Assembly: GCA_029266735.1 (NCBI GenBank)
Contig: JAQSWG010000008.1
Coordinates: forward strand, 1-64,000
Reading direction: 5' to 3'
Length of the DNA stretch: 64,000 nt
DNA from: Ornithinibacter sp.
GTDB taxonomy: Bacteria > Actinomycetota > Actinomycetes > Actinomycetales > Dermatophilaceae
The notes under the pieces are model-generated. The model saw nothing but the letters and a program-made list of their open reading frames with translations. It did not search any database and was not told the DNA's origin. Each line of letters starts with the position of its first letter. Position 1 is the first letter of the stretch. This document shows, in pieces, positions 1 through 64,000 of this stretch. Position numbers and translations under genes: made by a program.

Positions 1-34
1 CGGGGAGGCCGCCGGCCACCTGGGGCTGGGTCAT
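1..34 (-). CDS. Possible N-terminus of a CDS running off the left edge (MTQPQVAGGLP...)
   Basis: ATG on minus strand at 34..32 just downstream of the methyltransferase stop; open to the window edge. Only 11 codons visible. Confidence 0.3.
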   Translation of the reverse strand, partial: MTQPQVAGGLP

Positions 35-50
35 GGGCGGGGCTGGCCGG

Positions 51-893
51 TCATCGCACGAGGTGCCGGGGCGGGACGGTCAGCGGCGGCCCGGCAGGGG
101 TCGCCGGGCCCTTGAACGCCGCCCACACGTAGGTCGGCACGAGCGGCAACGCGGCGGCCAACACCGCCGGCGGCACCTTCGCCGCCCACTCCGGGACGTT
201 GTCGTCGGCGGAGAACGCCCGCGGGTCGGCGAGGACCGGGAGCGTGTAGTCCCAGACGTCGAAGTCGGCGAAGAGACGACGCAGACCCGAGGGGGTGTAG
301 TAGCGCTCGTAGTAGTGGTCGCCCCTGCCGGCCAGCCGGACGTAGCGGTCCGCCGCGCGAGGCGGGAGCCACGAGAGGAACGGCAGCCGGTGGTGCGGCT
401 CGATGAGCTGCCACCGGTGTCCCACACCGAGGTACAGCAGGCCGCCGGGCCGCAGGACGCGATGGATGTCGGCGACGACCGCCTCGGGGTCGACCACGTG
501 CTCGTAGATGTGGTTGAGCACGACGACGTCGACCGAGTCGTCGTCGAAGGGGAGGTCCTCCCCACGAGCCACCCGGAAGTCGACCCGGTCCCCGAACCGC
601 TCGCGGGCCCGGGCGAGCCCCGGCTCGTCGATGTCGACCCCGCTCGTCGTCGCACCCGCGAGGGCCAGCTCGTCGGCGATGAACCCCGCCGAGCACCCGA
701 CGTCGACGGCCCGGAGGGCGTAGAGCGACTCGACGCCGAGGGCGTGGCTCACCACGGCGACGATCTTGGCGGCCTTCTTCCGGCGCGCCGTCTCGTCGAG
801 CATCTTGGCCATCGTCTCGGAGTAGTTGAGCTGCTCCCGGCGGTCGGCCGGGCCGCCGCCGTCGCGGTCAGGCAGGTCGCCGGTGTCGCTCAC
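51..893 (-). CDS. Class I SAM-dependent methyltransferase
   Basis: VDVGCSAGFIADELALAGATTSGVDIDEPGLA motif I/II and DVVVLNHIYEHVVDPEAVVADIHRVLRPGGLLYLGV; GTG start at 893 chosen (ORF is open further upstream but overlaps the next gene). Confidence 0.85.
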   Translation of the reverse strand: MSDTGDLPDRDGGGPADRREQLNYSETMAKMLDETARRKKAAKIVAVVSHALGVESLYALRAVDVGCSAGFIADELALAGATTSGVDIDEPGLARARERFGDRVDFRVARGEDLPFDDDSVDVVVLNHIYEHVVDPEAVVADIHRVLRPGGLLYLGVGHRWQLIEPHHRLPFLSWLPPRAADRYVRLAGRGDHYYERYYTPSGLRRLFADFDVWDYTLPVLADPRAFSADDNVPEWAAKVPPAVLAAALPLVPTYVWAAFKGPATPAGPPLTVPPRHLVR

Positions 894-1996
894 GCGGCCG
901 ATCCTAGGAGGTGGTGCCGTCGGCCCCACGTCCACCCGAGGGCTGCCACGAGAAGGTCGGTGAGGATCGCGAGGAACCGGGCGACGACGACGACCGCCGT
1001 CGCGGCCGACAGCGGCATGAGCGTCACGAGGATGACTGCCAGCAGGCCGTCGCGGACACCCGCTCCCGCCGGGACGAACACGCTGAACATCCCGGCGGCC
1101 GACGCGAGCGCGAACCCACTGACGCTCGCGACGAGGAGGTCGCTCGTCGACGCGTCCGGGGCCACGCTCCTGGCGAGGACGAAGGTCGCGAGTCCGGTCG
1201 ACACCCACGCCCCGACGAACCACACGCCGGTCAGCAGGACCGCGCCCCCGGACAGCTCGTGCTCGAGCAGCTCCCGCCGCAGCAGGCGCAGGCCTCGGGC
1301 GATGGCCGCGTTGAGCAGCCGCGGCCAGAGCAGCACCGCCCCCAGGACGAGGGCGAGCACGACCCACCACCACGAGAACGCCGACTCCTCGCGGGCGAGG
1401 AGCCGCGGGATGGCCGGGATGCCGATCACCGATCCGGTGAGCACTGCCAACCCGATGGAGAGCAGGCCGACGACGGCCACCCGCCGTCGGGGGATCCGCA
1501 GCCGCCCGCCCATCTCCGCCTGCGCGAGAACGGTCCAGACCGAGCCCGGGACGTATTTTCCGAGCTGACCGACGAAGAAGACGCTCGCGGCGGGGGCGGC
1601 CGGCAGGCGGGTGCCGAGGTCCGCCAGCAGCACGCGCCAGCCGAGGAGCGTGAAGACCGGCGCGCCGAACGTCAGCACGAACGCGCCGGCGAGCACCTGC
1701 CAGCTCATCTTGTCCAGCTCGCTGGACACCGCGTCCCAGTTGCGCCAGAGCGCGACGCCGACCGCCGTGAGGATGACGACGAGGAGGCCGATGCGGACGA
1801 CGTCGAACACCCGCGACCGGCCGCGCCGGCCCCCGCGAACCGGCACCTCTCCCGGGAGACCGGCGTCGACGAGGTCCCCGCGCTCGGCGACTGGGTCCAC
1901 GAGGTGATCACCCGGCGCGGCGTCGGCGCGCATGGGGTCAGGCCCCTGGTCGCGGCCCGGTGCGTCCTCGCCCCTCGTGCCGGGTCCGGTGGTCAT
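890..1996 (-). CDS. Lysylphosphatidylglycerol synthase TM/flippase-like (UPF0104-type) integral membrane protein
   Basis: Multiple TM helices, FVGQLGKYVPGSVWTVLAQAEMG signature, FVPAGAGVRDGLLAVIL; overlaps neighbouring gene by 4 bp. Confidence 0.8.
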   Translation of the reverse strand: MTTGPGTRGEDAPGRDQGPDPMRADAAPGDHLVDPVAERGDLVDAGLPGEVPVRGGRRGRSRVFDVVRIGLLVVILTAVGVALWRNWDAVSSELDKMSWQVLAGAFVLTFGAPVFTLLGWRVLLADLGTRLPAAPAASVFFVGQLGKYVPGSVWTVLAQAEMGGRLRIPRRRVAVVGLLSIGLAVLTGSVIGIPAIPRLLAREESAFSWWWVVLALVLGAVLLWPRLLNAAIARGLRLLRRELLEHELSGGAVLLTGVWFVGAWVSTGLATFVLARSVAPDASTSDLLVASVSGFALASAAGMFSVFVPAGAGVRDGLLAVILVTLMPLSAATAVVVVARFLAILTDLLVAALGWTWGRRHHLLGSAA

Positions 1997-3948
1997 CAGC
2001 GGCGCCGGAAGGTCAGCCGCAGCACGGCGTATGCCGGTGCGTCGTCGCCGGCGGCCTCGAGCCGGGCGTCGTACATCCGGGCGAGGACGTCGCCGTCGAC
2101 GTTCCCCACGAGGCGGAGGCCCAGATCGTCGGCCCGCGCGAGGATGCCGCGCACATCCGCGGGCCGCACCGCGAAGTCGGGGTCGTCGTCGCCGATCGGG
2201 ACGGTGAGGACGAGGAGTCCGCCCGGGCGGAGCGCCCAGGACGCCTGCCCGACAGCGTGGTCGACGTCGGTGGCGGTGCAGCCACCCGGGTGCACGCGGG
2301 TGATGACGTCGAGACTCGCGGTCTCCACGTCGAGCACCTGGACGGCGGCTCGCCGCGCCGTGAGCCCGAGCTCGACCGGTGCGAAGCCGACCGCCCGGGC
2401 CCAGCGGCCCAGGGGGCTGCCGCTGCCGGACTCGTCCACGATCACCGTGGAGCGCTGGCCGTCGTCGCGGATCCGGAGGATTGCGGCCAGGGCGCCGAGG
2501 GCCGACCAGGCGGCGACCGGCTCACCCGGGCGGGGAAGCCCGAGCTCGCGAGCGATCTCGACGGCGTCGACGGCATCGTCGTCCAGCGCGAGGAGGTCGG
2601 TCGCCCGGACCCACTCGGGGATGTCCGCAACGGCCAGCTGGACGACCGGTCCACGCCTGCCCCACAGTCGCGCCATCGTCGTCCTGGCCCGGCCGACCGG
2701 GCCCAGTGGCACGACGTGTGCCGACGTGGGGTCGGCCGGAGCGGCGGTGAGCGCCTCGATGCCGCCGACATAGTTCGCCCACGGGCCGGACAGGTCGGGA
2801 GGGCGCACCGCGGCGCGGAGCCGGTCGACGCATCCGGGCTCGCGGAGGCGGCGCAGGGCGGCGACGAGCGCCTCGCGGTCCGCCGGAGGGACGAGAAGCC
2901 CGTCGATGCCGTCGCGCACGTCGTCGGGGAAGGTGCCCACCGCGCTGGCCAGGACGGGGACTCCGTGGAGACGGGCCAGCAGGGCGTTCTGCGAGGCCGT
3001 CGCCGAGCGGTAGGGAAGGGCGACGACGTCGTGGCGCGCCAGCAGCCCGGCGATCCGGTCCGCGGGAACGTAGCCGCTGTGCACCTCGACCCGGCCGTCG
3101 AGCCGCGGGTCGGACGCCAGCTCGCGGACGCGCCGGCCGGCATCCCCCCAGAGCTCGCCCGCGACGGTGAGGTGGATGCCGGGCACGTCACGGACGGCGT
3201 CGACGAGGAGGTCCACGCCCTTGTAGTCGCGGACGATGCCCAGGGACAGGAGGCGGACGGCGCCGTCGCCGCCGGCACGGGCCTGGCGCGGCTCGGGTGG
3301 TCCTCCCGGCAGGTGCGGCGGGAGGGAGAGCTGCTTGACGTGGCGGGCACCCAGCCCCGTGGCGAGAGCCACCTGGTCGTCGGAGTGGACGACCACGGCG
3401 TCGACCCGGCGGACCAGGGCCTCCATCAGCTGCCGGTCGCCGGGGCGGCTCTCGTGGGGGAGGACGTTGTGGGCGATGACGACTGAGCGTGGTGACGGCC
3501 GGGACTGGCCGCCGGCGGGGCCACGCCCGACCCCGGCGGCTCGCAGCAGGGAGAGGTGAGCGGGGACGACCGCCGGGACCACATGGACCACGACGACGAG
3601 GTCGATGTCCCGCAGCCGGCGCCCGGCGCGCACCCACGTGTCCGGACGGGCCCACGACAGCACCCGGAGGGTCCGGGGGAACGGGTCGACGTCAGGGCTG
3701 CCGGGCGGGACGGACTGCTCCCCCGGGTAGAGGGCGGACGGGTAGAGGTGGCTCCACGAGACGAGCGTGACCTCGTGGCCTGCCTCCGCGAGCTCGTGGG
3801 CCAGGGTCGTCGTGTGGGCGGCGACGCCCCCCTTGTAGGGGTGGGTGGGACCGACGAGGGCGATGGTGAGGGACGCGCTCGAGCCGGACGACGGCATACC
3901 GGAGTCGTCGTCGTGGTCGGCCGTGCGACCGGAATCGTTGTCAGACAC
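1996..3948 (-). CDS. GT4-type glycosyltransferase fused to a C-terminal methyltransferase-like domain
   Basis: N-term IALVGPTHPYKGGVAAHTTTLAHEL and LLSLGIVRDYKGVDLLVDAV...GVPVLASAVGTFPDDVRDGIDGLLVPPADREAL; C-term ASWALRPGGLLVLTVPIGDDDPDFAVRPADVRGIL resembles MTase motifs IV/V. Confidence 0.85.
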   Translation of the reverse strand: MSDNDSGRTADHDDDSGMPSSGSSASLTIALVGPTHPYKGGVAAHTTTLAHELAEAGHEVTLVSWSHLYPSALYPGEQSVPPGSPDVDPFPRTLRVLSWARPDTWVRAGRRLRDIDLVVVVHVVPAVVPAHLSLLRAAGVGRGPAGGQSRPSPRSVVIAHNVLPHESRPGDRQLMEALVRRVDAVVVHSDDQVALATGLGARHVKQLSLPPHLPGGPPEPRQARAGGDGAVRLLSLGIVRDYKGVDLLVDAVRDVPGIHLTVAGELWGDAGRRVRELASDPRLDGRVEVHSGYVPADRIAGLLARHDVVALPYRSATASQNALLARLHGVPVLASAVGTFPDDVRDGIDGLLVPPADREALVAALRRLREPGCVDRLRAAVRPPDLSGPWANYVGGIEALTAAPADPTSAHVVPLGPVGRARTTMARLWGRRGPVVQLAVADIPEWVRATDLLALDDDAVDAVEIARELGLPRPGEPVAAWSALGALAAILRIRDDGQRSTVIVDESGSGSPLGRWARAVGFAPVELGLTARRAAVQVLDVETASLDVITRVHPGGCTATDVDHAVGQASWALRPGGLLVLTVPIGDDDPDFAVRPADVRGILARADDLGLRLVGNVDGDVLARMYDARLEAAGDDAPAYAVLRLTFRRR

Positions 3949-5086
3949 CGTCTCTCGACCTCACCACGAGGTCGGAGAGAAGGGCGAGGGAACCGATCAT
4001 GATGCCGCTGACGATGAGGAGCACCGTGCTGGCGGGGAAGTAGAAGGGGTGGCGCACCATGTCGACGACCGCCTTGACGGCGCCGACGACGAGCATCAGC
4101 AGCGCCGGGGGCATGAGGACCTTGAGCGGGTCGAAGTACATGACCATCCGGAGCACCTGGAGGATGTACCGGTACGCGTCGTGGACGAAGTGGAACTTGC
4201 TGACGCCGGCCCGCTTGGCGTAGGCGGTGTCGACGTACCTGATGTCGTGCTGGTTGCTGAGGAAGGCGATGGTGATCGTCGTGACGCACGAGAAGCCGGC
4301 CGGAAGCAGGCGCAGGTAGGGCAACGACACCTCGCGACGGAAGGCGCGCAGCCCAGAGTTGAGGTCGGGGATGCGGGTCTTGGTCAGCCACTCCGCGACC
4401 TTGCGGATGAACCACTTGGCCGGCACGCGGGCCCACTTGTGCGTGCCCTGCTCCGTGGTGCGGGCGCCGACGACCTGGTCGTACGTCGCGTCGTCCCGCA
4501 GGATCCGGACGAGCTCGGGGATGCGCTCGTTCTCGTACGTCATGTCGGCGTCGGTCCACACGACGATCTCGCCGCGGGCCTGCTGGGTCCCGATCCTCCG
4601 TGCGGTGCCGGAGCCGCCGTTGCGGCGGAACGGCAGGATCCGCAGGTGCGGGTAGCGGCCCAGCGCGTGCCGGAGCACGTCGAGGGTGTCGTCGGTGCTG
4701 GCGTCGTCGATGCAGAGCAGCTCGTAGGTGAGGTCGCTCGTGGACATCGCGGCGGTGATCCGGTCGATCTCCGCGAGGACGTGGGCGCCCTCGTTGAAGC
4801 AGGGCAGCACGATGGTGACGTAGGGTGCCGGACCCGGGCCCGCCGCGCCGTCCTCGATGGGGTATGCCGGGTGGCCGGCTCGAGGGACCGGCACACCGGA
4901 CACTGCTTCCCCTGGTGCTGCCGGCAGTGGTGCCGTCAGGGCGGGCGGGGCCTGGCCAGGCACTGCTGCGACCGCCCCCGGGGCCGCCGCGTCGTCACTC
5001 CGGCCGCCCGGCTCCACCGGGCGCAGGGCGATCTTCTCGGTGGGCGCTGCGTGGAGCGTGTCGTGGTCGTGCTGGTCCTCGGTCAT
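3941..5086 (-). CDS. GT2 family (dolichol-phosphate-mannose-synthase-like) glycosyltransferase
   Basis: VTIVLPCFNEGAHVLAEIDRI...LLCIDDASTDDTLDVL...IVVWTDADMTYENERIPEL, C-terminal TM helices; start ATG at 5086 chosen from longer ORF. Confidence 0.85.
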   Translation of the reverse strand: MTEDQHDHDTLHAAPTEKIALRPVEPGGRSDDAAAPGAVAAVPGQAPPALTAPLPAAPGEAVSGVPVPRAGHPAYPIEDGAAGPGPAPYVTIVLPCFNEGAHVLAEIDRITAAMSTSDLTYELLCIDDASTDDTLDVLRHALGRYPHLRILPFRRNGGSGTARRIGTQQARGEIVVWTDADMTYENERIPELVRILRDDATYDQVVGARTTEQGTHKWARVPAKWFIRKVAEWLTKTRIPDLNSGLRAFRREVSLPYLRLLPAGFSCVTTITIAFLSNQHDIRYVDTAYAKRAGVSKFHFVHDAYRYILQVLRMVMYFDPLKVLMPPALLMLVVGAVKAVVDMVRHPFYFPASTVLLIVSGIMIGSLALLSDLVVRSRDGV

Positions 5087-5186
5087 CGCCGGGAAGCCTA
5101 CCCGCGGGAGAGGATCCGGCCGCGTGGCCCGCAAGGGGCAGCGGGCCGTCACAGTGGGCGCCGCGCCGCGGGGGCACCGCTCGCCT

Positions 5187-6124
5187 ATGCACAGTGGCGA
5201 CGTGACCGCGCCGGTGAGCACCCTGAGCGGGGACTCGCGCGGCTGCCTGGCGTCGGACTTCACCGGGTTCACGGTCGGGAACATCGCCCTCATCCAGCGG
5301 GGTACCCCCACTGGCTTCCCCGTGACCTGCACGTTCGCTCTCAAGGCGGCCAACGCGGTGGCCGCGGGCGCCGCGGGAGTCGTCATCTACAACAACGCCG
5401 CCGGACCGCTGGCCGGCACGCTAGGGAACACCTTCGCCCTGGACGTCCCGGTCGTCGGCATCACCCAGGCGCTCGGCCAGGAGCTGGCGGCCACCGCCGG
5501 GCTGGTGCTCCACCTCGCGACGGAGACCCTCATCACGACGACGACGACGTCCAACGTCCTCGCCGAGCTCCCGGCGTCGTCATGGCCGGCGCCCACCTCG
5601 ACAGCGTCGCGGCCGGCCCGGGCATCAACGACAACGGGAGTGGCGCCGCGGCCCTCATCGAGGTCGCCGAGAACCTGTCCAAGGTGCGACCGCAGAACAC
5701 CCTCCGCTTCGCGTGGTGGGGCGCGGAGGAGGCCAACCTCGTCGGCTCCACCTACTACGTCGCAAACCTGTCCCAGGCGGAGGGCGAACGGATCGCGCTC
5801 TACCTCGACTTCGACATGATCGGCTCGCCGAACCACGTGTTCTTCATCTACGACGGTGACGACTCCGACGCAACAGGAGCAGGTCCCGGACCGGCCGGGT
5901 CTGCACAGATAGAGGAGACGTTCGAGGAGTTCTTCGCGTCGCGGGACCTGCCGTTCAAGGGCACCGACTTCACGGGTCGCTCCGACTACGGGCCGTTCAT
6001 CGCGGTCGGCATCCCCTCCGGTGGACTCTTCACCGGGGCGGAAGGGATCAAGAGCACCTCGCTCATCAACGGAACCAAGTCCAAGGGCAACTTCCGCCCG
6101 GCACCAGGCACCTTGGCGCAGTGA
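5187..6124 (+). pseudogene. Degraded PA-domain/M28-type aminopeptidase, frameshifted
   Basis: Frame from 5187 encodes PA-like GNIALIQRGTPTGFPVTCTFALKAANAVAAGAAGVVIYNN; homology switches near ~5575 to another frame: GAHLDSVAAGPGINDNGSGAAALIEVAENL...RFAWWGAEEANLVGSTYYV. No signal peptide; C-terminus appears truncated. Confidence 0.75.
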
Positions 6125-6185
6125 GCCCTCGGGGGTCCGGGGCCGCCGATCCGGTCGGCGCGCACCGGACACTCCGCAGGCCGGA

Positions 6186-7193
6186 TCAGTCCGCGTTGTC
6201 GATGAGCCGCGCGACCGCCGCCTCGATGGCTGCCTGGCGCCGGGCCTCGTCCGGATAGCTCTGGCGCAGGGTGCCCGCGATGGTGACGCCGTCCTCGTAC
6301 TGCTCGATGACCCGGGGGTCGATGTAGGACTTGCGGGCGATCGTCGGGGTGTTGCCGAGGTAGGCGGCGACCTCCTCGACCGCGGCCTTCACCGCTCGCT
6401 TCCTCGACGCCTTGGTGCCCCCCCTCTCGGGGCTCTCGGCGAGCGCGACAGCCGCGAGGACCGTCGCGTGCCAGGTGCGGAAGTCCTTGGCGGTGAGGTC
6501 CTCGTGGACCATCTCCGAGATGTAGGCGTTGACCGCGGCGGCGTCGAGGTCGGCCCAGCGCGAGTCCCCGCGGTAGGCGAGGAGCCGAGCCGAGCCGCCT
6601 CGCCGCCTGCGCATGACATCGAGCGACGCGATGACCTGCTGGTCGTTGATGGTCACGGTGTGCTCGATCCCCGACTTCCCGACGAACTGGAAGAGGAGCT
6701 CGCCCCCCCGCCGCCGCACGTGCCGCCGCTCGAGGGTGGTCAGCCCGAAGGAGCCGTTGGCGTCCGCGTACGCGTCACTACCGATGCGGAAGTAGCCGAG
6801 GTCGAGAAGCCGGGTCGCGGTCGCGGCGGCACGCGTGAGCGGCATCCCCTCGTGCCGGAGGTCCTCGATGAGCCGCTCCCTGGCGTCGGCCAGCCGGGTG
6901 CCGGCCGTCTTGACCCGGTCGAACTTCAGCTCGTCGCGCTTCTGGCGCCACACCGGGTGGTAGAGGTACTGGCGGCGGCCGGCGGCGTCGGTGCCGACCG
7001 CCTGGATGTGGCCGTTGGGGTAAGGGCAGATCCAGACGTCCCGCCAGGCAGGCGGAATCGCCAGGGAGCGGATCCGCTCGACCTCCTCGGGTGGGAGCCG
7101 GCGACCGTCGGAGTCGTAGTAGGCGAACCCCCTGCCGGCCCGCCTCCGAGTCCACCCCTTCATCTGCGGCGTGACCCGCCGCAACCTCGCCAT
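6186..7193 (-). CDS. Type IB DNA topoisomerase (bacterial/poxvirus-like)
   Basis: IPPAWRDVWICPYPNGHIQAVGTDAAGRRQYLYHPVWR, KDFRTWHATVLAAVAL, NTPTIARKSYIDPRVI conserved motifs. Confidence 0.92.
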   Translation of the reverse strand: MARLRRVTPQMKGWTRRRAGRGFAYYDSDGRRLPPEEVERIRSLAIPPAWRDVWICPYPNGHIQAVGTDAAGRRQYLYHPVWRQKRDELKFDRVKTAGTRLADARERLIEDLRHEGMPLTRAAATATRLLDLGYFRIGSDAYADANGSFGLTTLERRHVRRRGGELLFQFVGKSGIEHTVTINDQQVIASLDVMRRRRGGSARLLAYRGDSRWADLDAAAVNAYISEMVHEDLTAKDFRTWHATVLAAVALAESPERGGTKASRKRAVKAAVEEVAAYLGNTPTIARKSYIDPRVIEQYEDGVTIAGTLRQSYPDEARRQAAIEAAVARLIDNAD

Positions 7194-7331
7194 GCATGGA
7201 CTCTAGGTCAGCAGGTGGCCGTGACCTGCGGAGACGCCGCGCGAACTGACCGGCCGGTCCGTCGTCGGACGCGGGCGCCGGCGCGGTGGGGCGGTGTGCG
7301 AGCAGCACCGACCGTGTGGAACGGTTACCCC

Positions 7332-8120
7332 ATGCCGGGCCTGTCGAGCGACGCCGTCCTCGACCTCCTGCGTGAGGTCGCCGCCGAGGTCATCACCCCT
7401 CGGTTCCGCTCGCTCGCCACGGGTGAGGTCATGGAGAAGAACCCGGGCGACCTCGTCACCGTGGCCGACCGCGAGGCGGAGGCGATCATCACCGACCGCC
7501 TCGGCGCGGCATACCCCGATGCCGTCGTCCTCGGCGAGGAGGCGCACGCCCTCGACCACTCGGTCATGGACCGGTACCTCGCGGCCGACCACGCGTTCAC
7601 CGTGGACCCGGTCGACGGCACGAAGAACTTCGTCCACGGCTCACCGGACCACGCGGTCATGGTGGCCGAGACCCTGGCCGGGCAGACGGTGCGCGCCTGG
7701 ATCTGGCAGCCGGAGCACGAGGTCGCCTGGGTTGCCGAGCGCGGCGCTGGCACGTGGCGCAACGGCGAGCGGGTGCACACGACCCCGGTCGTCGACGACC
7801 CGCGGGGCGTGACGTCGATCTGGGCGATGCGCGGCCACGCCCTCCGGGGCATGCCCGCGATGCGCCTGTCCTGGGTGTGCTGCGGCATCGACTACGCCCG
7901 CCTCATCGAGGGCGCGGCCGACTACATCCTCTACAGCCGGTCGAACCCCTGGGACCACGCGCCGGGAACGCTCCTCGTCACCGAGGCGGGCGGTGCGGTC
8001 GGACACCCGGACGGCACGGCATACGGCCCGCGGTCACTGCGGCCCGGGCTCGTGGTCGCCGTGGACCGCCCGACGTATGCCGCGGTGCAGCGCCGCGCCC
8101 ACGTCGCCTTCGCGCGCTGA
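7332..8120 (+). CDS. Inositol monophosphatase family protein
   Basis: NPGDLVTVADREAEAIITDRL, GEEAH, FTVDPVDGTKNFVHGSPDHAVMVA, NPWDHAPGTLLVTEAGG. Confidence 0.92.
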   Translation: MPGLSSDAVLDLLREVAAEVITPRFRSLATGEVMEKNPGDLVTVADREAEAIITDRLGAAYPDAVVLGEEAHALDHSVMDRYLAADHAFTVDPVDGTKNFVHGSPDHAVMVAETLAGQTVRAWIWQPEHEVAWVAERGAGTWRNGERVHTTPVVDDPRGVTSIWAMRGHALRGMPAMRLSWVCCGIDYARLIEGAADYILYSRSNPWDHAPGTLLVTEAGGAVGHPDGTAYGPRSLRPGLVVAVDRPTYAAVQRRAHVAFAR

Positions 8121-8156
8121 CGCAGGCGTCCGACCGTGGATCCCGTTCGCGCCGTG

Positions 8157-10349
8157 CTACCGAGCGGGGGCCAGCCAGACGGCGACCGGCAACGGGTCCG
8201 TGCGGTCGGGCCGTCGCTCGAGGACGTGCTCGTCCTCACGCACGGTGACCTCGACGACGGACGTCGGCGTCACGCCCAAGGCCACGAGAGCCTCCGCCGA
8301 GTCGGCAGCGAGGAGCACGAGGCGGCCCCCTCGCTCCTCGACGCCCGCAGCGACCGACGACACGGTCGACCGCAACAGCTCCTCGTCGGAGCGGACCCGC
8401 GACGTCAGCGACAGAGAAGGGCTACCACACATCCCTCGCACGACCTGCGGCCACTCGTTCGCGGCTCGTGAGTCGACGGCGAGGACGACGTCGTCGGGCC
8501 CCAGGGCCCGACACAGCTGCTCGACGGCGGCCAGCGACTCACGCTCCACGCCACCAGCCCGGTGCGGCCATGTGGCGAGGACGGCCGGGACCACGACGGA
8601 TGCCGCGACGAGGCCGGCGACCGCGAACCCGATCCACCGACGGCCGGCCGACACCGCTCGTCCCACCAGCCAGTCGAGGGCGACGACGACGAGGACGACG
8701 ACGAGGGGCAGGGCGACGAGCAGGCGCCGGTCGGCCCACGGGTGGTCCGGTGTGATGCCGGGCCGCGCCAGGGTGAGCAGTGTCGACCCCGTCGCCACGA
8801 CGAGGGCCGGAACCCATGGCTCCATCCACCCGCGCGCCACCGACGCGACGCCGCTGCGCGCGACCAGGGACAGCACGACGAGGGCCACGACGAGCGCCAC
8901 CGGTCCGACGTACCACGAGAGCCACGCCACGGTCTGCTCGGCGTAGGTGCGGCCCCCGTCGACGGGCAGCCCCTCCCGCGCCTGCATCCCGGCGACGTAG
9001 CGGGCGCCCGGGTCGTCGGGGTCCTGCCGGACGACCTGCCACAGCGGGCGGCTCGCGAGGTAGAGCCCCGCCAGCACGACGAGCGCCCCGGCCGCGTCCG
9101 GGAGGCGGCGCACGACGGATGCCGGCAGCCGGGCTCCCCGCCGCCAAGCCGCGAGGGCCGCCCATGACGCACCACCGACGAGCACTCCCAGCACGACCAG
9201 CGGCACCAGGCTGTCCGAGATGGACGCGACGTACTCCCGGGAGAGCCCCACTGCGGCCACGGCCGAGACGACCGTGGACACCGCCAGCCCCACGAGCAGC
9301 GGACGCACCCATCGCGCTCCGAACGCCGCCCCCAGCGCGAGCACCGGCAGGAGCAGTACCACCTCGCGGAGTGCGTCGACGCGGATCAGGCCCGTCCCTC
9401 CCACGAGGAGCCCGGCGAGCAGGCCGGCGCGGGCCGTCGGGTCACGCACGACGAGCGACCGCAGCGGCGAGCGCCCCACGATCATCCCCTGGGCCGACGC
9501 ATGCCCGGCGAACCGGGCGGCAGGCAAGGTGTCCCCGAGGGCGGGCCGCCCGGCGGACCCGGCGGACCCGGCGGACCCGGCGGACCCGGCGGACCCGGCG
9601 GACCGGGCGGCAGGCACGACGCTCTCGGCGGCCAGCGTGGCCGCGAGCAGCCCCGCCGCCAACGTCACCATGGCGAGCGGCTCGGAGTACGTCGCCCGCG
9701 CGGTGTGGAGCACCGGGAAGAGGACCCCGGTGATCGCGGCCGACGCGACCCCCGCCCACGGACCGACCACCCGCGTCACGAGGAGACCGAGAGCGAGCAG
9801 CGCGAACCCCATGGCGACGGCCGGCAGCGCGAAAGCGCCGGCCGCTCCAGCCGCCCACCACCCGAAGCCGTAGACCACCGCGGGTCCGATGACGAACTGC
9901 GGCTCCACCGACGGGTCCGCGTCGGTTCCCACCTCGAAGAAGGCGGGGCTCGCCAGGGTCACCCCCTCGAGACCGAGGACATCCCGCCCGCCCACCGCCT
10001 CCGGGTCGACCGGCACGAGACGAGCGTGCGTGCTGGCCAGGCTCGCGGCCGCCTGGAGGTTGCTCGCTGCGTCACGCCGGGGCAGCACCTGCTCCGAGTG
10101 CGTCGCCGCAGCCCAGACCGTGAAGGCCGCGGCGACCGCGACGAGCACCACGGCAGGCGCACCCGGCATCCGGACCTCCGGTATGCCGCGTACGCACCAC
10201 CCACAGACCCCCACGAGCACCATTGCCAGCGGCCAGGCGAGGTACGGCGTCCACCACCCGACGGCGGACAGCACCGCACCGGCCGCACTGACGAGGACGA
10301 GCCAGAGGCCCGCGCCGACCGCGAGGCCGGGGAGCAGGCGGGATCTCAC
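8157..10349 (-). CDS. Large polytopic membrane protein, glycosyltransferase family 39/83-like
   Basis: 730 aa with many predicted TM helices and an N-terminal loop EQVLPRRDAASNLQAAASLA; (AGS)n low-complexity segment mid-protein. Confidence 0.7.
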   Translation of the reverse strand: MRSRLLPGLAVGAGLWLVLVSAAGAVLSAVGWWTPYLAWPLAMVLVGVCGWCVRGIPEVRMPGAPAVVLVAVAAAFTVWAAATHSEQVLPRRDAASNLQAAASLASTHARLVPVDPEAVGGRDVLGLEGVTLASPAFFEVGTDADPSVEPQFVIGPAVVYGFGWWAAGAAGAFALPAVAMGFALLALGLLVTRVVGPWAGVASAAITGVLFPVLHTARATYSEPLAMVTLAAGLLAATLAAESVVPAARSAGSAGSAGSAGSAGSAGRPALGDTLPAARFAGHASAQGMIVGRSPLRSLVVRDPTARAGLLAGLLVGGTGLIRVDALREVVLLLPVLALGAAFGARWVRPLLVGLAVSTVVSAVAAVGLSREYVASISDSLVPLVVLGVLVGGASWAALAAWRRGARLPASVVRRLPDAAGALVVLAGLYLASRPLWQVVRQDPDDPGARYVAGMQAREGLPVDGGRTYAEQTVAWLSWYVGPVALVVALVVLSLVARSGVASVARGWMEPWVPALVVATGSTLLTLARPGITPDHPWADRRLLVALPLVVVLVVVALDWLVGRAVSAGRRWIGFAVAGLVAASVVVPAVLATWPHRAGGVERESLAAVEQLCRALGPDDVVLAVDSRAANEWPQVVRGMCGSPSLSLTSRVRSDEELLRSTVSSVAAGVEERGGRLVLLAADSAEALVALGVTPTSVVEVTVREDEHVLERRPDRTDPLPVAVWLAPAR
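9551..9604. repeat. 9-bp in-frame tandem repeat (CGGCGGACC x6) encoding AGS repeats
   Basis: Six consecutive identical 9-mers read directly. Confidence 0.95.
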
Positions 10350-10509
10350 GACCCCATGGCGACGGTCGTCAGCATCATGCCGGGGAGCCTAGTGTCGGGC
10401 GACGACCTCGCGGTTCGCGCGCGGCGGCGGAGCCTCTCCCGCAGCCGGCCCCCGCCCTCGTCGCCGCCTTACGCGTGGCGCGGTCTCGGCCGTTGCTAGG
10501 GTCCGGACG

Positions 10510-11343
10510 GTGACCACCTCAGCCGCGAGCCCGGCCGCGGTCCTGCGCCGGGCGGTGACCTCCGACCCGGGGCGGCCGCGCGTGACGGTCTACGACGACA
10601 CCGACTCCCCCACCCGTGGCGAGCGCATCGAGCTGTCCGCCCGCGTGCTCGCCAACTGGGTGGCCAAGGCCGCGAACCTCCTGCAGGACGACCTCGACGT
10701 CGGACCGGGCTCCGTCGTGGTGCTCGACCTGCCGCCGCACTGGCGCACTCTCTACTGGGCGCTGGCCGTGTGGTCCGTCGGCGGGTGTGTCGAGCTGCCC
10801 TCCCACCACACCACGGATTCGCACCCGCGCCGCGATGCCGTCCTCAGCCACCCCCCTGCCCACTCGGGTGCAGGGCGGACCGGGGATGCCGCTCGGACCG
10901 GAGATGCCGATCCGTCCAGGTCGTTCGATGACCGGAAGGTCCTCGTCACCGACGACCCCACGGCCGCCGCCCACACCGACCGTGCGGTGCTCGTCACCCT
11001 CGCAGCCCTGGCCCGCTCGGCACCGGTCCCCGTGCCTCCGGGGGTCGTCGACGAGGCCCGAGAGCTCGCCACACACGGTGACGTGTTCGACCCGTGGGAC
11101 GAGCCGGCTGACGACGACCCGGCGCTGCGAGCGGGCGGCGCCGACACGGCATACGGCGAGATCGTGCCGGGCGACGGCACCGCCGACCGGGTGCACACCG
11201 CGTCGACGGACACGGCGGCGTTCATCCGGCTGGCGCTGGGCGCCCTGACCGGCGACGGCTCCGTCGTGCTGACCCGTGGGGAGCCCGGCGCGAAGGCACT
11301 TCAGGCGCGGCTGGCCAGTGAAGGCGTCACCTCCACGGCCTGA
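10510..11343 (+). CDS. TIGR03089-like AMP-binding-related family protein
   Basis: ERIELSARVLANWVAKAANLLQDDLDVGPGSVVVLDLPPHWRTLYWALAVWSVGGCVEL resembles the actinobacterial TIGR03089 family. Confidence 0.75.
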   Translation: MTTSAASPAAVLRRAVTSDPGRPRVTVYDDTDSPTRGERIELSARVLANWVAKAANLLQDDLDVGPGSVVVLDLPPHWRTLYWALAVWSVGGCVELPSHHTTDSHPRRDAVLSHPPAHSGAGRTGDAARTGDADPSRSFDDRKVLVTDDPTAAAHTDRAVLVTLAALARSAPVPVPPGVVDEARELATHGDVFDPWDEPADDDPALRAGGADTAYGEIVPGDGTADRVHTASTDTAAFIRLALGALTGDGSVVLTRGEPGAKALQARLASEGVTSTA

Positions 11344-11457
11344 GCCGCTGGCCACGACGTCGCGCGCGTGTGACCGAGCGGCCGCGACGCCCGCCTCTGA
11401 TCCCGAAACCGCCGATTCCCCACTCCCGCACGTGGTTCGGGAACGATGCATGCCGTG

Positions 11458-13269
11458 TCAGCGTGGCATGCGCGCCTCGACGGCCTTCCAGGTGAGGGTT
11501 CCCACGACGCCTGTCTGGGTCAGCTTGGCGTTCAGCTGCACGGCCTTGACGGCGGCCTCGGTGATCGGGCCGAAGGACCCGTCCGCGGTGATGCGCAACG
11601 CCTTCTGCAGGGCCACGACCGGGGTGCCCGTGGACCCGCGCTTGAGGACGATGCCCCAGTAGGGGTAGAGCGGGTGGACCTTGAGCTCCAGCGCCTTCCA
11701 CGTCGCGGCGTCGACGACCCCCGTGGCGCTCAGACCCCTGGAGGTCTGGAACTGCTTGACCGCCGCGAGGGTCAGGGAGCCGAACGACCCGTCCACCACG
11801 AGGCCGCCGAGGCCACGCTGGAGGACCTTCACGGCGGTACCCGTCGCCCCCAGCCGCAGGACCGTCGCCTTGTACGGGGTGAACTCGGTGGCCAGCGACG
11901 TCACCGTCGATCCCGAGGTGGTCGTGCTCGTGACCGGGTGGTCGGCCATGAGAGCCTTCCACACCGCGGCATCGGTGACGCCGGTGACGACGAGCCCCTT
12001 CGACTTCTGGTAGGCCTTGACCCGCCCCTCGGTCAGCGGTCCGTACGAGCCGTCGACGACGAGGCCGCCGATGTACTTCTGGAGCGCCGAGACGGCCTCT
12101 CCCTTCGACCACAGCCGGAGCGTGAGGCCCGCGTACTTCGCCAGGGGGTGCGCGGTCGCCGTCGTGGGCGCGGCCACCGTCGACCCTGCGATGAGGGCGT
12201 TCCACACCTTGGCGTCCGTGATGCCGGTGACGGTCAGGCCCTTGGCCTGCTGGTAGGCCTTGACCCGTGACTCGGTGAGGGGCCCGTAGGACCCGTCGAC
12301 GACGAGACCGCCGATGTACTTCTGGAGGGCCTTGACCGCCTCACCGGTGGATCCCCGCTTGAGGACGACGTTGACGTACTTCGCGAGCGGGTGGGCCGTG
12401 CGGCTCGGGATGAGCCCCAGCGCCACCATCTTCGACCACGTGGCGTTGTCCAGTGCCCTCGTGGCGGGAACGCCGTACTTCGTCTGCCACGTGCCCAGTG
12501 CGGCCGCGGTGATCGGACCGAACTTGCCGTCCGCCGTCACACCGATGACCTTCTGGGCGAGGGCGACGTCGGGGCCGGTCGCACCCTGCACGAGCAGGGG
12601 GTAGCCGCTGGCGGTGATCACCGGCACGGGTGGCGGGGCGGTGTAGTTCGGGCCGGTGAGCGGCGTCGTCACCGCCACCCCGCTCCACCAGGACGACCGC
12701 ATGCGTGCGCCGTCCCAGTTGAAGGAGATGTGGATGTGGTCGGTGTGCGGGGAGACGCCGTAGTACGGCGCCCACCCCCGGGCCGTGTCGTAGGCGCGCC
12801 ACATCTGGCGGTTCCAGATGATGTAGTTGATCCCGAAGCGCTTCGCCATCGCGCCGGCGCGGCCCTGGCTGTCGGGCGCCGCGAGCCAGCGGGTGATCGC
12901 GTTCGCCAGCGCGAGCTGCGAGGGGTCGTTCGCGTTGATCATCCAGTCCAGAGCCCTGCCCTCGCCGTGCTCGGCCGCGCAGTGCCGGAGGATGCCCCAG
13001 GTGCGGTAACCGTAGGTCGCGTTGAGCATCTTCACGAACGCGACGGCTCCCGGCTGGTTGTACGTCAGGCACATCGTGCCCTTCTGGTACGGCGGGGCGA
13101 CGTCGAGGGCCCTCGGGAGCGGAACAGGTGGTGTGGGGTAGGGGACCGTCGTGGCGGCCTGCGCCGTCGAGCCCATCAGCGGGAACGCGATGGCCGAGGC
13201 AGACAGCGCTCCGAGGGTCCGGGCGGGGAGGCGCCAGTCACTGCGCGCAACAGGCTGAGGGGTGGGCAC
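11458..13269 (-). CDS. Secreted protein with five peptidoglycan-binding (PG_binding_1-like) repeats
   Basis: Signal peptide at N-term; LQKYIGGLVVDGSYGPLTESRVKAYQQAKGLTVTGITDAKVWNAL-type repeat occurs five times; GTG start at 13269. Confidence 0.88.
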   Translation of the reverse strand: MPTPQPVARSDWRLPARTLGALSASAIAFPLMGSTAQAATTVPYPTPPVPLPRALDVAPPYQKGTMCLTYNQPGAVAFVKMLNATYGYRTWGILRHCAAEHGEGRALDWMINANDPSQLALANAITRWLAAPDSQGRAGAMAKRFGINYIIWNRQMWRAYDTARGWAPYYGVSPHTDHIHISFNWDGARMRSSWWSGVAVTTPLTGPNYTAPPPVPVITASGYPLLVQGATGPDVALAQKVIGVTADGKFGPITAAALGTWQTKYGVPATRALDNATWSKMVALGLIPSRTAHPLAKYVNVVLKRGSTGEAVKALQKYIGGLVVDGSYGPLTESRVKAYQQAKGLTVTGITDAKVWNALIAGSTVAAPTTATAHPLAKYAGLTLRLWSKGEAVSALQKYIGGLVVDGSYGPLTEGRVKAYQKSKGLVVTGVTDAAVWKALMADHPVTSTTTSGSTVTSLATEFTPYKATVLRLGATGTAVKVLQRGLGGLVVDGSFGSLTLAAVKQFQTSRGLSATGVVDAATWKALELKVHPLYPYWGIVLKRGSTGTPVVALQKALRITADGSFGPITEAAVKAVQLNAKLTQTGVVGTLTWKAVEARMPR

Positions 13270-13341
13270 GGCGGGGCTCCTCGAGGTGAACGACCGCCTC
13301 CTCCGATGTCGAAGGCGCACCGGGCCGCCTTCGTCGCAGAA

Positions 13342-13395
13342 GTCACATCTGTCACACGAAGACCACCAGATCCCCCTTTTGTCCCACCTGTCACC
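13342..13395. promoter_or_regulatory. Candidate direct-repeat operator: GTCACA-TCT-GTCACA and GTCCCA-CCT-GTCACC
   Basis: Two pairs of spaced hexamers upstream of the PG-binding protein gene, in a 290-bp divergent intergenic region. Confidence 0.35.
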
Positions 13396-13558
13396 TGCGT
13401 CCCGCAACCCGAGCGGGGTAATTACATGAATGTACTTCTCAGCAGCCCCACGAGTAGCGCAAGATCTCCGCGTTCCACGGGGCACGACAGGAGGTCCTGC
13501 GCGCCCGCGGGGGGAGGGGGCACCACCGCGCGGGCCACCGGTCACTAGAGTGCCCGCC

Positions 13559-14356
13559 ATGGACAAAGTCGTCTCCAGCCCCGCAGAGGCTGTCGCCGGG
13601 ATCTCGAACGGGGCCACCCTCGCCGTCGGCGGCTTCGGGCTCTGCGGCATCCCCTCGGTCCTCATCGCCGAGCTCCACCGGACCGGCATCTCCGACCTCG
13701 AGGTCGTCTCCAACAACTGCGGCGTCGACGACTGGGGGCTGGGCATCCTCCTCGGGTCCCGCCAGATCCGGCGGATGGTCTCCTCGTACGTCGGGGAGAA
13801 CAAGGAGTTCGCCCGCCAGTACCTCGAGGGCGAGCTCGAGGTCGAGCTGACCCCGCAGGGGACGCTCGCCGAACGGCTCCGGGCGGGCGGTGCCGGCATC
13901 CCCGCGTTCTTCACTCCGACCGGTGTGGGGAGCCAGGTCGCCGACGGCGGACTTCCCTGGCGGTATGCCGCGGACGGCACCGTCGCGGTCTCGTCGCCGG
14001 CGAAGGAGGTCCGGGTCTTCGAGCGCAACGGCGAGGAACGCGAGTACGTCCTCGAGCAGGCGATCGTCGCCGACTTCGGACTCGTGCGCGCGTGGAAGGG
14101 CGACCGGCACGGCAACCTCGTCTTCAACAAGTCCAGCCGCAACTTCAACCCGCTGGCCGCCATGGCGGGCCGGGTGACGGTGGCCGAGGTGGAGGAGCTC
14201 GTGGAGCCGGGAGAGCTCGACCCGGATGCCGTGCACCTCCCGGGCATCTACGTCCAGCGCGTCCTGCCCCTCACCCCCGAGCAGGCCGCCGACAAGCGCA
14301 TCGAGCGCCGCACCGTCACGCCCGCGGCCGCCAGCCCGACGACGCAGGAGGCCTGA
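13559..14356 (+). CDS. scoA: 3-oxoacid CoA-transferase subunit A
   Basis: AVGGFGLCGIPSVLIAELHRTG, VSNNCGVDDWGLG, NKSSRNFNPLAAMAGRVTVAEVEELVEPGELDPDAVHLPGIYVQRV. Confidence 0.93.
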   Translation: MDKVVSSPAEAVAGISNGATLAVGGFGLCGIPSVLIAELHRTGISDLEVVSNNCGVDDWGLGILLGSRQIRRMVSSYVGENKEFARQYLEGELEVELTPQGTLAERLRAGGAGIPAFFTPTGVGSQVADGGLPWRYAADGTVAVSSPAKEVRVFERNGEEREYVLEQAIVADFGLVRAWKGDRHGNLVFNKSSRNFNPLAAMAGRVTVAEVEELVEPGELDPDAVHLPGIYVQRVLPLTPEQAADKRIERRTVTPAAASPTTQEA

Positions 14357-14359
14357 CCC

Positions 14360-14998
14360 GTGCCACTCACCCGTGACCAGATGGCCGCCCGCGCCGCAGC
14401 AGAGCTCGAGGACGGCGCCTACGTCAACCTCGGCATCGGCCTGCCCACCCTCGTGCCGAACTACGTCCCCGACGACGTCGAGATCGTCCTCCAGTCCGAG
14501 AACGGCATCCTCGGCGTCGGCGCGTACCCGACCGAGGACGCCGTCGACCCCGACCTCATCAATGCCGGCAAGGAGACGGTCACGGTGCGCAGGGGCGCCT
14601 CCTACTTCGACTCGGCGACGTCGTTCGGCATGATCCGCGGCGGCAAGGTCGACGCCGCGATCCTCGGGGCCATGCAGGTCTCGGCCCGCGGGGACATCGC
14701 CAACTGGATGATCCCCGGAAAGATGGTCAAGGGCATGGGCGGCGCCATGGACCTCGTCCACGGGGCGAAGAAGGTCGTCGTGCTCATGGAGCACGTCGCC
14801 CGGGACGGCTCGCACAAGATCGTGGAGGAGTGCTCCCTGCCCCTCACCGGGAAAGCCGTGGTGCAGCGCATCATCACCGACCTCGCCGTGCTCGACGTGG
14901 CGGCCGACGGGCTCGTGCTCCGCGAGCTCGCGCCCGAGGTCACCGTGGACGACGTGCGCGCGGCCACCGGGGCCCCGTTCACCGTCGCCCTCGCCTGA
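14360..14998 (+). CDS. scoB: 3-oxoacid CoA-transferase subunit B
   Basis: [61 protein letters not shown]. Confidence 0.93.
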
Positions 14999-15028
14999 CG
15001 CCGGCCAGCCGCAGACCCACCGCCCGGA

Positions 15029-16324
15029 TCAGCGAGCGAGCCCGATGACCCGGTGCACGACCCCGTCGAAACGCGCGGGGTCGGTGACCTGTCGTCCGTC
15101 GACGATGGCCCTCAGCCCCGGGAGACTGGCCTCGTCCAGCTCGCGGTACATCGCGTGATCGGCCTGCACCAGAGCGGCGTCGACCTGCTCCCCCACGTGG
15201 TAGGGCTCGAAGCCGAACCCCGCAAGCTCGTCGTCCGAGTACATCGGGTCGTGCACCAGGGCCGTGGCTCCACGCTCTCTGAGCCCCGCCACGAGCGGGA
15301 AGACGCCCGAGAACGCCGTCTCCTTGACGCCACCGCGGTAGGCAGCGCCGAGCACCGCCACGCGGGCGCCCGCGAGGTCGCCGAACGCGCCCTCCAACAG
15401 GGTGATGGCGTGGTCCGGCATCCCCGCGTTGGCCTCACGCGCGGCTCGCACCACCGTGGCGTCGGGGTCGTTGAAGAGGTAGAGGCGCGGGTAGACCGGG
15501 ATGCAGTGGCCACCCACGGCGATGCCCGGACGGTGAATGTGACTGTAGGGCTGGCTGTTCGACGCCTCGATGACCGCGTGGACGTCGATGCCGTTCTGCT
15601 CGGCGAACCGGGCGAACTGGTTGGCGAGCCCGATGTTGACGTCGCGGTACGTCGTCTCGGCGAGCTTCGCGAGCTCCGACGCCTCCGGGCTGCCGAGGTC
15701 CCACACGCCGTTCGGCCGATCGAGGTCCGTGCGCTCGTCGAAGTCGAGCACCGCCTCGTAGAACTCCTTGGCGGTCTTCGCGCCCTCCTCGCTGAGGGCA
15801 CCGACGAGCTTGGGGTACTTGCGCAGGTCGGCGAAGACCCGGCCGGTGAGCACCCGCTCGGGCGAGAAGACGAGGTGGAAGTCGACGCCCTCGGTGAGTC
15901 CGGAGACCTCCTCGATCATCGGCTTCCAGCGGGTGCGCGTGGTACCCACCGGCAGGGTCGTCTCATAGGACACGAGCGTGCCGGGGGTGAGGTGCTCGCC
16001 CAGTGCCCGGGTGGCCGAGTCCATCCACCCGAAGTCCGGCTGCCAGCTCTCGTCGTCGACGAACAGGGGGACGACGATGACCACGGCATCCGCGCCGGGA
16101 ATCGCGTCGGCGTAGTCCGTGGTGGCCCGCAGACGTCCCGCGGGCACGAGCGTCGCGAGCCGGTCCGCCAGCTCCGCCTCACCGGGGAAGGGCTCCGTGC
16201 CGGCGTTGACGAGGTCGACGACGGCCTGGTTCACGTCGACACCGACGACGTCGTGTCCCTTGCTCGCGAACTGCACCGCCAGGGGCAGCCCGATCTTTCC
16301 GAGGGCAACGACCGCGATCTTCAC
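15029..16324 (-). CDS. Nucleotide-sugar dehydrogenase (UDP-GlcNAc/ManNAc 6-dehydrogenase-like; WecC/WbpA type)
   Basis: MKIAVVALGKIGLPLAVQFASKGHDVVGVDVN, FSPERVLTGRVFADLRKYPKLVG, catalytic GGHCIPVYPRLYL. Confidence 0.88.
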   Translation of the reverse strand: MKIAVVALGKIGLPLAVQFASKGHDVVGVDVNQAVVDLVNAGTEPFPGEAELADRLATLVPAGRLRATTDYADAIPGADAVVIVVPLFVDDESWQPDFGWMDSATRALGEHLTPGTLVSYETTLPVGTTRTRWKPMIEEVSGLTEGVDFHLVFSPERVLTGRVFADLRKYPKLVGALSEEGAKTAKEFYEAVLDFDERTDLDRPNGVWDLGSPEASELAKLAETTYRDVNIGLANQFARFAEQNGIDVHAVIEASNSQPYSHIHRPGIAVGGHCIPVYPRLYLFNDPDATVVRAAREANAGMPDHAITLLEGAFGDLAGARVAVLGAAYRGGVKETAFSGVFPLVAGLRERGATALVHDPMYSDDELAGFGFEPYHVGEQVDAALVQADHAMYRELDEASLPGLRAIVDGRQVTDPARFDGVVHRVIGLAR

Positions 16325-16478
16325 TCATACCTCTTTCGGACGACGGGAGTTCGGGGCGCCGGGAGGGCCGGGGGGCGCCGCGTCATCCTACTGGTGCCGA
16401 ACGCCGGCCCCGTCCGGGCACCGTCGTCCCCAGCGCGCTCCGCCGCCCCGAGCCCTTCGGCCCGACGCGGCGCCCGCA

Positions 16479-18107
16479 TCACGGGAGGTAGATCTTGGCC
16501 TGCAGGGGCAGCCAGTACCCGGCGAGCGCGCCGCTGTGGAAGAGGTAGCTCGGGCGGCCCATGACGATCCCGCTGTAGCGCGTCGGAGCCATCGACGAGC
16601 TCGTCGCACTGATCGTGATGGTCTTGTGTCCCACGACGTTGCCCGCGGAGTCGAGTCGGTATGCCGTGAACGTCGATCCGGCGCGGAAGACCACGGGGGT
16701 CTCGGGGAGGTAGCCGTGGCGGTCGATGGCGCCGAGTCCCCAGGCGATGCCGAAGCCCTCCGCCACCCACCAGCCGGCGTAGGCGCCGGCCGAGATGCGG
16801 TAGGCGATCGGTCCGCCCTTGAGCCGCTGACGGCGGTCGTACGGCGCGCCGGTGGTCCGGGAGAACGCGACGCTCCGGGTCGAGGAGATCGCTCCCGCGG
16901 AGTTGATCCGGTACATCGTGCGGACCTTGGGGGTGATCCGCAGCTGCCCGGTCTGGGCCGGTCTGGGGTAGTCGGTGCGGAACAGGCTGGCGGAGGTGAT
17001 CCACCGGCTGTCCTTGGTCATCCGCCAGAGCACGAGGAACTGCTCGACGTGGACCGGGTGGTAGCTCGGCGTGTTCACCTTGTGCCGCAGGGAGTAGACG
17101 CTGAGCCAGTTGACCCTGCGGAACTCCGAGACCACGCTCCGCTCGATGGTCCACAGGGCACCCAGGAAGAGCCGGCGAGCCGCATCGTCCCCGGTCAGCT
17201 GCCAGTAGTCGTGCAGTCCGTACATCGCGAAGACGTGCCCGTTGAGCACCATCTCGCTGTCCGCGACCGGGTAGCGCGGGTACTCCTCCAGCCAGAGCCG
17301 TCCGGCACCGTCGACCCGCGACGAGAACGGCGCCGTCCCCTCCGGGGCCTGGAGCAGGCTGAGGAACGTCGCGTCGGCGGCGAGCCGCCACTGGGCGTCG
17401 CCGGTGACCTCGAACAACCGGACGAAGACCGAGAGGGCTTGCCCCTGCGCCATGGCCGAGTACCACGGAGCCTGGAGGGTCTCGCTCGTGTCACCGTGGA
17501 CCGCGAAGTCGAAGTCGTAGGGGTAGTACCAGGCGCCGGCGGACTCGACCCGCCGGTCGACGAGGCGCTGGGCGTTCTTCGCGGCCGTCTCGAGGTAGAC
17601 GGGGTCCTTGGTCAGGCGGTACGAGTTGAGGTTGTGCAGCGCGTACTGCGCCTGACCGACCGGATGGTTCCACTGGGTGGTCTGCCCCGGCCAGACGAAC
17701 ATCCGCACTCCGGTGGCATCACGGGTGCCCCACCCACCCCGTGGGGACACGGAGGTGCTTTCGTAGCCCCGCGTCCCCACGGCGACCCGCTGCATGACCT
17801 CGGTGGAGAGCGTGTAGCCACTGATCGGGACGGTTGCCGTACGGTCCCCGTCGGCCGCCTGGAGCCGGGCTGCCTCCTGGCGCTCCTTGACCAGGCGAAC
17901 ATCCCGCTTCGGGGCGCTCGGCGTCCCCTCTAGGCGGCCGAAGTCGTCGGGCACCGTGCCGGTGGTGGGGTCGGGCACGACCTCGACGACACCTCCCAGC
18001 GCGCTCGTCACCGAGGTGACGGACCCAGCCGACGCGGTCGGCGCCACGAGGAGAGCGGCACAGAGGCCGAGTGCCAGCAGCGTCAGGATGGACGGTCGTC
18101 GAGTCAC
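16479..18107 (-). CDS. Secreted D-glucuronyl C5-epimerase family protein
   Basis: Signal peptide; AWYYPYDFDFAVHGDTSETLQAPWYSAMAQGQALSVFVRLFEVTGD, EYPRYPVADSEMVLNGHVFAMYGLHDYW, SYHPVHVEQFLVLW. Confidence 0.85.
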   Translation of the reverse strand: MTRRPSILTLLALGLCAALLVAPTASAGSVTSVTSALGGVVEVVPDPTTGTVPDDFGRLEGTPSAPKRDVRLVKERQEAARLQAADGDRTATVPISGYTLSTEVMQRVAVGTRGYESTSVSPRGGWGTRDATGVRMFVWPGQTTQWNHPVGQAQYALHNLNSYRLTKDPVYLETAAKNAQRLVDRRVESAGAWYYPYDFDFAVHGDTSETLQAPWYSAMAQGQALSVFVRLFEVTGDAQWRLAADATFLSLLQAPEGTAPFSSRVDGAGRLWLEEYPRYPVADSEMVLNGHVFAMYGLHDYWQLTGDDAARRLFLGALWTIERSVVSEFRRVNWLSVYSLRHKVNTPSYHPVHVEQFLVLWRMTKDSRWITSASLFRTDYPRPAQTGQLRITPKVRTMYRINSAGAISSTRSVAFSRTTGAPYDRRQRLKGGPIAYRISAGAYAGWWVAEGFGIAWGLGAIDRHGYLPETPVVFRAGSTFTAYRLDSAGNVVGHKTITISATSSSMAPTRYSGIVMGRPSYLFHSGALAGYWLPLQAKIYLP

Positions 18108-18240
18108 GTGTGCAGGTTCCTTGGCGTCACGGCGCGCTCGTGATGGCGCTCCTGAGTGGTGGTGGAGTGTACGGCGTCCGCGACCCCCCGTTCGCGGGCG
18201 TGTGCAAGGGTACTCCACGACGGGACCTAGGCTTGCCCGA

Positions 18241-19299
18241 ATGAAGGTCCTCAGCATCGTCGGTGCCCGTCCACAGTTCGTCAAGCTGGCCCCCATCGCG
18301 CACGCCCTCGAGTCGGCGCGACACGACCACGTCATCGTGCACACCGGCCAGCACTACGACGTGCGGATGAGCGACGTCTTCTTCGACGACCTGGACATCC
18401 CTGAGCCGGACGTGCACCTCGGGGTCGGCTCCGGCAGCCACGGCGTCCAGACCGGTGCCATGCTGTCCTCCCTCGACGCCGTCCTCGAGGAGCACGCGCC
18501 CGACTGGGTGCTCGTCTACGGCGACACGAACTCCACGATCGCCGGTGCCCTGTCGGCGGTGAAGCTGCACATCCCGCTCGCGCACCTCGAAGCGGGTCTG
18601 CGCTCGTTCAACCGTCAGATGCCCGAGGAGCACAACCGGGTCCTCACGGACCACGCGGCCGACCTCTGCCTCGCCCCGACCGAGGTGGCGATGGGACACC
18701 TCGCCGCCGAAGGGCTGGCGGCCCGGTCGATGATGACCGGAGACGTCATGACCGACGTCTGCCTCATGGTGGCCGACAGGGTGGGCGACGTGCGCGCGGC
18801 CCTGCCCGAGGGTGTCGGCGACCGCTACGTCCTCTCGACCATCCACCGCGCCGAGAACACCGACGACCCCGAGCGCCTGCGGGGCATCGTCAAGGGGCTC
18901 GCGTCGCTGCCCATCCCGGTGGTCCTCACGGCCCACCCGCGCCTCGTGCAGCGGGCGCGCCACCACGGGATCGACCTCGACGAGGGATCGCTGCACACCA
19001 TCGAGCCCCTCGACTACCCGGCCATGGTGAGAGCGGTGAGGAACGCGCACCACGTCGTCACGGACTCCGGCGGGCTCCAGAAGGAAGCGTTCCTCCTCCG
19101 CACGCCGTGCACGACCGTGCGCACCGAGACGGAGTGGACCGAGACCGTGGACCTCGGGTGGAACGTCCTCGCCCTCGACCCGGCCGACCTGCCGGCGCTC
19201 GTCGCCCGCCCCGAACCTCCGGCGACGGACGAGACCCCGTACGGCGACGGCCACGCCGCCCACGCGGTGGTCACGGCCCTCGTGAGCAACCGTCGGTGA
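18241..19299 (+). CDS. UDP-N-acetylglucosamine 2-epimerase (non-hydrolysing; WecB/WbpI family)
   Basis: KVLSIVGARPQFVKLAPIAHAL, HTGQHYD, YGDTNSTIAGALSAVKLHIPLAHLEAGLRSFNRQMPEEHNRVLTDHAA. Confidence 0.93.
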   Translation: MKVLSIVGARPQFVKLAPIAHALESARHDHVIVHTGQHYDVRMSDVFFDDLDIPEPDVHLGVGSGSHGVQTGAMLSSLDAVLEEHAPDWVLVYGDTNSTIAGALSAVKLHIPLAHLEAGLRSFNRQMPEEHNRVLTDHAADLCLAPTEVAMGHLAAEGLAARSMMTGDVMTDVCLMVADRVGDVRAALPEGVGDRYVLSTIHRAENTDDPERLRGIVKGLASLPIPVVLTAHPRLVQRARHHGIDLDEGSLHTIEPLDYPAMVRAVRNAHHVVTDSGGLQKEAFLLRTPCTTVRTETEWTETVDLGWNVLALDPADLPALVARPEPPATDETPYGDGHAAHAVVTALVSNRR

Positions 19300-21047
19300 G
19301 CGGCCTGCGCACGGCGGTGCCGCCGCCGGTCCGCCGGATGCTGCGGCCCGGGGTGAGGGCCGCGCGACGCGGCGCCCGCGTCGCGAGGGCGCTGCCGAGG
19401 ACGCCCCGACAGGCCCGCTCCAGGCTCGAGAAGGTGCTCGACCACGTCGTGATCCCCGACGAGCGCCATCGCGCCCGGCTGCTCGCAGCGTGGCGCCTGC
19501 GCACCCGCCTGGGAGCTCTCGGCCGCCAGGACCGACTGGCCGGCCAGGCGCTCGGGCTCGGTCGACGCCTGGCCCGGCGAGGGGAGGTGGAGACGGCGAT
19601 CGCGGTCTACGCGGCGGGTGAGACCGCGCTGCGGTCGCCCGACTCGCGCCTCCTGCTGACGGTCCAGCGGCTGGCACTCGAGCTCCGACAGGGCACCGTG
19701 CCCGCCGACCTCTGGGACCGTGCCCGTGACCTCCTGGCGGCGGCGGACCGCGCGCTCGGCCGAGAGGACCTCGATGCCGCCGGGACACGTCTCCAGGAGG
19801 CGTTCAACCTCGGGTTCCATCGGACGCTGCACTTCGAGGACATCCCGTCCCCCCTCTCCACCGACCCGGACACCTTCCTGGCGCCCTTCGTGGAGTCGTC
19901 GACGTTCCGCCTGGCCACCAGGGCCGGGGACGGCCGCCGCCCGCCCGCCGGAGACCCGGCCACGCGGCCGCACCGCCTCCTCGTGACGACGTTCATGAAC
20001 TGGAACTTCGTCGGCGAGATCATCGACGACTACCGCAACACCGCGGGCGTCGAGGTCCGCACGGTCGACCTCAAGGAGATCCCCGACGGCCCGTGGCGCG
20101 CGCAGCCCGTGGACCTGGTCAAGGACCGGCTGCGACAGGCCACCGGTGGTGGCGGTGTCGACCCACCCCCCGAGGTGCGCGAGGCGTTCGACTGGGCGGA
20201 CACGGTGTTCGTCGAGTGGGGGCACCGGGCCCTCCCGTGGGTCTCGATGCTCCCCGAGCTGCGAGCACGGGTCGTCGCCCGGATCCACAGCTACGAGGCG
20301 TTCACCCCGATGCCGATGCACACCAACTGGGCAGGCATCGACGACATCGTCTTCGTGTCGCCGCACATCCGGGCCCTGTGCGAGGTCACCGTGCCGGAGA
20401 TGGTGGCGCACGCCCGTATCCATACGATCCCCAACCGCAACGTCCTCGCTCCCTACCTGCGGCCCAAGCACCCCGGCGCGGAGTTCACCCTCGGGCTCCT
20501 CGGGTGGAACAACGTCACGAAGGACCCGGCGTGGGCGCTCGACCTGCTGGAGGCCCTCCGTGAGCACGACGAGCGGTGGCGCCTACGGCTCGTCGGGAGC
20601 AACTTCCCGACCAGCAACCTCACCGGCGCGGCCACGGCATACCGCGACGCGCTGCTCCGCCGCATCGCCGCGCTGGGCGACGCCGTCGAGCGTCCGGGCT
20701 TCAGTGACGACGTCCCCGAGGCGCTGCGCCACGTCGGCGTGATGCTCAGCTCGAGCCGCCGGGAGGGCACGCACGAGGGCCTCATCCAGGGGGCGGCGAG
20801 CGGTGCGCTCCCCGTCGTGCGCAACTGGCCGTACGTGGCGCGTTGGGGCGGTGCCAGGACGATGTTCCCCGACGAGTGGGTCGTCGAGACGGCCGGTGAG
20901 GGTGCGGCCCGCGTCCTGGAGGCGACCCGGGCGGGGGCGATTGGTGAACGCGCAGCGTCGCTGGCAGAGTGGACGCTCGGACGTTATGACTGGTCGGTCG
21001 TCCGCCCGCAGCTGGACGCCCTGCTGCTCGACCGGACCCGCACGTGA
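19296..21047 (+). CDS. Glycosyltransferase family protein (GT4-like)
   Basis: FMNWNFVGEIIDDYRN..., LGWNNVTKDPAWALDLLEAL, VMLSSSRREGTHEGLIQGAASGALPVVRNWPYVARWGG; GTG start overlaps upstream stop. Confidence 0.75.
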   Translation: MSGLRTAVPPPVRRMLRPGVRAARRGARVARALPRTPRQARSRLEKVLDHVVIPDERHRARLLAAWRLRTRLGALGRQDRLAGQALGLGRRLARRGEVETAIAVYAAGETALRSPDSRLLLTVQRLALELRQGTVPADLWDRARDLLAAADRALGREDLDAAGTRLQEAFNLGFHRTLHFEDIPSPLSTDPDTFLAPFVESSTFRLATRAGDGRRPPAGDPATRPHRLLVTTFMNWNFVGEIIDDYRNTAGVEVRTVDLKEIPDGPWRAQPVDLVKDRLRQATGGGGVDPPPEVREAFDWADTVFVEWGHRALPWVSMLPELRARVVARIHSYEAFTPMPMHTNWAGIDDIVFVSPHIRALCEVTVPEMVAHARIHTIPNRNVLAPYLRPKHPGAEFTLGLLGWNNVTKDPAWALDLLEALREHDERWRLRLVGSNFPTSNLTGAATAYRDALLRRIAALGDAVERPGFSDDVPEALRHVGVMLSSSRREGTHEGLIQGAASGALPVVRNWPYVARWGGARTMFPDEWVVETAGEGAARVLEATRAGAIGERAASLAEWTLGRYDWSVVRPQLDALLLDRTRT

Positions 21048-22408
21048 GACTGAGGACCCACCACATCGTGAGCAGACCGCACCTGTTGTACCTCGCCTGG
21101 GGCTTCCCCCCGGCGGCGAAGTCCTGCACCTACCGCATGCTGGCCACCGCGAACTCGTTCAACCGGGCCGGGTGGCGGGTCACCGTCCTGACCCTGTCCA
21201 AGGACGCGTGGCTTCGCGAGCACGGACTCGACGAGTCGCTCCTGGATCTCGTCGACCCGGAGATCGAGGTGGAGCGGCTCCCCCTGTACCGCGAGGACCT
21301 CGAGACCGACATCCGCACCTACAGCCGGCTGCGGGCCCAGCGGCCCAAGCAGTGGATGAAGTGGCACCGCCGGCAGGACGTCCGTCAGTTCCCGGAGCTG
21401 GTGTTCGGCCGCTGGTACGGCGAGCTCGTCGAGGCGACCAGGGCGATCCACGACCGCGACCCGGTCGACCTCGTCCTCACCTCTGCTGCGCCGTACACCT
21501 TCTTCGGGCCGGCTCTCGACCTCTGGGAACAGGCCCGGGTGCCCTTCGTGCTCGACTACCGCGACGCCTGGTCGATCGACATCATCCATGACAGGCCGGC
21601 CTTCTCTCCGACGAGCCGTCGGGGACGGATCGAGCAGCGGCTGATGGCGGCCGCCCACGAGGCGTGGTTCGTGAACTCACCCATCCGCGACGCCTACGCC
21701 CAGCTGTACCCGCATCGCGCGGACGACCTGCGGATCGTCATGAACGGCTCCGACGTGGCCATCGGCACCAACCGCATCCCGCTGCGCCACCCGGAGAAGG
21801 ACGAGGGTCTCGTCTTCGGCTACCTCGGCACGGTGACCTTCAAGGCCGAGCGCACCCGCGCGCTGTGCGAGGGTTGGCGCCTCGCGGGGGAACGCAGCGA
21901 CGTGATAGCCCGGTCGTCCTTCGTCTTCCGTGGGCACCTGGGGGCGGGCTCGGCCCGAGGGGTCAACGCCCACGCGCGCATCATCGCCGAGTACGCGGAC
22001 CAGGGGATCAGTTACGGCGGTCCGGTCGCCAAGGCGGAGACGGCGGCCGTGTACGCGTCCTGGGACGCGCTGGTCCTCAGCCTCGTCGGGGGACGGTACG
22101 TCACGTCGGGCAAGGTCTTCGACTACGTGTCGACCGGTCTGCCCGTCATGTCGGCTCACGGGAAGGACCACGCGGCGACCGAGGTCCTTCGGGACTACCC
22201 GCTGTGGGTCCGCAACGACGGGCTGACCGCCGAGGACCTCGCGCGGGCGTTCATCGCCACGGCCGAGCTCGTGGAGCGGGCCAGCGTCGAGGACCGGGCG
22301 CGAGCCCGGCAGTACGCGGAGCGATACGAGAGGTACGCCCAGATCGAACCGGCGGTTCAACGGTTGACCTTGCACCTCGCGCCCGCCCTGGTGGAGTCGG
22401 CCCCGTGA
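21044..22408 (+). CDS. Glycosyltransferase (GT4-like)
   Basis: LLYLAWGFPPAAKSCTYRMLATANSFNRAGWRVTVLT, FVLDYRDAWSIDI, FGYLGTVTFKAERTRALCEGW, GKVFDYVSTGLPVMSAHG. Confidence 0.85.
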   Translation: MRLRTHHIVSRPHLLYLAWGFPPAAKSCTYRMLATANSFNRAGWRVTVLTLSKDAWLREHGLDESLLDLVDPEIEVERLPLYREDLETDIRTYSRLRAQRPKQWMKWHRRQDVRQFPELVFGRWYGELVEATRAIHDRDPVDLVLTSAAPYTFFGPALDLWEQARVPFVLDYRDAWSIDIIHDRPAFSPTSRRGRIEQRLMAAAHEAWFVNSPIRDAYAQLYPHRADDLRIVMNGSDVAIGTNRIPLRHPEKDEGLVFGYLGTVTFKAERTRALCEGWRLAGERSDVIARSSFVFRGHLGAGSARGVNAHARIIAEYADQGISYGGPVAKAETAAVYASWDALVLSLVGGRYVTSGKVFDYVSTGLPVMSAHGKDHAATEVLRDYPLWVRNDGLTAEDLARAFIATAELVERASVEDRARARQYAERYERYAQIEPAVQRLTLHLAPALVESAP

Positions 22409-22983
22409 AGGACCGCGCCACCGGGGAACCCTCGACCCTGTCCGCCGTGGAGACCCCCGGCAGCCTGCTGCCGGAACGGCAGGCCCCGGTCCCCCACGTC
22501 GCCGGTCGGCTCGTCGTGCTCTGCCACACCGGACCCGTTCCGCAGATCGTGCACACCTCCATCGAGCAGATCCGCGACAACGGTGGGCGGGTCGTCCTCG
22601 TGGGGCCCCTCGTCCGAGGTGCCGACGCGTCCGCTCCTGCCGACGAGGTGATCGTCCTGCGCCAGCGGGCGGCACCGGTCTACGTCGACAAGGCGAACCC
22701 CCCGCGCAAGTACAGCAGGCAGTGGGTCTCCATCGTCGCGCGGAACCTCACTCGTCGCGCGACCTTCAAGCCGGCGAGGCGTGTGCTCGGCGCCTCGACG
22801 ATGTGGTGGTTGGCCGCCCTCCACAACCGGGCCGCCCTGTCCGCACTCGACAGTGCCGACGTCATCACCGCACTGGATGCCGGGGCCGTCTACATGGTGT
22901 GGGAGGCGTCGAGGCGGAACCGCGCGGCCGCCGCGGTCAACGGCATCGGCCCCACGATGGAACACCTCGGGCTCGCCCGCTGA
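22405..22983 (+). CDS. Conserved hypothetical protein, possible truncated glycosyltransferase N-domain
   Basis: Starts GTG overlapping the upstream TGA; begins like a GT4 N-domain (GRLVVLCHTGPVPQIVHTSIEQIRDNGGRVVLVGPLVRG) but ends after 192 aa. Confidence 0.65.
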   Translation: MKDRATGEPSTLSAVETPGSLLPERQAPVPHVAGRLVVLCHTGPVPQIVHTSIEQIRDNGGRVVLVGPLVRGADASAPADEVIVLRQRAAPVYVDKANPPRKYSRQWVSIVARNLTRRATFKPARRVLGASTMWWLAALHNRAALSALDSADVITALDAGAVYMVWEASRRNRAAAAVNGIGPTMEHLGLAR

Positions 22984-23030
22984 CACCCGGGGCAGAGCCC
23001 ACGCCCCGCTGACACCCGGGGCAGAGCCCA
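22981..23030. repeat. 29-bp direct tandem repeat at convergent gene junction (tgacacccggggcagagcccacgccccgc)
   Basis: TGACACCCGGGGCAGAGCCCACGC occurs at 22981 and again at 23010. Confidence 0.95.
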
Positions 23031-23033
23031 CGC

Positions 23034-24020
23034 TCAGACGGTGATGGTCTGCCCCGTGGCGGCCGACTGGATACAGGCCTCGGCGACGCGCACGGTAGCG
23101 AGTCCCTGCTCGAGGGTCACGATGTCGGCGTCCTCGCCGAGCACCGCGTTCCGGAACTGCTCGTGCTCGACGCGAAGGGGCTCGGGCTTGGGGATGGCGT
23201 AGCGCACGACGTCGCCCTCGGACACGCCACGGAAGTTGGCGATGTCGTCCCACGTCGTCGCCACCTCACCGTTGGCGTAGTAGGTGAGGTCCGCTGTGAG
23301 GGTGTCCGCGACAAGGGTGCCCCGCTCGCCGGTGATGATCGTGACGCGCTCCTTGAGCGGCGAGAGCCAGTTGACGAGGTGGTTGGTCACCGTGCCGTTC
23401 GACAGCTGGCCGACCACGGCCACGAGGTCCTCGTGCTCGCGGCCGCTCTTGTATGCCGTGCGCGCCGCCACGGTCACGAAGCTCTGCTGGGTGACCCACG
23501 CCGTGAGGTCGATGTCATGGGTCCCGAGGTCCTTGACCACGCCCACATCGGCGATGCGAGCAGGGAAGGGACCCTGGCGGCGGGTGGCCACCTGGTGCAC
23601 CTCGCCGAGGTCGCCGGCCTCGAGGCGGGCCCTGGCCTGCTGGAGGGCGGGGTTGTAGCGCTCGATGTGGCCCACGGCGCCGACGAGGCCCCTCGTCGCG
23701 AAGGCGTTCGCGAGCTTCTCGGCCGCCGGGGTGTCCGGCGCGAGCGGTTTCTCGATGATCGCGTGGACGCCCGCCTCCGCGAGCGCGAGGCCCACCTCTT
23801 CGTGGTAGGCCGTCGGCACGGCGACCATGCAGTAGTCGATGCCGGCGGCGATGAGCTGGTGGATGTCCTCGTGCACCGGACGCCCCGCGGCGGCGCCGTG
23901 GACATCGCCCCCGGGGTCGGCGACCGCCACGAGCTCGACGCCCGGCAGCGACCCGAGCACCCGGGCATGGTGACGCCCCATCATCCCCAGCCCGATGAGT
24001 CCAGCACGCAGGTCGGGCAC
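23034..24020 (-). CDS. Gfo/Idh/MocA oxidoreductase (UDP-N-acetylglucosaminuronate 3-dehydrogenase, WlbA/WbpB-like)
   Basis: RAGLIGLGMMGRHHARVLGSLPGVELVAVADP, EKPLAPDTPAAEKLANAF, GHIERYNPALQQARARL, DLGTHDIDL. Confidence 0.85.
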   Translation of the reverse strand: MPDLRAGLIGLGMMGRHHARVLGSLPGVELVAVADPGGDVHGAAAGRPVHEDIHQLIAAGIDYCMVAVPTAYHEEVGLALAEAGVHAIIEKPLAPDTPAAEKLANAFATRGLVGAVGHIERYNPALQQARARLEAGDLGEVHQVATRRQGPFPARIADVGVVKDLGTHDIDLTAWVTQQSFVTVAARTAYKSGREHEDLVAVVGQLSNGTVTNHLVNWLSPLKERVTIITGERGTLVADTLTADLTYYANGEVATTWDDIANFRGVSEGDVVRYAIPKPEPLRVEHEQFRNAVLGEDADIVTLEQGLATVRVAEACIQSAATGQTITV

Positions 24021-24022
24021 CG

Positions 24023-25111
24023 TCAGGCACCAGCCGCCGCGAGGGTGTTGACCGCGGCGACGATCCGCTCGAGGTCCTCCTGGCTCAGCGACGGGTGGAC
24101 GGGCAGCGACAGGCACTCCGCGGCGGCCCGCCTGGTCTCCGGCAGGTCGACGTCGACCTGGAAGGGCTTCAGCTCGTGGTTCGGCACGGGGTAGAACATC
24201 CCCGAGCCGACGTTGTGCTCCTCGCGCAGGGCCTTCGCGAAGCCGTTCCGGTCCTCGGGGACACGCACGGTGTACTGGTGGTAGACGTGGACGGCACCGT
24301 CCGCCACCGGAGGCGGAGTCACCCCGGACAGGTGGGCCGTGAGGAAGGCGGCGTTCTCCTGCCGCGTCTTGGTCCAGCCGTCGACCTTGGTGAGCTGGAC
24401 CCGGCCGATGGCGGCGTGGATGTCGGTCATCCGGGCGTTGAAGCCCACGACCTCGTTGTGGTACTGCTGCTCCATCCCCTGGTTGCGGTACAGGCGCAGA
24501 AGACGTTCGGTGTCGGCGTCCGCCACGGAGACCATGCCGCCCTCTCCCGAGGTCATGTTCTTCGTGGGGTAGAGAGAGAACATCGCGAAGCGCCCGAAGG
24601 CACCCACCGGCGTCCCACCCAGTGAGGCCCCGTGGGCCTGAGCGGCGTCCTCGAAGATCATCAGGCCGTGCCGGTCGGCCACGGCCTGGAGCTCGAGCAT
24701 CCTCGCCGGGTGGCCGTAGAGGTGCACCGGCATGATGCCGACCGTGCGCTCGGTGATCGCAGCCTCGACGGATGCCGGGTCCAGGCAGAAGTCGTGCGCG
24801 CCGATGTCGGCGAAGACGGGGGTGGCTCCGGTGAGTGCCACGGAGTTGCAGGTCGCGGCGAAGGTGAACGACGGGACGATCACCTCGTCGCCCTCGGTCA
24901 CCCCGGACGACAGCAGCCCGAGGTGCAGACCTGAGGTCCCGGAGTTGACGGCGACGCACGAGCGCCCGAGTCCGAAGTGCTCGGAGAACTCCGCCTCGAA
25001 GGCCTTGACCTCGGGCCCCTGGGCGAGCATCCCGCTGCGCAGGACCCGATCGACCGCCTCGCGCTCCTCGTCGCCGATGAGCGGCTTGGCGGGTGGGATG
25101 AACTCGGTCAC
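24023..25111 (-). CDS. DegT/DnrJ/EryC1/StrS aminotransferase (WlbC/WbpE-like)
   Basis: IPPAKPLIGDEEREAVDRVLRSGMLAQGPEVKAFEAEF, VPSFTFAATCNSVALTGATPVFADIG, FEDAAQAHGASLGG, SLYPTKNMTSGEGGMV. Confidence 0.92.
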   Translation of the reverse strand: MTEFIPPAKPLIGDEEREAVDRVLRSGMLAQGPEVKAFEAEFSEHFGLGRSCVAVNSGTSGLHLGLLSSGVTEGDEVIVPSFTFAATCNSVALTGATPVFADIGAHDFCLDPASVEAAITERTVGIMPVHLYGHPARMLELQAVADRHGLMIFEDAAQAHGASLGGTPVGAFGRFAMFSLYPTKNMTSGEGGMVSVADADTERLLRLYRNQGMEQQYHNEVVGFNARMTDIHAAIGRVQLTKVDGWTKTRQENAAFLTAHLSGVTPPPVADGAVHVYHQYTVRVPEDRNGFAKALREEHNVGSGMFYPVPNHELKPFQVDVDLPETRRAAAECLSLPVHPSLSQEDLERIVAAVNTLAAAGA

Positions 25112-25737
25112 TGTGCAGCCTCCATCAGGCGGTCGTCCTCTTCGATGTACGTCTCGCCCGTCCGCGGGCAGGTCCAGGTCCCGTCGGGGCCCGCTTCGAG
25201 CGGGACCCCGGCTCGGCCGACCCACCTTATCCGGCGAGCCGGAACCCCCGCGACGAGCGCGAAGTCCGGGACATCGGCGATGACCACCGACCCCGCCGCG
25301 ACGAGCGCCCATCGCCCGATCGTCACAGGGGCGACGCAGACGGCACGGGCACCGATGGACGCGCCCGTGCGCACCGTCACCCCCACGGCCTCCCAGTCAT
25401 CGCCCCGCTTGAGCCTGCCGTCGGGATCGATCGAGCGCGGGTACTGGTCGTTGGTGAAGACGGCGGCGGGGCCGACGAAGACGCCGTCCTCGAGGACCGC
25501 GGGCTCGTACACGAGGGCGTAGTTCTGCAGCTTGCAGCTGTCACCCATCCTCACCCCGGTGCCGACGTAGGCCCCCCGTCCCACGATGCAGTTCGTGCCC
25601 AGCACGGCCCCCTCGCGTACCTGTGCCAGGTGCCAGACGGAGGTTCCGTCCCCCAGGCTGGCGTCTGCGGAGACGTCTGCGCTGGGCTCGATCCTCGTGG
25701 GCACGAGTGTCCTCTCCGACGGAAGCACCTCTCCCAT
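25108..25737 (-). CDS. Left-handed beta-helix N-acetyltransferase (WlbB/WbpD-like)
   Basis: SVWHLAQVREGAVLGTNCIVGRGAYVGTGVRMGDSCKLQNYALVYEPAVLEDGVFVGPAAVFTNDQYPRSI hexapeptide repeats. Confidence 0.9.
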   Translation of the reverse strand: MGEVLPSERTLVPTRIEPSADVSADASLGDGTSVWHLAQVREGAVLGTNCIVGRGAYVGTGVRMGDSCKLQNYALVYEPAVLEDGVFVGPAAVFTNDQYPRSIDPDGRLKRGDDWEAVGVTVRTGASIGARAVCVAPVTIGRWALVAAGSVVIADVPDFALVAGVPARRIRWVGRAGVPLEAGPDGTWTCPRTGETYIEEDDRLMEAAQ

Positions 25738-25841
25738 CTGGCCGCGGTCACTCTACTGGGCACTGCGTTAGGGTGCTCACCGCGTCCCGCTCCCGGGGCC
25801 GCGTCCGACCGAGGCGGAGACCCCCGACGAGGAGCCCGTGG

Positions 25842-27233
25842 ATGAGCCCAGCGAACGACCGGACCAGCCCGCGGTCGCGGCCCCTCGTCGTCCTCGTCCG
25901 TCCCACCGACGTGGAGACCGACTCACGCGCGAAGAAGCTCGGCATCTCCTTGGCGCGCATCGGCTACGACGTCGTCGTCCTGGGTCGTTCCGGCACGCGG
26001 AGGCGCCGTGAGGGTCGCATCGGGAGCGCGCGTGTGACCCTGCTCGTCCCCACCTCACCCCTGCGCGACAAGCCCCGCAGACTGGTGCGGATCCCGGTCA
26101 GGCGGCTTCGGCGCTTCGAGAAACCGCTGAACGTCCGGCTCCAGAGGGCGGAGAAGTGGGCCGACGGGCGGCTGCGCGCCTGGGACCGGGAAGGTGCCTA
26201 CCTGTGGTCGGCCGCGCAGCGCGACTTCCGCGCCACGTACGGCACCGAGCTCGTCCGGCTGCTGCCCGATGTCGTCCACTGCCACGACCCCCGCATGCTG
26301 CCCCTCGCCTTCGCCGCCGCCGGGCGGGTCCGTGAGGAGACGGGTCGCACGTGCCAGGTCGTCTATGACGCCCGGGAGGACTTCGCCGGAGTCCCGCCGG
26401 AGAACGTCACCCTGCACAACTACCACCGCCGCCTGCTGCGCACCGAGCGCGCCCTGGTCCCGCGAGCGGCGGCCCTGCTCACGGTGTCCGAGGACACCGC
26501 ACGTGCGCTCGCCGAACGCCTCCACCCGTCACATCCCCCCACCGTCGTCCTCAATGCCCCCGTGGCCGGCGCCGCCCCCGTCGGCGAGGTTCGCGACCTG
26601 CGCCGCGACTGCGGCATCGGACCCGACGTGCCGCTCATGGTCTACCCCGGTGCGGCCACGGCGCCTCGCGGCGTCGACACGATGATCGAAGCCCTCGTCC
26701 ACGAGCCGGCCCTGCACACCGCACTCGTCGTCGTGCCCTTCCCGCACCCGCGCGCTCAGGACCTGACGTCACTGGCGGCACGCCTGGGCGTGACCGACCG
26801 GCTGCACCTGCTGCCGCCCGTGCCGGCCGACCACGTGCCGGCCTACCTGGCCGCGGCCGACGTGGCGGTCAGTCCGATCCTCCGGGGTCCTGCCAACCAC
26901 GAGGCCGCCCTTCCGAACAAGCTCTTCGAGATGCTGCACTCCGGCCGACCCGTGGTGACGAGCGACATCCGTGCCATGTCGGCGTTCGTCCGCGACCACG
27001 GCATCGGTGTCGTGTTCCGCTCGGGTGACGCGCAGGACCTCGCCCGAGCAGTCCGCGAGGTGCTCGACGACCCTTCGCCGTACACGGACGGGGAACGTCG
27101 AGCGCGCTTGGTCCGGGAGTGGAGCTGGCAGGCGCAGGAGGCGCCACTCGCGGCCGCCTACGCACGAGCGGCGACCCCGGGGCCGGCCCGCGGGAGTGAA
27201 CCGTTCCCTGAGGTCGTCGTCGACTGGGACTGA
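25842..27233 (+). CDS. GT4 glycosyltransferase
   Basis: DVVHCHDPRMLPLAFAAAG, VVYDAREDF, LPNKLFEMLHSGRPVVTSDIRAMSAFVRDHGIGVVFRSGD. Confidence 0.85.
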   Translation: MSPANDRTSPRSRPLVVLVRPTDVETDSRAKKLGISLARIGYDVVVLGRSGTRRRREGRIGSARVTLLVPTSPLRDKPRRLVRIPVRRLRRFEKPLNVRLQRAEKWADGRLRAWDREGAYLWSAAQRDFRATYGTELVRLLPDVVHCHDPRMLPLAFAAAGRVREETGRTCQVVYDAREDFAGVPPENVTLHNYHRRLLRTERALVPRAAALLTVSEDTARALAERLHPSHPPTVVLNAPVAGAAPVGEVRDLRRDCGIGPDVPLMVYPGAATAPRGVDTMIEALVHEPALHTALVVVPFPHPRAQDLTSLAARLGVTDRLHLLPPVPADHVPAYLAAADVAVSPILRGPANHEAALPNKLFEMLHSGRPVVTSDIRAMSAFVRDHGIGVVFRSGDAQDLARAVREVLDDPSPYTDGERRARLVREWSWQAQEAPLAAAYARAATPGPARGSEPFPEVVVDWD

Positions 27234-27245
27234 CGGCACACCGTC

Positions 27246-28556
27246 TCAGGCGAACTCGAGCAGCAGGTCCTCTTCGGACCAGGGTGCCGTCGGGGTCCGC
27301 AGGGCGGCGAGCGAGGGGACGCGCTCCTGGAGGCGACGGTAGACCTCGACCAGCGCCGCCTCCTGGCCCTGCCAGGAGAACTCCTCCCGGAGGGCCGCCG
27401 GGGCCGGCGCCGGCGGCGATGCCAGCACTCGGCGCAACGCGTCGCCGCACGAGGCGGGGTCGCCCTGCCGGAAGACCTCACCGAGGCGGTGCTCCCGCAC
27501 GAAGGCACTCATCGCGGCGATGTCGCTCGTGACGACCGGAAGCCCTGCGTGGAGGAACTCGAACAGCTTGTTGGGTAGGGCCATGTCGTAGCTCACCGAC
27601 GTCCCGATGATGGGACTGACGGCGACGTCGGCGGTGGAGAGGTAGGCCGGCACCTCGTGTGACGGAACCGGTGGGACGAACCGCAGCCGTTCCCCCGCCC
27701 CCAGGTCACCGGCCAGCTCGAGCAACGCGCCGGCCATCGGGTGGGGGTACGGGACCGCCACCACGGCGAGCACGATCGAGGGGAGCCGGGGGAGCGCGCG
27801 GACGACGGTCTCGAGGCCGCGAGCCGCGCTGAGGGCGCCCGAGTACACGACCAGCCGCTGGTCCGTCGTGACGCCGGCCTCCGCGCGCAGGTGGCGCGAC
27901 GCGCGCGGGATCGGCCACACGAGCGGGGCGTTGTAGACGACGGCCGGCGTGGTGGCCAGCCCGTGGTCGAGGCGGATCCGCTCGGCGATCCCGGGGCTGA
28001 CGGTGACCACCCGGTCGGCCTCTCGAATGAACTCCCCCTCCAGGGCGGCCCACCCGTCGACGGCCCGTTGCGTCCGCGCCCCCGACACGGCGAGGCTGGC
28101 GACGTACTCGTGGGCGTCGTAGACCACCGCCGGCCCGCCGGGTGCCCCGGCGAATGCCTCGTGGACTGCGCCCAGGAGGTGGACGTCGTGGACGTGGACC
28201 ACGTCCGGCACCAGGCGTCGCAGCTCGGGGACGAACGCCTTGGCGTAGGAGCGGGTCACGGGGAGGGACCGGCGCCACCTCGTCGCACGGCCGAGACGGC
28301 CCAGCCGTCGGGTCGCGGCCCACCGCGCATACCCCATGCTGGGCGCGCGAGCCGGAACGACCGGCAGTCGGGTGAAGTGCGCCCCGCCGGAGGTCGCGTC
28401 GTCACGTCGCCGACCGGGGGGTGCGACGCCGAGGACGACCACCTCGGCGCCGGCACGGGCCATCGTGTGCGCGGACTTCAGCACTCGTGCGTCGTTGACG
28501 ATCCCGTTGTTGACGACCATGACCACGCGGGGCCTGGAGATGTCCGCCTCAGTCAC
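27246..28556 (-). CDS. GT4 glycosyltransferase
   Basis: RVVMVVNNGIVNDARVLKSAHTMARAGAEVVVLG, DVVHVHDVHLLGAV, VVYDAHEYV, LPNKLFEFLHAGLPVVTSDIAAMSAFVREHRLGEVFRQGD. Confidence 0.88.
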   Translation of the reverse strand: MTEADISRPRVVMVVNNGIVNDARVLKSAHTMARAGAEVVVLGVAPPGRRRDDATSGGAHFTRLPVVPARAPSMGYARWAATRRLGRLGRATRWRRSLPVTRSYAKAFVPELRRLVPDVVHVHDVHLLGAVHEAFAGAPGGPAVVYDAHEYVASLAVSGARTQRAVDGWAALEGEFIREADRVVTVSPGIAERIRLDHGLATTPAVVYNAPLVWPIPRASRHLRAEAGVTTDQRLVVYSGALSAARGLETVVRALPRLPSIVLAVVAVPYPHPMAGALLELAGDLGAGERLRFVPPVPSHEVPAYLSTADVAVSPIIGTSVSYDMALPNKLFEFLHAGLPVVTSDIAAMSAFVREHRLGEVFRQGDPASCGDALRRVLASPPAPAPAALREEFSWQGQEAALVEVYRRLQERVPSLAALRTPTAPWSEEDLLLEFA

Positions 28557-29637
28557 GCGCGAGGACCGCCTCGACCCGCGCGGCAGCGCGGTCGTAGGCC
28601 GAGCTCGCGTCCTCCCGTTGCCTGGTCCACGACACGGCTGCCTGCATCTCTGCGCGGCGCCGCTGGGGATCGGAGGCATACGCCCGAAGGGCCGAGGCCG
28701 CATCCTCGGCGTCCCGCACGACCACGCCAGCGCCCACTTCCCGGAGGAGCTGTGCCTGGCGGGGCAGGTCGGAGACGACCGGCAGGACGCCCTTGGCGAG
28801 GTACTCGTAGACCTTGGACGGCAGGGCGTCGCGGAAAGCCGGGGTGTCGTCGAGCAGCGCGAAGCCGACCCACGATCCCTCGACGACAGACCAGGCGCGC
28901 GCCGGCGGTTGTCGCCCGTGCCAGGTCACGCGCCCGACGAGATCGGGCTCGGAACAACGGCGATCGATCTCGGCGCGGTCACTGCTGCGAACCGGCCCGA
29001 CGACGTCGAGTGTCCAGGGGGGCGAGGCCGCGACGGCCTCCAGCATCGTGAAGAGGCCCCGGCTGGGGCGCACGTCGCCCACGTAACAGGCCCGAGGGGC
29101 GTCCCCGTGAGGGCCCGGCCCTCCCACGAGATGGCCGTCGGCCTCGTTGCGCAGGATGAAGCGCTCCCTTGCCTGCAGGGGCGGCACGTGGTCGTCGGAC
29201 ACGAGGGTGAGCGCCGACGTCCGCGCAGCGCGCATGGCAGCAGCGACGACGACGCGAGCCCCCAGTGCGGTGACGCCGAGGGGCCAGTCGCGGTCCTGCA
29301 CCAGTCGTGCGTAGTCCTCGTGCACGTCCGCGACCACCCGGCGATGCCGCAGCGTGCCCACGACGCGGGCGGCGACGAGCGCGTCGGGGTCCAGGGTGAG
29401 GAGCACCCGGCCACGGGCGCGTGCGCTGTAGCGCACGGCGAGCACCGCCCGCGACGCGAAACCGGGTCGCGGCGAGGTCGTGAGGAGCACGCCGTCCGGT
29501 CCGTCGCTCGCCTCCCCCAGGCCGAGCACCTCGACGGAGAGGCCGCGGCGGAGCAGGGCGCCGCACAGCCGGTGCAGCCGGGCGTCCGCCACGTCATGAC
29601 CCGAGGTCACGATGCTGACGTCGACCGGTCGGCTCAC
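28549..29637 (-). CDS. Glycosyltransferase (GT4-like)
   Basis: VVADVHEDYARLVQDRDWPLG, CYVGDVRPSRGLFTMLEAVA, LPSKVYEYLAKGVLPVVSDLPRQAQLLREVGAGVVVRD. Confidence 0.83.
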   Translation of the reverse strand: MSRPVDVSIVTSGHDVADARLHRLCGALLRRGLSVEVLGLGEASDGPDGVLLTTSPRPGFASRAVLAVRYSARARGRVLLTLDPDALVAARVVGTLRHRRVVADVHEDYARLVQDRDWPLGVTALGARVVVAAAMRAARTSALTLVSDDHVPPLQARERFILRNEADGHLVGGPGPHGDAPRACYVGDVRPSRGLFTMLEAVAASPPWTLDVVGPVRSSDRAEIDRRCSEPDLVGRVTWHGRQPPARAWSVVEGSWVGFALLDDTPAFRDALPSKVYEYLAKGVLPVVSDLPRQAQLLREVGAGVVVRDAEDAASALRAYASDPQRRRAEMQAAVSWTRQREDASSAYDRAAARVEAVLARD

Positions 29638-30464
29638 AGGTCCTCGAGGGAGAAGGCGTCCTCGCCGACCTCGAGGAACTTGGTGTAGCCGGCGACCACC
29701 TCCTCGGGAGAGCCCTGCAGCATGAGCTCGCCCTTGTGCAGCCAGATCGCCGCGTTGCACATCTCCTTGACGCTCGCCAGGGCGTGGCTGACGAGGAACA
29801 TGGCCCGCGCTGTCGTCATCAGCTCGTGCATCTTCTCGGCGGCCTTCTTCTTGAACTTCGCGTCGCCGGCCGACAGCGCCTCGTCGATCATGAGGATGTC
29901 CGGGTCCATGTGCACGGACACCGCGAACGCGAGGCGGCTGCGCATGCCCGAGGAGTAGGTGCGGATCGGCAGGTCCATGAAGTCTCCGAGCTCGGCGAAC
30001 TCGGCGATGTCGTGCGCGCGCTCGTCCACCTGGCGACGGGTCAGACCGTTCGCGAGCCCTCCGAGGACGACGTTCTCCGTCCCGGACAGGTTGGGGTTGA
30101 AGCCGACGCCGAGGGCCAGCAGCGCGCTGATCCGGCCATGGACCTCGATCCGACCGCTCGTGGGAGGGAGGATGCCGCCCAGCGTCCTGATGAGGGTCGA
30201 CTTCCCGGCACCGTTGGCTCCCACGATGCCGAGCGAGGTGCCCACCGGCACCTCGAAGCTGACGTTCTTGAGCGCCTGGACCTCCCGCACCGCCCGTTCT
30301 CCCCGGCCGAGCCGCACCACGGCGGTCTTGAACGTGGGGGTGCGCTCGAACGTCGTGCGGTAGGTGACGGAGACGTTCTGCACCCGAACCGCGACGTCGT
30401 CGACGGGCAGCGGTGCGGCGACGGCATCCGGCGCGCGACTCTCAGAGGCGAACAGCGAACTCAC
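29634..30464 (-). CDS. ABC transporter ATP-binding protein, polysaccharide/teichoic-acid export type (TagH/Wzt-like without long C-terminal domain)
   Basis: VGTSLGIVGANGAGKSTLIRTLGGILPPTSGRIEVHGRISALLALGVGFNPNLSGTENV, YSSGMRSRLAFAVSVHMDPDILMIDEALSAGD. Confidence 0.93.
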   Translation of the reverse strand: MSSLFASESRAPDAVAAPLPVDDVAVRVQNVSVTYRTTFERTPTFKTAVVRLGRGERAVREVQALKNVSFEVPVGTSLGIVGANGAGKSTLIRTLGGILPPTSGRIEVHGRISALLALGVGFNPNLSGTENVVLGGLANGLTRRQVDERAHDIAEFAELGDFMDLPIRTYSSGMRSRLAFAVSVHMDPDILMIDEALSAGDAKFKKKAAEKMHELMTTARAMFLVSHALASVKEMCNAAIWLHKGELMLQGSPEEVVAGYTKFLEVGEDAFSLEDL

Positions 30465-31347
30465 GCTCCCTCGACATGAAGTACAGGAAGCCGACGACGA
30501 CGGCGGCGACCGCCCAGCCGGCAGCCATGACCCAGATCCCGGGCGGTGGGACGTCTCCGCGGACGAGGAGGTCGGTGAACCCGCCGAGGATGGAGTAGAG
30601 CGGGTTGAACTTCAGGAAGGGTGCGAGTCGCGCAGGAACCTCCTCGATGAACCACAGCACGGGGCTGAGGTACAGCCAGATCCGCAGGAAGTACGGCAGG
30701 AAGCTCGTCGTGTCCCGGAAGTACACCTGGAGGGTGGCGAACATCGCCGCCATCCCCGCGGCGAAGACGACCATGCACCCCATGAAGTAGACCGCGAGCA
30801 CCATCGTCCACGACCAGGGCAGCCCCATGGCGGCGTGGATGACGAAGTACACCACGAGCGGCGGGAGGAAGCGGAAGAAGGCGGTTCGAACGGCCGACAT
30901 GGGCATCAGCAGCCGCGGGAACGCCATGTTGCCGATGAGGGCACCACCACCGACGACCGACCGTGCGCCGGTGGTGAGCGCCCCGGAGATGAAGTAGAAG
31001 GCGAAGATGCCGGCGGTGAGGTGGGCGAAGAAGGGCCCGGGCTCGTCCCGCGGCGCGAGGATGAAGAGGAGGACGAAGTAGACGGCCGCGAGCAGCAGCG
31101 GGTTGAGGACGAGCCAGATCTGCCCGAAGAACGTCCGGGTGTTCGCCGAGCGCATCTCCGCACGGGACAGCTCGGCGGCGAACGGGCGCCGGTGCCACAG
31201 CTCACGGAAGTAGGGGACGAGTGGGGGCAGTCCCACCCGGTGAGGCTCGTACACCTGCACGTCGCTGAGGTAACCCGACTTGCTGGCTCGGTCCACGGCC
31301 GCCTTGTTGGCCGCGTGGTCGGCCGCCGACATGCCGGCGCTTGGCAT
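30442..31347 (-). CDS. ABC-2 type polysaccharide export permease (TagG/Wzm-like)
   Basis: SANTRTFFGQIWLVLNPLLLAAVYFVLLFILAPRDEPGPFFAHLTAGIFAFYFISGAL; multiple TM helices; adjacent to ATPase. Confidence 0.9.
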   Translation of the reverse strand: MPSAGMSAADHAANKAAVDRASKSGYLSDVQVYEPHRVGLPPLVPYFRELWHRRPFAAELSRAEMRSANTRTFFGQIWLVLNPLLLAAVYFVLLFILAPRDEPGPFFAHLTAGIFAFYFISGALTTGARSVVGGGALIGNMAFPRLLMPMSAVRTAFFRFLPPLVVYFVIHAAMGLPWSWTMVLAVYFMGCMVVFAAGMAAMFATLQVYFRDTTSFLPYFLRIWLYLSPVLWFIEEVPARLAPFLKFNPLYSILGGFTDLLVRGDVPPPGIWVMAAGWAVAAVVVGFLYFMSREREFAVRL

Positions 31348-31417
31348 ACGGTCACCTGTCTTCCTGCTGTGGGCGGGGGGCGGGGGCGCGACCTCCGGCG
31401 CACCACGACCCGACTGG

Positions 31418-32587
31418 TCAGTGTAGAGGACCCGCGACGGCTCCTCCGCTGAGGTGGAGCGAGACCAGGCGGGCGGCGTCGCGGGCCCAGGTGAGCTGCT
31501 CCCTGGCCCGGGCCACCCGTCGCAGGTACTCACCGTGGCCGTCGACCAGCTCTCGACAGGCCCGCACGAGGTCCGCTGGGTCCCCGGGTCGGTACAGGGT
31601 CCCCAGGCCGTGCTCCCGGACGAGCCCCGCCAGCTCACCGACGTCCGTCGCGACGACCGGGACCCCGAGGCTCACCGCGTGGAAGACCTTGTTGGGAAGG
31701 GCCAGTCGATGGTTCTCCCAGCGGTCGCTGTGGGTCACCAGGGCAGCGCCCGCGGCGGCCAGCTCCACGTCGAGGTCGGCGACGGGGACCGGGGGTCGGA
31801 CCTCGCAGGATCGCGCGTCGAAACGGGAGAGCCAGTGGTCGTCCGCCGGCCCGCGGAGGACCATCGGGAGCCCGACCTGGTCGCTGGCGGCCGCGACGAC
31901 CTCCAGCTCCCGATCGGCAGCCAGCCGACCGGCATACAGGAAGGCGGTGGGCGGTGACGACACCGTCACCGCATACGCCGGCTCGGGGAACGTGTTGCGC
32001 ACCACCGTGATCTCCGGCCATCGCGGGTGGTCCCGCCGCAGCGCCCGGGCGACGCCCTCGCCGACGGTGATGACCGCGGTGGCCCGCTCCCCGAGGCGGT
32101 CCTCCTCGCGCGCCTCGCGACGACGCAGCAGTGGCGCCGGCCGACCCTCGACCGGCCGTCCGACCCAGTACTCGTGGGTGTCGTAGACCAGGGGGCAGCC
32201 CCACTCCTGCGCCAGGGCGGAGCCGACCGGCAGGGCCGTGAAGTCGTGGGCGTGGACCACGTCGGGTGCTCCGTGCGTCGCCGCCCAGGTGCGGCCCGCG
32301 GCGAGGGCCTCGTGGCGCCAGGCAGACAGACGGCGCCGCACGTGCACCGGCAGCAGCGCCCAGCGAGCCAGCCGCTCCGGGGCGGTCAGCTCGCGCTGCC
32401 GGGCGGCCGAGCTGGGAGGCGCTCCGCAGGACTCCACCGTCACGCCCTCTGGGGGCACGAAGCCGGCAGGAACACCGCGGCCGATGATGTGCACCCGACG
32501 GCCCGCAGCGACCAGCGCCGACGCCTCGCGCAGCACGCGGGTGTCCGTGGACACGCCGGTCCAGACGAGCATCAGCACCTGCTGCAC
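31418..32587 (-). CDS. GT4 glycosyltransferase
   Basis: GVSTDTRVLREASALVAAGRRVHIIGRG, PDVVHAHDFTALPVG, VYDTHEYWVG, LPNKVFHAVSLGVPVVATDVGELAGLVREHGLG. Confidence 0.87.
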   Translation of the reverse strand: MQQVLMLVWTGVSTDTRVLREASALVAAGRRVHIIGRGVPAGFVPPEGVTVESCGAPPSSAARQRELTAPERLARWALLPVHVRRRLSAWRHEALAAGRTWAATHGAPDVVHAHDFTALPVGSALAQEWGCPLVYDTHEYWVGRPVEGRPAPLLRRREAREEDRLGERATAVITVGEGVARALRRDHPRWPEITVVRNTFPEPAYAVTVSSPPTAFLYAGRLAADRELEVVAAASDQVGLPMVLRGPADDHWLSRFDARSCEVRPPVPVADLDVELAAAGAALVTHSDRWENHRLALPNKVFHAVSLGVPVVATDVGELAGLVREHGLGTLYRPGDPADLVRACRELVDGHGEYLRRVARAREQLTWARDAARLVSLHLSGGAVAGPLH

Positions 32588-32654
32588 GCGGACTCCTGGA
32601 CGGTCGGGACACCCGGCACCGGCAGGCGGCGCCGGCCCGAGCCTAGCGACGGGC

Positions 32655-33623
32655 TCAGGTGGCACCCCACGACCAGTGCATCGTGGCGAGTACCGGCCCG
32701 GCGAGGAGGCGGGTCGCGAGCGGCTCCCGCCGGGTGATGACGACCCCGCCGACGGCGACCGCTGCGGCGTACGCGACAGGCACGGCGAGGGCCGGCCGCC
32801 AGGCCAGTCCCAGGACCGTCGCTGCGGTCGTGCCCACGACCATGGCAGGGGCGGCAAGGTAGCGGGCGGTCACCGTGCCCCGGTGGGCACCGACCACCAC
32901 TCGTCGCCACTGGCCGTACTGGAAGTACTGCCGGGCCAGGCTGGGGATCGTCGCCCGGGGCCGGTAGGTCACTCGCAGGTCCGGCGTGAACCACACCGTC
33001 CCTCCGCTGGCCCGGATCCGGTGGTTGAGCTCCCAGTCCTGGGCGCGCGTGAACCGGGGGTCGTAGCCACCCACCCGCTCCAGGGCGGAGCGACGGAAGG
33101 CCCCGAGGTAGACGGTGTCGACCGCGGCAGCGGCTCCTCCGGTGTGGAAGCGCGAGGCACCGACCCCGAGCGGGCTGCGCATGGCGGCCGCGACTGCCCG
33201 CTCGAAGGCCGTCACCCCTCGGGCGTCCATCGTCCCGCCCACGTTGTCGGCCCCCGTCGCCTCGAGCTCCGCGACGGCTCGCGACACGTAGTCCATGGGG
33301 ATCTCGGAGTGACCGTCGACCCGCACGACGACGTCGCCCGCGGAGGCCGCGATCGCGGCGTTCAGACCGTCCGGGGTGCGGCCGGACGGGTTGCGGACGA
33401 TCGTCACCCGGCCGTCCGACGCTGCCAGCTCGGTCGCCACGGCGTCAGTGCGGTCACGGGACGGGCCGAGCGCGAGCACGACGTCCAAGGCACCGGGCCA
33501 GTCCTGGTCGAGCACCTGGCGAACCGCTGCGGCCAGGTGACGCTCCTCGTCGAGGACCGGCATGATGACGGAGACCGTCGGCCGGCGCGTCGCCGAGGAC
33601 TCCTCGTGGATCACGTCGGTCAT
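32655..33623 (-). CDS. GT2 glycosyltransferase (ExoA-like)
   Basis: PTVSVIMPVLDEERHLAAAVRQVLDQDWPGALDVVLALGPSRDRTDAV, GDVVVRVDGHSEIPMDYV, QDWELNHRIRASGGTVWFTPDLRV; C-term TM segments. Confidence 0.9.
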   Translation of the reverse strand: MTDVIHEESSATRRPTVSVIMPVLDEERHLAAAVRQVLDQDWPGALDVVLALGPSRDRTDAVATELAASDGRVTIVRNPSGRTPDGLNAAIAASAGDVVVRVDGHSEIPMDYVSRAVAELEATGADNVGGTMDARGVTAFERAVAAAMRSPLGVGASRFHTGGAAAAVDTVYLGAFRRSALERVGGYDPRFTRAQDWELNHRIRASGGTVWFTPDLRVTYRPRATIPSLARQYFQYGQWRRVVVGAHRGTVTARYLAAPAMVVGTTAATVLGLAWRPALAVPVAYAAAVAVGGVVITRREPLATRLLAGPVLATMHWSWGAT

Positions 33624-33693
33624 GGCGACTCATCATCCCCCAGCCAGGCGGAGTGGCGCCCGGCCAGGCCTCCGGCCGGTGCACGGCATCCGG

Positions 33694-35217
33694 TCAACCC
33701 GCGGCGCAGACCTGGGCGAGGTCACCCGTGTTCGCGTCGGGGTCGCTTCCCGGGCGCTCCATCACCGCAGGGGTGCTCGGTGTCGGCGTGGGCCCCGCGA
33801 CGGGCGGCGACGCCGTGGCCGCGGGAGCCGGCGCCGCGGTCGTCCCGGAGCCGTCCGCCTCGTCCGCGCCGTCCTCGGATGCCGCGATGGCGCGTGCCAC
33901 GGTGGCCCGAACCTTCTCCGGGTCGTAGTCCCACGGCTGGATGAGCGGGGGGACGAAGTTGACCGAGGTGATGGGCTGCTGCTTTGTGCGCACCGCGAGG
34001 TCGGCGAGGCGTGCGAGAGCCGACTGGGGAATGTCCGTGCGGATCACCCCTTCCGTTGCGGCGACGATGTCGGCGAAGTTCAGCAGCACGGTCTTCGGGT
34101 CGAGCTGGTTCACGAGCGCGGTGACGACGCACCGCTGACGCGCCATCCGCTCGTAGTTGGTCGACGCCTTGCGGCTCCGGGCGTACCAGAGGGCGTGGTA
34201 TCCGTCGAGGCGCTGCGCGCCCGGCTCGATGTAGCCCGAGACCTTGGACGCCCCTCCCCCGATCGGCGTCCGGCGCTGCACGGTGATGTCGAGGCCACCC
34301 ACCGCGTCGATGAGCCCCCGGAAGCCCTTGAGGTCGACGAGGACGTAGTACTGCACGTCCAGCCCGGACAGGGCCTCGACCGCTTCCCTCGTGGCGAGCA
34401 CTCCGGGGTCCGCCGTGCCCGCGGGGAACCGTTTCGCGTTCTCGTGCGCCCAGGTGTACAGGCCGTTGAGCAGGCACTCGTCACCGCAGGTCCACCCCTC
34501 CGGCAGAAGTCCCGCCATGACCGAGCCCTCGCGGAAGCGGATGTGCTCGGTCTCCCGGGAGAAGCCGAAGAGCACGGCGCGGCCGGTGTCGGCGTCCACG
34601 CTGGCCAGCTGGATGCTGTCGGGTCGCGTGCCGACGCGGTTGGCCCCGGAGTCTCCGCCCAGCAGCAGGATGTTGTACCTGCCGTCGGCCGCGTCGACCG
34701 CCTCCCCGGAGGCGAAGACCGTCGTGACGGCGTCGCGCACCGCACCGACGCTGCGTCCCGCGTAGGCCGTGGCCGCGGGTGCCAGGAGAGCCGCCGCGGT
34801 CATGACCGCCAGCCAGCGCCGCGTGCGCAGTGATGCGTCCTGGGGCCGGCCCAGCCGCCAGGCGTCCACGATGAGGATCGCCCAGAGGACGGCGAACCCG
34901 TAGAGGGCCCACTCCAGCACGGCCAGCACCCAGCGGTGCGAGACCACGGTGATGGCCGCCGACCGCGAGACCAGCGCCAGCAGGCCGACGAGGACCGCGA
35001 CGACGACGGCGGTGACGACGACGCGCAGCGCGAACCGGCCCAGCCGGCGGTCCCCGGCGACGAGCTGGGCGGACCCGGGGACGACGAGGGTCATGACGAT
35101 GAGGGTGATGGCCCGGCGCCGTTGCAGCCGCGCCCGCGCCCGGTCGCGGGTGTCGACCGATATCTGGGGCTCGACGCCACGCCGGTCGAGCACGGCAGAC
35201 CTCGACGCTCGCTCCAT
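33694..35217 (-). CDS. LytR-CpsA-Psr (LCP) family protein
   Basis: NILLLGGDSGANRVGTRPDSIQLASVDADTGRAVLFGFSRET, LVDLKGFRGLIDAVGGLDITV, DGYHALWYARSRKASTNYERMARQRCVV. Confidence 0.92.
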   Translation of the reverse strand: MERASRSAVLDRRGVEPQISVDTRDRARARLQRRRAITLIVMTLVVPGSAQLVAGDRRLGRFALRVVVTAVVVAVLVGLLALVSRSAAITVVSHRWVLAVLEWALYGFAVLWAILIVDAWRLGRPQDASLRTRRWLAVMTAAALLAPAATAYAGRSVGAVRDAVTTVFASGEAVDAADGRYNILLLGGDSGANRVGTRPDSIQLASVDADTGRAVLFGFSRETEHIRFREGSVMAGLLPEGWTCGDECLLNGLYTWAHENAKRFPAGTADPGVLATREAVEALSGLDVQYYVLVDLKGFRGLIDAVGGLDITVQRRTPIGGGASKVSGYIEPGAQRLDGYHALWYARSRKASTNYERMARQRCVVTALVNQLDPKTVLLNFADIVAATEGVIRTDIPQSALARLADLAVRTKQQPITSVNFVPPLIQPWDYDPEKVRATVARAIAASEDGADEADGSGTTAAPAPAATASPPVAGPTPTPSTPAVMERPGSDPDANTGDLAQVCAAG

Positions 35218-35335
35218 GATCGACCAGTATCGATCAGCCCGGCACGCCCGGCGTTGAGGCGATGAGGAGCGGTGTGTCGCGGCGGTGTCCGGAGCGGTTG
35301 GTCACCTGTCGCGTGGAGCAGGGGACAATGGGTGG

Positions 35336-36667
35336 ATGCCGGCCTCCGACGACTCGCGCGCCCGTCCCATCCCGATCTCCCCGGGTGGGGGGGAGGATGA
35401 CGACGTCTACGTCGTCGACACGAGGGTTCGGGGTCGGCGTGGACCGCGCGTCCTCACCCGCGGTCGCATGGCACGGCCGGATGCCGGGTCGTCGACATCC
35501 GGGCCTCCGCCCGCCACCCGGGCGGCCGTAGCCCGGCCGGCACCGGCGCGCCCAGCCGCTGCTCCGGCATCCGGCCCACCTCCGCCGCCCATGGACCCCC
35601 GCGCCTACGACGAGTTCGGCCGGCCGGTCCCCCCCGCGTCGGTGCCCGGACGTCCGGCCGCGCCGCGCGGCCCCAGGTCGAGGAGGGGCGGTCGGCGTCC
35701 GTGGCTGCGGGTGGTCCTGCTCCTGCTCGCGGCCTGGCTGGCCTTCGTCGTCATCACCCCCCTCCACGCCTGGGCCGCGGTGTCGCGGGTGGACACCGAG
35801 CCCCAGGGGGACCGACCTGCGGCGGGCTCGGGCAGCACGTACCTGCTCGTGGGCTCGGACAGCAGGGAAGGCCTCAGTGCGGAGGACCGCTCCCGGCTCG
35901 GCACGGGCAGCTCGGAGGGACGTCGCACCGACTCGATCATCCTCGTCCACGTCCCTTCGGGCGGTGGCAAACCCGCCCTCATCTCGGTCCCCCGCGACAG
36001 CTACCTCGAGATCCCCGGTGAGGGGAGGAACAAGGTCAACGCCGCCTTCGCCATCGGCGGCCCGGCACTTCTCGTGGCGACGCTGGAGGACGCGACCGGG
36101 CTCCGCATCGACGGGTACGTCGAGATCGGCTTCGGGGGGTTCGCATCGGTGGTCGACAGCCTCGGCGGCGTGGAGATGTGCCTGCCGAAGGCCCTGGCCG
36201 ACGAGAAGGCCCACATCGACCTGCCGGCGGGGTGCCAGACCCTGGACGGCGCGAACGCCCTCGGCTACGTGCGTGCTCGGTACTCGGACCCTCGCGGGGA
36301 CCTGGGCCGTGCCGAGCGGCAGAGACAGTTCCTCGGTGCGGTGATGCGCCAGGCCGCCACCCCGTCCACGGTGCTCATCCCCACCCGGTGGTGGCAGTTC
36401 ACGCACTCCGCGGCGGAGGGCGTGCTCGTCGGCGAGGACACCTCCGTCGTCGACGCGGCCCGCATCCTGTCGACGATGCGCAAGGTGTCGTCGGACGAGG
36501 CCCTCAGTCTCGTCGTCCCCGTCGCGTCCACGAACGCCTCGACGTCGGCGGGAAGCGCCGTCCTGTGGGACGACGAGCGGGCTGGAGCCCTGTTCACGAT
36601 GCTCCGCGAGGGCACTCCCCTCGAGGTGCCGCCGGAGGGCACCGACGGCAAGCCGACCGGCGGGTGA
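35336..36667 (+). CDS. LCP family protein
   Basis: STYLLVGSDSREGLSAEDRSRLGTGSSEGRRTDSIILVHVPSGGGKPALISVPRDSYLEIPGEGRNKVNAAFAIGG, ALGYVRARYSDPRGDLGRAERQRQF. Confidence 0.93.
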   Translation: MPASDDSRARPIPISPGGGEDDDVYVVDTRVRGRRGPRVLTRGRMARPDAGSSTSGPPPATRAAVARPAPARPAAAPASGPPPPPMDPRAYDEFGRPVPPASVPGRPAAPRGPRSRRGGRRPWLRVVLLLLAAWLAFVVITPLHAWAAVSRVDTEPQGDRPAAGSGSTYLLVGSDSREGLSAEDRSRLGTGSSEGRRTDSIILVHVPSGGGKPALISVPRDSYLEIPGEGRNKVNAAFAIGGPALLVATLEDATGLRIDGYVEIGFGGFASVVDSLGGVEMCLPKALADEKAHIDLPAGCQTLDGANALGYVRARYSDPRGDLGRAERQRQFLGAVMRQAATPSTVLIPTRWWQFTHSAAEGVLVGEDTSVVDAARILSTMRKVSSDEALSLVVPVASTNASTSAGSAVLWDDERAGALFTMLREGTPLEVPPEGTDGKPTGG

Positions 36668-36821
36668 CGGCCGACGAGCAGCGATCGGTCGGTGTCCTTG
36701 CGGCGGCGCCTGGCACCGCCGCACGGGCGGTCGCGTGCGAGGGATCCCGCTGGGCGCCGCTACACTCGTCGCCGGAGCGTGGCCCGGTCATCACCGCGGC
36801 ACAGGGACTGGAGGAGCGAGT

Positions 36822-38345
36822 GTGACCGGGCAGCAGGGGGTCAGGCTCGACGAGCTTGGCACGACCGAAGCGCCCGGGGACCAGGGGTCGGATTCGCGCA
36901 GCCAGATCCACGGTGGCCGACGCTCGCGACCACGGTGGCGACGACGAGCCGTCCTGACGCTGACGTGCCTCCTCGTCCTCGTCGGCAGCCTCTCCGGATG
37001 GGCCCTGTGGCACCTCAACGACAACATCACGAAGGTCGACGTGTCGGCGGCGATGGGGACCGATCGGCCGGCGGCCGGTCCCACGGAAGCCGTCAACCTG
37101 CTCCTCATCGGGTCGGACACCCGCGAGGGGGCCGGCAACGACCAGTACGGCAAGGTGCTCAAGGAGCCCGGCAACCACTCGGACACGAACCTCCTCGTGC
37201 ACCTGTCCGCGGACCGCTCGTGGGCCACGGTCGTCTCCATCCCGCGGGACTCGATGACACCCGCGCCACCGAACTGCTCGCCCACGGCACCCAAGGACCA
37301 GTGGCAGAGCCGTCAGTGGAACCGGAACTTCGCCACCGGCGGAGCCGGGTGCCTCATCCGCGCGCTCGAGGGCAACACGGGGGTCTATGTCGACCACTAC
37401 GCCGTCGTCGACTTCCGCGGGTTCAAGACCATGGTCGACGCGCTGGGCGGGGTGACCGTGTGCACATCCACCGCGATCGACGACTCCGACGCGCACCTGA
37501 CGCTTCCCGCCGGGCGGCACGAGCTGGACGGGGAGCAAGCGCTCGGATACGTGAGGACACGCAAGTCCGTCGGTGACGGTTCGGACCTCGGACGCATCGA
37601 GCGGCAGCAGGCGTTCCTCTCCTCTGTCATGCAGGAGGCGACGTCCACCGAGCTCCTCCTGCAGCCGACCAAGCTCTACTCGTTCCTCAACGCGGCGACG
37701 AGCTCGCTCACGACGGACCCCGAGCTGGGGATCGGGACCATGCGCGACATGGCGTCCAGCGTCCGCGGCATCGGCCTGGACCAGATCCAGTTCGTCACCG
37801 TACCCACGGAGCCCTACCCGGCCGATCCCAACCGTGTGCAGTGGACGGCCGCGGCCGACGAGATCTGGTCGGCCCTGCGCGACGACCGCCAGATCGGTGC
37901 CGAGCGGCCCTCGGCGGCCGCCACGGCCAGCGCCGAGCCACTGACGGTGTCACCTGCCGCGATCTCCGTGGACGTGCGCAACGCGACGTCGACGAAGGGC
38001 CTGGCACGCCAGGCGCAGGCGGCGCTGACGGTGCAGGGCTTCGCGGAGGTCACGATGTCGACGGCGACCGGCGTCGCGCCACCGGCGGGAGCACTCGTGG
38101 AGTACTCCGGCGCCGACGACGAGGCGGCCCGCACCGTCGCCGCGGCCTTCCCGGGCGCGACGGTGCAGAAAGCCGACGGTCTCGGCGCCCGCGTGCGGGT
38201 CACCCTCGGCACCGATGCGCCGACCGTCGTCGAGGTCCCCAACCGGCTCGGAACCGAACCCGTGCCGTCACCGTCCATCACGCCGAGCCCGTCGTCCACC
38301 GAGCCCATCACCACCCGCAAGGCCGACACAGACATCTGCGCCTGA
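36822..38345 (+). CDS. LCP family protein with LytR C-terminal domain
   Basis: [82 protein letters not shown]-term [26 protein letters not shown]. Confidence 0.92.
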
Positions 38346-38349
38346 CCCT

Positions 38350-38450
38350 CCCCGCCTCCCCGACCTCGTCTGTCAGATCGCCGTCGACGTGCCGTCGTGA
38401 CGGCATGTCGACCGCATCCCCACAGACGACGTCGGGGAGGCAGGGAGGTG
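38350..38450. repeat. Palindromic intergenic repeat, family 1 copy A (nested double inverted repeat)
   Basis: Outer arms GCCTCCCCGACCTCGTCTGT / ACAGACGACGTCGGGGAGGC (19/20 complementary); inner arms GTCGACGTGCCGTC / GACGGCATGTCGAC (13/14). Related to 55514..55600. Confidence 0.85.
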
Positions 38451-38489
38451 TAGGACAGGGAGGGGTCGGCTCCGCGGCATCCCAGCCGT

Positions 38490-38534
38490 CCGGCTCACCG
38501 GTCTCCGCCCACCCCACCGGCTCACCGGTCTCCG
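38490..38534. repeat. 18-bp direct repeat, period 27 (ccggctcaccggtctccg x2)
   Basis: Identical 18-mers at 38490 and 38517, next to palindrome copy A. Confidence 0.9.
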
Positions 38535-38551
38535 GCGACCGGCACCAAGGC

Positions 38552-39613
38552 CTACCGACCGTGGAGGAAGTGCCAGAGGTTGCTGTGCTGTTCGCGGTTG
38601 ACGAGCGAGGGGACGACCTCGCGCTCGAACAGCTCGACGCCACTGAGGTCGTAGGCCTGCTCGACGAAGTAGGTGATCGCGTAGGTCATGCCCCGCGCCT
38701 CCAGGTCGACCAGGGTCTTCGTGATCTGTTCCGGGGTCCCGACGAGTGCTCCCTTCTCGAAGGACCTCACCTCCCGGTCGATGAGGTCCTGCGGCAGACC
38801 GGCCCTGGTGTAGTGGTCGCGGATCCAGCCCATCCGGTCGCGCACCTCGGCCTCGTCTCGCCCGATGACGACGTTGTAGTCGGCGCTCCGCACGATCTCG
38901 TCGAAGTCGCGACCGACGTCGTCGCAGTGGCGGCGCAGGACCTCGCTCTTCGCGCTGAACTCCTCGGGTCGCGGCGAGAAGTTCGTGTAGTCGGCGTACT
39001 TCGCGGCGATCCTCAGCGTCCTGCGTTCCCCGCCACCGGCCACCCACAGGGGGATGCCGTTCCGCCGGCTCCCCGGGACGCTGTCGCCCTGGAGCGGGCG
39101 GGGGAAGCACAGGGCACCGTCCGCCGTGAGGTGCTCCCCGGCATACGTGGCGTGGCCAGTGGTCCACATCTGGCGCATGATCTCGATGCCCTCACCGAGG
39201 GCCGCGATGCGCTCACCGGAGGAGGGGAACCCGTAGCCGTACGCACGCCACTCGTGCTCGTACCACCCGGCCCCGACGCCCACGTCGAGCCGGCCCTCCG
39301 AGATGACGTCGACGGTCGCGGCGACCTTGGCGAGGTGGGCGGGGTTCCGGTAACCCATGCACGTGCACATCTGGCCCAGGCGGACCCGGCCGGTGACGGC
39401 CGCGAAGGCCGCCATGAGCGACCACGCCTCGTGCGTGGCCTCCTCCGCGGGCCGGGGCACCGTGTGGACGTGGTCGTAGACCCAGATCGATGTCCAGTCC
39501 TCGTTGCCGTCCACGCGGCGGGCGAGACCCGCCATGACCCCCCAGTGCTGGGACGGGTCGATGCCGACGAGGTCGTGGCGCCAGCCCTGCGGGATGAACA
39601 GTCCGAACTTCAT
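38552..39613 (-). CDS. LLM-class F420-dependent oxidoreductase (TIGR03560-like)
   Basis: [85 protein letters not shown]-type luciferase-like motifs. Confidence 0.88.
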
Positions 39614-39709
39614 GGGGGTCCTCTCCTGGTGCGGACGCGGGCCGGGCGCCGCGGTCCCACCCAACCCCGCCCGGCTCGGCGCCGCAAGTTTCCCCCGTAT
39701 CCTGCGCCG

Positions 39710-40876
39710 GTGACCATCTGCATCGTCGGCACCTCCTACGTCGGCCTGTCGCTCGCGGTGCTGCTCGCCGAGCAGCACGACGTCGTGGCGCACGACATCG
39801 ACGAGCGCCGCCTCGACCTCATCAGCTCCCGGAAGAGCCCCATCTCAGACCCGGACGTGGAGGAGCGCCTGTCCCGCCACGACCTTCGGCTCACCGTCGC
39901 CGCGGACAAGAAGGAGGCGTATGCCGCCGCGGAGCTCGTCGTCGTCGCCACGCCGACCGACTACGACCCGCGGACCGACTACTTCGACACGAGCAGCGTC
40001 GAGCAGGTCGTCAGCGACGTCGTCGCGGTGAACCCGGGTGCGACCGTCGTCATCAAGTCCACCGTCCCGGTCGGCTTCACGGTCGCCCTGCGCGACCGTC
40101 TCGGCACCGAGAACATCGTCTTCTCACCGGAGTTCCTGCGCGAGGGGCGCGCCCTGCACGACAACCTCCACCCGTCGCGGATCATCGTCGGCGACCCGGG
40201 TCCGCGCGGTCAGCGCTTCGCATCGCTCCTCGCCGAGGCGGCGGTCGACGACGACGTGCCGGTCCTGCTCACCGACAGCACCGAGGCAGAGGCGATCAAG
40301 CTGTTCGCCAACACCTACCTCGCGATGCGGGTGGCGTTCTTCAACGAGCTCGACACCTATGCCCTGACCCACGGGCTCGACACGCGCCAGATCATCGAGG
40401 GAGTGGGCCTGGACCCCCGCATCGGCAGGCACTACAACAACCCGTCCTTCGGATACGGCGGCTACTGCCTCCCCAAGGACACCAAACAGCTCCTCGCCAA
40501 CTACGCCGACGTCCCGCAGACGCTCATCAGCGCGATCGTCACCGCGAACACGACCCGCAAGGACTTCGTCGCGGCCGACATCATGAGCCGGGACCCCAAG
40601 GTCGTCGGCATCCACCGGCTCATCATGAAGACGGGCTCGGACAACTTCCGCTCGAGCAGCGTCCAGGGCGTCATGAAGCGCCTCAAGGCAAAGGGGATCG
40701 AGGTCATCGTCTACGAGCCGGAGCTGTCCGCGGACCGGTTCTTCGGCAGCGAGGTCGTCCGCGACCTCGACGAGCTCAAGCGCCGCAGCGACCTCGTCGT
40801 GGCGAACCGGCTCACGCAGGAGCTGCAGGACGTCGCCGACAAGGTGTACACCCGGGACCTCTTCGGCGAGGACTGA
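39710..40876 (+). CDS. UDP-glucose 6-dehydrogenase-like nucleotide-sugar dehydrogenase
   Basis: [78 protein letters not shown]. Confidence 0.93.
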
Positions 40877-40944
40877 CCTGCCTCCCCGAATGGGCACCTC
40901 CGCAGACCCGGTTTCCCGCGCCGACGTGTGGGCAGAATGACCTC

Positions 40945-41397
40945 ATGGCCCTGCACCACCAGAACGACCCCGACCTCGTCCGTGCGCTCCTCATGGATCC
41001 CGGGATCTGGGTGGTGGTGGGACTGTCGCAGAACCGGGAACGGGCGGCGTACCGGATCTCCCAGTGGCTCAACATCGAGCTCGGCAAGCCGATCATCCCG
41101 GTCCACCCGCGGGCGGAGACCGTCCACGGCGTCCAGGGATACGCCTCGCTGGCCGACATCCCGGACCAGGACGTCAAGGTCATCGACTGCTTCGTGAGCT
41201 CCGCGAACGTCGGTGCCGTCGTCGACGACGCCATCGCGCACAAGGAGCGGCTCGACATCGACGCGATCTGGATGCAGCTCGGCGTCATCGACGAGGCGGC
41301 CGCCGAGCGGGCGCGCCGGGCCGGCCTGGACGTCGTCATGGACACCTGCCCGAAGATCGAGTGGCCGCGACTGCGCCACGAGGGCATGCAGCGCTGA
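40945..41397 (+). CDS. CoA-binding protein (YccU-like)
   Basis: IWVVVGLSQNRERAAYRISQWLN, IIPVHPRAETVHGVQGYASLADIP, DAIWMQLGVIDEAAAERARRAGLDVVMDTCPKIEW. Confidence 0.9.
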   Translation: MALHHQNDPDLVRALLMDPGIWVVVGLSQNRERAAYRISQWLNIELGKPIIPVHPRAETVHGVQGYASLADIPDQDVKVIDCFVSSANVGAVVDDAIAHKERLDIDAIWMQLGVIDEAAAERARRAGLDVVMDTCPKIEWPRLRHEGMQR

Positions 41398-41415
41398 GGC
41401 CGACCGCGCCGGGCC

Positions 41416-41949
41416 TCAGCCGCCTGGTCGACGCTCCCGGAGCGCGGCCCCCTTGGTGCGGGCCTCGTCCCGCAGCCCCGCTCGGTACGCCGTCAGCGCC
41501 GCCCGAAGGCGCGCTGCCTCCTCGCCCTGCCCGGCACCGAGGATGCGCGCGGCGAGCAGGCCCGCGTTGCGGGCCCCGCCGACCGACACCGTGGCGACCG
41601 GCACCCCCGCAGGCATCTGGACGATCGAGAGGAGTGAGTCGAGCCCGTCGAGGTGCCGCAGGGGGACGGGGACGCCGATGACCGGCAGTGACGTGACCGA
41701 GGCGAGCATCCCCGGGAGGTGCGCCGCTCCACCGGCCCCTGCGACGAGCACCCGAAGACCGCGCTCCTCCGCCGTGCTGCCGTAGGCGACCATCTCCTCG
41801 GGCATCCGGTGCGCCGAGACGACGTCGACCTCGCAGGGCACCCCCATCCCCTCCAGTACGAGGACCGCCGCCTCCATGACCGGCCAGTCGGAGTCCGACC
41901 CCATGACGACGCCGACGACCGGTGCTCCCGGAGCTCGCTCGTCGCTCAC
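41416..41949 (-). CDS. purE: 5-(carboxyamino)imidazole ribonucleotide mutase
   Basis: [57 protein letters not shown]. Confidence 0.96.
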
Positions 41950-43130
41950 TCGGTCACCACTCCCCTGATGTAGTCGGCCGCGTGCCCCGCTCGCGCACGC
42001 AGGTCGCCGAGTTCGTCTCCGAGGACGTTGACGTGGCCGAGCTTGCGACCGGGACGCACCCCCTTGCCGTACATGTGGACCTTGAGCTCGGGATCGTGCG
42101 CCATGACATGACGGTATGCCGGGTACAGGTCAGGGAGGTCACCGCCCAGGACGTTGGCCATGACCGTCCACCGCCCGTGCGGGCGCGGTGACCCGAGCGG
42201 GAGGTCGAGGACCGCGCGCAGGTGCTGCTCGAACTGGCCGGTCACGGCGCCGTCCATCGTCCAGTGCCCGGAGTTGTGCGGCCGCATGGCGAGCTCGTTG
42301 ACGACGAACCACGGGTCGCCGTCGTCCTCCCCCACCTCGAACAGCTCGACCGCGAGCACACCCGTCACGTCGAGCGCCCCTGCGACGCGCAGGGCCGCGT
42401 GGACCGCCGAGGACGAGAGGCCGACGTCCAGGTCGGGCGCCGGTGCGAGCACCTCCGTGCAGACACCGTCGGTCTGCACGGTCTCGACCACCGGCCAGGC
42501 GGCGGCCTGACCCGACGGGCTGCGTGCCACGAGCACGGCGAGCTCACGGCGAAAGGGCACCCACTCCTCGACCAGGAGCCCAGTGCCGTCCGTCGAAGCA
42601 CGCTCGAGCCAGTCGGCCAGCTCGCTCGCACCTCCCACGACGCGGACCCCTTTGCCGTCGTACCCGCCACGCGGGGTCTTGGCCACGACCGGCCAGCCGA
42701 CCTGGTCGCCGAACGCCGTGACGTCCGCCGTCGTGGATGCGCGTGCCCACCGAGGACACGGGATGCCGAGCTCGGAGAGCCGCTGTCGCATGGCGAGCTT
42801 GTCCTGGGCGTACGTCAGGGCCTCCGGACGGGGATGGAGCTGCACACCCTCGGCGACGAGCAGCTCCAGCACATGGCGGGGAACGTGCTCGTGGTCGAAG
42901 GTCACGACGTCACAGTGCCGGGCGAAGGCGTGCACGGCATCCGCCTCGGTGTGGTCCCCGACGGGCGAGCTCGGCACGACGAGCGCTGCGCTGGCGTCGT
43001 CCGACTCGGCGAGGACGCTCAGCGTGATCCCCAGCTCAGCGGCGGGGCCGGCGCACATCCGCGCCAGCTGGCCACCCCCGATGATGCCCACGACGGGGAA
43101 CCCGCCGGGCGCGCGCCGAGGGGTGGTCAC
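41946..43130 (-). CDS. purK: 5-(carboxyamino)imidazole ribonucleotide synthase
   Basis: [49 protein letters not shown]-grasp motifs; adjacent to purE. Confidence 0.96.
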
Positions 43131-43170
43131 CGGGCGAGGATACCCATCCACGCGCTTATAGGCTGCGCTG

Positions 43171-43647
43171 GTGCCGACGACCGCCCGACCCCCGACAGGG
43201 GGTCTCGCTCGCGTGCTGGACTCGGTGCGCCAGGCCATCGACGTCCTCTACCGGGAGATGATCAAGTTCGGTGTCGTGGGCGCCATCGCGTTCGTCATCG
43301 ACCTCGGGCTGGCCAACCTGTTGTGGCAGACGGTGCTCAGCGACAGGGTCACGACGGCGAAGATCATCTCGGGCATCGTCGCCACGCTCTTCGCGTGGGT
43401 CGGAAACCGCCAGTGGACGTTTCGCCACCGCCGCAGCCGTCCCGCCCACCACGAGGTGGCGCTGTTCTTCGGCGTCAACCTCATCGCGCTTCTCATCGCC
43501 GCGGTGACGCTCTACATCTCGCACTACGGGCTCGGTTTCACGTCGACGCTCGCCGACAACGTGGCCACTGTCGTGGGCATCGGGCTCGGGACCCTGTTCC
43601 GCTTCTGGACCTACCGCAAGTACGTCTTCGCCGGCGAGCCGATCTAG
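43171..43647 (+). CDS. GtrA family membrane protein
   Basis: EMIKFGVVGAIAFVIDLGLANLLWQTV, GIVATLFAWVGNRQWTFRHRR, FRFWTYRKYVF. Confidence 0.92.
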   Translation: MPTTARPPTGGLARVLDSVRQAIDVLYREMIKFGVVGAIAFVIDLGLANLLWQTVLSDRVTTAKIISGIVATLFAWVGNRQWTFRHRRSRPAHHEVALFFGVNLIALLIAAVTLYISHYGLGFTSTLADNVATVVGIGLGTLFRFWTYRKYVFAGEPI

Positions 43648-43961
43648 GCCAGCTGGGTGGCATGGGTCACCCGCAGGCCCCGGATCCACACGACGACCAG
43701 CGTTCCGAGCAGCACCGGCACGACGACCGTCCACATCGTCGGCGGGATCGCCACCAGGCATCCGATCGTTGTGAGGGCGACCGCAGTCCCGGGCCGGCGA
43801 TCCGCGAGCAGGGTGCCCACGAGCACACAGGCGGCGCCACCGACCAGGGTGCCGAACCAGAACGGCAGGCCGCTCAGGTCACCGCTCCTCACGGTGCGGA
43901 CGGTCTCCGCGACACCGAGCACGAGGAGGAGCACCCCGACGGCCACGCCGAACCACCACAC
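43644..43961 (-). CDS. Small hypothetical membrane protein
   Basis: 105 aa with several hydrophobic helices; start could differ. Confidence 0.6.
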   Translation of the reverse strand: MWWFGVAVGVLLLVLGVAETVRTVRSGDLSGLPFWFGTLVGGAACVLVGTLLADRRPGTAVALTTIGCLVAIPPTMWTVVVPVLLGTLVVVWIRGLRVTHATQLA

Positions 43962-44021
43962 GCGCCTGGACCACGGCCGGGACCTACTCCTGGGCGAGCC
44001 CGCCGACCAGCGGCCCTCCGG

Positions 44022-44963
44022 TCACAGCTCGCTGGCGGAGAGGAAGAGCGCGAAGAGCGGGGGGCGGGCGCGAACGAGCTCGAGCCGACCCCCGGCGGCC
44101 TCGGCGAGGTCGCGCGCGAGTGAGAGTCCGAGGCCCGTGCCCGACGACGAGACCGAGCGCTCGAAGACGTGCGGTGCGATGGCGGCAGGCACACCCTCCC
44201 CTCCGTCGGCCACCTCGATGACGACCGACGGCCCCGCCCGCCGAGCGGAGATCTCGACAGTCCCCCGCCCGTGGGTCAGCGAGTTCTCGAGCAGGGTGGT
44301 GAGGATCTGCGCGAGAGCCACCGGCGTGGCGCGGACCCCAAGCCCCCGTTCCCCCCGGACGTGGATGCTGCGACGGGCGCCCGCGAACGCCGGTTGCCAC
44401 TCACGCTGGAGCGAGGCGAGGACTGAGTCGAGCGACACCGTGGGGCTCGTCTCGGCTCCACTGCGGGTGCGGCTCATGAGGTCGTCGACGACCCCGCTCA
44501 GCCGCTCGACCTGGCCGATCGCGCGCAGCTGGTGCGACGCGTCCGCCGCGAAGTCGCGCTCCGACGCCAGCCGCCGCGCTCCCTGCTCGGCCCCGCGGGC
44601 GAGGGCGGCGTCGAGCCGGTCCACCTCCTCGATCCCGGAGTTCAGCGGCACGGGGCGTGGGTCCCCCGGCCCCAGCCGCTCGGCGCGTTCACCGAGGGTG
44701 TCGATGAACCAGGCGACCCGGTCGGCTCGACGCCCCGCGAGCCACGTGCTGATCCCGAGGGCCAGCACACCGGCGAGCAGCACGGCGACCAGCACCGCCA
44801 CCAGCGCGGCGGGGGGCAGCGCGGCATCCGGCGCCATGGACTGCGGAAGCACGGACCCGCCCGGCGTCCTCGGCCACGCGAGGAGGACGGCGAGCACGGC
44901 GAGCACCAGCAGCAGCGTCGTCAGGACCGTCTGGAGGGCCGTCCCGAGCAGGACTCGACGCAC
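44022..44963 (-). CDS. Two-component sensor histidine kinase
   Basis: SERDFAADASHQLRAIGQVERL H-box-like segment, SVVIEVADGGEGVPAAIAPHVFERSVSSSGTGLGLSLARDLAEAAGG. Confidence 0.9.
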   Translation of the reverse strand: MRRVLLGTALQTVLTTLLLVLAVLAVLLAWPRTPGGSVLPQSMAPDAALPPAALVAVLVAVLLAGVLALGISTWLAGRRADRVAWFIDTLGERAERLGPGDPRPVPLNSGIEEVDRLDAALARGAEQGARRLASERDFAADASHQLRAIGQVERLSGVVDDLMSRTRSGAETSPTVSLDSVLASLQREWQPAFAGARRSIHVRGERGLGVRATPVALAQILTTLLENSLTHGRGTVEISARRAGPSVVIEVADGGEGVPAAIAPHVFERSVSSSGTGLGLSLARDLAEAAGGRLELVRARPPLFALFLSASEL

Positions 44964-44969
44964 CCGGCC

Positions 44970-45644
44970 TCATTCCTCCGGGGCGTCGAAGCGGAACCCG
45001 ACCCCTCGGATCGTCGTGATGTAGCTCGGCTGCGACGCGTCGTCGCCGAGCTTCCGGCGCAGCACCGAGATGTGCATGTCCAGGGTCTTCGTCGAGCCGT
45101 ACCACGCGCTGTCCCAGACGTCGCGCATGAGCTTCTCGCGGGAGACCACCTTCCCCTCGTTGGAGACGAGCGCCTTGAGCAGCTCGAACTCCTTGCCCGT
45201 CAGCTGCACCTCCTGGCCGCGGAGGAACACCCGCCGGCCCTCGGGGTCGATGCGCACGAGCGCCTCGGTCGCCGGGGCGTCGACGACCCCGCGCCGGAGC
45301 AGCGCCCGGGCACGGGCCAGCAGCTCGGCGAGGCGGAACGGCTTCGTCACGTAGTCGTCGGCGCCGGCATCCAGCCCCACGACCGTGTCGACCTCGTCGG
45401 CGCGGGCGGTGAGCACGAGCACGGGCACGCTGCTGCCCTCGGCGCGCAGCCGCCGGCAGACCTCCAGCCCGTCCATCCTCGGCAGCCCCAGGTCGAGCAC
45501 GAGCAGGTCGGGCTGGAGCAGGGCCTGGGCCAGGGCGGACTCGCCGTCGGTGCACACGTCGACGTCGTATCCCTCGCGACGCAGCGCCCGCGCCAGCGGG
45601 TCCGAGATCGCGGGGTCGTCCTCGGCGAGGAGCACCTTGGTCAT
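44970..45644 (-). CDS. OmpR/PhoB-family response regulator
   Basis: KVLLAEDDPAISDPLARALRREGYDVDV, LLVLDLGLPRMDGLEVCRRLR, VTKPFRLAELLARARALLRR, winged-helix output domain. Confidence 0.95.
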   Translation of the reverse strand: MTKVLLAEDDPAISDPLARALRREGYDVDVCTDGESALAQALLQPDLLVLDLGLPRMDGLEVCRRLRAEGSSVPVLVLTARADEVDTVVGLDAGADDYVTKPFRLAELLARARALLRRGVVDAPATEALVRIDPEGRRVFLRGQEVQLTGKEFELLKALVSNEGKVVSREKLMRDVWDSAWYGSTKTLDMHISVLRRKLGDDASQPSYITTIRGVGFRFDAPEE

Positions 45645-45657
45645 GAGCCGATCGTAG

Positions 45658-46764
45658 TCAGGCGTCGCGACGGCGCACGCCGAGGCCGCGTCCGCCGGGG
45701 GCACGCTGCAGCTCGTGCAACCTCACCACACCGATCCCGCGCAGCACCCGCCGCCGGCGCTCGATCGCGGTGAACCCCGACACCTCGCCGAGGACCCTCG
45801 CCATGTCCTCGTCGACGTACACGTGCCCGGACGGAGTGACGGCGGTGATCCGGCTCGCCTTGTTCACCGTGAGGCCGAAGACGTCGCCGAGGCGGGACAC
45901 GACCCTCCCGTGGGCGAGCCCGACGCGGACCGGCGGAAGCAGCTCGTCCTCGGTCATCGCGTCAACGAGGTCGAGAGCGATGGCGGATGCCGCGGCCACC
46001 TCCCGGTGGACGAACAGCACCTCGTCGCCCACCGTCTTGATGACCCGGCCGCCGTGCTCGGTCACCACGTCGCTCGCGAGGAGCTCGAACCGCTGGACGA
46101 GGCGCGCCAGCTGACGCTCACTCATCCGGCGCACGAAGGAGGTGAAGGAGACGAGGTCGGCGAAGCCCACGACGCGCACCGGGGCGGAGGGGTCGGAGTG
46201 CACCGCCGGGTCGGCGTCGGCGAGCATGCGGGCGATAGCGTTCGTCAGGTGGCGGCGCCAGACGTACACGAGCAACGGCTCGATGTCGTGCGCCAGCGCT
46301 GCGAGGAGCTGCGCGGCGTCCGCGGCGATCCGGGGCTCGGGCACCGACCGACTGTCGCGTCCCTCGAGGTCCTCGGAGAAGGGGGACGTCAACGACTCCG
46401 CCACCAGCTGGGTCTGCCACACCGCCAACCTGTCTGCGGTCCGCGCGAAGGCACGCGTCATGCCGAGGGCGAGCTCCTCGCTCACCTGGTCCTCGCCGAT
46501 GAGACGCGCGACCCGCTTGAGGGCGTCCAGGTCGGCCTCGGTGAACATCGCCTCGTCGTCCTCGACGATCTGGAAGCCCATGGCGTGCCAGAACCGGCGA
46601 GCCGTGGCCGGCTCGACGCCGGCGCCGTCGGACACCTCGGCACGTCCCATCGACGCGGGACGGCCGAGCAGGGACCGCTCGACCCGGGCGGCGAGGTCGG
46701 CATCGGTGACGAGGTCGCTCCCGGGGTGCACCTCTGACCCCTGGTCGGGGTCCTCGCTCGGCAT
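45658..46764 (-). CDS. Class III adenylate/guanylate cyclase with N-terminal regulatory domain (Rv1264-like)
   Basis: VRVVGFADLVSFTSFVRRMSERQLARLVQRFELLASDVVTEHGGRVIKTVGDEVLFVH catalytic core. Confidence 0.9.
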   Translation of the reverse strand: MPSEDPDQGSEVHPGSDLVTDADLAARVERSLLGRPASMGRAEVSDGAGVEPATARRFWHAMGFQIVEDDEAMFTEADLDALKRVARLIGEDQVSEELALGMTRAFARTADRLAVWQTQLVAESLTSPFSEDLEGRDSRSVPEPRIAADAAQLLAALAHDIEPLLVYVWRRHLTNAIARMLADADPAVHSDPSAPVRVVGFADLVSFTSFVRRMSERQLARLVQRFELLASDVVTEHGGRVIKTVGDEVLFVHREVAAASAIALDLVDAMTEDELLPPVRVGLAHGRVVSRLGDVFGLTVNKASRITAVTPSGHVYVDEDMARVLGEVSGFTAIERRRRVLRGIGVVRLHELQRAPGGRGLGVRRRDA

Positions 46765-46775
46765 CCGAGCTCCTC

Positions 46776-47588
46776 TCAGCGTGACCGGACGTGCACCACG
46801 TCCCCGGCGGACACGGCGTACGTGCCCTCCGCCGTACGCACCGCCAGTCTGCCCGCATCGTCGACGCCTGTCGCCATTCCCCTCAGCACCCCACCGCCCG
46901 GCTCGTGCACCTCGACCACCCGACCGACGGTCGAGCAGGCGGCGGCATAGGCAGCCTGCACCGCTCCGCTCGGCCCGGTGTCCTCCCGCAAGAGCCGGGC
47001 CAGGTGCACGAGGTATGCCGTGAGCACATTCGCGCGGTCGACGCCGGGAGTCTTCGGGGCCCCCGGTGTGCCCGAGGAGCCCGAGGCGCCGCCGGCGCGG
47101 GCGGCGTGCAGCGAGGTGGCGGCGTCCAGGGGCAGGTCCTCGCGGGCCGTGCCGACGTTGAGCCCGAGGCCCACGACGACCCCCTGGGTCGTCCACTCGC
47201 AGAGCAGTCCCGCCAGCTTCCGGTCGCCGTCGCTCGGGACGAGGACGTCGTTCGGCCACTTGAGGGCGGTCAGGAGGTCGGCCACCTCGAGCACCGCACG
47301 GTGCACCGCGAGCCCGGCCAGCAGCGGAGCCCACGCCGGCCCGGAGGCGGGCGGGGGGACGAGCACGGAGACCGCGAGCCCTGTTCCGGGCGTCGTCGTC
47401 CAGGAGCGACCGAGCCGTCCACGCCCGGCATCCTGGCGCTCGGCGACCACCACCCGCCAGGTACGGGGGCGCGCTCGGATCTCGTCGTTCGTCGAACCCA
47501 GGCGGTCGAAGACCTCCACGGGCAGCCAGGGTTCGCCCGGTGTGACGGATCGCTCGCCGAGGGGTCCGTGGTCGGGCTTCGGGCGCAC
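46776..47588 (-). CDS. birA: Biotin--[acetyl-CoA-carboxylase] ligase
   Basis: RLGSTNDEIRARPRTWRVVVAERQDAGRGRLGRSWTTTPGTGLAVSVLV, LKWPNDVLVPSDGDRKLAGLLCEW. Confidence 0.92.
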   Translation of the reverse strand: MRPKPDHGPLGERSVTPGEPWLPVEVFDRLGSTNDEIRARPRTWRVVVAERQDAGRGRLGRSWTTTPGTGLAVSVLVPPPASGPAWAPLLAGLAVHRAVLEVADLLTALKWPNDVLVPSDGDRKLAGLLCEWTTQGVVVGLGLNVGTAREDLPLDAATSLHAARAGGASGSSGTPGAPKTPGVDRANVLTAYLVHLARLLREDTGPSGAVQAAYAAACSTVGRVVEVHEPGGGVLRGMATGVDDAGRLAVRTAEGTYAVSAGDVVHVRSR

Positions 47589-47611
47589 GGGGGCAAGGCT
47601 AGGCTCGAAGC

Positions 47612-49240
47612 ATGCCCAAGAGCGACACCCACTCCATCGGCGGCACGGACGTCCCGAAGGACATCGACACGACGACGACAGCAGGGAAGCTCGCGGACCT
47701 CAAGCGCCGGGTGGCGGAGGTGGCCGGGGCCGGCTCCGCGCGCGCGGTGGAGAAGCAGCACGCGAAGGGCAAGAAGACTGCTCGGGAGCGGCTGCAGCTG
47801 CTCCTCGACGAGGGCACGTTCGTCGAGATGGACAAGTACGCCCGCCACCGCTCGGTCGCCTTCGGCCAGGACAAGAACCGCCCCTACGGCGACGGGGTCG
47901 TCACGGGGTACGGCACCGTCGACGGGCGGACCGTCGCCGTGTTCGCGCAGGACTTCACCGTGTTCGGTGGCTCGCTCGGTGAGGTCTTCGGGGAGAAGAT
48001 CGTCAAGATCATGGACTTCGCGATGAAGGTCGGCTGCCCGGTCGTCGGGCTCAACGACTCCGGCGGTGCGCGGATCCAGGAGGGCGTCGTCTCCCTCGGC
48101 CTCTACGGCGAGATCTTCCGCCGCAACGTCCACGCCTCAGGTGTGGTGCCGCAGATCTCGCTCGTCATGGGCCCCTGCGCCGGTGGTGCCGTCTACTCCC
48201 CCGCCGTCACCGACTTCACCGTGATGGTGGACCAGACCTCCCACATGTTCATCACCGGTCCGGATGTCATCAAGACGGTCACGGGTGAGGACGTCGGCTT
48301 CGAGGAGCTCGGTGGCGCGCGCACCCACAACACGAAATCCGGTGTCGCGCACTACATGGGCACCGACGAGGACGACGCGATCGAGTACGTCAAGGCGTTG
48401 CTCTCCTACCTGCCCAGCAACAACATGGAGGACCCGCCGGTCTTCGGCGGGGAGAACGACCTCGAGGTCACCGACGACGACCGGTTCCTCGACACGATCA
48501 TCCCCGACAGCCCCAACGTCCCCTACGACATGCAGCAGGTCATCGAGAAGGTGCTCGACGACGAGGAGTTCCTCGAGGTGCAGCCGCTGTTCGCGCCGAA
48601 CATCCTCATCGGCTTCGGCCGGATCGAGGGCCGATCGGTCGGCGTCGTCGCGAACAACCCGATGCAGTTCGCCGGCACGCTGGACATCGACGCCTCGGAG
48701 AAGGCGGCCCGGTTCGTGCGCACCTGCGACGCCTTCAACGTGCCGATCCTCACGTTCGTCGACGTCCCGGGCTTCCTGCCCGGCACCGACCAGGAGTGGG
48801 ACGGCATCATCCGGCGCGGTGCGAAGCTCATCTACGCCTACGCAGAGGCCACCGTGCCGCTCGTCACCGTCATCACCCGCAAGGCCTACGGCGGTGCCTA
48901 CGACGTCATGGGGTCCAAGCACCTCGGCGCCGACATCAACCTCGCCTGGCCCACGGCACAGATCGCCGTCATGGGAGCCCAGGGCGCGGTCAACATCCTC
49001 TACCGCAAGGCGCTCGCGAAGGTCGCGGAGCGCGACGGCTCCGTCGAGGAGGCCCGAGCCGCGTTCGTCCAGGCGTACGAGGACGCGCTCGCCAACCCCT
49101 ACGTCGCGGCGGAGCGCGGCTACATCGACACCGTCATCACGCCGTCCAACACCCGGATGAACGTGTCCAAGGCGCTACGCGCCCTGCGCAACAAGCGGGA
49201 GTCGCTGCCGCCGAAGAAGCACGGCAACATTCCCCTATGA
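47612..49240 (+). CDS. Acyl-CoA (propionyl-CoA type) carboxylase subunit beta
   Basis: Carboxyltransferase signatures [76 protein letters not shown]. Confidence 0.95.
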
Positions 49241-49356
49241 CCTCCTCGCAGGCTCCGAGCTCAGGGGGACCCCGCCCTATGACCTCCTCGCAGGCTCCGA
49301 GCTCAGGGGGACCCCGCCCTATGACCTCCTCGCAGGCTCCGAGCCCAGCGGCACCT
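49237..49356. repeat. 42-bp tandem repeat (about 2.9 copies), each unit starting with ATG and encoding [14 protein letters not shown]
   Basis: ATGACCTCCTCGCAGGCTCCGAGC at 49237, 49279 and 49321. Confidence 0.97.
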
Positions 49357-49578
49357 GACCGTCGAGCGGACCCGGTGATCCGGGTCAGTGGACCGGCCAC
49401 CGCGGAGGACATCGCCGCGCTCGTGGCGGTCCTCGTCGCCGCCGGCTCCGGTGCGGACGGAGCGGACGGAGCGCGCGGGACGTCAGCCCGCGCCTCCGTG
49501 TGGGCGGCGCACCGGGCGGCGATGCGCGGGCCGGTGGGCCATGGCCCGGCCGCCTGGCGCACCAGCCTGCGACCCTGA
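49237..49578 (+). CDS. Acyl-CoA carboxylase epsilon subunit
   Basis: Immediately follows the beta subunit (ATGA overlap); [25 protein letters not shown] and SVWAAHRA. Confidence 0.82.
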
Positions 49579-49585
49579 GCCGGCC

Positions 49586-50245
49586 TCAGCCAGTCCGCAG
49601 CACGCGGCGGGCGAGCCGGTCGTGGTCCACGCCGGTGAGGACGGCCTCGCGCACGACGCGCTCGGCCGCCGGCCCGTCCCCCATGAGGGCCTGGAACACC
49701 TCGGAAACCGTGATGCCATGCTCCGGACGGTCCGCCACGTCCACGACGTCTCCCGTCGTGATGATCCCCGGCGAGACCACTGCGAGGTAGGCGCCGGTCC
49801 GGCCTCGCTCGGAGAAGCGGCGCACCCAGCCCGGCTCTCCCATCCAGGCGTGGAAGGTCGCGCACGGTATCCGTGGCGCAGTGACCTCGAGGACGGCCGA
49901 TCCGACCGTCCAGTGCTCGCCGACCACGGCCGCGTCGACCTCCAGCCCGATGGTCGTGAGGTTCTCCCCGAACATCCCGTCGGGCAGGACTCGGCCCAGT
50001 GCGCCCCCCCACCAGTCGAGCTCCTCGCGCGCCACGGCATACACCGCCTGACGTGACCCGCCGTGGTGCTTGCGGCTCACGACGTCGTCACCGACGACAC
50101 CGCTGCCCAGTCCCCCGCGCTTCGGCCCCGGGTCGCGCACCTCCACCGATGTGACCGGACGCTTGTCGATGGCCGTCCGCTGCCCGTGGGGACGGATGCC
50201 CTCGCGCGGGCTGCCGACGTTCACCGACCTCACCCGTGGCGTCAT
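49586..50245 (-). CDS. MOSC domain-containing protein
   Basis: DVVSRKHHGGSRQAVYAVAREELDWW, LPDGMFGENLTTIGLEVDAAVVGEHWTVGSAVLEVTAPRIPCATF. Confidence 0.92.
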   Translation of the reverse strand: MTPRVRSVNVGSPREGIRPHGQRTAIDKRPVTSVEVRDPGPKRGGLGSGVVGDDVVSRKHHGGSRQAVYAVAREELDWWGGALGRVLPDGMFGENLTTIGLEVDAAVVGEHWTVGSAVLEVTAPRIPCATFHAWMGEPGWVRRFSERGRTGAYLAVVSPGIITTGDVVDVADRPEHGITVSEVFQALMGDGPAAERVVREAVLTGVDHDRLARRVLRTG

Positions 50246-50345
50246 GGGTCAGAGGGTATGCCGGGTCGACGTGACGTCTCCCAACCCTCCTCCGCCCAGC
50301 CGCTCGCCAGGCCATCCGACCCACGCCTCCGGTAGCGTCCCCGAG

Positions 50346-52037
50346 GTGACCCAGGAGACTGTGGAAACCCGTCCGCCCACCCCCGTCGACGCCATCGCCG
50401 ACGCACATGTCGATGCCGTGCTGGCGGCGAGCCCCATCGAGGCCACCTATCTCGGCGTGCCCGGACATGACACCGAGCTCGACGACTTCTCGCCCGACGG
50501 CTACGCGCACCACGCACACATCGCCCGTGAGACCCTCCGGCGGCTGGAGGAGGTCGAGCCCGTCGACGAGGTGGACCGGATCACGGTCGCGGCGATGGGC
50601 GAGCGCCTCGGTCTCGAGATCGAGGTCCACGAGGCCGGCTACGACCGCATGGAGCTCAACGTCATCGCCTCGCCGCTCCAGAGCTGTCGCGACGTGCTGG
50701 ACCTCATGCCGACAGCCACCCATGACGACTGGGCCACGATCGCCACCCGGCTCGGCCGGATCCCCACGGCCCTGGAGCAGTGGACCGCCACCCTCCGGCA
50801 GTCCGCGGACCGCGGCCTCGTGACGCCCCGCCGTCAGGTGACGGAGTGCATCGCCCAGTGCGACGAGCTGACCGGCGCCGACGGCTTCTTCGCGCACTTC
50901 CTCGCCGAGGCAGCGGTTCAGGGGGAACCCCTCGACGGCGCCGTACGGCGGGAGCTGGAACGGGGCACCGAGTCGGCGGTCACGGCATACACGCGGCTCG
51001 GCGAGGATCTGCGCCAGCTGCTCGACAAGGCGCCGGAGTCCGACGCGGCCGGCCGTGAGCGCTACGAGCTGGCATCACGGCGTTTCCTCGGCGCGACCGT
51101 GGACCTCGAGGAGACCTATGCCTGGGGGCAGCAGGAGCTGGCCCGGATCACCGGCGACATGCAGGCAACTGCGCAGAGGATCCTGCCGGGTGCGAGCGTC
51201 CGCGAGGCCATGGACCACCTGGACCACGACCCGGCATACCAGCTCCACGGCACCGAGGCGCTTCGCGCCTGGATGCAGGAACGCGCGGACGAGGTCATCG
51301 GGCACACGGCGGGCACGCACTTCGACATCCCCGATCCGGTGCGCACCATCGAGGCGCGGATCGCGCCGACGCACACCGGGGGCATGTACTACACGGGTCC
51401 GAGCGACGACCTCAGCCGCCCCGGGCGGATGTGGTGGTCGGTGCCGAGAGGTGTCACGGAGTTCAGCACCTGGCGCGAGCTGACGACCGTCTACCACGAG
51501 GGCGTCCCCGGGCACCATCTCCAGGTGGCTCAGACGGTCTACCGCCGCGAGCTGCTCAACCGGTGGCGGCGCCAGATGTGCTGGGTGAGCGGCCACGGCG
51601 AGGGGTGGGCGCTCTACGCTGAGCGGCTCATGGCAGACCTCGGGTACATGGACGACCCCGGCAACTACCTCGGCCTGCTCGACGGCCAGTCGCTCCGGGC
51701 CGCCCGGGTCGTCCTCGACATCGGCGTGCACTGCGGCCTCGAGGCCCCGTCCGAGGTCGGCGGTGGCGGCTGGACCTACGACAAGGCATGGGAGTTCCTC
51801 ACCACCCACGCCCACGAGGGCGAGGCTCTGCTGAGGTTCGAGCTGAACCGCTACCTCGGCTGGCCCGGACAGGCGCCGAGCTACAAGATCGGGGAGCGAC
51901 TCTGGCTCCAGCTGAGAGACGAGACGGCGCGACGGGAGGGAGCGGCGTTCTCGCTCAGGGACTTTCACCGTCGCGCCCTCGACGTCGGGTCGGTGGGTCT
52001 CGACGTGCTGCGCGAGGCGGTCCTCGGCCGCCGCTGA
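50346..52037 (+). CDS. DUF885 family protein (putative metallopeptidase-like)
   Basis: VYHEGVPGHHLQVAQTVYRRELLNRWRRQMCWVSGHGEGWALYAERLMADLGY; GTG start at 50346. Confidence 0.9.
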   Translation: MTQETVETRPPTPVDAIADAHVDAVLAASPIEATYLGVPGHDTELDDFSPDGYAHHAHIARETLRRLEEVEPVDEVDRITVAAMGERLGLEIEVHEAGYDRMELNVIASPLQSCRDVLDLMPTATHDDWATIATRLGRIPTALEQWTATLRQSADRGLVTPRRQVTECIAQCDELTGADGFFAHFLAEAAVQGEPLDGAVRRELERGTESAVTAYTRLGEDLRQLLDKAPESDAAGRERYELASRRFLGATVDLEETYAWGQQELARITGDMQATAQRILPGASVREAMDHLDHDPAYQLHGTEALRAWMQERADEVIGHTAGTHFDIPDPVRTIEARIAPTHTGGMYYTGPSDDLSRPGRMWWSVPRGVTEFSTWRELTTVYHEGVPGHHLQVAQTVYRRELLNRWRRQMCWVSGHGEGWALYAERLMADLGYMDDPGNYLGLLDGQSLRAARVVLDIGVHCGLEAPSEVGGGGWTYDKAWEFLTTHAHEGEALLRFELNRYLGWPGQAPSYKIGERLWLQLRDETARREGAAFSLRDFHRRALDVGSVGLDVLREAVLGRR

Positions 52038-52192
52038 CCGCGTCGACCCGGCCCCGCCTGCGCGCCGCGGGGTGGCCACCCGGCTCTCGCTGCCAGCGCA
52101 GCGACGGCGGCCACGTGCCCGGAGCGCCGACGCACGCCACACGGCATACTTTCCCTGACTGTGGAATTCTGCAATGCCCGAGGAGCGGCGAG

Positions 52193-52795
52193 GTGGCAGG
52201 GACCCGTGGCCGCAGGCCGGCCGGCAGCGGCACCCGTGAGGCGATCCTCGCCGCCGCCTCGCGTGCCTTCGCGGAGCTCGGGTACCCGCGCACGACCCTG
52301 CGAGCCATCGCGAAGGACGCCGGGGTCGACACCCGCCTGGTGACTCACTACTTCGGCAGCAAGCAGGCGCTGTTCGTCGAGGTCGTCGAGCTGCCGTTCG
52401 ACCCGGAAGTCGTCATGGCGGCCGTGATCGGCCCGGGCCTCGAGGGGGTCGGGCACCGGCTGGCCACCTTCGCGGTCGGCATGCTCGAGACACCGGAGGC
52501 CCGCCGGACGATGACGGGCCTGCTCCGAGCAGCGGCGTCCGAGGAGGAGGCCGCCGTGAGGGTACGCGAGCTGCTCGTCGCACGGCTCCTCACGCCCTTG
52601 GCGCACCACATCGGGGGGGACCGCCCCGAGCTCCGTGCCTCCCTGACCGGTGCGCAGATGGCCGGGCTCGTGCTCGCCCGCCACATCATCGGCCTTCCCC
52701 GACTCGCGGCGGCGACCCCCGACGAGCTCGTCGCCGCCGTGGGACCGGTGCTCCAGCACTACCTCGCGGGCAACCTGTCGCCCGATACCGGCTGA
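52193..52795 (+). CDS. TetR family transcriptional regulator
   Basis: TREAILAAASRAFAELGYPRTTLRAIAKDAGVDTRLVTHYFGSKQALFVEVV HTH. Confidence 0.93.
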   Translation: MAGTRGRRPAGSGTREAILAAASRAFAELGYPRTTLRAIAKDAGVDTRLVTHYFGSKQALFVEVVELPFDPEVVMAAVIGPGLEGVGHRLATFAVGMLETPEARRTMTGLLRAAASEEEAAVRVRELLVARLLTPLAHHIGGDRPELRASLTGAQMAGLVLARHIIGLPRLAAATPDELVAAVGPVLQHYLAGNLSPDTG

Positions 52796-52812
52796 GCAGG
52801 GACAATCCTCGG

Positions 52813-54720
52813 GTGGAGCTCGCCGCGCTCGTCGTCGCCATCGTCCTCGTCGTCATCCTCGTCCGCAGAGGGACCGTCCCGCTGGGCGTTCCCACGCCCA
52901 TCGCCCTGCTCGTCGTGGGGGCGGTGCTGTCCTTCGTCCCGGCGGTGCCGGAGGTGCGGCTGTCCAGTGAGCTGGTGCTCTACGGCCTCCTGCCGCCCCT
53001 GCTCTACGCGGCGGCCCTGTCGACCTCGCTGCTCGACGTGCGGACGCACCGGGCGGCCATCCTCAGCCTCTCGGTGGGTCTGGTGCTCTTCACTGCTCTG
53101 GGTGTCGGGGTCGTCGCCTGGTTGCTCCTGCCGATCCCGTTCACCCTGGCCTTCGCACTGGGGGCCATCGTCGCCCCGCCGGATGCCGTGGCGGCCACCG
53201 CCGTGGCGCGCCGGATCGGCCTGCCCCGCGGGATCAGGACGATCCTCGAGGGCGAGTCGCTCCTCAACGACGCGACCGCGCTGGTGTCGCTGCGCACGGC
53301 CCTCGCGGCAGCAGGCCTCGCAGCGCACGGCGTGGGAGCAGGTGAGGGTGAGGGCTCGGCGGCCGAGGTGACGTTGGGGTCGGTGTCCGTCGACCTCCTC
53401 GTCGCCTCGGTCGGCGGCGTGGCCATCGGGGTCGTGGCCTACCTCGTCATCGGCACCATCCGGCGCTACCTCATCACCGAGGTCCCCGCGGACACCGCCC
53501 TCTCGTTCGTCGCGCCGTACCTCTCCTACGTCCCGGCCGAGCAGGTGGGGGCGTCCGGCGTGCTCGCGGTCGTGACGACCGGCCTCCTCCTGGCCCACCG
53601 CGCGCCCGAGCTGCAGACCGCCCCCTCGCGGCTCTCGGAGAGGATCAACTGGTCGAGTGTGACGTTCGTGCTCGAGAACGCCGTCTTCCTCCTCATCGGC
53701 CTGCAGATCGCCAGCCTGGTCGACAACGTGGGCCAGGGCGAGCTCTCCCTGTCCCGAACCCTGCTCGTCGGGCTCGCGGTGCTCGTCACCTGTCTCGTCC
53801 TGCGGCCCGTCTGGATGGTCCCCTTCACCCTCATGGGAGCTCGGCACAGCAGGGACCGCGGCGAGCGGGTGCGCAGTGCCCTCGTCGGCTCCTGGGCGGG
53901 CATGCGCGGCGTCGTCACCCTTGCCGCGGCGCTCACCCTGCCCGAGGAGACCCCACTGCGCGCCGAGCTGGTCGTCATCGCCCTCGTGGTCACGGTCGGC
54001 ACGTTGCTCCTCCAGGGCACGACGCTGCCCATGCTGGCCCGGGCCCTGGACGTGCGCGGACCCGATCCCAGGGAGGACGCACTCCAGGAGGCGACGGTCC
54101 TCGGTGCGACGACCGGTGCCGGGCTGCGGCTCATCGAGTCGGACCCCGACGCCGACGCCGCGGTGGTGCGGGCCATCCAGGAGCAGGCCAGCGCGCGCGT
54201 CAACCGCAGCTGGGAGAGGCTCGGAACGCTGGGTCAGGGCGATGACGAGACGCCGAGCGAGTCCCATGTCCGACTTCGCACCGCGATGATCCGCGAGGAG
54301 CGCGCCGAGCTCCTCCGCATCCGGGACCTCGGCGCGGTCGACCACGCGGTGCTCAACACCGTGCTCGGTCAGCTCGACGCCGAGGAGACCGCCCTGGTGT
54401 GGAGCGCGACCCGTTCCGAGAAGGTACGGGGCTCACCGCTGCGGCCACCGGAGCGCATCGCGGGCGCGTGCGAGCACCTCGCCGCCGCCGAGATCCCCCG
54501 TCCGCCGACCAGTGCGGACGGTTGCGCCACGTGCCTCGAGATCGGCATGCGCTGGGTGCACCTGCGGGCCTGCGCCGCCTGCGGGCACGTCGGGTGCTGT
54601 GACTCGTCGCAGGGAAAGCACGCCTCGGCGCACTTCCGCGAGGCGGGTCACCCGGTCATGCGAAGCATCGAGCCGGGCGAGGCCTGGCGGTGGTGCTTCG
54701 TCGACGAGGTCCTCGGCTGA
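52813..54720 (+). CDS. CPA1-type Na+/H+ antiporter with C-terminal UBP-type zinc finger
   Basis: LGAIVAPPDAVAATAVARRIGLPRGIRTILEGESLLNDATALV antiporter core; C-term CEHL...CATCLEIGMRWVHLRACAACGHVGCCDSSQGKHASAHFREAGHPVMRS. Confidence 0.92.
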   Translation: MELAALVVAIVLVVILVRRGTVPLGVPTPIALLVVGAVLSFVPAVPEVRLSSELVLYGLLPPLLYAAALSTSLLDVRTHRAAILSLSVGLVLFTALGVGVVAWLLLPIPFTLAFALGAIVAPPDAVAATAVARRIGLPRGIRTILEGESLLNDATALVSLRTALAAAGLAAHGVGAGEGEGSAAEVTLGSVSVDLLVASVGGVAIGVVAYLVIGTIRRYLITEVPADTALSFVAPYLSYVPAEQVGASGVLAVVTTGLLLAHRAPELQTAPSRLSERINWSSVTFVLENAVFLLIGLQIASLVDNVGQGELSLSRTLLVGLAVLVTCLVLRPVWMVPFTLMGARHSRDRGERVRSALVGSWAGMRGVVTLAAALTLPEETPLRAELVVIALVVTVGTLLLQGTTLPMLARALDVRGPDPREDALQEATVLGATTGAGLRLIESDPDADAAVVRAIQEQASARVNRSWERLGTLGQGDDETPSESHVRLRTAMIREERAELLRIRDLGAVDHAVLNTVLGQLDAEETALVWSATRSEKVRGSPLRPPERIAGACEHLAAAEIPRPPTSADGCATCLEIGMRWVHLRACAACGHVGCCDSSQGKHASAHFREAGHPVMRSIEPGEAWRWCFVDEVLG

Positions 54721-54753
54721 GGCCCGTCGCGCCGCCGGACTAGGTTTGCGCGT

Positions 54754-55506
54754 ATGCCGTCCGCCCACCCGACGCTGCTCCTCGCCTCCGCCTCCCCCGC
54801 CCGTCGCAGCGCCCTCGTTGCCGCGGGCGTGGAGCCACTGGTGCGCGTCTCGTCGGTCGACGAGGACGACGTCGTCGCAGCGGCCGAGGCCGGGCAGGGC
54901 CGCCTGGCGGCAGCCGACGTCGCGCTCCTCCTCGCGCGGGCGAAGGCGGAGGACGTCGTCACGGCGCTGGAGCACGACGTCCTCGACGTGGACCACGGAG
55001 GGAGTGCAGTCGATGGGGACGGTGCCGGTGAGACTGTCGACGGCGGCGGCCGCCGTGACGACCCGGACGACGGGGGCCTGATCGTCCTCGGGTGCGACTC
55101 CGTCCTCGAGCTCGACGGCGAGGTCCACGGGAAACCCGCCGATGCCGGGGAGGCGGTCGAGCGCTGGCGACGGATGCGGGGACGGACCGGCCACCTGCAC
55201 ACCGGACACTGGCTCGTGGACCTGCGCGATGGTGCCCAGGGCGGCTCCGGAGGGATGGTGGGCGGAACGGCGACGACGACGGTGTACTTCGCGGCGGTGG
55301 ACGACGCCGAAGTCGACGCGTACGTCGCGACCGGCGAGCCGCTGCAGGTGGCCGGCGCCTTCACGCTCGACGGGCTCGGCGGCCCCTATGTCGCCGGCAT
55401 CGAGGGTGACCCCAGCAACGTCGTCGGGGTCTCGCTCCCGTTCGTCCGGGACCTCCTCCGTGAGCTCGGGGTCACCTGGCACGACCTGCGCCGCCCCACC
55501 CGCTGA
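54754..55506 (+). CDS. Maf family nucleotide pyrophosphatase
   Basis: LLLASASPARRSALVAAGVEPLVRVSSVDEDD, VLGCDSVLELDGEVHGKPADAGEAVERWRRMRGRTGHLHTGHWL, AFTLDGLGGPYVAGIEGDPSNVVGVSLP. Confidence 0.93.
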   Translation: MPSAHPTLLLASASPARRSALVAAGVEPLVRVSSVDEDDVVAAAEAGQGRLAAADVALLLARAKAEDVVTALEHDVLDVDHGGSAVDGDGAGETVDGGGRRDDPDDGGLIVLGCDSVLELDGEVHGKPADAGEAVERWRRMRGRTGHLHTGHWLVDLRDGAQGGSGGMVGGTATTTVYFAAVDDAEVDAYVATGEPLQVAGAFTLDGLGGPYVAGIEGDPSNVVGVSLPFVRDLLRELGVTWHDLRRPTR

Positions 55507-55513
55507 CCAAGGG

Positions 55514-55600
55514 GCTCCCCGACTTCGTCTGTCAGATCGGCGCCGACGCGCCGCGTACGCGGCGTGTCGCAGCCGTCTGACAGACGAAGTGGGGCAGGAG
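55514..55600. repeat. Palindromic intergenic repeat, family 1 copy B
   Basis: Outer arms ACTTCGTCTGTCAGA / TCTGACAGACGAAGT perfect; inner arms CGACGCGCCGCG / CGCGGCGTGTCG (11/12). Shares CTCCCCGAC-TCGTCTGTCAGATCG with copy A. Confidence 0.88.
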
Positions 55601-55603
55601 GGG

Positions 55604-57241
55604 TCAGACGGGGGGGACGTCGCGGCGCTTGTCGGCGAAGTGCCTGTCCCGCCGCGCGGCATACCGGAGCCGGTGGAGCACCTCGGCCCGCAAGGCGTCG
55701 GCCTCGACGACATGGTCGACGACGAGGTCGGCCGCGAGCCGCTCGAGGTCGACGTCCTCCTCGTACTCCGCCCGGCGTGCCGCGACGAAGGCGGCCCGGG
55801 CGTCAGGCCCCTCGGAGGCCCCCACCTCGGCGATGGTGTTGGCGTAGACCGCGTTCACCGCCGCCTCCGGCCCCATGACCGCGATGCGTGCCGTGGGGAG
55901 GGCGATGGTGGCGTCCGGACCGAAGCCGGGACCGCCCATGGCGTAGAGCCCGGCGCCGTACGCCTTGCGGAGGACGACGCAGACCTGCGGCACCGTCGCC
56001 GACGCGACCGCCGAGACCATCTTGGCGCCGTGCCGGATGATGCCGCCGCGCTCCACCTCGGAGCCGATCATGAACCCCGGCACGTCCGCGAGGTAGACGA
56101 GCGGCACGGAGAACGCGTCGCAGAGCCAGATGAACCGCGACGCCTTGTCGGCCGAGTCGCTGAACAGCACCCCGCCCTTGACGGCAGAGTTGTTCGCGAC
56201 GATCCCGACGGTCTCGCCGTCCATCCGGGCGAACCCCACGACGAGCTCTGCCGCATAGAGCGGCTTGACCTCGAAGAAGCTGTGCTCGTCGACGAGTCCC
56301 TCGATGACGTCGTGGACGTCGAACGGCTGGCTCTCCCGCTCCGGCACGGAGAAGCGCGTCAGCGGCTCGGCCGGGTCCTCGGGGTGGTAGGTCGGGAGCG
56401 GCGAGTGCCAGTTGATCGGCAGGTACGAGAAGTAGAGCCGCGCCAGCTCGATCGCCTCGGCGTCGTCGTGGGCCAGCAGGTCGCCCACGCCCGAGACGGT
56501 GCAGTGCATCCTCGCCCCGCCCATCTCCTCGAGCGACACCTTCTCCCCCACGACCATCTCGGCCATCCGCGGGCTGCCGAGGTACATCGAGGCGTTCCCC
56601 TCGACCATGATGATGACGTCGCAGAAGCTGGGGATGTAGGCACCCCCCGCCGCCGACGGACCGAAGAGGCAGCAGATCTGGGGGACCTTGCCGGAGAGCG
56701 CGACCTGGTTGTGGAAGATGCGACCCGCCCCGCGCCGCCCCGGGAACATCTCGACCTGGTCGGTGATCCGTGCCCCCGCGCTGTCGACGAGCCAGAAGAC
56801 CGGCAGCTCCTCCCGAAGCGCGGTCTCGGTGGCGCGCACGATCTTCTCCACGGTGCGGGCACCCCACGACCCGGCCTTCACGGTGGGGTCGTTGGCGATC
56901 ACCACGACGGGACGGCCGTCGACCATGCCGCGACCGGTGACGACGCCGTCCGCCGGCAGGCCGGGCGCAAGGGCGTTGGCGTAGCGGCCGTCCTCGACGA
57001 AGCTGTCCGGGTCCAGCAGCAGCGCCAGCCTGTCCCGGACGTAGAGCTTGCCCTGGGCGGCGAGCTTCGCGGCGGCCTTCTCCGTCGGTCGCTCGGATGC
57101 CGTGAGCGCGGCCCGGAGCCGGGCCCGCACGTCGGCGACCCGCGGGTCACCGGCAACGCCAGCGTCCTCACGTGCCGAGGCCGTCGAGGCTGCCGTAGCG
57201 GCACCCCGCGTGCCCTGCTCGGGGTCCTGGCTCACCGGCAT
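55604..57241 (-). CDS. Acyl-CoA carboxyltransferase subunit (methylcrotonyl-CoA carboxylase beta-like)
   Basis: FWLVDSAGARITDQVEMFPGRRGAGRIFHNQVALSGKVPQICCLFGPSAAGGAYIPSFCDVIIMVEGNASMYLGSPRMAEMVVGEKVSLEEMGGARMHCTVSGVGD. Confidence 0.93.
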   Translation of the reverse strand: MPVSQDPEQGTRGAATAASTASAREDAGVAGDPRVADVRARLRAALTASERPTEKAAAKLAAQGKLYVRDRLALLLDPDSFVEDGRYANALAPGLPADGVVTGRGMVDGRPVVVIANDPTVKAGSWGARTVEKIVRATETALREELPVFWLVDSAGARITDQVEMFPGRRGAGRIFHNQVALSGKVPQICCLFGPSAAGGAYIPSFCDVIIMVEGNASMYLGSPRMAEMVVGEKVSLEEMGGARMHCTVSGVGDLLAHDDAEAIELARLYFSYLPINWHSPLPTYHPEDPAEPLTRFSVPERESQPFDVHDVIEGLVDEHSFFEVKPLYAAELVVGFARMDGETVGIVANNSAVKGGVLFSDSADKASRFIWLCDAFSVPLVYLADVPGFMIGSEVERGGIIRHGAKMVSAVASATVPQVCVVLRKAYGAGLYAMGGPGFGPDATIALPTARIAVMGPEAAVNAVYANTIAEVGASEGPDARAAFVAARRAEYEEDVDLERLAADLVVDHVVEADALRAEVLHRLRYAARRDRHFADKRRDVPPV

Positions 57242-57307
57242 ACCTCCGTCGGTCGTGAGTGCCGAATCGGTCGCCGGGCGACCAGCCCCGCACTCGAAGC
57301 GGGTCGG

Positions 57308-58498
57308 TCAGGCGGTCGGGAGGCCCAGGCCCTTGGCGATGACCATGCGCTGCACCTCGGAGGTACCCTCGCCGATCTCGAGGATCTTGGCATCCCGGTA
57401 GAACCGCGCCACCGGATACTCCTCCATGAAGCCGTTGCCCCCGAAGACCTGCGTCGCGATGCGCGTGGCCGCCACGGCGGCCTCGGAGGTGTAGAGCTTG
57501 GCGACGGCGGCCGCCTGCTTCACCTCGGCGACGGAGCGGCGCCCGGCCTCCTGCTCGTCCTTGAGCCACGCGGCGCGGTAGGTCACCAGCCGGGCGTTCT
57601 CCTCCATGACGGCGAGGTCGGCGATGGGGAACGCCACGCCCTGGTTGGCGCCGATGGGCCGGCCGAACGCGGTCCGGCTCGTCGCGTATGCCGTGGCCTC
57701 CTCCCGCATCCGCGTGATGAGCCCCAGCGCGAGGGCGCTGATCGCGATGCGCCCGTCATCGAGGGTCTTGAGGAACTGGCGGAAGCCGTGGCCACGCGCG
57801 CCGAGCAGGTGGTCCTCCGGCACACGGCATCCGGAGAACGACAGCCCGTGCGTGTCGGAGATGTTCCAGCCGAGCTTGTCGTACGGCGCTTCGACGGTGA
57901 ATCCGGCTGTGCCCGAGGGGATCATGATCGCCGAGATCTCCGCGCGACCTTCCGGATCGGTCCCGGTACGCGCGGTGACGGTGACGACGGAGGTGATCTC
58001 GGTGCCCGAGTTCGTGATGAAGGCCTTGGCTCCGTCGACGACCCACTGGCCGTCCTCGAGCACCGCCTTCGTCCGGGTGGCGCCGGCGTCGCTGCCGGCA
58101 TCCGGCTCGGTGAGGCCGAACCCGGCGAGGGCTCGCCCGGCGACGAGGTCGGGGAGGAAGCGCTCCTTCTGGGCGTCGGTGCCGTAGGTGAGGATGGGGT
58201 TGATGCCGAGCCCCACGCCGGCGGACAGCGTGATCCCGATCGACTGGTCGACCCGGCCGAGCTCCTCGATGGCGATGCACAGGCTCGTGAACGCGCCGCC
58301 GTCCGCGTCCTCGAGCGAGCCGCCGTAGGCCTCCGGCACGACGAGGCCGAACAGGCCCAGGCCCCCCATCTGCGGCACGAGCTCGGTGGGGAAGTGGTGC
58401 GCGCGGTCCCACTTCGCGACGTGGGGCTCGACGGCCTGGGTGGCGAAGTCGCGCACGACCTCGCGGAAGTCCTCGTGGTCCTGGCTCAGCTCGAACAT
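57308..58498 (-). CDS. Acyl-CoA dehydrogenase (isovaleryl-CoA dehydrogenase-like)
   Basis: LAGFGLTEPDAGSDAGATRTKAVLEDGQWVVDGAKAFITNSG, QVFGGNGFMEEYPVARFYRDAKILEIGEGTSEVQRMVIAKGLGL. Confidence 0.94.
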   Translation of the reverse strand: MFELSQDHEDFREVVRDFATQAVEPHVAKWDRAHHFPTELVPQMGGLGLFGLVVPEAYGGSLEDADGGAFTSLCIAIEELGRVDQSIGITLSAGVGLGINPILTYGTDAQKERFLPDLVAGRALAGFGLTEPDAGSDAGATRTKAVLEDGQWVVDGAKAFITNSGTEITSVVTVTARTGTDPEGRAEISAIMIPSGTAGFTVEAPYDKLGWNISDTHGLSFSGCRVPEDHLLGARGHGFRQFLKTLDDGRIAISALALGLITRMREEATAYATSRTAFGRPIGANQGVAFPIADLAVMEENARLVTYRAAWLKDEQEAGRRSVAEVKQAAAVAKLYTSEAAVAATRIATQVFGGNGFMEEYPVARFYRDAKILEIGEGTSEVQRMVIAKGLGLPTA

Positions 58499-58566
58499 CG
58501 GGCGCCCCTTTGCGCGGAGGTGGCCGGCCCCGGGTCACGGGTGCACGGCATACGGTGACGGTGTTG

Positions 58567-58582
58567 ACGTTGACGTCAACGT
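58567..58582. promoter_or_regulatory. Perfect 16-bp palindrome ACGTTGACGTCAACGT, candidate MerR/LiuR-type operator
   Basis: In the divergent intergenic region between acyl-CoA dehydrogenase and MerR gene. Confidence 0.7.
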
Positions 58583-58600
58583 AAAGCAATACTCCCCGGT

Positions 58601-59026
58601 ATGCCAACCCCCGCCGCGGTGCCGACTCGTGCTGTCGACGCGGACCAGCGGGAGCGCACCTGGTCGATCGCCGAGGTGGCCGCCGAGTTCGGGGTGACGC
58701 ACCGCACGGTGCGGCACTACGAGGAGCTCGGGCTCATCACGCCCGAGCGTCGGGGCACCACGCGGATCTACCACCGCCGCGACCGCACGAGGCTCGGGCT
58801 CATCCTGCGTGGCAAGCGGCTCGGGTTCCCGCTCGAGGAGATCCGCACGATCATCGACCTCTACGACGCGCCACGTGGCCGGCGGAGCCAGCTCGAGTAC
58901 GTCCTCGGGCAGATCGACGAGCGGCGGGCCGACCTCGAGCAGCGCCGGCGCGACCTCGACGCGGCGCTGGCCGAGCTCACCGAGTTCGAGCGCCGCTGCC
59001 GGGCGGACCTCGACCTCCTGGGCTGA
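58601..59026 (+). CDS. MerR family transcriptional regulator (LiuR-like)
   Basis: TWSIAEVAAEFGVTHRTVRHYEELGLITPERRGTTRIYHRRDRTRLGLILRGKRLGFPLEEIRTIIDLYD. Confidence 0.92.
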   Translation: MPTPAAVPTRAVDADQRERTWSIAEVAAEFGVTHRTVRHYEELGLITPERRGTTRIYHRRDRTRLGLILRGKRLGFPLEEIRTIIDLYDAPRGRRSQLEYVLGQIDERRADLEQRRRDLDAALAELTEFERRCRADLDLLG

Positions 59027-59092
59027 GTGGAGCGCCCGGCACGGGTGCCTTCTCGGTCGGCCAGCGGGCACCCACCTCGTCGGGACGTGCGG

Positions 59093-59127
59093 CAGGGCCG
59101 ACACCACGCCTCATGGTGCCGGCCCTG
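59093..59127 (-). terminator. GC-rich hairpin, probable terminator between convergent genes
   Basis: CAGGGCCGACACCA-7nt-TGGTGCCGGCCCTG, 13/14 paired; no clear U tract. Confidence 0.5.
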
Positions 59128-59184
59128 TCGTCTCACGTCGTCGCGCTCAGCCCGTCAGGCTCGCGACGCATGTCAGCTACCTCC

Positions 59185-60927
59185 TCACGGGTCCACGGTG
59201 ACGGTGCACGTCAGCGTGACCACCGGGTCGGTGGGCAGCAGGTTGGTGACGGTGAGTGAGCCGTCGCCGTTGGCCCCGGTCGAGCCGTTGACCGTGCCAT
59301 CGGCGCCGACGCAGCTGATCGTGGAGGCGGTGCCGCCGTCGACCTGGCTGTCGACGGAGACCGTGACGTTCGTCAACGGGGTGTTGTGGAACGCGATCGT
59401 CTCACCAGCGAACGGGTCGTCGGCGCAGGTGGCCGTGTTGTCCACGGTCACGGTCTTGTCCGCCTCACCCAGGTAGCCCGCTGGCGTGGACTCGTGCACG
59501 GTGTAGTCGCCGAAGTTGAGCCCGTCGAAGCACGCGACGCCGTTCGCGTCGGTCGCCTTGGTGACACCGTTGACCGTGAAGTCGACGCCGGCGTGCGGGT
59601 GGTCACCTGGACCGTCCGCGGCGTGCTTGCGGGTCTTGGTGACCTCGATCGCGCCCACCTGGAGCGTGTTGGTGTACGTGCAGTCGACCGTGTCCAGTGC
59701 CTTCAGGTCGAAGCTCACCGTACCGGTGGCGAGGTCGGTCAGGACCGTCGTGCCGTGCGAGGTGTCGCTCGCGGAGCAGTCCAGGCCGGTGAGCTCGAAG
59801 TTCGGGCCCGGGTCGCTCTCGGTCACGCTGTAGCTACCGGCGAACACGGTGCTGCCGTAGTCGCGGTTCTCGCCGTTCTTCAGGGCGAACGTCGCCGGGT
59901 CGAGCCCGCCGGTCGTCGTGTAGTTGAAGGTCGTGTCCGTCGGGTCAGGGCTCGGGTTCGTCACCTTGCGGATGATGACCCCACCGCAGTTCGCGATGTT
60001 GATGTCACCCGGTCCGACGAGGTCCTTCATCTGCGCGGTCGCCGAGTTCCCGGACGACCGGCTCACGGCGTACGCCTTGCCGAAGGCGGTGCATTCATCG
60101 GCCGAGAAGACGCCGGCGTCGGTGAGGTTGATGCCGGCCTCACCGAACTCGTTCAGCTGAAGGGTCTCCGGCGGGCTGGGAGCGATCGTGTCGACGACCG
60201 GCCCCACCAGTGAGGTGTTGACCTTGCCCTCGGCGAAGCCCAGGGCTGTGAGGTCCACCGATTCTCCCCAGCACGGCGGGCTGTTGCTGCCCACCTCGCA
60301 GGACCCGCTGAGGATCCAACGCCGCATGGTGATCGTCGGGTTGTCTGTCGAGCTGCCTTCGAAGTCGTAGACGACGAGCATGTCGCCCTCAGTGCGTTCG
60401 ACCAGCCCGTCTGAGCCGGCCGGACAGAGCACGTCGCTCTGGTTGAACTCGAAGCCGATGTGCGCCGACGGCGAGGTGGTGTTCTGCGGAATGCGCACCC
60501 AGGCCAGGTTGAGGTAGATGTCCCCGTCGACGGTGTTGCTCGATACGTAGACTCGCTTGAGGTCGTCCTTGTTGGGCGCCTTGGCACCGATGACGGAGGC
60601 GCACTCCTTGTCCTGCTTGGTCCCGCCGGCGAAGGCGGAATCAGAGGTGGTCGCGGAGGCGTCCTCGAGACCGGTGAGAGCCCACCCGGATGCGACGGTC
60701 TTGCTCGTCGTGCGCGAGGGCGCAGTGCCGGTCCACGTGGTGGGGGCGAAGCCGTTCCAGTCGAAGGTCGAGTCGACAACGAGGTTGCCGTCGTCGTCCT
60801 CGAATCCCGAGGCGGTCCCCACCGGACCCGCAACGGCCATCACTGCCAGACCGAGTGATGCCACCATTGCGACGGCAAGCACCATGGCTCGCCGACTGGA
60901 GCGCTTCAGCGTTGATTCCTTGTTCAT
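59185..60927 (-). CDS. Secreted repeat-fold (prealbumin/SpaA-like) surface protein, no sorting signal seen
   Basis: Signal peptide RRAMVLAVAMVASLGLAVMAVAGPVGTASG; CFDGLNFGDYTVHESTPAGYLGEADKTVTVDN and VTESDPGPNFELTGLDC-type beta domains; ends VTLTCTVTVDP without LPXTG. Confidence 0.8.
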   Translation of the reverse strand: MNKESTLKRSSRRAMVLAVAMVASLGLAVMAVAGPVGTASGFEDDDGNLVVDSTFDWNGFAPTTWTGTAPSRTTSKTVASGWALTGLEDASATTSDSAFAGGTKQDKECASVIGAKAPNKDDLKRVYVSSNTVDGDIYLNLAWVRIPQNTTSPSAHIGFEFNQSDVLCPAGSDGLVERTEGDMLVVYDFEGSSTDNPTITMRRWILSGSCEVGSNSPPCWGESVDLTALGFAEGKVNTSLVGPVVDTIAPSPPETLQLNEFGEAGINLTDAGVFSADECTAFGKAYAVSRSSGNSATAQMKDLVGPGDINIANCGGVIIRKVTNPSPDPTDTTFNYTTTGGLDPATFALKNGENRDYGSTVFAGSYSVTESDPGPNFELTGLDCSASDTSHGTTVLTDLATGTVSFDLKALDTVDCTYTNTLQVGAIEVTKTRKHAADGPGDHPHAGVDFTVNGVTKATDANGVACFDGLNFGDYTVHESTPAGYLGEADKTVTVDNTATCADDPFAGETIAFHNTPLTNVTVSVDSQVDGGTASTISCVGADGTVNGSTGANGDGSLTVTNLLPTDPVVTLTCTVTVDP

Positions 60928-61013
60928 GTGTCCTGCCCCAGACCGCGCGACGCGCTCTCGGTCGGACAGAGGAGCGGCGTGCGCGCACGCCGGATCGAGA
61001 TGTGGTGGTGCAT
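60924..61013 (-). CDS. Candidate 29-aa leader peptide ORF (MHHHISIRRARTPLLCPTESASRGLGQDT)
   Basis: SD-like GGAGG 8 nt upstream of ATG; stop overlaps start of downstream gene (ATGA). Confidence 0.45.
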   Translation of the reverse strand: MHHHISIRRARTPLLCPTESASRGLGQDT

Positions 61014-61314
61014 GGTGTGGTCCTCCGGAACCCTGATGTCCGTCTCCATCGACATCGGACGCGCAGTGCGCGCCCCGTGTGGCGCACCGAGGCGCGTCCA
61101 GCCCGGGTCGAGGCGAGGCCCCGTGGAGGCCGACGCCGGCAGTGGTCACCCACCGCCTCGCATCCTGCTCCCATCCCTCGTCGTCGCCTATGGCCCGTTG
61201 TGACTATTTCTTCACCAGATCACGATGAACCTTGACTTTGCGTCACTTCCGTCCCGGAGACCCCGACGGCAGTCTGCCGCCACAAAGGTGGGTGACCCTC
61301 GGCAGACCACCACA

Positions 61315-62256
61315 TCAAGGGAGGGACGTCTCAGCACGCCCGCCGGCCCCGAGGAAGGCGTCGATCTCAACGCGCGTGGGCGCCGTGTCCGGGCCACGTC
61401 GGGTGACCTTGATGGCGCCCGCGGCATTCGCGCGCGCCGCGGCCTCGGTCCACGACAGACCCGAGGCCCGCTCCGCGAGAAGCACGCCCGTGTGTGTGTC
61501 GCCTGCACCGTTGGTGTCGACCGGTGGTCGTGGGTGACCCGGCAGGTATGCCGTGCGCCCGCCCTCGCGCACGACGCACCCCCGCGGCCCGTCACGGACG
61601 ATCGTCACGGCATCCGGTGACAGCAGGGTGGCGACCATCTCGGCGGTCTCCTCCATCCCGGAGACGCCGGCGAGCGCAGCGGCCTCCTCGGCGTTGCTGG
61701 TCCACACAGAGGTGCGGGCCAGGACGGCATCGCGCGTTGCGGGGTCCAGCTCGGCGAAAGTGGCGCCCGGGTCGAGAACCACGACGACACCCTGCGGGAG
61801 GGTCTCCAGCCACTCGACGAGGGGGTCGCGGGTGCGTCCGACAAGGGAGTACCCGCTGACGCAGACGAGGTCACCGGCCGCGGGGGCCGCCGCGGACAGC
61901 GACTGGACGGTGATGTGGCGCTCCGCCCCCTGCGTCGTCACGAACGACCGCTCCGCAGTGGGCTCCACGAGCACGACGCACACCCCCGTGTCGCGGTCAG
62001 GCACCGGAGGAGAGGCGACCTCCACCCCCTCGGCGCGAAGTGCTGCGCGGACCAGGTCACCGTTCGGCCCGGTTCCCACGGCCCCGGCGTGGACGCAGGT
62101 GGCCCCGGAGCGGGCAGCGGCCAGGAGGATCGTCACGGCTCCACCGGCATACCGACGGTAGGACGTCGCCATGACGTTGCCGCCTCGGGCGGGAAGATGG
62201 GGCACTTCCATCACGGCATCCACCAGCGCCTGCGCGGTGTGGATGACCCGAGGCAT
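61315..62256 (-). CDS. PfkB family carbohydrate kinase
   Basis: LPARGGNVMATSYRRYAGGAVTILLAAARSGATCVHAGAVGTGPNGDLV, PPVDTNGAGDTHTGVLLAERASG. Confidence 0.92.
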   Translation of the reverse strand: MPRVIHTAQALVDAVMEVPHLPARGGNVMATSYRRYAGGAVTILLAAARSGATCVHAGAVGTGPNGDLVRAALRAEGVEVASPPVPDRDTGVCVVLVEPTAERSFVTTQGAERHITVQSLSAAAPAAGDLVCVSGYSLVGRTRDPLVEWLETLPQGVVVVLDPGATFAELDPATRDAVLARTSVWTSNAEEAAALAGVSGMEETAEMVATLLSPDAVTIVRDGPRGCVVREGGRTAYLPGHPRPPVDTNGAGDTHTGVLLAERASGLSWTEAAARANAAGAIKVTRRGPDTAPTRVEIDAFLGAGGRAETSLP

Positions 62257-62290
62257 GCGCCGAAGTATGCCGGGGCGCCGCCGGACCGGC

Positions 62291-62364
62291 GAGGGATGGC
62301 CAGTGGTCCTCCGCCCGGCCTGGGAGGGGCCACTGGCCACCCCTCGTGGTCATCCACAGCGTCG
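62291..62364. repeat. Palindromic repeat, family 2 copy C
   Basis: GAGGGATGGCCAGTGGTCCTCC ... GGAGGGGCCACTGGCCACCCCTC inverted arms; right part shares 36/40 bp with copy D. Confidence 0.9.
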
Positions 62365-62413
62365 CCATGGACGAGCCACGATCAACACCGCTTCCGAAGG
62401 CCTGGTCGATGCC

Positions 62414-62442
62414 GTCATGCCCGAAGACCCTTCGGGCATGAC
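62414..62442. promoter_or_regulatory. Perfect 13-bp-arm hairpin over the start region of the DUF559 gene
   Basis: GTCATGCCCGAAG-ACC-CTTCGGGCATGAC read directly; contains both candidate ATGs (62417, 62438). Confidence 0.85.
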
Positions 62443-63337
62443 CACGCCCCGGGTGCAGCTGCCCGAGGACCTCCGATCCGGGGCGTTCACCGTCGCCCAT
62501 GCCCGTGGGCGCGGCGTCACGCCCAAGCGACTGAGGGGACGCGACCTGCTGGCACCGACCCGAGGAGTGCGGCAGGGCGGCGGCGGAGCCGTGGAGCTGT
62601 CGACCCATGCCCGGGCCTTCGCCCTCGCCCTGCCCCCGGATGGCGCCTTCAGCCACCTCACCGCCGCTCGCCTGTTGGGCCTGCCGACGCCCACACCGTG
62701 GCCGGGGCGGGACGAGCCCCTCGACGTCATGCGGGCGAAAGGCCGCCCCAGGGTGTCCCGCGCCGGATGCGTCGCCCACCGAGGGCTGGAGACCCGCCGG
62801 GTGACCGAGGTGGACGGGCTGCGGGTGGTCTCGGCGCTCGACACCTGGGGTGACCTCGCGGGGATCTGGGCGCCGGACCACCTGTTGGCGGCCGCGGACG
62901 TCCTGGTCCGTCGAGGACTCAGCACGCCCCTGGAGCTTCTGGCCTGGGCCGAGCAGCGTCGAAGTCGACGTCACGTCGACGACCTACGCACGGTCGCGCG
63001 CCTCGCCCGAGCCGGTGCGGCGTCCCCGGCCGAGAGCCGCGCGCGCTACGTCTTCTGGTCCTGGGGGCTTCCCGAGCCGGAGCTCAACGTCCCCGTCCTC
63101 GGCCACGACGGCGGGTGGCTGGCCACGAGCGACTTCCTGTGGCGAGCGCAGCGGGTCGTCGGTGAGTACGACGGTGACGTCCACCGCACGGATCGGCGCA
63201 CGTGGCAGAAGGACCGTGAACGTCGTGCCGCCCTCGAGGACGCCGGATACCGCTACGTCGAGATGACCGACTCGACGTTTCGACAGGCGCACCACCGGGA
63301 GGCCCTCAGGCTGCGCCTCGGTCGTCTCCTCTTCTGA
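62438..63337 (+). CDS. AbiEi-like N-domain plus DUF559/Vsr-like endonuclease-fold C-domain protein
   Basis: C-term DFLWRAQRVVGEYDGDVHRTDRRTWQKDRERRAALEDAGYRYVEMTDSTF matches DUF559/Vsr-like pattern; alternative ATG at 62417. Confidence 0.8.
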   Translation: MTTPRVQLPEDLRSGAFTVAHARGRGVTPKRLRGRDLLAPTRGVRQGGGGAVELSTHARAFALALPPDGAFSHLTAARLLGLPTPTPWPGRDEPLDVMRAKGRPRVSRAGCVAHRGLETRRVTEVDGLRVVSALDTWGDLAGIWAPDHLLAAADVLVRRGLSTPLELLAWAEQRRSRRHVDDLRTVARLARAGAASPAESRARYVFWSWGLPEPELNVPVLGHDGGWLATSDFLWRAQRVVGEYDGDVHRTDRRTWQKDRERRAALEDAGYRYVEMTDSTFRQAHHREALRLRLGRLLF

Positions 63338-63360
63338 CACGTGCCCCCGCCACATCGGCC

Positions 63361-63433
63361 AGGGGTGGCGAATGGCCCTTGCGGCGGGTCGCCAAGGGCC
63401 ACTGGCCACCCTTCATGGTCGTCCACAGCGTCG
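63361..63433. repeat. Palindromic repeat, family 2 copy D
   Basis: GGGGTGGCGAATGGCCCTTG ... CAAGGGCCACTGGCCACCCT arms (17/20); shares AGGGCCACTGGCCACCC-TC-TGGTC-TCCACAGCGTCG with copy C in the same orientation. Confidence 0.9.
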
Positions 63434-63463
63434 TCGGGGAGGTCGACGGATGCCGGTCACGCG

Positions 63464-64000
63464 TCACTCGACGTGCACGCGCACGGCATACAGCTCGGGG
63501 AAGAACGTCAGGTCGAGGGCCCGACGGAGGAAGTCCACACCGCTCGAGCCACCCGTCCCCGACTTGTGGCCGATGGTCCGCGAGACGACCTGGAGGTGAC
63601 GGAAACGCCACTGCTGGAACAGGTCCTCGATGTCCACGAGCTCCTCGCACGTCTCGTAGACCCCCCAGTGCTCCGAGGGCGCGGCGTAGACGGCGGCGAA
63701 CACGCCGACCAGCCCCTCGTCCAGGCGGTAGGGCTTTGTGACGTCACGGTTCAGGACGGCATCCGGCACGGCATACCCGCGTCGGGAGAGGTAGCGCAGG
63801 AACTCGTCGTAGAGCGTCGGCTCGCCCAGCAGCCGTTCGAGCGACTCGTGGACCGCCTCGTCGTGTTCGAAGACCCGCACCATGTCGGCGTTCTTGTTGC
63901 CGAGCAGGAACTCGACGGAGCGGTACTGCGAGCTCTGGAAGCCGGAGCTCGTCGCGAGGAACGGCCGGATGAGGGCGTACTCGCTGGGGGTCAGGGTCGC
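63464..64000 (-). CDS. kynA: Tryptophan 2,3-dioxygenase, N-terminus beyond window
   Basis: EYALIRPFLATSSGFQSSQYRSVEFLLGNKNADMVRVFEHD...QQWRFRHLQVVSRTIGHKSGTGGSSGVDFLRRALDLTFFPELY. Confidence 0.95.
   Translation of the reverse strand, partial: ATLTPSEYALIRPFLATSSGFQSSQYRSVEFLLGNKNADMVRVFEHDEAVHESLERLLGEPTLYDEFLRYLSRRGYAVPDAVLNRDVTKPYRLDEGLVGVFAAVYAAPSEHWGVYETCEELVDIEDLFQQWRFRHLQVVSRTIGHKSGTGGSSGVDFLRRALDLTFFPELYAVRVHVE

Follow-up and report, generated by a model that had tools for sequence, protein, structure and literature searches.

Within a polysaccharide locus of the window (the whole 64,000-nucleotide stretch of Ornithinibacter sp. DNA that was analysed) lies a gene for an exported member of the catalytic family typified by the D-glucuronyl C5-epimerase Glce. 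That the protein is a real, conserved and exported member of this family is well supported by computation; it is very probably a C5-epimerase, and we are confident that it works outside the cytoplasm. We propose that it docks at the cell wall and there tailors a teichuronic-type polymer by converting D-ManNAc3NAcA to L-GulNAc3NAcA, a reading to which we give an even chance. The gene and its main parts are as follows.

16479..18107, minus strand: gene for the secreted Glce-type uronate C5-epimerase, 542 residues (PF06662, PDB profile, AF2 and Foldseek)
18027..18107, minus strand: Sec-type signal peptide, residues 1–27 (cleavage between TASA and GS, by inspection)
16995..17525, minus strand: C5-epim_C catalytic domain, residues 195–371 (PF06662)
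16482..16982, minus strand: C-terminal tandem β repeats, residues ∼376–542, predicted SH3/GW-like wall-binding module

The preliminary description had placed here an open reading frame with a signal peptide and a C5-epimerase-like region, and all three were borne out. The frame begins on the minus strand with a GTG codon at 18107, preceded by a Shine-Dalgarno AAGGA. The signal peptide, MTRRPSILTLLALGLCAALLVAPTASA followed by GS, is of the Sec type by inspection and is the most hydrophobic segment of the N-terminal part (KD 2.54). The match to PF06662 (C5-epim_C) has an E-value of 4.5e-32 and a score of 111.5 bits, far over the Pfam cut-off of 23.3; a search of NCBIfam returned no matching model. 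The GC content and third-position GC of the gene are those of its neighbours. Comparison with the closest relative, in genome G001, gives a dN/dS of 0.08 in the C-terminal part of the gene, 0.19 in its N-terminal part and 0.13 in wbpA, and as judged from this pair of sequences the gene is under purifying selection.

The surrounding locus contains the following genes.

15029..16324, minus strand: WbpA-like UDP-HexNAc 6-dehydrogenase (TIGR03026, 300 bits; UDP-ManNAc dehydrogenase models second)
18241..19299, plus strand: WbpI/WecB-like UDP-HexNAc(3NAc)A 2-epimerase (PF02350, E 5e-91; TIGR00236)
19308..21047, plus strand: glycosyltransferase (weak PF13692; homologue in L061)
21044..22408, plus strand: GT4-like glycosyltransferase (weak PF13439; homologues in L061 and L135)
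23034..24023, minus strand: WbpB-like UDP-GlcNAcA 3-dehydrogenase, Gfo/Idh/MocA (PF01408/PF02894; NF040723 the top NCBIfam model)
24023..25111, minus strand: WbpE-like 3-aminotransferase, DegT/DnrJ (PF01041, E 4e-116)
25108..25737, minus strand: WbpD-like hexapeptide N-acetyltransferase (PF00132)
25842..27233, plus strand: glycosyltransferase (PF13692/PF00534)
27246..28703, minus strand: glycosyltransferase (PF13692/PF13439)
28549..29760, minus strand: glycosyltransferase (PF00534/PF13524)
29634..30464, minus strand: Wzt/TagH-type polysaccharide-export ATPase (PF00005; top models NF010065 and NF050108)
30442..31638, minus strand: Wzm-type export permease (PF01061, NF050109)
31418..32857, minus strand: glycosyltransferase (PF13579)
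32655..33623, minus strand: family 2 glycosyltransferase (PF00535)
33694..35217, minus strand: LCP glycopolymer-peptidoglycan ligase (PF03816, TIGR00350)
35285..36667, plus strand: LCP glycopolymer-peptidoglycan ligase (PF03816, TIGR00350)
36735..38345, plus strand: LCP glycopolymer-peptidoglycan ligase with LytR_C (PF03816, PF13399)
39710..40876, plus strand: Ugd-type UDP-glucose 6-dehydrogenase (NF011631, 607 bits, under the cut-off of 757)

Domain and model matches thus agree with the earlier placing of the epimerase gene between a uronic-acid nucleotide-sugar dehydrogenase, here the co-directional, downstream WbpA-like gene, and a UDP-GlcNAc 2-epimerase, and with the description of the gene at 39710 as UDP-Glc-dehydrogenase-like, the NCBIfam model being of the Ugd type. 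Homologues of WbpA, WbpB, WbpE, WbpD and WbpI are all present, with specificities assigned by homology, and the locus is predicted to encode the five steps from UDP-GlcNAc to UDP-ManNAc3NAcA. The Wzm/Wzt exporter and the three LCP genes adjoin this set. The acidic polymer made from UDP-D-ManNAc3NAcA would be built in the cytoplasm, exported by Wzm/Wzt and linked to peptidoglycan by the LCP enzymes. According to the sections consulted of PMC13274773, ManNAc3NAcA in the teichuronic-type wall polymer of Streptomyces griseus is assigned to the same five-enzyme set, the same pathway leads there to a wall polymer that hangs on wall teichoic acid, and no C5-epimerase is mentioned for that utr locus; the locus in the window has one, together with Wzm/Wzt and LCP genes.

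Comparison with two related loci, L061 (genome G004) and L135 (genome G112), delimits the epimerase gene as an insert.

16325..18240, no strand assigned: insert between wbpA and wbpI, holding the epimerase gene alone (against L061 and L135)

The gap between wbpA and wbpI is 1,916 bp in the window, compared with ∼125 and 136 bp in L061 and L135, where the two genes are divergent neighbours and share ∼80–82% DNA identity with the window on both sides. Since these two loci have no epimerase in the gap, synthesis and export of the polymer do not need it. Such apparent dispensability is as expected of a tailoring enzyme, and the epimerase would be a single accessory gene in the locus. In the genome that carries L061, an epimerase homologue (L024) is retained at a distance of 31 kb from the wbp genes.

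Relatives with PF06662 and their neighbourhoods were collected from Actinomycetota samples of 188 family, 396 order and 397 phylum genomes; a search of genome contigs for related loci gave four loci only, all close relatives. The domain occurs in 20 of the 188 family genomes, and WbpB is present in 19 of these 20, compared with 89 of the 188 overall. Counted by genus, WbpB accompanies PF06662 in 9/9 cases against 25/53 overall in the family sample (p 4.6e-4) and in 15/16 against 53/110 in the order sample (p 5e-5), a co-occurrence that may come partly from genomes rich in polysaccharide genes, the nulls keeping the general clustering of such genes. The epimerase has WbpB and WbpE close by in the window and in L021, L022, L029, L048, L049 and L118, a pattern that needs at least six separate changes on the tree. 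Signal peptides are seen by inspection in four of these seven epimerases (the window, L022, L029 and L048) and not in L021, L049 or L118, and the equivalent of Tyr578 of human GlcE is missing from L029, L049 and L118 in the alignment; the association with wbp genes therefore spans possibly non-exported or non-catalytic variants. These last three (L049:5531-6868, L118:9328-10821 and L029:8792-10735) keep the equivalents of Tyr560 and Asn510, and may be inactive or use a different mechanism. L021:8146-10080 joins an NAD-dependent epimerase/dehydratase domain (nucleotide-sugar SDR) and a C5-epimerase domain in a single frame, possibly a cytoplasmic fusion.

Most PF06662 relatives are not beside wbp genes, among them L024 and a second paralogue of the same architecture in the host genome (G000:C24:8065-9732; L002/L027). 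This secreted paralogue and L028 of G001 share the C-terminal repeats (45% identity) and adjoin an apparent aceE, and wbp genes are absent from their fetched flanks. No recognisable polysaccharide partner gene was found among the clustered conserved neighbours of the non-wbp homologues. Elsewhere, one epimerase copy is broken by a TAA stop (L060:9222-10886, G167:C8), through pseudogene formation or sequencing error, and L101:8963-11415 holds two adjoining C5-epimerase genes, one per strand, whose products both have a transmembrane-like segment at the N terminus. The general form of our proposal, a wall-docked switch of Glce fold that turns manno to gulo units in a finished Gram-positive teichuronic-type polymer, gained as one accessory gene in a locus conserved in other respects and associated with wbp genes several times independently in the Actinomycetota, is tentative, and we rate it a little below even.

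The exported enzyme, held at the wall by its C-terminal repeats, would edit the acidic wall polymer of its own locus after synthesis and after export. Its Glu/Tyr/Asn/Tyr/Tyr set would take the C5 proton from a polymer-bound uronate and re-protonate the opposite face, most likely turning β-D-ManNAc3NAcA into α-L-GulNAc3NAcA in part of the chain. It is likely that the polymer of the locus is what the enzyme acts on, whereas ManNAc3NAcA as the residue attacked is evenly poised. ManNAc3NAcA has not been described as a Glce-type substrate; the literature searched yielded no mention of GulNAc3NAcA among the papers listed, and none of PF06662.

The preliminary description had offered two products, L-iduronate or an L-gulo-configured diamino uronate. 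The second is favoured, because the WbpA/B/E/D/I set is complete, because the relatives are repeatedly linked to wbp genes and because the fetched flanks (∼10 kb) of the other wbp-linked epimerases contain no UDP-glucose dehydrogenase; the first retains a precursor, GlcA being available because UDP-glucose dehydrogenase is encoded in 111 of 120 family genomes. The main rival to ManNAc3NAcA as substrate accordingly keeps the same enzyme in the same place and has it convert D-GlcA to L-IdoA, giving a heparin-like product in this polymer or in another supplied through the Ugd gene at 39710. Characterised Glce-type enzymes do use GlcA (PMC13308652, PMC4432689). The window itself holds a Ugd-type gene, and 30 of the 34 PF06662 genomes tested have genes resembling that of UDP-glucose dehydrogenase. 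The near-universal presence of this dehydrogenase, however, makes its co-occurrence uninformative as a discriminator of substrate, for which use it was rejected, and the fetched flanks (∼10 kb) of the other six wbp-linked epimerases (L021, L022, L029, L048, L049 and L118) carry the diacetamido pathway and no Ugd-like gene. We consider GlcA an unlikely substrate.

Less probable again is another N-acetylated uronate, with ManNAcA converted to L-GulNAcA or GlcNAc3NAcA to L-IdoNAc3NAcA. Two epimerases, L109 and L120, have WbpI and WbpA in their vicinity and no WbpB, a setting that points to ManNAcA; UDP-GlcNAc3NAcA is also a precursor in the pathway of the window, and GlcNAc3NAcA is used in a wall polymer of Streptomyces antibioticus (PMC13274773). 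Against these points, the presence of WbpB, WbpE and WbpD in the locus makes plain ManNAcA improbable, and WbpI yields the manno form.

The comparison of fold and active-site residues with Glce/Hsepi-type epimerases, proposed in the preliminary description as a test, came out in favour of a Glce-type enzyme on both counts. The single sequence already finds the solved structures of zebrafish and human Glce at E-values of 1e-9 to 1e-10, and a profile of 44 PF06662 relatives finds Glce in the PDB at 8.4e-49. An AlphaFold model built for the mature protein (pLDDT 89.7, pTM 0.88) has the α-helical Glce fold; the top eight Foldseek matches from the PDB are Glce without exception (E 3e-8 to 2e-7; rmsd 2.3–3.0 Å over ∼223 columns, 22–24% identity), with GH76 mannanases and AGE-superfamily epimerases ranked behind them. 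The catalytic residues of human GlcE are Glu499, Tyr500, Asn510, Tyr560 and Tyr578 (PMC13308652). In an alignment of 82 domains that includes zebrafish Glce, all five are kept, as Glu275, Tyr276, Asn289, Tyr338 and Tyr349, so that the assignment is not undercut by a missing active-site residue.

17280..17285, minus strand: catalytic pair Glu275-Tyr276 (GlcE Glu499-Tyr500; alignment with zebrafish Glce)
17241..17243, minus strand: catalytic Asn289 (GlcE Asn510; Glce alignment)
17094..17096, minus strand: catalytic Tyr338 (GlcE Tyr560), motif YSLRH, in Glce YDLRH (Glce alignment)
17061..17063, minus strand: catalytic Tyr349 (GlcE Tyr578), motif YHPVH, in Glce YHTTH (Glce alignment)

The same alignment shows the WYSAMAQG motif of Glce, and Arg341, His342, His350 and His353 are identical to their Glce counterparts. 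Two other classes of epimerase were considered and rejected. The fold of the mannuronan C5-epimerases AlgG and AlgE is a right-handed β-helix, unrelated to that of the window protein, whose domain is α-helical and gives no β-helix match in Pfam or the PDB; a C5-epimerase of the Agl32/AGE-like kind does not fit the presence of the Glce residues or the ranking of the AGE-superfamily folds under Glce.

Lyases and C5-epimerases have their first chemical step in common, and a polysaccharide lyase or turnover enzyme, in which abstraction of the C5 proton is followed by β-elimination, was weighed as a further alternative. AlgE2 and AlgE7 do have lyase activity as well (PMC4432689), but all the Glce catalytic positions are intact in the window protein, the top eight structure matches are Glce and lyases are absent among the matches listed; a lyase is highly improbable. 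A wall lectin or scaffold without catalytic function, descended from a C5-epimerase, for which the predicted C-terminal wall-binding domain and the three wbp-near relatives that lack the Tyr578 equivalent might speak, is the least credible reading of all, because the window protein has every catalytic residue as well as the conserved arginine and histidines, and its gene appears to be under purifying selection.

Docking of the proposed manno-to-gulo epimerase at the wall is suggested by its C-terminal region, two β repeats of ∼77 residues each that are 33% identical over 54 residues. The AF2 model of this domain has a pLDDT of 91.4, and its best PDB matches, all weak, are the Listeria GW autolysin 5jqc (E 2.9e-3, probability 0.99) and InlB, with its SH3-like GW repeats (E 1.3e-2, probability 0.97), followed by an SH3b endolysin and the targeting domain of ALE-1. 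Pfam gave no match to the domain at E-values up to 10. The repeats look SH3/GW-like and probably bind the wall. A second line of evidence comes from relatives that carry other, clear-cut wall-binding modules on the same catalytic domain, SLH in L066, L069 and L072 and CWB2 in L025 and L102; because such varied wall anchors sit on one catalytic domain, we infer that the enzyme acts at the wall. Among the SLH-bearing epimerases, which are from other Actinomycetota, L072 also has an F5/8 type C domain, and WbpI-like and WbpE-like genes lie near L066 and L069. The idea that the C-terminal domain is a widely shared wall module was dropped, since in 120 family genomes it is found only on epimerase proteins.

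The eukaryotic heparan sulfate epimerase Glce/Hsepi (EC 5.1.3.12; PDB 4pw2, 4pxq, 6hzz, 6i01 and 6i02) has in common with the window protein the α-helical catalytic domain, the WYSAMAQG motif and the five catalytic residues. Animal Glce has a β-hairpin and a β-sandwich besides the helical domain (PMC13308652). The window protein lacks this N-terminal β-hairpin dimerisation domain and the central β-sandwich domain, ∼223 columns being alignable and its helical domain contiguous. Unlike Glce it begins with a Sec signal, ends in SH3/GW-like repeats and probably acts on a wall polymer of bacteria; as far as sequence and model tell, it shares the catalytic domain and is not a full animal-type Glce.

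Among bacteria, PMC4432689 and PMC13308652, citing Raedts 2013, give RED65_08024 of the marine bacterium Bermanella marisrubri as the sole D-glucuronyl C5-epimerase with demonstrated activity; it is reported there to be human GlcE-like with the same mechanism, a description that likens it to the window protein. Like the enzyme proposed here, Halobacterium salinarum Agl32 is a C5-epimerase from a prokaryote whose substrate is an assembled glycan. Agl32 has an AGE-like fold without the Glce residues and works on a lipid-linked glycan before transfer across the membrane (PMC13308652), whereas the window protein has the Glce catalytic residues and a signal peptide. The parallel in the proposed role is with AlgG and AlgE1-7, which epimerise D-manno to L-gulo uronates at the polymer level outside the cytoplasm, AlgE having non-catalytic modules as the window protein has its repeats; these enzymes differ in being Gram-negative and in acting on plain mannuronate without N-acetyl groups.

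If the proposal is correct, actinobacterial wall polymers could be edited stereochemically at the surface by one optional gene, as alginate is in Gram-negatives. A change from manno to gulo would alter the shape of the chain and, by analogy with alginate, probably its binding of cations, and would change the epitope presented to lectins and phages. Because a ManNAc3NAcA-containing wall glycan is a receptor of Streptomyces umbrella toxins (PMC13274773), a wall epimerase could also shift susceptibility to these toxins. The protein is in addition a lead toward Glce-type C5-epimerases with new substrates.

Beside the locus, positions 11458-13176 (open frame to 14247) of the window encode a protein with several PG_binding_1 peptidoglycan-binding domains. 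The product of 59185-61149 looks secreted and has a SpaA/prealbumin-like domain; it may be an adhesin or pilin of the cell surface.
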